Positions 1 through 33,443 of a stretch of DNA of 33,443 bases are shown here, in pieces. Both the position numbers and the translations under genes were made by a program. The DNA comes from an uncultured Lachnospiraceae bacterium. GTDB lineage: Bacteria > Bacillota > Clostridia > Lachnospirales > Lachnospiraceae. The notes under the pieces were generated by a model. It ran no database searches, was not told the DNA's origin, and saw only the letters and a program-made list of their open reading frames with translations. Every line of letters starts with the position of its first letter. Positions within the stretch are counted from its first letter, which is position 1. The stretch spans positions 1 to 33,443 of the forward strand of contig CADBZI010000021.1 in NCBI GenBank assembly GCA_902799015.1, written 5' to 3'.

Positions 1-1168
1 AGCGCTTGCTGCTTATGAGAAGGCGGAGGCAGATGACTCCTCCTGGTGCTTTCCGAACAAGCTGGAAGACATCCTCGTACTGGAGGACGCGATCCGTGTC
101 CTGACTGCTCAGGGGAAATCAGCGGCAAAAGCTTCTTATTATCTTGGCTGCCTGTATTACGACAAGCTGCAGTATGAGAAAGCGATGAAGCTGTGGGAGC
201 GCTCCGAAGAGGCGGATGACACATTCCCGACCGTACACCGCAACCTTGCGCTGGTTTACTACAACAAAATGAACCGGACCGAAGAGGCGGTGAAGGAACT
301 GGAGAAAGCATTTTCGCTGAATCCGGAGGACGCAAGGGTATTCCTGGAGCTGGATCAGCTCTACAAGAAGGTGGAAGTTCCGATTGCAAAGCGGCTGAAG
401 GGCTTTGACAGCCATCCTGCGCTGCCGGCGAAAAGAGATGACCTGATGGTGGAAGAACTGACGCTTCAAAACACCCTGGGCCAGTATGAGAAAGTATATG
501 ATGAAATCATGCACCACAGCTTCCGTCCGTGGGAAGGCGGAGAGGGCAAGGTCCCGATGCAGTACAAGACCAGCCTGGTGCAGATGGCGGTGCGCAGCCT
601 GAAGAAAGGCGACGCCAAAACGGCGAAGGATCTTCTGGAGAAGGCGCTGCTCTATCCGCAGAATCTGGGAGAGGGCAGGCTGGAAGGCACGAAGGACAAT
701 CATATCTGGTACTGGCTCGGAAGAGCGCTGGAGGCACTCGGACAAAAGGATGAGGCGAAGAAAGCCTATCAGAATGCCGAGCTTGGCGAGGATGAGCCGG
801 CTGGCGCGATGTATTACTACGACCAGCCTGCGGACATGATTCTGTTCAAGGGTCTTGCCAAAGAGAAGCTGGGTAAGAAGAAGGAAGCGTGCATGTGCTT
901 CAACAAGCTGATGGACTACGGCGAGAGGCATGTGAAGGATGTGATGGAGTACGATTATTTTGCGGTCTCCATGCCGGATTTCCTGATCTTTGAGACTGAC
1001 CTGACCAAGAAGAATACTGCCCATTGCTGGTATCTGATGGGACTGGCCGCGATCGGGTCCAAAGACCGGGAAAAAGCTGCGGCATGCTTCGACAAGGCCC
1101 TGGAATATGAATATGATCATCAGAATGCGATCCTGTACAAAAGGATGCTGGAAGAAGATCTGTTCTGA
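1..1168 (+). CDS. TPR-repeat protein, C-terminal part (DUF5107-type), 5' truncated
   Basis: The reading frame is open from base 2, so the gene begins before the window; about 388 codons are visible. The first internal Met is at 185 but in-frame coding sequence continues upstream of it, so that Met is not the start. The visible part is built of helical TPR-like units: paired Ala/Leu/Tyr patterns such as WYWLGRALEALGQKDEAKKA, a repeat ending in EKALLYP, and a last unit with AAACFDKALEYEYDHQNA. This matches the C-terminal TPR half of long Lachnospiraceae proteins whose N-terminal half is DUF5107. TPR arrays usually bind proteins; the function of this family is not established. The next gene follows after 24 bases, suggesting one transcript. 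The TPR call is firm, the DUF5107 call is from memory of the family. Confidence 0.75.
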   Translation, partial: ALAAYEKAEADDSSWCFPNKLEDILVLEDAIRVLTAQGKSAAKASYYLGCLYYDKLQYEKAMKLWERSEEADDTFPTVHRNLALVYYNKMNRTEEAVKELEKAFSLNPEDARVFLELDQLYKKVEVPIAKRLKGFDSHPALPAKRDDLMVEELTLQNTLGQYEKVYDEIMHHSFRPWEGGEGKVPMQYKTSLVQMAVRSLKKGDAKTAKDLLEKALLYPQNLGEGRLEGTKDNHIWYWLGRALEALGQKDEAKKAYQNAELGEDEPAGAMYYYDQPADMILFKGLAKEKLGKKKEACMCFNKLMDYGERHVKDVMEYDYFAVSMPDFLIFETDLTKKNTAHCWYLMGLAAIGSKDREKAAACFDKALEYEYDHQNAILYKRMLEEDLF

Positions 1169-1192
1169 ATCAGAAAAGGAGGCAGGAATACG

Positions 1193-1609
1193 ATGGCGAT
1201 ACCTTTGGAAAGTGTAAGCGTGACTGCGTTTAAGCCGTTTGGTACAGTGCTGGAATTTCTTCCCTGCGACACGGGTAATTTCTATATTGCGGACACAGAG
1301 CCGCAGAGCGGATGGAGGGTCGCGGTGTTCCGCTACTCCAACAAAGAGATTCAGAAGATCGAATGCCACCCGACCTCAAAGGAATCCTTTGAACCGCTTC
1401 ACGGGATTACGGTGCTGCTGGTGGCGGAACATGAAACACCCGAGAACTGTCACGCATTTATCCTGGATAAGCCGGTTGTCCTGAAGAAGGGAATCTGGCA
1501 TCAGACACTGGCGCTGACGCCGGAGGCACAGGTGAAGATCACGGAGAACATAGAAGTCGAGTCCGTGTTCTATACCTATGACAAGCCGAAGCAGGTGTAT
1601 CTGGGCTGA
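1193..1609 (+). CDS. Ureidoglycolate lyase-like cupin protein
   Basis: The 138-residue protein has the compact beta-rich pattern of the AllA (ureidoglycolate lyase) cupin family. Its middle carries HPTSKESFEPLHG (about residues 62-74), followed by a hydrophobic strand, a conserved-looking FILDKPVVLKKGIWHQ segment and a final beta strand. AllA releases urea from ureidoglycolate in purine/allantoin breakdown, but no other allantoin genes are present and the neighbours are a TPR protein and sugar genes. The true substrate is therefore unclear; it may act on a sugar acid or be a binding protein. An AAAGGAGG ribosome binding site (1175-1182) precedes the ATG. The gene is probably cotranscribed with its upstream neighbour. 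Confidence 0.65.
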   Translation: MAIPLESVSVTAFKPFGTVLEFLPCDTGNFYIADTEPQSGWRVAVFRYSNKEIQKIECHPTSKESFEPLHGITVLLVAEHETPENCHAFILDKPVVLKKGIWHQTLALTPEAQVKITENIEVESVFYTYDKPKQVYLG

Positions 1610-1640
1610 AAGGAAAGTGGAAAGGAAGGAAAGGCTGTCC

Positions 1641-2006
1641 GTGAAAAAAGACACGTTCGGAATCAACATGAGGCAGTACTGCAGGGATCATGAGAGCACT
1701 GTCTGCAGGGCGGTTTTGGACAGGAGCGTGACATCGGAGCTGATCGATCTGCACAGAGAGAAGATCCGGATCCTGCAGCATGAACGGCTCGTTCATCTGA
1801 TCGTGACCGTGATGGTTGTCTTCGTGGAGCTGTTTGCGGTAAACCTGACGCTGCTTCATCCCGAGCTTGGGATCTATCCGGCTCTGGTCATGCTGGGGTT
1901 CGCGGTTTTGCTCGGGTTTTATTTCCGGCACTATTTCTTTCTGGAGAATACCGTGCAGCGGTGGTATCGACTGCTGGACGAGATGGAAAGCACAATCAAA
2001 GAATGA
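1641..2006 (+). CDS. Small two-helix membrane protein of unknown function
   Basis: I do not recognise this protein. The frame stays open upstream of 1641 but overlaps the previous gene; the GTG at 1641 is chosen because AAAGGAAGGAAAGG lies just upstream (1621-1634) and it gives a start clear of the preceding stop. The product is 121 residues: a polar, charged N-terminal half (residues 1-50) with two Cys, then two hydrophobic helices at about 51-72 and 77-96, then an amphipathic tail. The short hairpin between the helices suggests both ends face the same side of the membrane. It is the last gene before a hairpin at 2013-2043 and a new promoter, so it closes the first transcription unit. Confidence 0.6.
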   Translation: MKKDTFGINMRQYCRDHESTVCRAVLDRSVTSELIDLHREKIRILQHERLVHLIVTVMVVFVELFAVNLTLLHPELGIYPALVMLGFAVLLGFYFRHYFFLENTVQRWYRLLDEMESTIKE

Positions 2007-2012
2007 TGATCC

Positions 2013-2043
2013 GGCGCTGCCGTTCCTTTCGGACGGGAGCGCC
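2013..2043 (+). terminator. Candidate intrinsic terminator after the two-helix membrane protein gene
   Basis: GGCGCT (2013-2018) pairs with AGCGCC (2038-2043), then CCGT pairs with ACGG and CC with GG around a TTTC loop, with one G-G mismatch and one bulged T. Only a weak T-rich stretch (TGCTTTA) follows, so termination efficiency is uncertain. Confidence 0.5.
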
Positions 2044-2110
2044 TGCTTTATGGCTGACCTGGTTTGAAAGAGTTTTAAGAGAGTTTTCGAAATGAATTGC
2101 CGGAATGGAT

Positions 2111-2140
2111 TTGTAAAGCATCCTTTTTCGTGCGTATAAT
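2111..2140 (+). promoter_or_regulatory. Sigma-70-type promoter for the PfkB kinase gene
   Basis: TTGTAA (2111-2116) and a perfect TATAAT (2135-2140) are separated by 18 bases. The promoter lies 85 bases upstream of the kinase start and just after a terminator-like hairpin, so the kinase gene is likely transcribed on its own. Confidence 0.65.
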
Positions 2141-2224
2141 GATGTATGCATGTAATGTCAAAAAGACGGGCGAACCGCTGACGCGCAGAAAAAAGAACAG
2201 GTCTGACCTGACAGGAGGATGAGG

Positions 2225-3193
2225 ATGGAAAAGAAATACGATGTCATTCATATCGGGGAGTCGAATCTGGACATAACGGTCCCGGAGGTTCCGGATGAGT
2301 TTTTTACGGAAGATGCCTCCACCTTTGGCTGCGGACTCATCACGGACGGCTGCGGCGGAGACGCAGCCAATCAGGCGCTGTGTGTCGCAAGCCTTGGCGA
2401 TCACAATGCGCTGTTCGGCCGTCTTGACAATGGGATGACCGGTGAGCGGATCTATTCTCTGATGAAGGAGCGTGGGGTGGACACCTCTTTGATCATCCGC
2501 GATGACAATTGCCAGACGCGGCGGATTATCGTCAATGTAAGAAAAGACGGATCCCATAAGTTTCTTGTGGGAAAGGGCGTCAATTATGGATTGCATCAGG
2601 AAGATATCGTGCCGGGTACACTGGATCAGACGAAGATCCTGGCTCTTGGCAGCCTGTTTGCCATGGACACGCTGGATACGGAGCACAGTGTTTCCTATGC
2701 ATTGAAGTTCTGCAAAGATGCGGGTGGCCAGATCGTTGCGGATATGACCGGCGACGTGCACGGCCTCGGACCGAAGTTTTACGAGGACCTCTATGAGCAG
2801 ATTGATTATCTGGTACCGAGCTGGGATGAGGGTTTCTATGTAACCGGCCTCCGAAAGGAAGAGGAGATGGCGGACTACTTTCTGGAAAGGGGTGTTGGCC
2901 ATGTCATCATCAAGCTGGGAGACCAGGGAAGCTTTTTCAAAAGCGCAAAAGAACGGTTCTACACGGATCCCTATGTGGTGGAGCCTGTGGATACGACGGG
3001 CTGCGGAGATAATTTTACCGCCGGGTTTATCCATGCGTATCTGAAGGGACTGCCGATGAAGGAGTGCGTACAGTTTGCCTCCGCTACAGGCGCGCTGAAT
3101 TCTCTGGGGCTTGGCGCGAACTCCTATGTGCGCAGCGAGGAGATGGTTCTGGACTTCATGCGCAAAACACCGGTCAGAAAGATACTGCGATAA
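2225..3193 (+). CDS. PfkB-family carbohydrate kinase
   Basis: The 322-residue protein is a ribokinase/PfkB-fold sugar kinase that would transfer phosphate from ATP to a sugar hydroxyl. It shows the N-terminal family pattern (GCGGDAANQALCVASLG near residues 37-53) and the C-terminal signature DTTGCGDNFTAGF with the catalytic base at Asp262. Position 260 is Cys where most relatives have Ala (GAGD). AGGAGG at 2213-2218 sits six bases before the ATG at 2225; the ATG at 2219 overlaps that site and is rejected. The next genes encode a sugar importer and a class II aldolase, so the enzyme may phosphorylate the imported sugar. The substrate cannot be read from the sequence. Confidence 0.85.
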   Translation: MEKKYDVIHIGESNLDITVPEVPDEFFTEDASTFGCGLITDGCGGDAANQALCVASLGDHNALFGRLDNGMTGERIYSLMKERGVDTSLIIRDDNCQTRRIIVNVRKDGSHKFLVGKGVNYGLHQEDIVPGTLDQTKILALGSLFAMDTLDTEHSVSYALKFCKDAGGQIVADMTGDVHGLGPKFYEDLYEQIDYLVPSWDEGFYVTGLRKEEEMADYFLERGVGHVIIKLGDQGSFFKSAKERFYTDPYVVEPVDTTGCGDNFTAGFIHAYLKGLPMKECVQFASATGALNSLGLGANSYVRSEEMVLDFMRKTPVRKILR

Positions 3194-3399
3194 ACCGTTA
3201 CCGGCCGTGAGCGTGCGCAAGGAAAAGGAAGGATCGGATCCGGAATGCTGCAGACTGAAGCAGGGCAGATGCGCGAGCGAAACAACATCCGGCAATGTCA
3301 AAAAAAAAGAGGGTTTTCCTCTGATTCCGAAAGAAAACATGTGCATTCTGTATAGTTTCCTCCCGGATCGAGCGGAAATGCGCGACAATTTCCCTGTAG

Positions 3400-3419
3400 T
3401 TACAAAAACGTTTTCGTAA
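3400..3419. promoter_or_regulatory. LacI-type operator candidate
   Basis: A 20-base inverted repeat with core AAAACGTTTT (3405-3414) and matching TTAC/GTAA arms, with one mismatched pair, lies 28 bases upstream of the -35 box of the sugar-binding protein promoter. The CG-centred A/T-rich palindrome is typical of LacI-family regulators, including catabolite control protein sites. No LacI-type regulator gene is in the window. Confidence 0.5.
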
Positions 3420-3447
3420 AAAAGTAGACATGTACACAAAATAGTGC

Positions 3448-3476
3448 TTGCCATTCTCTTGGTTAAACAATATAAT
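3448..3476 (+). promoter_or_regulatory. Strong sigma-70-type promoter for the sugar importer operon
   Basis: TTGCCA (3448-3453) and perfect TATAAT (3471-3476) are separated by exactly 17 bases. Transcription should begin near 3483, giving a leader of about 160 bases before the binding-protein gene. Confidence 0.8.
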
Positions 3477-3484
3477 GTACTCGT

Positions 3485-3508
3485 GGTCCGGACAAGCAAG
3501 GCCGGGCC
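3485..3508 (+). other. Hairpin at the start of the importer mRNA leader
   Basis: GGTCCGG (3485-3491) can pair with CCGGGCC (3502-3508), with one G-U pair, around a 10-base loop. It would sit at the extreme 5' end of the transcript, where hairpins often stabilise mRNA. Confidence 0.4.
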
Positions 3509-3524
3509 CAAAATATGGATAAAG

Positions 3525-3563
3525 CATTTGAGGAATACATTTGATGAATACATTTGAGGAATG
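3525..3563 (+). repeat. Three tandem 13-base repeats in the importer mRNA leader
   Basis: CATTTGAGGAATA (3525-3537), CATTTGATGAATA (3538-3550) and CATTTGAGGAATG (3551-3563) are contiguous and differ from the first by no more than one base each. They lie between the promoter and the start of the binding-protein gene. Copies could be a repeated protein-binding site on RNA or DNA, or a slipped-strand duplication. Confidence 0.85.
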
Positions 3564-3642
3564 CAGTTAAAATATATCAATTCTTCGGATGCTGTTTTGT
3601 CACTATTTTTTTGCCAAGTGTGGATCACAAGGAGGGAATCAC

Positions 3643-4689
3643 ATGAAGAAAGTACTTGCTGGAGTTATGGCTGCTGCGATGGTTATGTCCATGAGTGCAG
3701 TCGCGTTCGCAGGCGAGACTGAGGCTGAGGGAAGCGCTGTTTCCAAGAACGCTCGTGTTAACTGGAGAGATGAGGATCTGTCCCAGTATGCTGACATGAA
3801 GCTGAAGATCGGTTATGCTCCTGCTACCATGAACAATCCGTTCTGGCTTGCTGTTGAGGATGGTGTTAAGGAAGCTGCTGAGAAGGCCGGCGCTGATGTC
3901 GAAGTCATCGAGGTCTCCGGTGAAGGCGATCAGGCTCTGATCAACGAAGGCGTTAACAACCTGCTGGCAGACGGCATCGATGCCCTTCTGATTGCTCCGG
4001 CTGACGTTGCGGCTGCTGAGTCTGCATTCAAGGCTGCTGTTGAGGCTGGTGTTCCGGTCATCAACTTCGATACGCCGGTTGACGAAGGCGAGAACGGCGG
4101 ATACGGCGATCTGGCGAATACCATCATCGCTTCCGATAACTACAATGCAGGTTATGTCTGCGGCGCTGACGTTGCTTCCAAGTTCGAAGGACAGCACTGC
4201 AAGATCCTGGTTGCGCATTCTCCGCGTGCTACTTCCTGCACACGCCGTTATGCCGGATTCTTCGATGCACTCGACGAGGCTGGTGCGGACTATGAGATCG
4301 TACAGGAAGTTGATGGCTGGGGAGATCGTGAGAAGTCCCTGAACGCTGTTGCTCCGGCTCTGGTTGCTGACCCGGATATCGATGTTATCTTCGCGATCAA
4401 CGATCCGTCCGCAATGGGATGCTACGATGCTGTTGAGCAGGCGACTGTCGAGCTTGAGAAGGATATCCTGATCTACGGCGTTGACGGAAACCCGGATATC
4501 AAGCAGATGATTAAGGATGGCCAGGTTGAGGGAACCGGTTCTCAGTCTCCGAATACTCTGGGATTTGACTCCATGGTCGCTGCGTTCAAGATTCTGAACG
4601 GTGAGGAAGTTGAGCACAAGATCGATGTTGACACCTTCCTGATCACTGCTGAGAACGTTGACGAGTTCGGAACCGACGGATGGCAGTAA
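3643..4689 (+). CDS. Sugar ABC transporter substrate-binding protein (RbsB/MglB type)
   Basis: The 348-residue protein is a type I periplasmic-binding-protein-fold receptor for a monosaccharide ABC importer. Residues 1-23 form a classical signal peptide with a Sec cleavage pattern AFA before GETEAEG. The mature part shows family features: KIGYAPATMNNPFWLAVEDG near the start, GIDALLIAPAD, a VINFDTPV strand, and a C-terminal DVIFAINDPSAMGCYDA. No Cys is present near the cleavage site, so it does not look like the usual Firmicute lipoprotein. The ATG at 3643 has AAGGAGGG upstream (3628-3635). Codon choice is rich in GCT, GTT and GAG, typical of high expression. The ligand is unknown; ribose-, xylose- and galactose-type receptors all belong here. 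Confidence 0.9.
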   Translation: MKKVLAGVMAAAMVMSMSAVAFAGETEAEGSAVSKNARVNWRDEDLSQYADMKLKIGYAPATMNNPFWLAVEDGVKEAAEKAGADVEVIEVSGEGDQALINEGVNNLLADGIDALLIAPADVAAAESAFKAAVEAGVPVINFDTPVDEGENGGYGDLANTIIASDNYNAGYVCGADVASKFEGQHCKILVAHSPRATSCTRRYAGFFDALDEAGADYEIVQEVDGWGDREKSLNAVAPALVADPDIDVIFAINDPSAMGCYDAVEQATVELEKDILIYGVDGNPDIKQMIKDGQVEGTGSQSPNTLGFDSMVAAFKILNGEEVEHKIDVDTFLITAENVDEFGTDGWQ

Positions 4690-4754
4690 TGAACCGTTCA
4701 TCGAAACTGAATTACACAATCGAATCAGATTGAATCAGTGTCACATGTAAAATT

Positions 4755-4784
4755 GAGGGTGGTCGGTTCGGCTGCCCTCTTTTT
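4755..4784 (+). terminator. Intercistronic attenuator after the binding-protein gene
   Basis: GAGGGTGGTCG pairs with CTGCCCTC sequences between 4755 and 4779 (five Watson-Crick pairs at the base, then mixed G-U pairs), followed by TTTTT. It would let most transcripts end after the binding protein, the usual way to make more receptor than membrane subunits. Confidence 0.65.
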
Positions 4785-4804
4785 CAGTCAAGAGGTGAGC
4801 ATAT

Positions 4805-6292
4805 ATGTCAGATGTATTAGTGCAGATGACGGGGATCTGCAAATCATTCCCCGGCGTCAAAGCGTTGGACAATGCTCAGCTGACGCTTCACAAAGGTGAG
4901 ATCCTCGGTCTTCTCGGCGAGAATGGTGCCGGCAAGTCAACCCTGATGAATTGCCTTGGCGGCATTTACAAGCAGGATGAGGGTACCATCGAAGTGGATG
5001 GCCAGAAGGTCGAGATCAATACCGTCCACGAAGCCCAGCAGCTGGGTATTGCATTTATCCATCAGGAGATCGCGCTTGTTCCTTTCCTGTCTGTGGCAGA
5101 GAACATTTTCCTTGGAAGAGAACGTACGACCGGCAGGTTTGTCGATCAGGGAAAGATGCGTGAAGAGGCGAAGCAGTGGCTGCAGATGGTTGGACTGGAC
5201 ATTGATCCGGGAACTCCTGTGAACCAGCTTAGCATCGGCATCCAGCAGATGGTTGAGATCGCCAAGGCCTGCTCTTTGAACATGAAGCTGATGATCATGG
5301 ACGAGCCGACCTCCTCTCTGTCCGAGAGAGAAGTTGAGAGCCTGTTCAAGATGATGCGTCAGCTCAGGGACAGAGGAATCGGCCTGATCTATATTTCCCA
5401 TAAGCTGTCCGAGATCTTCACGATTACTGACAGGGTCTGCGTCATGCGAGACGGCGGATATGTCGGAACCATTATCACAAAGGAATCGGAAGAAGCGGAT
5501 CTGGTCCGGATGATGGTCGGCCGTGAACTGACCAACTACTATACCAGGAATTTCCTCCCGAAGGGTGATGTTTTGCTGAAAGCGGAAAACATCAGCGGCG
5601 GAAAAATGGTAAAGGACTGCTCCTTCGAGGTACATAAGGGCGAGATAGTTGGATTCTACGGTCTGGTCGGCGCGGGACGTTCCGAGCTCCTGAAGTCAGT
5701 CATGGGCCTGTACCCGAGATCGTCGGGAAAAGTAACCTTCCAGGGAAAAGATATCTCTAAGATGTCTACGCTCGACATTCAGAAGATGGGTCTTTGCCTG
5801 GTGCCCGAGAACAGAAAGCTGGAAGGACTGATCCTGAAGAATACGATTGCCTTCAACATGAGCATCTCGGTTGTTCATAAGTTTATCAATGCGCTGCATG
5901 TCAGCAGGAAGAAGGAAGAAGAGATCGTCAACAAAGGTGTATCCAGCCTTGACGTCAAGACTCCTTCGATCCATCAGGTGGTCGGCAACCTGTCCGGCGG
6001 CAACCAGCAGAAGGTTGTTATCGCGAAGTGGCTGGCTGCGGAGCCAAAGCTTCTGATCATGGATGAGCCGACCAGAGGTGTTGACGTCGGTGCGAAGGCT
6101 GAGATCTATAAGATTATGAACGATCTGGTTCAGCAGGGAATCGGAATTGTCATGATCTCTTCTGAGATGCCGGAGACAGTAAACATGTGCGACCGTATGT
6201 ATGTGATGAGTGAGGGCAAGATCCGCGGCGAACTTGACAAGTCCGAGTTCACGCAGGAGGCGATCTTGAATCTCGCCATGGTGGAGGACTAA
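4805..6292 (+). CDS. Sugar ABC transporter ATP-binding protein (RbsA/MglA type)
   Basis: The 495-residue protein has two fused ABC domains and powers import of the sugar delivered by the upstream receptor. The first domain has Walker A GENGAGKST (38-46), a signature LSIGIQQ and Walker B LMIMDEPTSSLS. The second has a degenerate Walker A GLVGAGRSE (286-294), signature LSGGNQQ (from 396) and Walker B LLIMDEPTRGVD. The degenerate second Walker A, lacking Lys, is standard for RbsA-type proteins. AGAGGTGAG precedes the ATG. The permease gene begins three bases after the stop. Length and motif order are those of the family. Confidence 0.93.
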   Translation: MSDVLVQMTGICKSFPGVKALDNAQLTLHKGEILGLLGENGAGKSTLMNCLGGIYKQDEGTIEVDGQKVEINTVHEAQQLGIAFIHQEIALVPFLSVAENIFLGRERTTGRFVDQGKMREEAKQWLQMVGLDIDPGTPVNQLSIGIQQMVEIAKACSLNMKLMIMDEPTSSLSEREVESLFKMMRQLRDRGIGLIYISHKLSEIFTITDRVCVMRDGGYVGTIITKESEEADLVRMMVGRELTNYYTRNFLPKGDVLLKAENISGGKMVKDCSFEVHKGEIVGFYGLVGAGRSELLKSVMGLYPRSSGKVTFQGKDISKMSTLDIQKMGLCLVPENRKLEGLILKNTIAFNMSISVVHKFINALHVSRKKEEEIVNKGVSSLDVKTPSIHQVVGNLSGGNQQKVVIAKWLAAEPKLLIMDEPTRGVDVGAKAEIYKIMNDLVQQGIGIVMISSEMPETVNMCDRMYVMSEGKIRGELDKSEFTQEAILNLAMVED

Positions 6293-6295
6293 AAC

Positions 6296-7282
6296 ATGGG
6301 AAAAAAAGATGAAATGAAAGCGAGCAATCCATTTGTCCATTTTTTCCAGGAGAATATGGGTATCCTGGTTGCTCTTGCGGCACTGTGTATCTTCCTGGAG
6401 ATCATGAACCAGAGGTTCTTTACCTGGTCCAACTGGCTCACGATTCTTGATAACGTATCCAAGACAGGATTCCTGGCCATCGGCATCATGCTCTGCATCA
6501 TGCTCGGCGGTATCGACCTGATCGCCGGCGCCGGCATCGCATGCTCCGGTGTTCTTTGCATCGTCTGCATGGAACGCTGGCATCTTCCGATGATCGTCGC
6601 GATCATCGCCGGACTTCTCGTCGGATTGATTGCCGGTATGCTGAACGGAATAATCATTGCATACTCCGGAATTCACCCGTTCGTTGTTACATTGGCTATG
6701 CAGAGTATTCTGCGAGGCGTTGCTTATCTTCTTGCCAATGCGCAGCCGGTTCCGCTGTATGTGAATGAATTCTTCCCGAGAATCGGTATCGACCGTGTAT
6801 TCGGCATCCCGCTTCCGATCATTTACCTGATTATCCTGTTCTTCATTCAGTGGCTGCTGCTGAATAAGACAAAGACCGGACGTTACATCTATGCGGTCGG
6901 CGGCAATGAGACTGCTGCGAGATTCTCTGGTATCAATGTTGAGAAGATCAAGATCCTGGTCTGGACATTCTCCGGTCTGCTCTGTGCATTTGCCGGCGTT
7001 GTCCTTTCCGCGAAGCTGAAATCCGGACAGCCGTCCACATCGGTCGGTGCTGAGACGGATGCCATCGCTTCCTGTGTTCTTGGCGGAACATCCATGTATG
7101 GTGGTACCGGCCGAACCTCCGGTATGATCATCGGCGTTTTCATCATCGGCGTTATCTCCAATGGTCTGACCCTGATGCACCTGGATGTCAACTGGCAGTA
7201 TGTTGTGAAGGGCGTTATCATCCTGGTCGCCGTTTACTCTGACATGGTCCGTCAGCGTAAGTCCCAGGCGAGAAAAGAGTAA
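6296..7282 (+). CDS. Sugar ABC transporter permease (RbsC type)
   Basis: The 328-residue membrane protein forms the channel of the importer. It has a short charged N-terminus and about eight to ten hydrophobic helices, with the family's loop signatures GGIDLIAGAGIACSG after the second helix, YSGIHPFVVTLAMQSILRG in the middle and the cytoplasmic loop GRYIYAVGGNETAARFSGIN that contacts the ATPase. The tail is basic (RQRKSQARKE). GGTGGAGG overlaps the end of the ATPase gene and serves as its ribosome binding site. It is the last gene before the terminator at 7323-7350, so the operon is receptor-ATPase-permease. The sugar is not identifiable from sequence alone. Confidence 0.92.
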   Translation: MGKKDEMKASNPFVHFFQENMGILVALAALCIFLEIMNQRFFTWSNWLTILDNVSKTGFLAIGIMLCIMLGGIDLIAGAGIACSGVLCIVCMERWHLPMIVAIIAGLLVGLIAGMLNGIIIAYSGIHPFVVTLAMQSILRGVAYLLANAQPVPLYVNEFFPRIGIDRVFGIPLPIIYLIILFFIQWLLLNKTKTGRYIYAVGGNETAARFSGINVEKIKILVWTFSGLLCAFAGVVLSAKLKSGQPSTSVGAETDAIASCVLGGTSMYGGTGRTSGMIIGVFIIGVISNGLTLMHLDVNWQYVVKGVIILVAVYSDMVRQRKSQARKE

Positions 7283-7322
7283 TACAATCTCTCAGTGGGA
7301 GAAAACAGAATCAAAACAGGGA

Positions 7323-7350
7323 AGAGGCAGCTTGCGGGCTGCCTCTTTTT
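7323..7350 (+). terminator. Intrinsic terminator of the sugar importer operon
   Basis: AGAGGCAGC (7323-7331) pairs perfectly with GCTGCCTCT (7338-7346) around a six-base loop, followed by TTTT. Confidence 0.9.
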
Positions 7351-7381
7351 GGAGGAAAAGAAGAATAAGCACAGAATCATT

Positions 7382-7410
7382 TTCCCAAAAGGGGAAGAAT
7401 CTGCTATTAT
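7382..7410 (+). promoter_or_regulatory. Extended -10 promoter candidate for the aldolase gene
   Basis: TGCTATTAT (7402-7410) is an extended -10 element; TTCCCA (7382-7387), 17 bases upstream, is a weak -35. The palindrome CTTCCGGAAG follows shortly downstream in the leader. Support is moderate because the -35 is poor. Confidence 0.45.
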
Positions 7411-7533
7411 ATGGAAGGATCTTCCGGAAGTGAGTTTCGGACTGCTGAAGATCGGCTGGCTATGCATCAGCAGAAGCAGAAAGGAGCATTTGCGGAAGCG
7501 TCTTGCAGTGGGGACAAACGAAAGGAGTAACAC

Positions 7534-8391
7534 ATGGCATTCGAAAAGTGTATCGACATTATCAAGCATGCACAGAGATCAAACACATCCGTGTTCGCAG
7601 TAAACTGTTTTGATTACAATACTGTCAAGGGAGTGATCTACGCGGCGGAGGAGACGGCAACGCCTGTACTGGTTCAGCTGTTTCCGGGACATGCATCACA
7701 GTGGAAGGTTACCAGCATTGAAGGCTTTGCTGCGATCACAAAACAGCTCGCTTCTGAGGTGAAGACGCCGATCGGACTGCACCTGGATCATTGCTATACC
7801 TATGAAGAGATTCGTAGAGCTGCAGACGCAGGCTTTACTTCGGTCATGTTTGACGGCTCCGAACTTTCTCTGGAGGAAAATGCACAGAAGACGAAGGTAA
7901 TCGCTGACGAGATGCACGCAAGAGGGATCGCGGTTGAGGGCGAGATCGGACACGTCGGACTTGCCGCAGAGGATGCAGGGTCTGATCTTGATCTGTATAC
8001 CAAGCCCGAGGCGGCAAAACAGTTCTATGCGGAGTCAGGCGTCGATCTGCTTGCGATCGCGATCGGAAATGCGCATGGTTTCTATAAGGGAACACCGCAT
8101 CTGGACATCGACCGCCTCGATGCGATTCATGCAGCGACGGAGGGTCTTGCTCTGGTATTGCACGGCGGAAGCGGTATTCCGGATGATCAGCTGGAGGTCG
8201 CCTTCTCCAGAGGCATCAATAAGTTCAATTACGGAACCAACTATCTCTGGACTTACTATAAGGCACTTGCCGGATTCGTAAAGGATCATGAGAAGGAAGA
8301 CTACGCGGATGTCCTTGATATGTCGATCCCGGCACAGAATGTGCTGATTGAGCATATGAAGGAGCGCTTCCATCTTTGCCACTTTGCATAA
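7534..8391 (+). CDS. Class II fructose-bisphosphate-type aldolase
   Basis: The 285-residue protein is a zinc-dependent aldolase that splits a ketose (bis)phosphate into dihydroxyacetone phosphate and an aldehyde. Family motifs are complete: GLHLDHC with Asp85 as catalytic acid and His86 as zinc ligand, EGEIGHVG near 135-142, the second zinc ligand in IGNAHGFYKGTP (His181), the third in LHGGSGI (His210), and a phosphate-binding FNYGTNYLW region. AAAGGAG precedes the ATG. Relatives act on fructose-1,6-bisphosphate, tagatose-1,6-bisphosphate or other sugar phosphates. With the PfkB kinase and importer upstream, a role in a dedicated sugar pathway is likelier than central glycolysis, but this is inference. 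Confidence 0.88.
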   Translation: MAFEKCIDIIKHAQRSNTSVFAVNCFDYNTVKGVIYAAEETATPVLVQLFPGHASQWKVTSIEGFAAITKQLASEVKTPIGLHLDHCYTYEEIRRAADAGFTSVMFDGSELSLEENAQKTKVIADEMHARGIAVEGEIGHVGLAAEDAGSDLDLYTKPEAAKQFYAESGVDLLAIAIGNAHGFYKGTPHLDIDRLDAIHAATEGLALVLHGGSGIPDDQLEVAFSRGINKFNYGTNYLWTYYKALAGFVKDHEKEDYADVLDMSIPAQNVLIEHMKERFHLCHFA

Positions 8392-8502
8392 GAGGATTGC
8401 GGATTGACGTTCACCGTCTTGTGAGACAGAGTCGCTTCCGGTGAAGTGCAAAGGCATGGACGGGCTGGCAGGAGCAGATCGGCAGGAATAGGAGAGAACC
8501 CT

Positions 8503-8557
8503 GAGAGGATGCAGGTATGGATACGAGAGTTTGCGTGCCTGTGTCCTCTCGCTTTTT
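8503..8557 (+). terminator. Intrinsic terminator after the aldolase gene
   Basis: GAGAGGA and CAGG (8503-8515) pair with CCTG and TCCTCTC (8538-8550) across a two-base internal mismatch, with a loop of about 22 bases, followed by GCTTTTT. The preceding ~110 bases after the aldolase stop contain no recognised gene. Confidence 0.75.
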
Positions 8558-8668
8558 AGCGGCATGTGCAGTGGACGTTCAGACGGAAATGATCGAGAGG
8601 TATCCTAAAGATTATTTCGGCTGGCATCTGCCATGAAACAGGAAACAGATCATATAGAGAGGAACGAT

Positions 8669-10321
8669 ATGAGTAAGTATACACTGGGAATTGACTATGG
8701 CACTCTCAGCGCGCGGACCGTTCTGATGAATTGCGAGGATGGGAGCGTGGCTGCCTCTTCCACAAAAGCTTATCCCCATGCGGTGATGGACCGGCAGCTG
8801 CCTGACGGGACGCCTCTGGGAGCCGGATGGGCTTTGGAGGATGCGGAAGACTATGTTCTTGCGCTGAAAGAAACCGTAAGGAATGTGATGAGGGAATCCG
8901 GAGTTCCGAAAGAAGATGTGATCGGCCTGTCGATTGACTTTACGTCCTGCACAGTCGTTGCGGCAGATGAGCAGAAGAGAGCCCTCAGCAGTCTCACGCA
9001 ATTCAGGCCGAACCCCCATGCCTGGGTCAAACTGTGGAAGCATCATGGGGCACAGGCGCAGGCGGACGAGATCAATGAACTGCTGACAAGGAAAGGATTG
9101 ATCGATGACCCGCGCTACGGCGGGGCCATTTCCCCGGAACTCCTTCTGCCGAAGGTACTGCAGGTCCTCCGGGAAGCACCGGAGATCTATCAGGCAGCCT
9201 ATGTATTTCTTGAGGCAGGAGACTGGCTGACATGGAATCTGACAGGAGAATTGAAGCGTTCCGGCAATATGGCAGCCTATAAGGCAATGTGGACACCGGA
9301 AGACGGATATATCTCAAAGGATCTGCTGCTGGAACTGGATCCAGGACTGGACAATCTGATCGAGGAGAAGCTGCGCGGCCAGATCTGCCCGGCAGGAGGA
9401 TGCATCGGACATCTCACACAGGAGTGGGCAAAGGAGCTTGGCCTCATGCCCGGGATCGCGATCGGCGCGAGCATCATTGATTCCCATGCTGGAATGCCCG
9501 GCAGCGGGATCTGCAGGAAGGGACAGATGATGCTGGTACTTGGAACCTCCAGTGTGGAGCTTCTGTTATCAGATCAGCCTTATGCAGCGCACGGTGTTGT
9601 GGGTGCAGTCAAAGGGGCGATTATGCCTGGGTATTATTCGCTCGAGGCGGGGATTGCCGCGATCGGAGATATGTACGGGTGGTTTGCCGATGGCTATGTA
9701 CCTTCCGCTTATGAGAAAGAAGCGGCTCAGAAAGGTCAGAACCTTCATCAGCTGCTCTCTGAGAAAGCGGCTCTCCTTGCACCGGGAGAGTCGGGCCTTC
9801 TGGCACTCGACTGGTGGAACGGAAACAAGACACCTTATGTCAATGGAGACCTTTCGGGTGTTTTGATTGGCCTGACCCTCCAGACAAAACCGGAGGAAAT
9901 CTACAGGGCGCTGATCGAAGCTACGGCATATGGCACGCGGATGATCATGGAGGAATTCATGAAATCCGGTGCTCAGGTGGATGAAGTCATCGTGAGCGGA
10001 GGGATACCCGAGAAGAATCCGCTGGTGCTTCGCATCTTCACCGACGTGCTGAACCGGCCTGTAAAGATCTCTGCTTCTGATCAGACAGCGGCACTGGGCA
10101 GCGCGATGTACGCAGCCGCGGCAGCAGGAAAAGAAGCAGGCGGATATGAGAGTGTAGCCGAAGCCGCACAGGCACTCGCCAGACTGAAGGAAGAAGTGTA
10201 CCTGCCGGATGCGGCACATGCTCAGACATACGATCAGCTGTTCTCACTCTATTGTGAACTGGCAGGGCTCTTTGATCCGAAGAAGACGAGAATCTTGTCA
10301 GAGCTTAAGGCGGGACGCTGA
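8669..10321 (+). CDS. araB: Ribulokinase (FGGY family)
   Basis: The 550-residue protein is an FGGY-family kinase of the ribulokinase branch, phosphorylating L-ribulose (and possibly other ketopentoses) with ATP on the way to the pentose phosphate pathway. Visible motifs are the N-terminal GIDYGTLSARTVL, the ligand-binding IGLSIDFTSCTVVAAD, the LGTSSVELLLSD strand and the C-terminal ATP-binding GGIPEKNPLVLRIFTDVLNR followed by DQTAALGSAMYAA. The length fits the family. The ATG at 8669 is preferred over an upstream one at 8633 because GAGAGGA sits at the right distance and the protein then begins MSKYTLGIDYG as relatives do. No araA or araD is in the window. The downstream split transketolase and the GH51 and GH120 enzymes fit pentose use. 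Confidence 0.85.
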   Translation: MSKYTLGIDYGTLSARTVLMNCEDGSVAASSTKAYPHAVMDRQLPDGTPLGAGWALEDAEDYVLALKETVRNVMRESGVPKEDVIGLSIDFTSCTVVAADEQKRALSSLTQFRPNPHAWVKLWKHHGAQAQADEINELLTRKGLIDDPRYGGAISPELLLPKVLQVLREAPEIYQAAYVFLEAGDWLTWNLTGELKRSGNMAAYKAMWTPEDGYISKDLLLELDPGLDNLIEEKLRGQICPAGGCIGHLTQEWAKELGLMPGIAIGASIIDSHAGMPGSGICRKGQMMLVLGTSSVELLLSDQPYAAHGVVGAVKGAIMPGYYSLEAGIAAIGDMYGWFADGYVPSAYEKEAAQKGQNLHQLLSEKAALLAPGESGLLALDWWNGNKTPYVNGDLSGVLIGLTLQTKPEEIYRALIEATAYGTRMIMEEFMKSGAQVDEVIVSGGIPEKNPLVLRIFTDVLNRPVKISASDQTAALGSAMYAAAAAGKEAGGYESVAEAAQALARLKEEVYLPDAAHAQTYDQLFSLYCELAGLFDPKKTRILSELKAGR

Positions 10322-10330
10322 AACACTGCC

Positions 10331-10346
10331 GGCGGGAACCCCCGCC
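10331..10346 (+). terminator. GC-rich hairpin directly after ribulokinase
   Basis: GGCGGG (10331-10336) pairs with CCCGCC (10341-10346) around AACC, nine bases after the araB stop. There is no T-tract, so it is a weak terminator or RNA 3'-end stabiliser. Confidence 0.4.
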
Positions 10347-10371
10347 AGCATCACGCACCGGGAGAGTCAGA

Positions 10372-10411
10372 AGGCGGGGGAAGCATGATCGGTATCATGC
10401 TTCCCCCGCCT
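10372..10411. terminator. Perfect 18-bp inverted repeat between convergent genes
   Basis: Bases 10372-10389 pair without mismatch with 10394-10411 around a CGGT loop. It lies between the plus-strand ribulokinase gene and the minus-strand transketolase gene, where a shared bidirectional terminator is expected. Neither side has a proper T-tract, which is unusual for an intrinsic terminator. Confidence 0.65.
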
Positions 10412-10452
10412 GAATTGCTGATGATCAAGAAAACAATTGATCAAGAACCGAA

Positions 10453-11400
10453 TTACTTCCTCGCAATTGCCTTCTTCGCGTTTGCAGCGATGTTCTCCGG
10501 TGTCAGGCCGAAGTGCTCCAGAAGATCATTCGGATGACCGGAATGTCCGAAGCAATCGTTCACGCCGACTCTCTGAAGCGGAACCAGGCACTCATCCGTC
10601 AGAACCTCGGAAACTGCACTGCCGAGACCGCCGATGATGTTGTGTTCTTCCGCGGTTACGATCGCGCCGGTTTCTTTGGCTGCCTTGACGATGATCTCAC
10701 GGTCGATCGGCTTGATGGTTGCCATGTCGATGACGCGGGCGGAGATGCCTTCCGCAGCAAGCAGATCCGCAGCCTTAAGGGTTCTCTGCACCATCAGACC
10801 GCAGGCAATCAGTGTTACGTCAGAGCCGTCGCGAAGCTGGCAGCCCTTGCCGATCTCGAAGGAGTAGCCCGGGATATCGCCGGTTACAGATTCAACCGCC
10901 GGGCGTCCGGTACGGAAATAGACCGGGCCCTTATAATCGAGCATTGCTTTTACCGCAAGACGGGTCTCGTTGTCGTCGCAGGGGCAGATCACAGTCATGC
11001 CCGGGATTGTGCGCATGAGGCTCATGTCTTCCAGTGCCTGGTGCGTGGCACCGTCTTCGCCGACGGTCAGGCCGGCGTGGCTGCCGACAACCTTGACGTT
11101 CAGTCCCGGATAGCACACATCATTGCGGACCTGGTCATAGACACGGCCCGCCGCGAAGATCGCGAAGGTGTGAACCAGAGAGGTTGCGCCGCAGGTCGCG
11201 AAGCCGGCACCGATGTTAACCATGTTGGCTTCCGCAATACCGATGTTGAAGAAACGTTCCGGATACTTCTCCGCGAAGTACATGCTCATCGTGCAGGACT
11301 TCAGATCCGAGTCAAATACGTAAATGTCGCTGCGGTCCCCAAACTCAGCAAGAGCGCGTCCATACGCGACACGTGTCGAAATATTCTCGCCCATTCTCAT
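10453..11400 (-). CDS. Transketolase, C-terminal subunit
   Basis: The 315-residue protein carries the pyrimidine-binding and C-terminal domains of transketolase as a separate subunit. It begins with RVAYGRALAEFGDRSDIYVF and holds IGIAEANMVNIGAGFA (containing the Glu that activates thiamine diphosphate), AGLTVGEDGATHQALEDM and the C-terminal EEHNIIGGLGSAV. Its start overlaps the stop of the N-terminal subunit gene by four bases (ATGA), so the two are translationally coupled and form one enzyme. Transketolase moves two-carbon units between sugar phosphates in the non-oxidative pentose phosphate pathway. Split transketolases are common in Clostridia. Confidence 0.93.
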   Translation of the reverse strand: MRMGENISTRVAYGRALAEFGDRSDIYVFDSDLKSCTMSMYFAEKYPERFFNIGIAEANMVNIGAGFATCGATSLVHTFAIFAAGRVYDQVRNDVCYPGLNVKVVGSHAGLTVGEDGATHQALEDMSLMRTIPGMTVICPCDDNETRLAVKAMLDYKGPVYFRTGRPAVESVTGDIPGYSFEIGKGCQLRDGSDVTLIACGLMVQRTLKAADLLAAEGISARVIDMATIKPIDREIIVKAAKETGAIVTAEEHNIIGGLGSAVSEVLTDECLVPLQRVGVNDCFGHSGHPNDLLEHFGLTPENIAANAKKAIARK

Positions 11401-12236
11401 ACCTCCAGTGAAGCAATCCTGTCATCAAGTTCCTTAATTGCCTGCTCATACTCCTCCGGAGTCGGCTGGCCGCCATGGAAGCGTGCGGTATCTTCGAAAA
11501 TGGAGACACCGGCACCCTTTGTGGTATGGGCTACAATCATGGTCGGCTTGTCCAGGCACTTCTTCGCTTCATCAATCGCATTTGCGATCTCTTCCACATC
11601 CTGTCCGTTAACATTGATGACATTCCAGTTGAATGCGCGGAACTTCTCATCAATCGGATTCGGATCCATGACCTCGCTCAGGCGTCCGTCCAGCTGAATC
11701 TTATTGTTATCGACAAATGCAATCAGGTTATTGACCTTGTAGAAGCCGGCACACATTGCAGCTTCCCAGATCTGTCCTTCCTCGATCTCGCCGTCGCCCA
11801 TAATCGCGTGGACATAGTTGTTGATGTGATTGGCCTTGGCATACATTGCCATACCGAGCGCGACAGACAGTCCCTGGCCAAGAGATCCGCCGGACATATC
11901 CACGCCGGGAACGTGGATCTCAACATGACCGGAAAGATCACTGTCGATCTGGCGGAAGGTTTTCAGATGCTCCAGCGGGAAGAAGCCTTTCAGTGCCAGT
12001 GTCGCGTATGTGACGGGCGAGCAGTGGCCCTTCGACACGACCAGACGGTCACGGTCGGGCTTATCCGGGTTCTTCGGGTCTACATTCATGGCCTTGAAGT
12101 AAAGGACCGCCATGATGTCTGCCATCGAGAAAGAACCGCCGATGTGACCGGATCCGGCTGTATGGATGGTCTCAAGAGCGGTTTTTCTGATGGTAGCTGC
12201 CATCAGCTCCAGTTTCCTTTTCTCATCAGTAAGCAT
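11397..12236 (-). CDS. Transketolase, N-terminal subunit
   Basis: The 279-residue protein is the thiamine diphosphate-binding half of a split transketolase. It shows AGSGHIGGSFSMADIMAVLY near residues 27-46, SKGHCSPVTYATLAL, GSLGQGLSVALGMA, and the cofactor/Mg motif MGDGEIEEGQIWEAA followed by the Asn of FVDNNKIQLDG. AAGGAG precedes the ATG on the minus strand. It is the first gene of a two-gene minus-strand operon divergent from pta, sharing a 436-base intergenic region. Its product pairs with the downstream C-terminal subunit. Length and motifs are normal for the family. Confidence 0.93.
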   Translation of the reverse strand: MLTDEKRKLELMAATIRKTALETIHTAGSGHIGGSFSMADIMAVLYFKAMNVDPKNPDKPDRDRLVVSKGHCSPVTYATLALKGFFPLEHLKTFRQIDSDLSGHVEIHVPGVDMSGGSLGQGLSVALGMAMYAKANHINNYVHAIMGDGEIEEGQIWEAAMCAGFYKVNNLIAFVDNNKIQLDGRLSEVMDPNPIDEKFRAFNWNVINVNGQDVEEIANAIDEAKKCLDKPTMIVAHTTKGAGVSIFEDTARFHGGQPTPEEYEQAIKELDDRIASLEV

Positions 12237-12295
12237 ATTCTCTCCTTACACTTCAGAATAAAACAACAGGCTGCAAAAAAGTTGACAGGTTACAC

Positions 12296-12312
12296 GTACA
12301 AAATGCTTGTAC
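12296..12312. promoter_or_regulatory. Inverted repeat upstream of the transketolase operon
   Basis: GTACAA (12296-12301) and TTGTAC (12307-12312) form a perfect six-base inverted repeat with a five-base spacer, about 60 bases upstream of the transketolase start. The spacing fits a dimeric regulator; the regulator is unknown. Confidence 0.4.
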
Positions 12313-12453
12313 AAACAAAAATCCGCATATACTTTAACAGTAAAACTTAAGGAAATCAAGTGCGCTGAAACAGAATTCCGGACGCTGTACATAGAATCGG
12401 AATTCCGGGCGATTTTCGCAAATTGAGAAGTTGCGGACAACCCTCTTTTTCGC

Positions 12454-12482
12454 TTGTCCTTCCTTAGTCGGAACGCTATAAT
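12454..12482 (+). promoter_or_regulatory. Sigma-70-type promoter for pta
   Basis: TTGTCC (12454-12459) and perfect TATAAT (12477-12482) are separated by 17 bases. The transcript would start near 12489 and carry a leader of about 185 bases. Confidence 0.75.
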
Positions 12483-12495
12483 GGTTAAAGATGTG

Positions 12496-12612
12496 CTGCA
12501 CCGCTGTCCCGCCTGGCGGGGTGACCGGCCTGATCTGCCGGCTGAGATGTGTAATTCCATCTGCTGACCTGCAGAGCGGTGAGGCTGATGGCGCCTGGAA
12601 AGGCCGGTGCAG
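12496..12612 (+). ncRNA. Structured 5' leader of pta, candidate cis-regulatory RNA
   Basis: CTGCACCG (12496-12503) is perfectly complementary to CGGTGCAG (12605-12612), closing a domain of about 100 bases. Inside are three local hairpins: CCCG with CGGG (12508-12511 and 12517-12520), CCGGC with GCCGG (12525-12529 and 12537-12541) and AGATG with CATCT (12545-12549 and 12558-12562). The arrangement is a multi-branched junction placed between the promoter and the pta start. I do not match it to a known riboswitch class. Fold energy and conservation were not computed. Confidence 0.4.
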
Positions 12613-12631
12613 GATACGATAATCATTATAA

Positions 12632-12646
12632 CTGTCAAACTGACAG
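12632..12646. promoter_or_regulatory. 15-base palindrome just upstream of the pta ribosome binding site
   Basis: CTGTCA (12632-12637) and TGACAG (12641-12646) flank AAC. In RNA this is a small hairpin ten bases before AAAGGAG; in DNA it has the shape of an operator. It may couple the leader fold to translation. Confidence 0.35.
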
Positions 12647-12672
12647 AAGCCCCGGAAAGGAGATTGATTGGT

Positions 12673-13668
12673 ATGAGTTTCATCGATGACATCAAAGCAC
12701 AGGCGAAGAAGGATAAGAAGACAATTGTACTGCCGGAGTACATGGACAGCAGAACCTATGAGGCTGCCGTGAAGATTGCGAAGGAAGAGATTGCCAATGT
12801 TGTTCTGATCGGAACACCGGAGGAGATTGCCGCGAATAAGGGTGACTATGATCTGACCGGCATCACCGTAATCGATCCGAAGACAGATCCGAACCGTCAG
12901 AAGTACATCGATAAGTTTGTCGAGCTGCGTGCAAAGAAGGGTATGACGCCCGAGAAGGCAGAAGAGCAGATGATGAGCGATTATATGTACTATGCCTGCC
13001 TGATGTGCAAGTGTGGAGACGCAGACGGTGCCGTGTCCGGCGCGTGCCATTCCACGGGCAATACGATCCGTCCGGCGCTTCAGCTGCTCAAGACCAAGCC
13101 CGGCATCAGCAGCGTATCCGGATTCTTCGTCATGGATGTTCCGGATTGCGAGTTCGGAGAGAACGGGAAGTTCGTCTTTGCGGACTGCGCCGTGAACGTA
13201 GACTTTGATTCACAGAAACTTGCGGAGATTGCCATCCTGTCCGCCCAGTCCTTTGAAGCCTTCATCGGAAAGGAAGCAAAGGTTGCAATGCTTTCCTATT
13301 CAACCAAGGGCAGCGCGAAGCATGATGATGTCACGAAGGTCGCCGAAGCGGTGAAGATCGTGAAGGAAACCCATCCGGAGATCAAGGTGGACGGCGAGCT
13401 GCAGTTTGACGCGGCCATCGTTTCCTCTGTCGCGAAGCTGAAGGCTCCGGACAGTGATGTCGCAGGACATGCGAACACCATTATCTTCCCGAGCCTGGAG
13501 GCGGGAAACATCGGCTACAAGCTGGTGCAGAGACTTGCCAAAGCAGGCGCGTACGGTCCGGTTCTTCAGGGCCTTTCCATGCCGGTCAATGATCTGTCCA
13601 GAGGCTGCTTCGCGGATGATATCGTCGGCGTTGTCGCCATGACGGCAGTGCAGGCGCAGAAGGCCTGA
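12673..13668 (+). CDS. pta: Phosphate acetyltransferase
   Basis: The 331-residue protein is a short-form Pta that converts acetyl-CoA and phosphate to acetyl phosphate and CoA, the first step of acetate fermentation. It begins with KDKKTIVLPEYMDSRTYEAA, contains the family segment GDADGAVSGACHSTGNTIRPAL, VSGFFVMDVP, SYSTKGSAKHDDV and the C-terminal NTIIFPSLEAGNIGYKLVQR. The length is that of the single-domain Clostridia/Bacillus type. The ATG at 12673 is used, with AAAGGAG (12656-12662) upstream. The next gene is acetate kinase, confirming the pathway. Expression may depend on the structured leader. Confidence 0.95.
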   Translation: MSFIDDIKAQAKKDKKTIVLPEYMDSRTYEAAVKIAKEEIANVVLIGTPEEIAANKGDYDLTGITVIDPKTDPNRQKYIDKFVELRAKKGMTPEKAEEQMMSDYMYYACLMCKCGDADGAVSGACHSTGNTIRPALQLLKTKPGISSVSGFFVMDVPDCEFGENGKFVFADCAVNVDFDSQKLAEIAILSAQSFEAFIGKEAKVAMLSYSTKGSAKHDDVTKVAEAVKIVKETHPEIKVDGELQFDAAIVSSVAKLKAPDSDVAGHANTIIFPSLEAGNIGYKLVQRLAKAGAYGPVLQGLSMPVNDLSRGCFADDIVGVVAMTAVQAQKA

Positions 13669-13683
13669 ATTCGCAATGGATGA

Positions 13684-13710
13684 CAGATATGTGAACCAAA
13701 AACATATCTG
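13684..13710 (+). other. Hairpin between pta and ackA
   Basis: CAGATATGT (13684-13692) pairs perfectly with ACATATCTG (13702-13710) around a nine-base loop. No T-tract follows, so it is more likely an mRNA processing or stability element than a terminator. The pta-ackA gap (148 bases) holds no gene. Confidence 0.5.
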
Positions 13711-13816
13711 GATTGGGCGTCTCTTTTCAAATTCGCGGATGGCATACCTGAAAGGAGACGGGGCAGAATAAAGGTATCAACGTAGACTTATAGATTGAGA
13801 AAAGGAGAACACTCGA

Positions 13817-15013
13817 ATGAAAGTACTTGTAGTAAACTGCGGAAGCTCCTCCCTGAAGTATCAGGTGATTGATTCCGATACCGAGCAGATCGAGGCGAAG
13901 GGGCTGTGCGAGCGCATCGGCCTTGACGGACGTCTGGTTTATCAGCCGACCGGCGGCGAGAAGGAGATTACGGAAGCACCGATGCCGACGCACTCCGAGG
14001 CAATCCAGATGGTGCTTGACGCGCTGGTCAATCCAAAGACCGGTGTTCTGAAGAGCCTGGATGAAGTGGAAGCAATCGGACACAGAGTCCTGCATGGCGG
14101 CGCGAAGCTGACAGAATCCGCTCTGGTGAATGACGAAGTCATCGCGGCCATCGAGGAGGCCTCCGACCTCGGCCCGCTGCACAACCCGGCAAACCTGATG
14201 GGCATTCATGCCTGCATGAAGCTGATGCCCGGAAAACCGAATGTTGTCGTCATGGATACCTCCTTCGGCATGACGCTTCCGGCAAAGGCATATCGGTACG
14301 CGATCCCGACCGAGTACTATGAGAAGTATCATATTCGCCGCTACGGCTTCCACGGAACCTCCCACAGCTTTGTCTCAAAGGAGACCATCAAGTATTTGAA
14401 TCTGGATCCGGACAACTCGAAGGTGATCGTAGCCCATCTCGGAAACGGCGCCAGTATCACTGCCGTGAAGAACAGCAAGTGTGTGGATACCTCCATGGGC
14501 GTTACCCCGTTGGAAGGTCTGATTATGGGAACCCGCTCAGGCGACCTGGATCCGGCGATCATCGATTATCTGTGCAGCCATGAGAACCTGACCGCGGCAG
14601 ACATGAACACCATTCTGAATAAGAAGAGCGGTGTTATGGCACTGTCCAATAATCTGAGCTCTGACTTCCGTGATCTGGAGGAAGCGATGGACAACGGCAA
14701 TGAAGCAGCCGGCCTTGCGATCGACGCTTTCTCGTATCGTGTCGCGAAATACATCGGTTCCTACACAGCTGCCATGAACGGCGTGGACGCGATTGCATTT
14801 ACGGGTGGAATCGGTGAGAATGCAGGAATTGTCCGCAAGAAGGTTCTGGAGTATCTCGGATTCCTTGGAATCACCATGGATGAGGAAGCCAACAAGAAGA
14901 GGGGAGAAGCATTCGTGCTGTCCACTCCGGATTCCAAGGTGAAGGTTATCGTGATGCCGACCAATGAAGAGCTGGCGATCTGCCGTGAGACTGTGCGTCT
15001 GACGAAGGGCTGA
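13817..15013 (+). CDS. ackA: Acetate kinase
   Basis: The 398-residue protein makes acetate and ATP from acetyl phosphate and ADP, the energy-yielding partner of Pta. It has the N-terminal phosphate loop VVNCGSSSLKYQ, GHRVLHGGAKLTES, MDTSFGMTLP, the conserved RRYGFHGTSHSFVS, the nucleotide-binding HLGNGASITAVKN, GLIMGTRSGDLDP and the C-terminal FTGGIGENAGIVR. Full family length, with AAAAGGAG before the ATG. The gene lies 148 bases after pta and probably shares its transcript, although a hairpin lies between them. All residues I would look for in the active site (Asn, Arg, Asp and His motifs) appear present. Confidence 0.97.
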   Translation: MKVLVVNCGSSSLKYQVIDSDTEQIEAKGLCERIGLDGRLVYQPTGGEKEITEAPMPTHSEAIQMVLDALVNPKTGVLKSLDEVEAIGHRVLHGGAKLTESALVNDEVIAAIEEASDLGPLHNPANLMGIHACMKLMPGKPNVVVMDTSFGMTLPAKAYRYAIPTEYYEKYHIRRYGFHGTSHSFVSKETIKYLNLDPDNSKVIVAHLGNGASITAVKNSKCVDTSMGVTPLEGLIMGTRSGDLDPAIIDYLCSHENLTAADMNTILNKKSGVMALSNNLSSDFRDLEEAMDNGNEAAGLAIDAFSYRVAKYIGSYTAAMNGVDAIAFTGGIGENAGIVRKKVLEYLGFLGITMDEEANKKRGEAFVLSTPDSKVKVIVMPTNEELAICRETVRLTKG

Positions 15014-15034
15014 GATAGAAAGGGTGTTGGGAAT

Positions 15035-15493
15035 ATGGGTAAGCCGGGAACAAAATGGAAACTGATCTTCAGCATTGTCATGGATGTGGTCCTGTCTGTG
15101 GTCCTGTCGATCTCCGGAACATTGCTGGCACATCAGAAACTTGTTTTCTTTCCGAACCTTGTGAGCAGTATCGCGCTGTGCTTTGTAATTGCTTTTCTTG
15201 TCAGCACGATTATCCCGATCCCGAAGGTTTCAGTAGGATTTGCAGGGCTTTTGCACATCAAGCCGCATACGATGGCGGAAAAGCTGGTGGGAAATATTCC
15301 GGTCAGCCTGCTCTTTACTGTGATTGCAGGCGGCGCGCTTACATTCTTCAATCTGTATATGGCAAAGCATGTGGAACTGTTTCCGCGTGTGTTTCTGGGA
15401 TCGTTCCTTTCGATGTTTGCGATCGTGTTTGTCGTGACATTCTGCATGACCCCCATTGCCGCAGCTGTTGCAAACAGAGCCTGCAGGAGATAG
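15035..15493 (+). CDS. Four-helix membrane protein of unknown function
   Basis: I do not recognise a characterised family. The 152-residue protein has four hydrophobic helices at about residues 10-32, 42-62, 88-110 and 119-141, with basic ends (KPGTKWK, RACRR). Pairs of helices are linked by a polar loop containing HIKPHTMAEK, which gives it the look of a two-fold repeat, as in DUF2798-type small membrane proteins. It starts 21 bases after ackA, with AGAAAGGG nearby, so it is probably cotranscribed with acetate kinase. A role in acetate export or pH homeostasis would be only a guess from context. Confidence 0.7.
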   Translation: MGKPGTKWKLIFSIVMDVVLSVVLSISGTLLAHQKLVFFPNLVSSIALCFVIAFLVSTIIPIPKVSVGFAGLLHIKPHTMAEKLVGNIPVSLLFTVIAGGALTFFNLYMAKHVELFPRVFLGSFLSMFAIVFVVTFCMTPIAAAVANRACRR

Positions 15494-15538
15494 GAAACAG
15501 ACTTGAATCTGTCTTTTGCTCAGATACATGAGCGAATA

Positions 15539-15575
15539 AAAAACTGCCGCATCCAAACCGGGTGCGGCAGTTTTT
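15539..15575. terminator. Bidirectional intrinsic terminator
   Basis: Bases 15539-15554 (AAAAACTGCCGCATCC) pair with 15560-15575 (GGGTGCGGCAGTTTTT) with one T-G pair, and both sides have A/T tracts, so it works in either direction. A smaller hairpin (ACAGA at 15497-15501 with TCTGT at 15508-15512, then CTTTT) precedes it, just after the membrane protein gene. Confidence 0.92.
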
Positions 15576-15659
15576 ACGTGAGCTGGCCGACGCGGATGCG
15601 ATCGGAACCATCTACACCATCGAACGGCAACTCTTCTCCGAAGAACATCGGTCTGACCA
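15575..15659 (-). pseudogene. Possible 3' remnant of an unidentified minus-strand gene
   Basis: On the minus strand a frame reads [18 protein letters not shown], then [10 protein letters not shown] and a TAA stop at 15575-15577, immediately before the bidirectional terminator. The amino acid composition looks protein-like and the position of the stop relative to the terminator is what a gene end would show. The frame has a stop a few codons upstream, so only about 30 codons survive. I do not recognise the protein. This is weak evidence; it may be chance. Confidence 0.25.
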
Positions 15660-15878
15660 TGTACAGATTCAGGCTTCAGGGCTTCCTGTTTTTCAAGGTA
15701 ATTGCTACAATGAGTGTGCCGTTTGAGATTCTGATGCTGCCACTGTATCAGGAAATCACAACTCTGAAGCTGATTAATACTAGACTGGAACAATATGCTG
15801 TGGCCGATTCTGCTGATCTACCTGATCTTTCAGAAGTATCTGATCGACGGTATGACGGCCGGAGCGGTGAAGGGCTGA
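15659..15878 (+). pseudogene. Remnant of a MalG-type sugar ABC permease gene
   Basis: Two fragments of a carbohydrate permease of the MalG class lie next to each other in different frames. From 15668 to about 15781 one frame reads [18 protein letters not shown] followed by [11 protein letters not shown], which matches the mid-protein 'ATM-xPxE-xLxPLY-LGLINT' region of the family. From 15795 to the TGA at 15876 another frame reads [22 protein letters not shown], the typical MalG C-terminus. The first ~110 residues and the ~110 between the fragments, including the EAA loop, are missing. The gene is thus doubly deleted and cannot work. It sits directly upstream of the arabinofuranosidase, where an arabino-oligosaccharide importer is often found. 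Confidence 0.72.
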
Positions 15879-15901
15879 GGAAAATGCCCGGGGAGGAAAT
15901 C

Positions 15902-17449
15902 ATGGCGAATTATTACATCAATGCAGCGAACAAAAAGAGCAGGATTCATAAGGAGATCTATGGACATTTCTCTGAGCACCTGGGCCGCTGCATCTATGAA
16001 GGAATCTATGTGGGGGAAAACTCGGAGATTCCGAATGTCAATGGCATGCGCAGTGATGTCGTGGAGGCTCTGAAGGAGATCCGGGTACCGGTTCTGCGCT
16101 GGCCGGGCGGATGCTTCGCGGATGAGTATCACTGGAAGGATGGAATCGGACCGAAGGAAAACCGCAAAAAGATGATCAATACCCACTGGGGCGGCGTAGT
16201 GGAGGACAACAGCTTCGGAACCCACGAGTTCATGGAGTTCTGCCGTCAGCTTGGCTGCGAGACCTACGTAAACGGAAATGTGGGAAGCGGCACCGTGCAG
16301 GAGATGTCGGAATGGGTGGAATACATGACCTTTAACGGTGTTTCCCCGATGGCGGATCTTCGCGCAAAGAACGGACATCCTGAACCCTGGAAGGTTGATT
16401 TCTTCGGAGTGGGAAATGAAAACTGGGGCTGCGGCGGCAATATGACGCCGGAGTATTACGGGAATCTGTATCGCAGATATCAGACCTACGTGCGCCAGTA
16501 CAACAGTGACATGATGGCGGCTGCCGACGATCAGGGATTTGATGAGGAGAAAAAGATCCGCAAGATTGCCTGCGGCGCGAATGTGGATGACACAGAGTGG
16601 ACCGAGGGCGTGATGAAGACCCTGTTCCGCCACTGCGATCCGAGATTCCACGGGAACGCGGACGGCCTGTCGCTTCATTATTACACACATCCTGAGGGAT
16701 GGGATATCAAGGGCAGTGCCACGGAGTTTGACGAGAAGACCTGGTACAAGACGCTTGCGAAGACCTGGTACATGGAGGACCTGATCAATATGCACGGCGC
16801 CATCATGGATCAGTATGATCCCCAGAAGAAGCTTGGCATGATCGTGGATGAGTGGGGAACCTGGTTCACGGTGGAGCCGGGAACCAATCCGGGCTTTTTG
16901 TATCAGCAGAATACGATGCGCGACGCACTGGTGGCCTGCATCAATCTGAACATCTTCAATAAGCATTCCGACCGTGTAAAGATGGCATGCATCGCCCAGA
17001 TGGTGAACGTGCTGCAGTCGGTTCTTCTGACGGAAGGGGCGAAGATGGTCAAGACGCCTACCTGGCATGTCTTCAATCTGTTTAAGGAGCATCAGGACGC
17101 GGATCTTGTGGAGAGCTTCATCGAGACAACAAAGATCGGTGAGGAAGCGGAGTACATGGTTCCCAATCTGTCCGAATCCGCATCGGTGGACGCGAAGGGA
17201 CGGCTGCATGTGACAATCGGCAACCTGTCTGTGACGCAGGCCGAGAACATTGATGCGCATATCACCGGGATGGAAGGAAAGCGTGTGAAGGCTGAGATCC
17301 TGACCAATGAGATGCACGCGAAGAATACGTTTGACGCGCCGGATACCGTACATAGCACCACGCATGATGTGAAGCTGACCGCTGACGGCTTTGGCTGTGT
17401 CCTTCCGCCCTGCAGCGTGGTCCATATCACGGTGGAATCATCGGACTGA
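15902..17449 (+). CDS. abfA: GH51 alpha-L-arabinofuranosidase
   Basis: The 515-residue enzyme removes terminal L-arabinose from arabino-oligosaccharides. The barrel domain shows the family order: [24 protein letters not shown] at the start, [15 protein letters not shown], acid/base Glu173 in [20 protein letters not shown] and nucleophile Glu317 in [10 protein letters not shown], then a beta-sandwich C-terminal domain. There is no signal peptide, so it acts in the cytoplasm. The frame is open far upstream, but GGGGAGGAA (15889-15897) and homology fix the start at 15902; the upstream frame is permease debris. A terminator at 17491-17521 follows. Products would feed ribulokinase after isomerisation, although no araA is in the window. 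Confidence 0.93.
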
Positions 17450-17490
17450 GAATCCAAAGCGGGTTCGAATACGCATAGATGTCGTGCTGA

Positions 17491-17521
17491 GCGGGAGGAC
17501 AGAAAACTGTCCTCCTGCTTT
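17491..17521 (+). terminator. Terminator after the arabinofuranosidase gene
   Basis: GCGGGAGGACAG (17491-17502) pairs with CTGTCCTCCTGC (17507-17518) with one G-T pair around an AAAA loop, followed by a short TTT. Confidence 0.75.
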
Positions 17522-17573
17522 CCTGAACGGGTTGTTCCCGGGGATCGGCATGGCTTTTGATGGAGGTGAGAGG

Positions 17574-17939
17574 ATGCAGCGCCCAGACCAGCCCAGACGT
17601 TATTGCAAAAAGTGCCTGACCCCTCAGACCGGGGAGGCGTTTTTTCAGCGGCTGCGGGAAATCATAGCCGGTTTTGACGAAGAAGAAAAAGTCCCGCGGG
17701 AAGTTTATGAAAAACGTCTGGATGCATGCATGTCCTGCGACCGTCTTCTGGCCGGGATGTGCCGCATCTGCGGCTGCTATGTGGAACTGAGGGCATCCTT
17801 GAAGCGAAATGCCTGTCCCGCGGTTCATCCGAAGTGGGAGGTGTTCCCGGAGGAGAATATGGAGGGCTTTTTTTCGGCTGCTGCCGCAATCCAAAAGCGG
17901 ATCATTGCGGCTGATATATTGAATAATGAAATAAATTAA
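17574..17939 (+). CDS. DUF6171-type Cys-rich small protein
   Basis: The 121-residue protein has Cys pairs CKKC near residue 11, CMSC near 53, CRIC and CGC near 63-68, and a final Cys in NACPAVHPKWEVFP. The pattern suggests one or two zinc or iron-sulfur sites and matches the Lachnospiraceae family I know as DUF6171; its function is unknown. The longer frame upstream runs through the terminator and is rejected: GGAGGTGAG (17562-17570) fixes the ATG at 17574. It precedes the selenium-type gene group by 111 bases but has a promoter-like sequence between, so it is probably transcribed separately. A metal- or sulfur-related role would fit its neighbours but is not shown. Confidence 0.7.
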   Translation: MQRPDQPRRYCKKCLTPQTGEAFFQRLREIIAGFDEEEKVPREVYEKRLDACMSCDRLLAGMCRICGCYVELRASLKRNACPAVHPKWEVFPEENMEGFFSAAAAIQKRIIAADILNNEIN

Positions 17940-17961
17940 CCGAATTCTTTGATAAGTCAAA

Positions 17962-17991
17962 TTGGAAGAAAAAAAGACCGCGCGATAAAAT
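17962..17991 (+). promoter_or_regulatory. Promoter candidate for the selD operon
   Basis: TTGGAA (17962-17967) and TAAAAT (17986-17991) are separated by 18 bases in an A-rich intergenic stretch 60 bases upstream of selD. Each box has one or two mismatches to consensus. Confidence 0.45.
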
Positions 17992-18050
17992 GAAGAAGTA
18001 TGAACATGATGAAGGTACGTCTGATTCAAGCACTAAAGTGAGGCATTTTC

Positions 18051-19088
18051 ATGAGTGAGGAGAAGATTACTTTCTGCAAGGGCGGAGGGTGCACGGCAAA
18101 GCTTGGAGCACAGGCTCTGAACCGGGTGCTCAGCCTTCTTCCGAAGGGAGAAAGGGACCCGGATCTTCTGGTCGGCTATTCCAGCAGAGATGACGCGGCT
18201 GTATACAGACTGACAGACGACATTGCGTTTGTCCAGACGCTGGATTTCTTTCCGCCGATGGTTTCCGATCCTTATACCTTCGGGCAGATTGCCGCGGCAA
18301 ATGCGCTGAGTGACATCTACGCGATGGGCGGCGAAGTGAAAACAGCACTGAATATTGTCTGCTTCCCTGAAAAGTGGGATCTCAACATACTCGGCGAGAT
18401 CCTGCGCGGCGGGTCTGAGAAGGTCATCGAGGCCGGCGCCAGCCTTGCCGGCGGTCACTCCATTGCAGATGCGGATGTCAAGTATGGGCTGTCGGTCACC
18501 GGAATTGTCCATCCGGATCATATCTGGCAGAACAATACCGGCATTCCCGGGGATAAGCTGATCCTCACAAAAGCGCTCGGTGTCGGAATTCTGTGCACGG
18601 CCGACCGGGTTTCGGAGGCTCCTCTGGAGGGCATGAAGGCAGCAATTCGTTCCATGACAACGCTGAACAAAGAAGCTGCTCTGTGCTGCAGGAACTACGG
18701 GATTCATGCCTGCACGGATGTCACTGGATTCAGCTTCCTCGGACATCTTCATGAGATGATGGATGACGGAAGACTGTCGTGCAAGGTCTATTCTGATCAG
18801 ATCCCGGTGCTTCCCGGCGCGGCGGAGTGTGCGGATGAATTCCTTTTGACGGCAGCCGCGCAGAGAAACCGCAATCATGTGGGAAGCTTCGTCCGGTTTG
18901 AGGGAATTCCTTTCGCGATGGAGGAGGTGCTCTTTGACCCGCAGACGTCCGGTGGCCTGCTTGTGGCGGTGGGAGAAAAAGAGGCACAGGGCCTGTTGGC
19001 GGATCTGCGCGCAAAAGGCCTTCCCGCAGCAATTGTGGGGGAGATCTGCGAGAAAGAAGAATCAGGTGCGGAGATTACCGTAAGCTGA
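18051..19088 (+). CDS. selD: Selenide, water dikinase (Cys form)
   Basis: The 345-residue enzyme makes selenophosphate, the active selenium donor, from selenide and ATP. The N-terminal catalytic motif is [10 protein letters not shown] with Cys14 in the position of the essential Cys/Sec (Cys17 in E. coli) and Lys17 as the partner Lys. Further motifs are [47 protein letters not shown] and the C-terminal DPQTSGGLL. The catalytic codon is TGC, so the enzyme itself is not a selenoprotein. A GTGAGG site lies 12 bases before the ATG. No selA or selB is nearby; the following genes suggest the selenophosphate is used for a cofactor or a labile selenium centre. Confidence 0.95.
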
Positions 19089-19133
19089 ACAAAGAATGAT
19101 ACAGGAAAAACAGAGTGAGGAGGATTCAGAGGA

Positions 19134-19760
19134 ATGATTCAGGTCAATGCACTGGGCGATGCCTGCCCGATTCCGGTGGTAAAGACAAAGAACGCAATCA
19201 AAGAACTGCATGGAGCGGGAATCGTGGAAACGCTGGTAGACAATGAGATCGCCGTTCAGAATCTGACGAAGATGGCGAACCAGAAGGGATACGGCGTAAA
19301 GTCGGAGAAACTGTCCGAGGATCAGTTCCGTGTAACGATGGAGATCAAGGAGGGATCTGTGTCTGCCGGGGAGGAGTCCGCGCAGGAGACACAGGAATGT
19401 CTGGTAGTGCCGGAAGGTCATAAAAAGAATGTGGTGGTTGCGGTCACGGCTTCTGTGATGGGAACCGGAAATGACGAACTCGGCGCGGTATTGATCAAGG
19501 GCTTCCTCTATGCACTGACGCAGCAGGATGAATTGCCGAAAACGATTCTGTTCTACAATGGCGGTGCGCAGCTGACCTGTGAAGGCTCCGCGTCCCTTGA
19601 GGACCTGAAGAGTCTGGAAGCACTTGGTGTCGAGATTCTGACCTGCGGTACCTGCCTGAACTATTACAAGCTGAGCGAGAAGCTTGCGGTGGGCGGTGTC
19701 ACCAACATGTATGAGATCACCGAACGCCTGACAAAAGCCGATCTGGTAGTACGCCCGTAA
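19134..19760 (+). CDS. yedF: YedF-type sulfurtransferase-like selenium metabolism protein
   Basis: The 208-residue protein is a fusion of a TusA-like domain (residues 1-75, with the catalytic-type motif GDACPIPVVKTK and Cys10) and a DsrE-like domain (about 98-208, with VAVTASVMGTGNDELG, LPKTILFYNGGAQL and Cys residues in ILTCGTCLNYY). TusA domains relay persulfide, and this fusion is known as a marker of selenium-use genes. It starts 45 bases after selD with GTGAGGAGG upstream and is the second gene of the operon. It likely carries S or Se from the class V aminotransferase to an acceptor. The family assignment is firm, the carrier role is inference. Confidence 0.9.
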   Translation: MIQVNALGDACPIPVVKTKNAIKELHGAGIVETLVDNEIAVQNLTKMANQKGYGVKSEKLSEDQFRVTMEIKEGSVSAGEESAQETQECLVVPEGHKKNVVVAVTASVMGTGNDELGAVLIKGFLYALTQQDELPKTILFYNGGAQLTCEGSASLEDLKSLEALGVEILTCGTCLNYYKLSEKLAVGGVTNMYEITERLTKADLVVRP

Positions 19761-19774
19761 GCAGGGAAAAGCAT

Positions 19775-20017
19775 ATGCGTCAGAGTAAGGAATTTCTGGT
19801 CATCACATTCTCCCAGACGACGGATGCGATGGCAGCGGAGCTGCTGTTTCGGGATCTTTGTGTTCCGGGTCGGATCATTCCCATCCCGCGCCAGCTGAGT
19901 GCGGGGTGCGGTCTTGCATTCCGGACCGAGATGGATCAGAAGCAGCAGGCGCAGCAGGCACTTGTAGAAGCCGGGATCCGCTGGCATGAGATGGAACCGG
20001 TCCGCCTTCTGGTTTGA
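19775..20017 (+). CDS. DUF3343 putative Se/S carrier-like protein (first copy)
   Basis: The 80-residue protein belongs to the DUF3343 family, proposed as a selenium/sulfur carrier. It has the typical opening LVITFSQTTDAMAAE, a GRIIPIPRQLSAGCGLAF segment with the conserved Cys of the family, and an amphipathic C-terminus. It starts 14 bases after yedF, in the same operon. The fold is ferredoxin-like in the family. A second DUF3343 gene closes the operon at 23531, and the two differ clearly in sequence. The Cys is probably where a persulfide or selenopersulfide would form, but this is a family-level proposal. Confidence 0.85.
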   Translation: MRQSKEFLVITFSQTTDAMAAELLFRDLCVPGRIIPIPRQLSAGCGLAFRTEMDQKQQAQQALVEAGIRWHEMEPVRLLV

Positions 20018-20108
20018 GAAGCGGCAGACTTGCGTTTGCGGCTGAGCCATTGGAAGCAGGATTCTCCAAAACCGGACCGGAAGCAGAATAAAAAAGATGG
20101 AATGACTT

Positions 20109-20888
20109 ATGAGTATCTCCTACTACGCCGGAATTGATATCGGATCGACGTGCTCCAAGACAGTGGTAATGGACGGAAGCGGCAAGATTCTGCATCGCCT
20201 GCTGCGGCCGACCGGTTGGAGCAGCGTGGATACAGCGGATGCGGTGCTGAAAGAGCTGGACGGCTTCGGGATTGCACAGGATGAACGGAAAGTGGTGTCC
20301 ACCGGGTACGGAAGAGCTTCTGTATCCTATGCCGACAAACAGGTGACCGAGATTACGTGTCACGCAAGAGGCGCCTGCCATATCTATGGGACGGATAACC
20401 TGACGGTCATAGACATCGGCGGGCAGGATACGAAACTGATTGTCGTACAGAACGGCCAGGTTACGGACTTTCTGATGAATGACAAATGCTCTGCCGGTAC
20501 CGGCAGGTTCCTTGAGGTCATGGCGAACACCCTCTCGGTGCGTCTCGAGGAGCTGTGCGAGCTGGCCAGAATGGGCGGAGGCGTTTCCATCAGCTCCATG
20601 TGCACGGTATTCGCCGAGTCTGAAGTGATCGGACTGATCGGCAAAGGAGAAAAACGGGAGAATATAGCCTACGCTGTCGTGAATTCGATCGTGCAGAAGG
20701 TGGCATCCCAGGCGGGGCGTCTGAAGCTGGATCAGACAGTCTGCCTGACCGGCGGACTGTGTGAATTCGAATATCTGAGGAAGCGGCTGGGAGAGGTACT
20801 TCGGTGTGAAGTAATCGCCTGCCCGGACGGACGTTATGCCGGAGCGGCCGGAGCGGCGCTGAGTGCGCTGAGATTGGGAGAATCATGA
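20109..20888 (+). CDS. Acyl-CoA dehydratase activase family ATPase (HgdC/BadF type)
   Basis: The 259-residue protein is an ASKHA-fold ATPase that uses ATP hydrolysis to push one low-potential electron into a dehydratase- or reductase-type partner. It shows GIDIGSTCSKTVVMD at the start, VIDIGGQDTK in the middle, and Cys127 in NDKCSAGTGRFLE and Cys165 in SSMCTVFAESEVIGL; these two Cys from each subunit bind a single [4Fe-4S] cluster at the dimer interface in known relatives. The C-terminal CLTGGLCEF and YAGAAGAAL complete the fold. Its stop overlaps the start of the next gene by four bases. The partner is most likely the double-cubane protein at 22234. Confidence 0.93.
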   Translation: MSISYYAGIDIGSTCSKTVVMDGSGKILHRLLRPTGWSSVDTADAVLKELDGFGIAQDERKVVSTGYGRASVSYADKQVTEITCHARGACHIYGTDNLTVIDIGGQDTKLIVVQNGQVTDFLMNDKCSAGTGRFLEVMANTLSVRLEELCELARMGGGVSISSMCTVFAESEVIGLIGKGEKRENIAYAVVNSIVQKVASQAGRLKLDQTVCLTGGLCEFEYLRKRLGEVLRCEVIACPDGRYAGAAGAALSALRLGES

Positions 20889-22024
20889 TCTATCTTGACA
20901 ACGCGGCGACAACGATGCACAAACCGCAGACGGTGATTGACGCCGTTGTCCATGCGATGACATCCATGGGAAATGCTTCCCGCGGCGCGCATACAGGTGC
21001 GCTGGAGGCATCCAGAACAATCTATGAGACAAGACGCAAGATCGCGAAGCTCTTCGGCTGCAAAAGGCCGGATCACGTGGTCTTTACCTGCAACTCAACA
21101 GAGGCGCTGAACATTGCCATACAGGGTGCGATTCCGGCAAAGAGCCATGTCATTACAACGGACCTGGAACACAATTCCGTGCTCCGTCCCCTCTACAGAC
21201 TGAAAGAGGAATCAGGGGTCTGCCTTGACTTTGCCCGTGCCGACCGGCAGGGAAGGCTGGATCTTCAGGAGCTGGAAGGGCTGATCCGGCCTGACACAAA
21301 GGCGATTGTCTGTACGCATATGTCCAACCTGACGGGTGAGATCGTGGATATTGCGCGGATCGGACGTATGACAAAGGACAGAGGCATCCTGCTTTGTGTT
21401 GACGCCTCCCAGAGCGCGGGGAATACGCCGATTGATATGGAGCAGATGGGGATCGATATTCTCTGCTTCACCGGACATAAGGGACTGATGGGACCGCAGG
21501 GAACCGGAGGGATGTGTATCCGGGAAGGAGTGGAGATCCATCCGCTCAAGGAAGGAGGATCCGGTGTCCAGTCTTACCGGCACCGCCAGCCGGTGGAATA
21601 TCCGACCAGGCTGGAAGCGGGGACGCTGAACGGACACGGACTGGCAGGACTGTCCGCCGCATTGGACTATATCCTTGAGACGGGTGTGGAGACCATCGGC
21701 CGGAAAGAGCGGATGCTGGCAGAGCATTTCTATGAAGGCGTCTCTCAGATCGAAGGCGTTAAGGTATACGGGTGCTTTGAGGATAAGAACAGAGGACCGG
21801 TGGTTGCACTCAATGTCCGGGAGTATGATTCCAGCGAGGTGTCGGACGTTCTGAGTGTGGACTATGACATCGCGACCCGCCCGGGGGCGCACTGCGCACC
21901 CAGGATGCATGAGGCGCTGGGCACAGTGGATCAGGGTGCGGTGCGGTTCAGCTTCTCCTGGTTCAATACCGTGGAGGAGACAGATCAGGCAATCGAAGCG
22001 GTCCGGAAGATCGCGCTCGCTTAG
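20885..22024 (+). CDS. Class V aminotransferase, cysteine desulfurase/selenocysteine lyase-like (EF2568 type)
   Basis: The 379-residue PLP enzyme would take sulfur from cysteine or selenium from selenocysteine. Motifs: YLDNAATTMHKP at the start, TCNSTEALN, CVDASQSAGNTP, the PLP-binding Lys199 in FTGHKGLMGPQGTGG and the catalytic-type Cys337 in GAHCAPRMHEALG. It matches the subgroup typified by Enterococcus EF2568 that accompanies orphan selD genes. It overlaps the activase gene by four bases (ATGA), so the two are translationally coupled even though their biochemistry differs. Next comes a 209-base gap with a hairpin. IscS-type housekeeping function is unlikely because no iscU is adjacent. 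Confidence 0.92.
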   Translation: MIYLDNAATTMHKPQTVIDAVVHAMTSMGNASRGAHTGALEASRTIYETRRKIAKLFGCKRPDHVVFTCNSTEALNIAIQGAIPAKSHVITTDLEHNSVLRPLYRLKEESGVCLDFARADRQGRLDLQELEGLIRPDTKAIVCTHMSNLTGEIVDIARIGRMTKDRGILLCVDASQSAGNTPIDMEQMGIDILCFTGHKGLMGPQGTGGMCIREGVEIHPLKEGGSGVQSYRHRQPVEYPTRLEAGTLNGHGLAGLSAALDYILETGVETIGRKERMLAEHFYEGVSQIEGVKVYGCFEDKNRGPVVALNVREYDSSEVSDVLSVDYDIATRPGAHCAPRMHEALGTVDQGAVRFSFSWFNTVEETDQAIEAVRKIALA

Positions 22025-22105
22025 AGACGGTGCCGCATGGAGCGTCACGTTCGCTTAGAAATTGCGCTCCCTTAGGGATGGAACGCGTTTCTTGAGAGAA
22101 AGGAC

Positions 22106-22136
22106 CAGGGAAACACAGAAAAGCAGCGTTTCCCTG
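22106..22136 (+). other. Intercistronic hairpin in the selenium-type operon
   Basis: CAGGGAAAC (22106-22114) pairs perfectly with GTTTCCCTG (22128-22136) around a 13-base loop; a second small hairpin (GGCC TTCT GGCC, 22152-22163) follows. No T-tract is present. The 209-base gap contains no recognised gene; the hairpins may separate expression of the reductase gene from the upstream genes by RNA processing. Confidence 0.5.
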
Positions 22137-22233
22137 TATTTGCCCGAAGGCCTTCTGGCCGGAGGCGCGAAGAGAAAAGCAGTACAGCAATCGTAACCGG
22201 TGTAGCATGTGTAAAAAGTGGGAGGTAACAGGT

Positions 22234-23505
22234 ATGGCTGACTACAGACAGATGTGGAGCGATCTCGGGATGGATATGGAGAACCATGACAATCTCTGTC
22301 AGGTGCTTCCGACTGCTGTCGGAGATGTGTTCCTGTCGCAGGAGAATCGTCCAAAAGCGATGGATTTCTGGGATCTGGTGATTTCCGAGGTTCACGGGAT
22401 CCGTCCTGCGGAGCTGATTGAAGAGCAGAAGAAAGGCAGAAAGGTATTCGGAACCTTCTGTGTGTATGTACCGGATGAGGTGATCATCGCGGCAAATGGA
22501 ATTGTGACCGGCCTGTGCGGCGGATCCCAGTTCTGGGTACCGGATGGAGAGAAGGTTCTGCCCAAGAGCACATGTCCCCTCGTAAAGGCTTCTGTCGGCG
22601 CAAGACTCGGACGCACATGTCCTTTCTTCCGCATTGCGGATATGTATGTCGGAGAGACAACCTGTGACGGAAAGAAGAAAGCATACGAGATTCTCGGAGA
22701 GGATGTCCCGATGTATATCATGGATGTTCCTCAGATGAAGCGTGAGAAGGATATCCTGAAGTGGAAAGACGAGATCGCGGAATTCGCAAAGAAGGTCGAG
22801 GAGTTCACCGGGAATACCATCACACCGGAAAAGCTTGGCGAGGCGATACACCTGATCAACGAAAAGAGGAAAGCACTGCAGAGAGTCTATGATTGCCGCA
22901 AGTCAAAGACTCTGCCGATCTCAGGTCGCGATGCTCTGCTGATGACCCAGATCTCCTTCTTTGATGATCCGGCCCGCTGCGCGCAGATGTGCAACCGTCT
23001 TGCGGACGAGCTGGAGCAGAGAATCAAGGACGGCGTCAGTGTAGTAAGTGCCGGAACCAAGCGGATCATGGTAACCGGAACGCCACTGGCGGTTCCGAAC
23101 TGGAAGCTGCACAATATCATCGAGACCAGCGGCGCGGCTGTTGTCTGTGAAGAGATGTGCACCGGAACCAGATACTTTGAGAATCTGGTTGATGAGTCTC
23201 AGACGACTCTGGACGGTCAGTTCATGGCACTGTCCGAGCGCTACATGAAGACGAACTGTGCCTGCTTCACCCCGAATACGGGACGCATCGATGACCTGCT
23301 TCGCCTGGCGAAGGAATATCAGGTAGACGGAGTGATTGACTGCAGCCTGAAGTTCTGCTGCCTGTATGATACGGAGAAGTATTCTGTCTCCCGTGCGCTG
23401 AAGGAAGCAGGCATCCCGGTTCTTTCTCTTGAGACTGACTATGAGGATGCAGATGCCGGCCAGCTCCGCACCAGAATCGGCGCATTTATCGAGATGCTTT
23501 CCTGA
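22234..23505 (+). CDS. Double-cubane-cluster reductase, 2-hydroxyacyl-CoA dehydratase family (HgdB/YjiM-like)
   Basis: The 423-residue protein belongs to the 2-hydroxyacyl-CoA dehydratase fold. It is rich in Cys that can hold iron-sulfur clusters: FCVYVPDE, LCGGSQF, STCPLVK, RTCPFFR, TTCDGKK, VCEEMCTGTRYF, NCACFTPNTGR and DCSLKFCCLYD. The single-polypeptide form beside an activase is typical of double-cubane cluster proteins, which carry out ATP-dependent low-potential reductions of small molecules; the physiological substrate of the family is unknown. GGAGG (22221-22225) fixes the ATG at 22234 instead of one nine codons upstream. The only other dehydratase-type subunit one might expect (HgdA) is absent. 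Confidence 0.9.
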   Translation: MADYRQMWSDLGMDMENHDNLCQVLPTAVGDVFLSQENRPKAMDFWDLVISEVHGIRPAELIEEQKKGRKVFGTFCVYVPDEVIIAANGIVTGLCGGSQFWVPDGEKVLPKSTCPLVKASVGARLGRTCPFFRIADMYVGETTCDGKKKAYEILGEDVPMYIMDVPQMKREKDILKWKDEIAEFAKKVEEFTGNTITPEKLGEAIHLINEKRKALQRVYDCRKSKTLPISGRDALLMTQISFFDDPARCAQMCNRLADELEQRIKDGVSVVSAGTKRIMVTGTPLAVPNWKLHNIIETSGAAVVCEEMCTGTRYFENLVDESQTTLDGQFMALSERYMKTNCACFTPNTGRIDDLLRLAKEYQVDGVIDCSLKFCCLYDTEKYSVSRALKEAGIPVLSLETDYEDADAGQLRTRIGAFIEMLS

Positions 23506-23530
23506 CATATTTCAGTAAACCAATGAATCC

Positions 23531-23794
23531 ATGAATCTCAGATACTATATTTTATTTGCGAATTATGAGCAGGGACTTGCCCTGAGGGATATTCTCCTTC
23601 AGGACGGGATCCCGAACCGGATTGCGCCGGCTCCCAGAGCCATCCAGGGAGATCTTTCCTGCGGCATGAGCCTTCTGGTGGAACCGGAATATATTGAGCA
23701 GGCCAGGCGTTCCATCGAGGAACACCATGCAGCCTATCACCGGATTGCCTCTCTGGAGGGACAGATCCGGCCAAACAGAGATCGATATTGCTGA
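23531..23794 (+). CDS. DUF3343 putative Se/S carrier-like protein (second copy)
   Basis: This 87-residue protein is a second DUF3343 member, with the pattern YYILFANYEQGLALRDILLQ, PAPRAIQGDLSCGMSLLV (family Cys at about residue 44) and an amphipathic C-terminal helix. It follows the reductase gene by 25 bases and ends at the operon terminator. No Shine-Dalgarno sequence is visible before the ATG and an in-frame stop lies close upstream, so the start is fixed but translation may depend on coupling to the upstream gene. It differs strongly from the first copy (19775-20017), suggesting different partners. Confidence 0.85.
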   Translation: MNLRYYILFANYEQGLALRDILLQDGIPNRIAPAPRAIQGDLSCGMSLLVEPEYIEQARRSIEEHHAAYHRIASLEGQIRPNRDRYC

Positions 23795-23800
23795 TCACTG

Positions 23801-23837
23801 GCCCGTATGGCGCAGGATGCTGCGTCATACGGGCTTT
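23801..23837 (+). terminator. Terminator of the selenium-type operon
   Basis: GCCCGTATG (23801-23809) pairs with CATACGGGC (23826-23834), extended inward by GCGCA with TGCGT to a 14-bp stem with a six-base loop, followed by TTTCT. The rest of the gap to 24073 shows no gene; a TATAGT (24020-24025) may be a -10 box for the next gene. Confidence 0.85.
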
Positions 23838-24073
23838 CTCATCGTTACCAGTACATCGTTGCCTGATGAACTGTCACATTCCTTGTTTGATCTTCCGGAT
23901 ACTGCGTTGTCGTCAGTCTCCGTAGCCCGTCACACCCCTGACAGTACCTGACCAGCAGCGCTTCTGCGGGAAGGACAAAAAAACACTGTGAAGGTGCAGA
24001 CTTGTGTGAAAAAGTCGTGTATAGTGAAGAGGAGAAAAGGGCGGGTGAACCAAAATAAGACGGAGGGGTATCT

Positions 24074-24946
24074 ATGCTTGATCAGAAGAACAGCAGCACC
24101 GGCTGCGAATTCTATTTTGAACAGGACAAGGTCCGGCTTCATATGAAGCTGGATCTGCCGGAAGGACTGCGGCTGAACAACAGCCCGGATGACGCGGCCG
24201 GCGGGCGGCCATTCCTTCCGGAGGTTATGGCGGAGGGGGACGGCGCTTTGCTTCCCTGTCCCCTCGTGATTGTCCAGCACGGGTTTAGCGGGCACATGGA
24301 GGAAGACCATATCATTGCGGTATCGAAAGCATTGAATGAGACAGGCTTTGCGACCCTTCGGACAGAGCTGTACGGACATGGGAAAAGCGACGGCAATTTC
24401 GAGGATCATACCTTATATAAATGGCTGACGGAAATGCTGGATATCATCGATTATGTGAGAGGGTTTGAATTTGCGCGTGACCTGTTCCTGTGCGGCCATT
24501 CTCAGGGAGGACTTTGTGTCATGCTGGCAGGGGCGATGAAGCGGGATGTGGTGCGCGGATTGATCCCGCTGTCTCCGGCGGTGATGATCCCTGATGATGC
24601 CAGGAAAGGCGTCATGCTGGGACACTCCTTCGACCCGGATCGGATCCCGGATGTTCTGACCCTGGAGGACGGCCTGAAGCTGGGGGGGAACCATGCAAGG
24701 GTATCCCAGACGATTTATGTCGAACCGGCGATCGACGCTTTTTCCAAAGAAGTGCTGATCATCCACGGTATGGAAGATGAATGTGTTCCGTTTGCCTGTG
24801 CCAGGGAAGCGGCGCAGCGATATCGGAATGCGACGCTGATCGCAATTCCCGGGGATGATCATTGCTACAACCATCATCTGGATCAGGTGACGGATGCTTT
24901 GAAGAAGTACATGCAGCAATTTGTCCCGGAAAAGAGGACAGACTGA
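24074..24946 (+). CDS. Alpha/beta hydrolase, cinnamoyl/feruloyl esterase-like
   Basis: The 290-residue protein has an alpha/beta hydrolase fold with a complete triad: Ser143 in GHSQGG, Asp235 in HGMEDECVP and His263 in GDDHCYNHH. The oxyanion region VQHGFSGHMEEDH and the RTELYGHGKSDG loop resemble intracellular cinnamoyl esterases of gut bacteria (Lactobacillus LJ0536-like), which free ferulic acid from plant xylan. No signal peptide is seen. GGAGGGG precedes the ATG. The next gene encodes GH120 beta-xylosidase, 64 bases away, supporting a role in trimming substituted xylo-oligosaccharides. A general acyl esterase cannot be excluded. Confidence 0.8.
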   Translation: MLDQKNSSTGCEFYFEQDKVRLHMKLDLPEGLRLNNSPDDAAGGRPFLPEVMAEGDGALLPCPLVIVQHGFSGHMEEDHIIAVSKALNETGFATLRTELYGHGKSDGNFEDHTLYKWLTEMLDIIDYVRGFEFARDLFLCGHSQGGLCVMLAGAMKRDVVRGLIPLSPAVMIPDDARKGVMLGHSFDPDRIPDVLTLEDGLKLGGNHARVSQTIYVEPAIDAFSKEVLIIHGMEDECVPFACAREAAQRYRNATLIAIPGDDHCYNHHLDQVTDALKKYMQQFVPEKRTD

Positions 24947-25010
24947 ATGCGGAACGGCAAAGGTTCCGGACTGTTTGGGCCGCGATGAGGACGGCGGAAT
25001 GGAGATGACT

Positions 25011-27014
25011 ATGAGATGGTATGTTGACCAAAGCGCTGCGTTTCAGGGAGACGGATCGAAAGAGAGACCTTTTACCAGAATTCAGGATGCGGCGAACTGC
25101 GCCGGACCGGGGGATGAAGTCCTGGTCGCGCCCGGTATCTACAGAGAATATGTGAATCCGGTACATGCCGGCACTCCTCAGGCAAGGATTACCTACCGGA
25201 GCATGGAAAAGAACGCCGCGGTGATTACCGGTGCCGAGGAGCTGAAGAACTGGGAGAAAGACGGAGCGCTCTGGAAGACGTCCGTGGAGAACAGCATCTT
25301 CGGCACCTACAATCCGTATACGACCTATGTGTACGGGGACTGGTATTTCGCGGGAAAGACAAAGCATACCGGCGCGGTTTTCCTGAATGACCGGATGCTG
25401 TATGAAGCCGCGTCGGTGGAAGCGTGCCGGAAGGCGGAACGAAGCACGGTATCCTGGGTTCCGGATGAGTCCGTATACCAGTGGTATGCGGAGCAGACGC
25501 CGGACGGCGGGAAGACGGTCTTCTGGTGTAATTTCCAGGAGAAGGATCCGAACCGGGAGAAGGTGGAATTCACGGTGCGCCGGGAGTGCTTCATGCCTTC
25601 GAAGACGGGCGTCGGATATATCACGGTATCCGGATTCAAGGTGGACAAAGCAGCCCCGACCTGGGCGCCTCCGGCGGCTTTCCAGGATTGCATGATCGGC
25701 CCGCACTGGGCAAAGGGCTGGGTGATCGAGGACTGCGAGATCAGCAATTCCAAATGCTCCGGCATCGGTCTGGGAAAGTACCTGGATCCTGAGAACGATC
25801 ATTATTTTACGACGAAGCATGTGAAGAGCCCGACGCAGATGGAGCGCGATGCTGTGTGCAGGGGACAGTATCATGGCTGGCTGAAGGAAACGGTGGGCAG
25901 CCATATCGTGCGCAGATGCAACATCCACCACTGTGAGCAGGGCGGTATTATCGGACGCATGGGCGGCGTTTTCAGCCTGATTGAGGACAACCATATCCAT
26001 CACATCAATAATATGATGGAGCTGGGCGGGGCTGAGATCGCCGGAATCAAGATGCATGCCGCGATTGACGTTGTGATGCGGCGCAACCACATCCATCACT
26101 GCACCATGGGCATCTGGTGTGACTGGGAAGCGCAGGGAACGCGCATCACGGGCAACCTGCTGCACGACAATATGAGGCCGGACTTTGCGAAGCAGCTGAC
26201 CGGCGGCATGACCTGTCAGGATATCTTCGTGGAGGTGAGCCACGGGCCAACGCTGATTGACAATAATATCCTTCTGTCGGATGTGTCGCTTCGGTTTGCG
26301 ACCCAGGGCGTCGCAATGGTACACAACCTGATCTGCGGTGCATTTACCTATGTCGGGGAAGGGACACAGCAAAGATATACCCCGTACCATATTCCGCACA
26401 GAACGGAAGTCATGGGCTTTATGACCTTCCTGCACGGTGATAACCGGTTCTACAACAATATCTTTATCCAGAAATGGCCGGACAGAGATTTTGTTGTGCG
26501 CAGTGACAGCCGGGAAGAGATGGAGATCGAAAATCGAAAGACCGGTACGATGGTCTGGGATTCCTACCCGACGTATGACGCGTGGATCAGCCAGTTTGAT
26601 CTGGATACCGATACGCCGGATATGGCGAAGCTCGAACCGGCCCATATGGGACATCTTCCGGTATGGTCGGAGGGTAATCTGTACTTCAATGGCGCAAAGG
26701 CATATCGCGCGGAGAAAAACGGAGTGGTCGACACGAAGCATCCCGTTTGTGTCAGCGCAGCGGAAACGGACGGGGGCTGGACGCTGCAGACAGATCTGTA
26801 TGAATTCCTGAAGGAAGAAGAAGGTCTTGCCTGCCGGATGATTCATTCAGACATACTGGGGAAAGCATTCGAGCCGGAGGAGCGTTTTGAGAATCCGGAT
26901 GGATCCGCCATTACATTCGACACGGACTACTTCGGAAAGCACAGGGGCGTTGACGTGATTCCCGGGCCGTTTGCGGAGCCGTTTACATCCGCTTTTGTGA
27001 CGCGCGCACAGTGA
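25011..27014 (+). CDS. GH120 beta-xylosidase
   Basis: The 667-residue protein is a right-handed parallel beta-helix glycosidase of family GH120, which removes xylose from xylo-oligosaccharides. It shows family segments such as FGTYNPYTTYVYGDWYF, APTWAPPAAFQDCMIGPHW, GGAEIAGIKMHAAIDVVMR, and the two catalytic positions Asp371 in CDWEAQGTR and Glu408 in FVEVSHGP, equivalent to the reported nucleophile Asp382 and acid/base Glu405 of Thermoanaerobacterium XylC. Several Met codons lie near the start; 25011 (GGAG six bases upstream) makes the N-terminus agree with the family, with 24999 as alternative. No signal peptide, so it is intracellular. It is likely cotranscribed with the esterase. Confidence 0.9.
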   Translation: MRWYVDQSAAFQGDGSKERPFTRIQDAANCAGPGDEVLVAPGIYREYVNPVHAGTPQARITYRSMEKNAAVITGAEELKNWEKDGALWKTSVENSIFGTYNPYTTYVYGDWYFAGKTKHTGAVFLNDRMLYEAASVEACRKAERSTVSWVPDESVYQWYAEQTPDGGKTVFWCNFQEKDPNREKVEFTVRRECFMPSKTGVGYITVSGFKVDKAAPTWAPPAAFQDCMIGPHWAKGWVIEDCEISNSKCSGIGLGKYLDPENDHYFTTKHVKSPTQMERDAVCRGQYHGWLKETVGSHIVRRCNIHHCEQGGIIGRMGGVFSLIEDNHIHHINNMMELGGAEIAGIKMHAAIDVVMRRNHIHHCTMGIWCDWEAQGTRITGNLLHDNMRPDFAKQLTGGMTCQDIFVEVSHGPTLIDNNILLSDVSLRFATQGVAMVHNLICGAFTYVGEGTQQRYTPYHIPHRTEVMGFMTFLHGDNRFYNNIFIQKWPDRDFVVRSDSREEMEIENRKTGTMVWDSYPTYDAWISQFDLDTDTPDMAKLEPAHMGHLPVWSEGNLYFNGAKAYRAEKNGVVDTKHPVCVSAAETDGGWTLQTDLYEFLKEEEGLACRMIHSDILGKAFEPEERFENPDGSAITFDTDYFGKHRGVDVIPGPFAEPFTSAFVTRAQ

Positions 27015-27045
27015 CGCGGAAGAAGGGATTCTGCGTGAAAAAACA

Positions 27046-27076
27046 TCTTGACAGGAGTTTTCTGCCTTATTATAAT
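27046..27076 (+). promoter_or_regulatory. Promoter of the DUF177-rpmF unit
   Basis: A perfect TTGACA (27046-27051) precedes TATAAT (27071-27076, 19-base spacer) overlapped by TATTAT (27068-27073, 16-base spacer). It lies 32 bases upstream of the DUF177 start and marks the return to housekeeping genes. Confidence 0.8.
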
Positions 27077-27107
27077 TACGGAGTGCGCTTTGAAGGGGTA
27101 CCATTTT

Positions 27108-27668
27108 ATGTTGCTGAATCTGACAGATGTGCTTCTGGAAGGCAGGAAGGTCGAAACAGAAGTGCCAATCGGACTTGAGAAGCTGGAATACAGCTTCGGG
27201 AGCTACCCGGTCACGGAAAAAAGCTCTGCTTTTCTGATCTTGAATAAGAAGGAGAGCGGACATCTGGAGATACGGGGGAAGGCTTCGATGAAGGTGCAGA
27301 TTCCCTGCGACAGATGCCTGGACAGCGTAATCGTTCCGTTCGAGCTGGATTTTTGCGAGACTGTCGCAGTCAGTGAGGCGGAAGGTCCGGAAGTAGATTC
27401 GGAAGGATCTGAGGCGGAGATGGCGGATGAGCCGGTACTCGATCCGGACTGTTTGATAGAAGGATATCACCTGGACGTGGATAAGCTGCTCTTTGGTGAA
27501 GCTCTGCTGAACTGGCCGTCCCGTGTTCTCTGCAAGGAGGACTGCAAGGGACTGTGTCCGGTATGCGGTCAGAACTTAAACCATGGTGATTGCGGCTGCG
27601 AACGCAAGGCGCTTGATCCAAGAATGGCGAAGGTCCTGGATGTTTTCAGCAAGTTCAAGGAGGTGTAG
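27108..27668 (+). CDS. DUF177/YceD family protein (rRNA accumulation factor)
   Basis: The 186-residue protein matches DUF177 (YceD), which in E. coli is linked to 23S rRNA accumulation and usually sits before rpmF, as here. It has the PCDRCLD motif in the middle (about residues 65-75) and a C-terminal Cys cluster CKGLCPVCGQNLNHGDCGC, typical of the family and probably metal-binding. An acidic stretch (EAEGPEVDSEGSEAE) lies between. The ATG at 27108 is chosen because AAGGGG precedes it (27093-27098) and it lies just after the promoter; an ATG at 27048 lies inside the -35 box. The rpmF gene follows after 3 bases. Confidence 0.88.
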   Translation: MLLNLTDVLLEGRKVETEVPIGLEKLEYSFGSYPVTEKSSAFLILNKKESGHLEIRGKASMKVQIPCDRCLDSVIVPFELDFCETVAVSEAEGPEVDSEGSEAEMADEPVLDPDCLIEGYHLDVDKLLFGEALLNWPSRVLCKEDCKGLCPVCGQNLNHGDCGCERKALDPRMAKVLDVFSKFKEV

Positions 27669-27671
27669 ACC

Positions 27672-27860
27672 ATGTCGATTTGCCCGAAGAATAAGCACAG
27701 CAAGTCAAGAAGAGATATGAAGCACGCGCAGTGGAAGATGGCGGCTCCGACTCTCGTAAAGTGCAGCAAGTGCGGCGCTCTCATGAGACCGCATACCGTC
27801 TGCAAGGCTTGCGGAAGCTACAACAAGAGGGAGATCATCAAGGTTGGCGAAGACGCCTGA
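27672..27860 (+). CDS. rpmF: 50S ribosomal protein L32
   Basis: The 62-residue protein is ribosomal protein L32 in its zinc-binding form, with CSKCG and CKACG supplying four Cys ligands, and the typical basic N-terminus ICPKNKHSKSRRDMKHAQW. The AAGGAGGTG ribosome binding site overlaps the end of the DUF177 gene. Length is normal. A strong hairpin terminator follows at 27885-27921, so the DUF177-rpmF pair is likely one unit with its own promoter, and plsX starts a new one. Confidence 0.97.
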   Translation: MSICPKNKHSKSRRDMKHAQWKMAAPTLVKCSKCGALMRPHTVCKACGSYNKREIIKVGEDA

Positions 27861-27884
27861 GCGTGATCTTTTGGAGGAAACCAG

Positions 27885-27921
27885 GAAGGGAGTGCCTGAG
27901 TGGGGCAGTCCCTTCTTTCTT
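27885..27921 (+). terminator. Terminator after rpmF
   Basis: GAAGGGA and TGCC (27885-27896) pair with GGCA and TCCCTTC (27904-27915) with one G-G mismatch and a seven-base loop, followed by TTTCTT. An extended -10-like TGATATAGT (27935-27943) just downstream may start plsX transcription. Confidence 0.75.
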
Positions 27922-28017
27922 GCGTTTTCACACCTGATATAGTACACTTTTGTGAGCCGGAAATACCGTAGAAACGAAAAGCAAAAAAACACAGGTGCCG
28001 GGATGGAGGTTAGGAAA

Positions 28018-29037
28018 ATGGCGGATCGGATCACAATCGCGGCGGACGCGATGGGAGGAGACAACGCCCCGGAAGAGATCGTGAAGGGGGTTGTTGCTGC
28101 TGTCAACAGCATGAGCAATGTCTCGGTGATACTGGTGGGCAGAGAGAACGAAATCGCAGCCTGCCTGAAGCAACAGACCTATCCGGAAGGCTCGATCCGG
28201 ATCCTGCCTGCGCAGGATGTCATTGCGACCGCGGATCATCCCGTAGAGGCAATCCGGCGCAAAAAAGAATCTTCCATGGTAAAAGCACTGCAGCTGGTGA
28301 AGAACGGGGAAGCGGATGCATTTATCTCTGCCGGGAACTCCGGCGCAGTCGTTGTGGGCGGACAGGGAATCATCGGCAGACTCCGCGGGGTACAGAGGCC
28401 TCCGTTCGCGTCCATCATTCCCACCAGGAAAGGCGGGATGCTTCTGCTGGACTGCGGGGCCAATGTGGATGCCAGACCCGAGCATCTGGCCCAGTGGGCG
28501 AAGCTTGGAACGATCTATCTGCAGAGCGTTCTCGGGGTGGAGGATCCAAAGGTCGGGATTGTGAATATCGGAGCGGAGGAAGAAAAGGGCAACAGCCTGG
28601 TGAAGGAAACCTTCCCGCTGCTCAAAGAGATGGGAGAAAAGGGAGAGATCCATTTTACCGGGAGCTGCGAGGCGAGGGATATCCCCTATGGCAGCTGCGA
28701 TGTTGCCGTGTGTGATGGCTTCACGGGGAATGTGATCATCAAGATGTATGAAGGAACCGGGACACTGCTTCTCGGAGAGATGAAGAATGCGTTCTATACC
28801 TCCCTGACGAGCAAGATCGGGGCACTCCTGGTAAAGGGCGTCTTAAAGAAAACACTTGGAAAATATGATGCCAGCCAGTATGGCGGCGCACCTGTTCTGG
28901 GGTTGAAGAGCTTAGTGGTGAAGATGCACGGAAGCGCGAAAGCCACGGAGGTGAAGCGCGCAATCGAACAGTGTGTACAGTTCTACAAGGAAGACATTGC
29001 GGCGAAGATTGCAGCTTATATTGAAGCACATAATTAA
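28018..29037 (+). CDS. plsX: Phosphate acyltransferase PlsX
   Basis: The 339-residue protein makes acyl-phosphate from acyl-ACP and starts phospholipid synthesis. It has [20 protein letters not shown] at the start, [42 protein letters not shown] and the C-terminal [25 protein letters not shown] (28005-28009) points to the ATG at 28018; upstream Mets would add 22 or fewer residues not seen in the family. It starts a lipid/RNA processing unit with acpP and rnc, ten bases before acpP. The enzyme is membrane-associated but has no membrane helix. Confidence 0.96.
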
Positions 29038-29047
29038 GGAGGAAAAC

Positions 29048-29278
29048 ATGGAATTCGAAAAGATGCAGCAGATTATCGCGGACGTACTGAGCGTGGATCT
29101 GGATGAGATCACTCCGGAGACAACCTTCAAGGATGACCTCGGTGCGGACAGCCTGGACGTGTTCCAGATTATCATGGCAGTCGAAGAAGAGTTCAATATT
29201 GAGATTCCGACCGAAGAAGCCGAGAAGATCGTTACGGTCGGCGACGCGGTTGAGGCGATCCGGAATGCAGTCAGCTGA
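29048..29278 (+). CDS. acpP: Acyl carrier protein
   Basis: The 76-residue acidic protein carries growing fatty acyl chains on phosphopantetheine attached to Ser35 in GADSLDVFQ. The rest is classical: [21 protein letters not shown] before it and [16 protein letters not shown] after it. AAGGAGG (29037-29043) precedes the ATG at 29048. It lies 10 bases after plsX and overlaps the following rnc start by 14 bases, so all three are tightly coupled. Confidence 0.96.
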
Positions 29279-30032
29279 AAGCAGGCTCTTAAGCACACGG
29301 GCGGCGCAGCGAACGAAAAAAGCCGGCGCACTTTGTGCAGAACAGGAAGGCAGGCTGAAGGAGCTGGAGGACAGGATCGGCGTTTCCTTCCGGCAGAAAG
29401 ATCTGCTCTTTCAGGCGCTCAGCCACAGCTCCTATGCGAATGAGCACAGGGAACAGGGGGCGCAGGACAATGAGCGGCTGGAATTTCTCGGAGACGCCGT
29501 TCTGGAGCTGGTAAGCTCAAGGTTCCTCTATCTTGCGTATCCGGATCTTCCCGAAGGGGATCTCACGAAGCTGCGCGCAAGTCTCGTGTGTGAACCTACC
29601 CTGGCACTGTGCGCGAGACAGATCCGGCTTCCCGATTATCTGCTTTTGGGAAAAGGGGAAGAGCGCACCGGAGGCAGGAGGAGAAACTCGATTGTCTCGG
29701 ATGCTCTGGAAGCAGTCATCGGCGCCATTTTTCTCGACAACGGACTGGAAGCGGCCGACACCTTTATCCGATCGTTTATTCTGAATGATATCGAGCACAA
29801 AAAGCTGTTTTATGACAGCAAGACAATTCTGCAGGAAGTAGTTCAGAGAGAGTTTCAGGGACAGGAACTCTCTTATCGGCTTGTCAAAGAGGAAGGTCCG
29901 GATCACGATAAGCACTTTACCATGGCTGCCTGTATCGGCTCTAAGACGCTTGGAGAAGGAAGCGGGAGTACGAAAAAAGGAGCAGAGATGGAAGCTGCCT
30001 ACAAGGCGCTGATTGAGCTGAAGAAGGAATAA
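29265..30032 (+). CDS. rnc: Ribonuclease III
   Basis: The 255-residue protein cuts double-stranded RNA, including rRNA precursors. The catalytic domain shows [10 protein letters not shown], the signature [13 protein letters not shown] and [16 protein letters not shown] with the second metal-binding Glu; the C-terminal double-stranded RNA-binding domain covers about residues 184-254 (from [14 protein letters not shown] to the end). The ATG at 29265 overlaps acpP by 14 bases and has GAGG nine bases upstream; no later Met gives a complete catalytic domain. The N-terminal 35 residues are an extra basic stretch not typical of shorter RNase III proteins. smc follows after 19 bases. Confidence 0.95.
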
Positions 30033-30051
30033 TTCGTAAACAGAGGAAAGC

Positions 30052-33000
30052 ATGTATCTAAAGAGTCTGGAATTGCAGGGCTTTAAGTCCTTTGCCAATA
30101 AAATCGTTTTGCAGTTCCACAATGGTATCACAGGTGTCGTGGGCCCGAACGGCTCAGGCAAGTCAAATGTATCCGATGCGATCCGGTGGGTTCTGGGCGA
30201 GCAGTCTGCAAAGCAGCTGCGCGGTGGGTCCATGCAGGATGTGATCTTTTCCGGCACGATGCAGCGCCGGCCGATGAGCTATGCTTATGTCGCGATCACG
30301 CTGGACAATGCGGACCACGCGCTTCCGATTGACTACGAGGAGGTAACGGTCGCAAGGCGTCTGTACCGGTCCGGTGAATCGGAATACCTGATCAACGGAA
30401 CCGCCGTCAGAATGCGGGATGTCCAGGAGCTGTTCTTTGATACCGGTATCGGAAAAGAAGGATATTCCCTGATCGGACAGGGACAGGTGGAAAAGATCCT
30501 CAACGGAAAGCCGGATGAGCGCAGGGAGCTTTTTGATGAGGCTGCCGGAATCGTTAAGTACAAGCATCGCAAGCAGGCTGCCGTTAAGAAGCTCGACAGC
30601 GAGCAGGCGAATCTGGTCCGTGTCAATGATATCCTGAGCGAGCTGGAGCGTCAGGTCGGCCCTCTGAAGGATCAGAGCGAGAAGGCAAAGATCTATCTTT
30701 CCAAGCGCGACGAGATGAAGCTTGTCGACGTGAATCTGTATCTGATCGAAAATGACCGGTATGAGGAAAACCTGAAGAACGCGCAGGACCGGCTGCAGGA
30801 CGCCAGAAAAGAGCAGGAAGAAATCAACCAGAATCTGACCGGCGCCAGGACGCGATATGAGGAGCTGGACGAGGAGATCCGCTCCATCGACAGCGCGATG
30901 TATGCGGCCAATGAAGAGCTGTCCGGCGTGCGCATCGAGAGACAGGAGCATGCGGGCGGGATTGATCTTGCCGAGGACAGAATCCGCTCGCTTGCCGAAG
31001 GGGATGCAGAGCTTCGCCTGCGCACGGATCGCCTGAAGCTGGAGATTGATCAGAGAAAAGATCAGATGGAAGCCTCCGCAAAGCGCAGCGCTGATCTCGG
31101 GAAGGAGATGGATAGCTGCACCCGGGAAAGTGAGGCTGCACAGGATCAGGTCCGTGAACTGAACGAAAAGATTGCTGTCATCAACGCGAAGATTGACAGC
31201 GGCAAGGAAGCGATCATCCGGATTCTGAATGAGCGTACCGGCATCCAGACCGGGCGGCAGAGAGCATCCACCATGATCGAGCAGCTCTCGCTGCGGGAAT
31301 CAGAGCTGAACAGCAGGGAGCTGACGCTCAGAAGCGAAGAGCGCGCGCAGAATCAGAATCAGGAGGATCTGGGCGCACAGAAGAAGGATGCCCTGAAGGA
31401 AGCGGAAACGCTTCAGGAAAGGAGCACCCGGCTGTCTGCGGAGCTGGAGACCGTGCACAGAAGCTTCCTGGACGGATCGGACAACCTTGCAAAGCTTCGG
31501 GAAGAATACCAGAGAGAATCCTCCCGGTTTGATACCCTCAGAGCAATCACCGAGCGCTATGAAGGCTACGGCGGGGCGATCCGAAGGGTCATGGAGCAGA
31601 AGACACGTGTTCCCGGAATTCTGGGCGTCGTCGCGGATCTGATTCAGACCTCGAAGCGGTATGAACTCGCCGTGGAGACAGCCCTTGGCGGAAGCATCCA
31701 GAATATTGTCACCACAGATGAACAGACGGCGAAGAAGATGATCGCCTTCCTGAAGGAAAACCGTTTCGGACGCGCCACATTCCTTCCCCTGACGGCAATG
31801 AATAACAGCAGGGGACTGAAGGAAACCAGTGTCCTGAATGAGACGGGCGTGATCGGCCTGGCCTCTGAGATCGTCACCTGTGAGGACCGGTACAAGGAGC
31901 TGGTGAAGCATCTCCTCGGGCGTACCGTTGTTGTGGAGAATATCGACTGCGCCGTCGAGATTGCCAGAAGATATCATTACAGTCTCAGACTGGTCACGCT
32001 GGACGGGGAACTGCTCAGCCCCGGCGGATCCATGACCGGTGGCGCATTTAAGAATAACAGCAATCTCCTGGGCAGAAGACGTGAGATTGATGACGCGAAG
32101 AAGAAGCTGGAGAAAATGAAAGCCCGGCTGGATACGCTTGGCGCCCAGGTGGAAGCGGACCATACAAAGCGGAACCGCCTGAGAGATGAGATCGCCGCGC
32201 TGTCCGGACTGATGCAGAAAAATGAATTCGATCTCAGTGCCATCGGCCAGAAGATGCAGGATCTTTCCGGCAGAATGCAGGAAACAAAGACAGCGCGGGA
32301 ACAGATCAGCGCAGAGCGCGGGAAGATCGCGGCGCAGCGCGCGCTTCTGGAAGGGGAAAAATCACGCAGCGGCGATGACCTCATGAAGAGCGACGCACAG
32401 GAAGCGGAAGAGAAACAGGGCATCGAACAGCTGCAGGCAGAACTCGAGAAACTTGGCGAGGCATTATCCGGCGCAGAGGAGAAGCTGTCAAAGTACCGTG
32501 TAAAGCTGGCAGGATTCTCGCAGGAGAAGAATTTCATCGCGCAGAACCTGAATCGCCTTCAGGAGGAGGTACAGGGACGGGAACGGGAGCTGGAAGAGAT
32601 TGCCAGGAGGCTGGAAAGCAGCAAGGCCGAGCAGCAGGAGATGCGGCAGAAGGTCGATCAGCTCAGAGAGAAGATCACCCGGACGAAAGAGCAGGAGGAG
32701 ACGCTCAGCGCACAGCTGGTTTCCCTGAATACCCAGAAAGAAGAAAAGCTGGACCAGCGCAATACCTTCTTTGAAAAACGGGAGGAGCTGTCGGGAGAGC
32801 TGTCGCGTCTGGATAAGGAGATCTTCCGGCTGGAAGAACAGCTGAAAAAGCTGGAAGAAAGCCGGGAAAAGAGCACTGAGTATCTGTGGGAGGAATATGA
32901 TCTGACCCCGGTGCAGTGCAGGCAGATGCGCATGGAAGATCCGGGATCCGTTACCTCATTGAAGCGGCAGCTTGTGGAGCTGCGCCGTGAGATCAAAGGA

Positions 33001-33443
33001 CTCGGAAATGTCAATGTCGGCGCGATTGAACAGTACAAGGAGGTCTCAGAACGCTATGAATTCCTGACAGCGCAGCATGCGGATCTGGTCAGGAGCGCTG
33101 AGGACCTTCAGAAGGTCATCGACCAGCTGGATGAGAACATGCGCGTGATGTTCCGGGAACAGTTTGAGCGGATGCGGATCGAGTTCGACCGCACCTTCCG
33201 GGAACTGTTCGGAGGAGGAAAAGGAACGCTGGAGCTGGTGGAGGATGAGGATATCCTCGAAGCGGGCATCCGCGTGATCGCGCAGCCTCCGGGAAAGAAG
33301 CTTCAGAACATGCTGCAGCTTTCCGGCGGAGAGAAGAGCCTGACCGCGATTGCACTGCTGTTTGCGATACAGAATCTGAAGCCATCGCCGTTCTGCCTGC
33401 TCGATGAGATCGAGTCGGCACTGGACGAAGCCAATGTAGACCG
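30052..33443 (+). CDS. smc: Chromosome segregation protein SMC, 3' truncated by the window
   Basis: The frame is open from the ATG at 30052 to the last base, giving 1130 residues of a protein normally about 1180-1190 long. It is the ATPase of the bacterial condensin that organises the chromosome. The N-terminal Walker A is GPNGSGKSN (31-39); long coiled coils with heptad-like Glu/Lys/Leu repeats cover about 170-500 and 670-1000; the hinge lies between (about 505-670, from GYGGAIRRVM to LLSPGGSMTGG). The C-terminal signature LSGGEKSL begins at residue 1090 and Walker B is CLLDEIESALDEANVD with Asp1118 and Glu1119. AGAGGAAAG precedes the start. The last ~55 residues are outside the window. Confidence 0.97.
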   Translation, partial: MYLKSLELQGFKSFANKIVLQFHNGITGVVGPNGSGKSNVSDAIRWVLGEQSAKQLRGGSMQDVIFSGTMQRRPMSYAYVAITLDNADHALPIDYEEVTVARRLYRSGESEYLINGTAVRMRDVQELFFDTGIGKEGYSLIGQGQVEKILNGKPDERRELFDEAAGIVKYKHRKQAAVKKLDSEQANLVRVNDILSELERQVGPLKDQSEKAKIYLSKRDEMKLVDVNLYLIENDRYEENLKNAQDRLQDARKEQEEINQNLTGARTRYEELDEEIRSIDSAMYAANEELSGVRIERQEHAGGIDLAEDRIRSLAEGDAELRLRTDRLKLEIDQRKDQMEASAKRSADLGKEMDSCTRESEAAQDQVRELNEKIAVINAKIDSGKEAIIRILNERTGIQTGRQRASTMIEQLSLRESELNSRELTLRSEERAQNQNQEDLGAQKKDALKEAETLQERSTRLSAELETVHRSFLDGSDNLAKLREEYQRESSRFDTLRAITERYEGYGGAIRRVMEQKTRVPGILGVVADLIQTSKRYELAVETALGGSIQNIVTTDEQTAKKMIAFLKENRFGRATFLPLTAMNNSRGLKETSVLNETGVIGLASEIVTCEDRYKELVKHLLGRTVVVENIDCAVEIARRYHYSLRLVTLDGELLSPGGSMTGGAFKNNSNLLGRRREIDDAKKKLEKMKARLDTLGAQVEADHTKRNRLRDEIAALSGLMQKNEFDLSAIGQKMQDLSGRMQETKTAREQISAERGKIAAQRALLEGEKSRSGDDLMKSDAQEAEEKQGIEQLQAELEKLGEALSGAEEKLSKYRVKLAGFSQEKNFIAQNLNRLQEEVQGRERELEEIARRLESSKAEQQEMRQKVDQLREKITRTKEQEETLSAQLVSLNTQKEEKLDQRNTFFEKREELSGELSRLDKEIFRLEEQLKKLEESREKSTEYLWEEYDLTPVQCRQMRMEDPGSVTSLKRQLVELRREIKGLGNVNVGAIEQYKEVSERYEFLTAQHADLVRSAEDLQKVIDQLDENMRVMFREQFERMRIEFDRTFRELFGGGKGTLELVEDEDILEAGIRVIAQPPGKKLQNMLQLSGGEKSLTAIALLFAIQNLKPSPFCLLDEIESALDEANVD

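Follow-up and report, generated by a model that had tools for sequence, protein, structure and literature searches.

The seven genes found between positions 18051 and 23794 of the window, the whole 33,443-nucleotide stretch of DNA from an uncultured Lachnospiraceae bacterium that was analysed here, may comprise a selenium-supply operon in which a double-cubane-cluster protein (DCCP) would provide SelD with selenide by reducing zero-valent selenium, either carrier-bound or elemental. The probability of this reading is put at roughly 0.45. As judged by matches to curated models, SelD, YedF and a class V PLP enzyme make up the known orphan-SelD set, and the DCCP, an activase and the second of two DUF3343 proteins (DUF3343 b) make up a second unit. 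The distribution of DCCP genes suggests that a double-cubane-type enzyme serves selenium supply. The gene association is already partly in print, in a table of Lin 2015 (PMC5322559) and in a passage of a 2023 paper in which DCCP is "provisionally linked" to selenium (PMC10418091).

Examination of the window confirmed the seven genes to be arranged in one direction and in the order originally predicted, all on the + strand, and allowed them to be named by curated models. The first, selD (18051..19088), scored 387.9 bits against TIGR00476 (cut-off 125) and encodes the Cys form of selenophosphate synthase (KGGGCTAK), without an in-frame stop. It is followed by yedF (19134..19760; TIGR03527, 211.9 bits, cut-off 110), encoding a TusA domain and a C-terminal part with Cys residues in ACPIP and CGTC motifs, and by the gene for DUF3343 a (19775..20017; PF11823), a putative YedF-side selenium or sulfur carrier that presents Cys45-Gly46 and lacks a C-terminal Cys. 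The activase (20109..20888; TIGR00241, 239.1 bits, cut-off 125.4) is an ATPase predicted to power electron transfer to the DCCP, with Cys127 (in KCSAGTG) and Cys165 presumably being the cluster ligands, after HgdC. Next comes the EF2568-type class V PLP enzyme (20885..22024; TIGR01977, 439.2 bits, cut-off 377), likely a selenocysteine lyase or cysteine desulfurase; its assignment as the curated SclA (NF040779) was rejected, given a score of 352.8 bits against a cut-off of 525. A spacer of 182 nt (22025..22206) lies between the class V and DCCP genes, as compared to about 31-32 nt in the relatives L094 and L095, and three imperfect 15-nt direct repeats are found at 22011-22076, the first starting inside the class V gene. 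The DCCP gene (22207..23505; NF040772, 499.1 bits, cut-off 350) more likely starts at 22234 (MADYRQMW), the position that aligns with PDB 6ENO and relatives, than at 22207. The DCCP-side DUF3343 b (23531..23794; PF11823) contains an invariant Cys44-Gly45 and a C-terminal RDRYC tail (Cys87), the codons of Cys44 and Cys87 being placed, by counting from the residue numbers, at 23660..23662 and 23789..23791 on the + strand. The two DUF3343 proteins of the window gave PF11823 scores of 65.1 and 53.6 (gathering score 25).

The further claim that these genes are translationally coupled holds for the activase/class V junction, where a 4-nt overlap exists, but is otherwise overstated, since the remaining gaps measure 45, 14, 91, 182 and 25 nt. 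The seven genes appear in identical order in the near relatives L092-L095, arguing against chance assembly of the set. An Rfam scan of the window returned no matches, and scans for promoter-like and terminator-like sites yielded 2 (shuffle mean 3.6) and 8 (shuffle mean 5.3), respectively.

The labile-selenium, orphan-SelD type of use that had been proposed from the window gained support when the source genome (85% complete) was searched for selA, yqeB, yqeC and hydroxylase genes. No match to selA (TIGR00474) was obtained in this 85% of the genome, nor in the genomes of near relatives L092, L093 and L095 (G186, G187 and G188), and ordinary selenocysteine use was accordingly rejected for the source organism. 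The original observation that no hydroxylase, yqeB or yqeC gene is in view is correct for the window but not for the genome, in which all three are encoded on contig C4, apart from the contig of the operon. Here, yqeB (C4:59629-60474; the gene at 14612-15520 of locus L032) scored 303.5 bits (cut-off 220) and yqeC (10086-11213 of L032) scored 108.1 bits against TIGR03172 (cut-off 73.05). While xdhB and xdhC were over cut-off, xdhA was split over two adjacent frames that, taken apart, scored 775.4 and 298.6 bits (cut-off 780). Further MoCoBD_2 matches were noted on C57 and C59. The presence of SelD, yqeB, yqeC and molybdenum hydroxylase genes together with the lack of a selA match thus supports assignment of the selenium-cofactor trait to this genome, with selenium in the hydroxylase itself being predicted.

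In the proposed mechanism, selenium from the class V enzyme or from other sources would be bound, as S-Se species, by the cysteines of YedF and DUF3343, and the activase, drawing on ATP and a ferredoxin-type donor, would charge the double-cubane cluster with electrons. Zero-valent selenium, carrier-bound or elemental and delivered by DUF3343 b, would then be reduced by the DCCP to selenide, which SelD would convert to selenophosphate; in this organism, the latter would probably supply the selenium cofactor for the xanthine-dehydrogenase-type enzymes of contig C4. A literature search for the potential of the Se(0)/HSe- couple returned no value; by an estimate from general constants, it lies at roughly -0.5 to -0.7 V (pH 7), lower than that of sulfur and no higher than that of ferredoxin. 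At such a potential, ATP would be needed in the proposed mechanism; at 10 nM selenide, the same constants place the couple near -0.49 V, such that ATP may not be strictly needed.

The surroundings of DCCP genes were considered at window-type loci corresponding to the best 80 of 586 candidates. In 77 of 79 of these (L167, offering no room downstream, was left out), a DUF3343 gene starts no more than 300 nt from the DCCP end on the same strand, and at 59 of the 79 an activase gene is found on that strand at a distance of up to 6 kb. Across 89 loci, the leading neighbour clusters were activase (59), DUF3343 (49) and TIGR01977 (48), followed by an unscanned ABC-ATPase-like cluster (15), YedF (10) and SelD (9), with a selenium LysR regulator in 6 and YedE in 3. 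By contrast, a same-strand selD gene no more than 6 kb away was present at only 6 of the 79 loci from the best 80 of 586. With SelD positions entered for DCCP-containing genomes only, selD was within 20 kb of DCCP in 5 of 16 own-class genomes, and in 38 of 84 Coriobacteriia genomes the two were no more than 10 kb apart. Because selD is seldom close, the tie between DCCP and selenium is mostly one of co-occurrence and of DUF3343 and class V neighbours. At 5 of 18 own-class over-cut-off loci (L042, L047, L048, L049 and L053), no DUF3343, YedF or SelD was seen in the surrounding DNA examined. A search for DCCP fusions among 13 DCCP frames of over 480 residues found no second domain, and a plasmid search yielded 16 records with DCCP-like proteins of 34-36% identity.

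These neighbourhoods bear on the rather unlikely alternative that the DCCP acts not on zero-valent selenium but on organic or methylated forms of the element (e.g., of the methylselenol type, or selenium-containing amino acids), releasing selenide by reductive cleavage. Such activity would suit the same upstream position and the co-occurrence data given below, as well as passages of the 2023 paper describing type I mlp gene clusters, which encode methyltransferase homologs and many of which include DCCP, the activity of one mlp-type methyltransferase on selenide, and the authors' own provisional linking of DCCP to selenium (PMC10418091). Nonetheless, no corrinoid methyltransferase was recognised by eye in 45 neighbour clusters, most of them unscanned and with clusters found in two loci or fewer mostly absent.

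That the reductase pair would be linked with selenium genes across genomes was borne out in samples from two phyla as well as in E. coli, with DCCP calls being NF040772 matches over the curated cut-off (350 bits) and weaker HGD-D relatives serving as control. In genome samples from the source organism's own class (Clostridia) and from Coriobacteriia, drawn with a completeness of at least 90% asked for, selD was present in 16 of 16 DCCP genomes (37 of 147 overall; hypergeometric p 1.3e-11) and in 84 of 85 (147 of 196 overall; p 1.3e-13), respectively, p values that are a guide only, as genomes are not independent samples. The sole DCCP genome without a selD match among the 85 was G327. Likewise, selD was found in 50 of 50 window-type DCCP hosts, drawn from the best 80 of 586 candidate loci, picked mainly by the length of DNA around the locus and including two genomes (G160 and G175) also in the Coriobacteriia sample. 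Among 14 control genomes, DCCP matches were seen in the same two as selD, namely E. coli and M. jannaschii. As such, over-cut-off DCCPs appear to occur almost only in selD genomes. DCCP is, however, not required for selenium use, since an over-cut-off DCCP is missing from 21 of the 37 own-class selD genomes.

A pattern of this sort could also arise were the DCCP a general anaerobic small-molecule reductase retained by anaerobes that possess selenium enzymes. The reported reduction of acetylene, hydrazine and azide by DCCP (PMC11971306), the lowered expression of E. coli yjiM and yjiL in a mutant of ygfI, where many anaerobic genes fall as well (PMC9068703), and the 5 of 18 own-class loci lacking a nearby selenium gene are in line with this possibility. 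Still, among genomes of the same sample with only sub-cut-off HGD-D relatives, selD is present in just 10 of 30 (Fisher p 6e-6), a control that led to rejection of the DCCP as bystander. With selenium genes being the leading DCCP neighbours and E. coli keeping a DUF3343 gene in its yjiM-yjiL run, a mere correlation of lifestyle is quite unlikely.

In the 50 window-type hosts from the best-80-of-586 set, downstream selenium use comprised selA only in 21, yqeB only in 11, both in 15 and neither in 3. Since the hosts of DCCP thus include selenocysteine-only, cofactor-only and mixed users, the protein probably acts upstream, in selenium supply; restriction of selenium use to the labile cofactor was rejected by the 21 selA-positive, yqeB-lacking hosts. 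Of the original proposals for the reductase, action before selenophosphate synthesis fits best, while its tie to labile selenium alone does not stand. These counts likewise weigh against the distinctly improbable suggestion that the unit works downstream, on the maturation or reductive activation of the selenium cofactor found in molybdenum hydroxylases or selenoenzymes, as neither use explains all hosts, even though at L034 and L035 the DCCP-activase pair lies within the yqeC-yqeB-yedF-selD run, after these genes and before a MocA/YgfJ-like gene, L035 also includes xdh-like subunits (both below named cut-offs), and in Coriobacteriia L192-L195 the pair is in one run with a YqeB-like gene. The second original proposal, incorporation of SelD-derived selenium into the double-cubane cluster to give an Fe-Se cluster, is highly improbable; selenium genes and a cluster protein do occupy one run, but the solved DCCP is described as containing an [8Fe-9S] cluster (PMC11971306).

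Returning to selenium supply by reduction, DUF3343 b is the predicted partner of the DCCP. The Cys-Gly pair is conserved in all aligned DUF3343 proteins, and a C-terminal Cys was found in 67 of 87 DCCP-side DUF3343s versus 3 of 54 others, a count that left out L001-L031, L087-L091, L172-L191 and frames at contig ends, and in which the class found after a long DCCP includes at least one artefact (L124, an activase frame) scored as lacking Cys. The C-terminal Cys is hence not universal on the DCCP side. According to Lin 2015, DUF3343 is present also in organisms without selD (PMC5322559), and may therefore be a sulfur carrier. A structure model of DUF3343 b (mean pLDDT 85.7, pTM 0.73) was ferredoxin-like; Foldseek returned nothing at E 0.001 or better, with the best match being at 2.3e-3 (TM about 0.5) and most matches being PII- or ACT-type ferredoxin folds. 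DsrC/TusE sulfur carriers are small proteins that present Cys on a flexible C-terminal arm and serve a reductase. The likeness of DUF3343 b to these is by analogy only, the model being ferredoxin-like and Pfam scans yielding PF11823 and no DsrC/TusE family match. A rather unlikely proposal is that the trio of DCCP, activase and DUF3343 b constitutes a dedicated selenium reductase driven by ATP, in which DUF3343 b would act as a two-cysteine swinging-arm carrier holding selenium between Cys44 and Cys87 (a DsrC-like selenotrisulfide) and passing it on to the cluster of the DCCP.

As late as 2025, archetypal double-cubane proteins were described as having an unknown biological function (PMC11971306). 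Near-strict nesting within selD genomes in samples of two phyla, together with a DUF3343 partner of its own, would make DCCP function a selenium question, with E. coli K-12 as model. If true, selenium supply by the DCCP would account for the formation of free selenide in anaerobes at a potential at which thiols and ferredoxin donate electrons poorly, and would provide new genes for the selenium traits of gut bacteria. Were the dedicated selenium reductase real, the missing physiological function of double-cubane proteins would be found, with E. coli YjiM-YjiL-YtiA representing a pared-down form of the system.

Among known systems, the DCCP of the window matches PDB 6ENO nearly full-length (482 bits), with Cys positions kept; invariant Cys columns are seen in the DCCP alignment and may include the cluster ligands. 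The 6ENO/7YYL protein, from Carboxydothermus hydrogenoformans, shares with it the presence of an activase partner. The orphan-SelD trait of Haft and Self 2008, of the Enterococcus faecalis type, shares SelD, YedF (TIGR03527), the TIGR01977 enzyme, yqeB, yqeC, an xdh-type hydroxylase and, within the 85% of the genome searched, the lack of a selA match with the present organism, yet DCCP, activase and DUF3343 are absent from the set as described in the part consulted, and yqeB, yqeC and xdh are here on another contig (PMC2276186). In Slackia heliotrinireducens, the consecutive tags Shel_25420-25470 (activase, DUF3343, Sec lyase family, YedF, DUF3343 and "2-hydroxyglutaryl-CoA dehydratase subunit"), with SelD at 25360, correspond to the same gene set as the window operon, although they are given in Table 1 of Lin 2015 as STRING partners only, the reductase being neither named DCCP nor discussed in the part consulted (PMC5322559). 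Finally, the selenium-supply role perhaps extends to E. coli K-12, where no selD was seen within the 20 kb examined and where YtiA lacks the C-terminal Cys of DUF3343 b, but where yjiM-yjiL-ytiA presents the same trio of DCCP, activase and DUF3343 in one run, with a short-type DCCP that shares 35% identity with that of the window and 57% with the DCCP of the selenium run at L034.

Profile scans of the window with curated models verified the seven genes of the original prediction at 18051-23794, encoding, in order, the selenophosphate synthase SelD, YedF, a first DUF3343 protein (DUF3343 a), an activase, an EF2568-type class V enzyme (TIGR01977), the double-cubane-cluster protein (DCCP; NF040772, cut-off 350 bits) and a second DUF3343 protein (DUF3343 b; both PF11823). 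All seven are found in the same order in near relatives from uncultured Lachnospiraceae or Clostridiales (loci L092-L095). As the intergenic gaps in operon order are 45, 14, 91, -4, 182 and 25 nt, the predicted translational coupling applies to a single junction, namely, the overlap of the activase and class V enzyme genes, the other five junctions being gapped. The spacer preceding the DCCP gene spans 182 nt; its counterparts in L094 and L095 are shorter, at about 31-32 nt. Three imperfect 15-nt direct repeats (22011-22076) cover the end of the class V enzyme gene and the start of this spacer. The DCCP itself matches PDB entry 6ENO with a score of 482 bits over residues 11-431.

Directly 5' of selD lies a sequence encoding a DUF6171 (PF19668) protein (17391-17939). 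The operon is flanked by sugar-use genes (2219-17449 and 24921-33441), with those encoding a pentose-type ABC transporter, ribulokinase, transketolase halves and pta being joined, as identified by eye only, by ackA and an arabinofuranosidase-like frame followed by a GH120-like beta-helix enzyme. The window ends with plsX, a ribonuclease III gene and smc.

Where the original prediction had seen neither selA nor hydroxylase, yqeB or yqeC genes in the window, the search was extended to the entire assembly (2.6 Mb; 168 contigs, with the window as contig C21). No selA match was obtained in a profile search of this 85% complete assembly, with selA matches likewise being absent from the genomes of L092, L093 and L095. 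Contig C4 was found to encode a YqeC protein whose second part resembles YgfJ (score under the YgfJ cut-off), together with adenine deaminase, D-hydantoinase/dihydropyrimidinase, yqeB, xdhA, xdhB and xdhC. Here, xdhA is split over two adjacent frames (L032, 15554-17254 and 17238-18080; the halves were searched separately), either because the assembly is in error at this point or because the gene is broken. Additional molybdopterin-binding-domain matches were obtained on contigs C57 and C59. Because of these genes and matches and the lack of a selA match, selenium use in this organism would, as far as an incomplete genome allows, appear to be of the cofactor type.

The distribution of DCCP relative to selD was considered in two samples. 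Among 147 genomes of Clostridia, the class of the window, DCCP scoring over the cut-off was detected in 16, selD in 37 and over-cut-off YedF in 36. Both selD and YedF were present in 16/16 DCCP-containing genomes (14 genera, eight families), corresponding to a p value of about 1e-11 when genomes are treated as independent, which they are not. Four other genomes of the same family in this sample lacked both selD and over-cut-off DCCP. Where the only matches were to the weaker HGD-D relatives, selD was present in 10/30 genomes. Among 196 genomes of Coriobacteriia (phylum Actinomycetota; the class of G160, which carries locus L124), 85 contained over-cut-off DCCP, 147 selD and 84 both, the exception being G327. 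In that genome, which offered no selD match, the activase at the DCCP locus (L197, contig C14) lies on the opposite strand. Two further genomes with no selD match, G363 and G379, contain DCCP-like genes under the cut-off (306-314 bits; L198, 7260-8708, and L199, 8698 onward) that adjoin an HGD-D-like gene and an activase, and perhaps represent a non-selenium sister family.

Finally, selD was found in all 50 genomes tested as hosts of the window-type, long DCCP, drawn from the best 80 of 586 candidate loci. In these same hosts, selA, the marker of selenocysteine use, was detected in 36 (35 over the cut-off) and yqeB, the marker of the selenium cofactor, in 26, such that 21 contained selA only, 15 both, 11 yqeB only and three neither. 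Among the 37 selD-containing Clostridia, DCCP was present in 6/15 genomes with selA only, 4/9 with yqeB only, 6/11 with both and 0/2 with neither. Because DCCP is common to both selenium uses and almost absent without selD, it would most simply act before selenophosphate.

Among the best 80 of 586 window-type loci, 79 offered sufficient room for neighbors to be scored. In 77 of these, the end of the DCCP gene is followed within 300 nt, on the same strand, by the start of a DUF3343 gene. Within 6 kb on the same strand, in what are often short contigs, activase was found in 59/79, the class V enzyme in 50/79, YedF in 16/79 and SelD in 6/79. When neighbors were clustered across 89 loci (these best 80 of 586, eight others and the window), the main clusters were activase (59), DUF3343 (49, with six in a second cluster) and TIGR01977 (48), followed by a putative ABC-ATPase-like cluster (15), YedF (10) and SelD (9). 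Smaller clusters, named from one scanned member each, were the selenium LysR regulator NF040786 (six loci) and the YedE transporter TIGR04112 (three); a FocA-like transporter was another scanned cluster (three). The remaining clusters, present in 3-11 loci, were apparently unrelated and included antisense frames.

The distance from selD to DCCP was at most 10 kb in 38/84 Coriobacteriia and at most 20 kb in 5/16 Clostridia. In the DNA around each of the 18 over-cut-off DCCP loci in Clostridia, DUF3343, YedF or SelD was found in 13 and none of the three in five (L042, L047, L048, L049 and L053). The L042 and L048 DCCPs share a distinct short N-terminus. Elsewhere, L034 and L035 present yqeC-yqeB-yedF-selD-DCCP-activase and a MocA/YgfJ-like gene as a single run, continuing in L035 into xdh-like subunits (the MocA/YgfJ-like and xdh-like genes score under the named cut-offs). 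In L038, DCCP, DUF3343 and activase occur together with selD, selA and a frame that, by eye, is selB-like, and L192-L195 read DCCP-activase-YedF-DUF3343-class V-YqeB-like. In two Coriobacteriia loci (L200, 8382-11900; L201, 6446-9970), a tandem pair of distinct DCCPs with a single activase adjoins selD-yedF-DUF3343-class V.

A comparable run exists in Escherichia coli K-12 MG1655, where yjiM (DCCP, 531 bits), yjiL (activase) and ytiA (PF11823, 48.9 bits) are contiguous (L205, 8669-10851). Of 5426 E. coli genomes, 5323 contain 80% or more of this run. YjiM shares 57% identity with the DCCP of L034, which lies inside a yqeB-yedF-selD run, and 35% with that of the window. The yjiM-yjiL-ytiA run is a candidate selenium-supply operon of the best-known bacterium. 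In a ygfI mutant, expression of yjiM and yjiL decreases together with that of hyc, hyb and many other anaerobic genes (PMC9068703), which is weak evidence as to function. Among the literature matches listed, as judged by title and abstract start and with subscription papers lying outside, no selenium role for this trio was found.

Within the same scope, published links between DCCP and selenium were limited to two. The STRING partners given for Slackia in Table 1 of Lin et al. (2015; PMC5322559) include activase, DUF3343, Sec lyase, YedF and SelD, as well as a 2-hydroxyglutaryl-CoA dehydratase subunit, and PMC10418091 terms DCCP provisionally linked to selenium. EF2566-2568 are listed in the 2008 orphan-SelD paper (PMC2276186), SclA is described in a 2026 review as preferring selenocysteine over cysteine (PMC13188914) and growth of Clostridioides difficile on purine is reported to be yqeB-dependent (PMC11448449).

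Drawing on the gene families, gene order, co-occurrence and conserved cysteines observed here, a mechanism may be proposed in which electrons would pass from the activase to DCCP, selenium would serve as substrate, DUF3343 b would act as selenium carrier and selenide would be the product. Electron flow from activase to reductase is known for solved relatives of DCCP. The Se(0)/HSe- potential is estimated at -0.72 V with selenide at 1 M, as compared to -0.27 V for sulfur at 1 M, and at -0.55 V and -0.49 V with selenide at 1 micromolar and 10 nanomolar, respectively. In BzdNO, a relative, transfer of the second and third electrons reportedly requires potentials below -600 mV (PMC11971306).

Across 40 aligned DUF3343 sequences (39 DCCP-side and one YedF-side), P33, P35, C44 and G45 are invariant. 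In the locus set including the best 80 of 586, DUF3343 proteins encoded behind a long-type DCCP end in a C-terminal Cys in 67/87 cases and in RDx[YF]C in 55/87, as compared to a C-terminal Cys in 3/54 other DUF3343 proteins, two of them at L124 and L144, where the usual slot behind DCCP stands empty, and in 8/548 other recurrent frames serving as comparison set. The 78 DCCP-side sequences, including that of the window, form 24 clusters at 50% identity, 20 of which contain at least one C-terminal Cys. The DCCP-side DUF3343 is thus special. The Pfam match of DUF3343 b covers residues 4-72 of 87 and does not include the tail, and the AlphaFold model presents a ferredoxin-like order of elements, with the tail being less certain (mean pLDDT of 63 in the last block). 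DsrC possesses an arm, and it is this arm that the tail of DUF3343 b may resemble, by analogy only.
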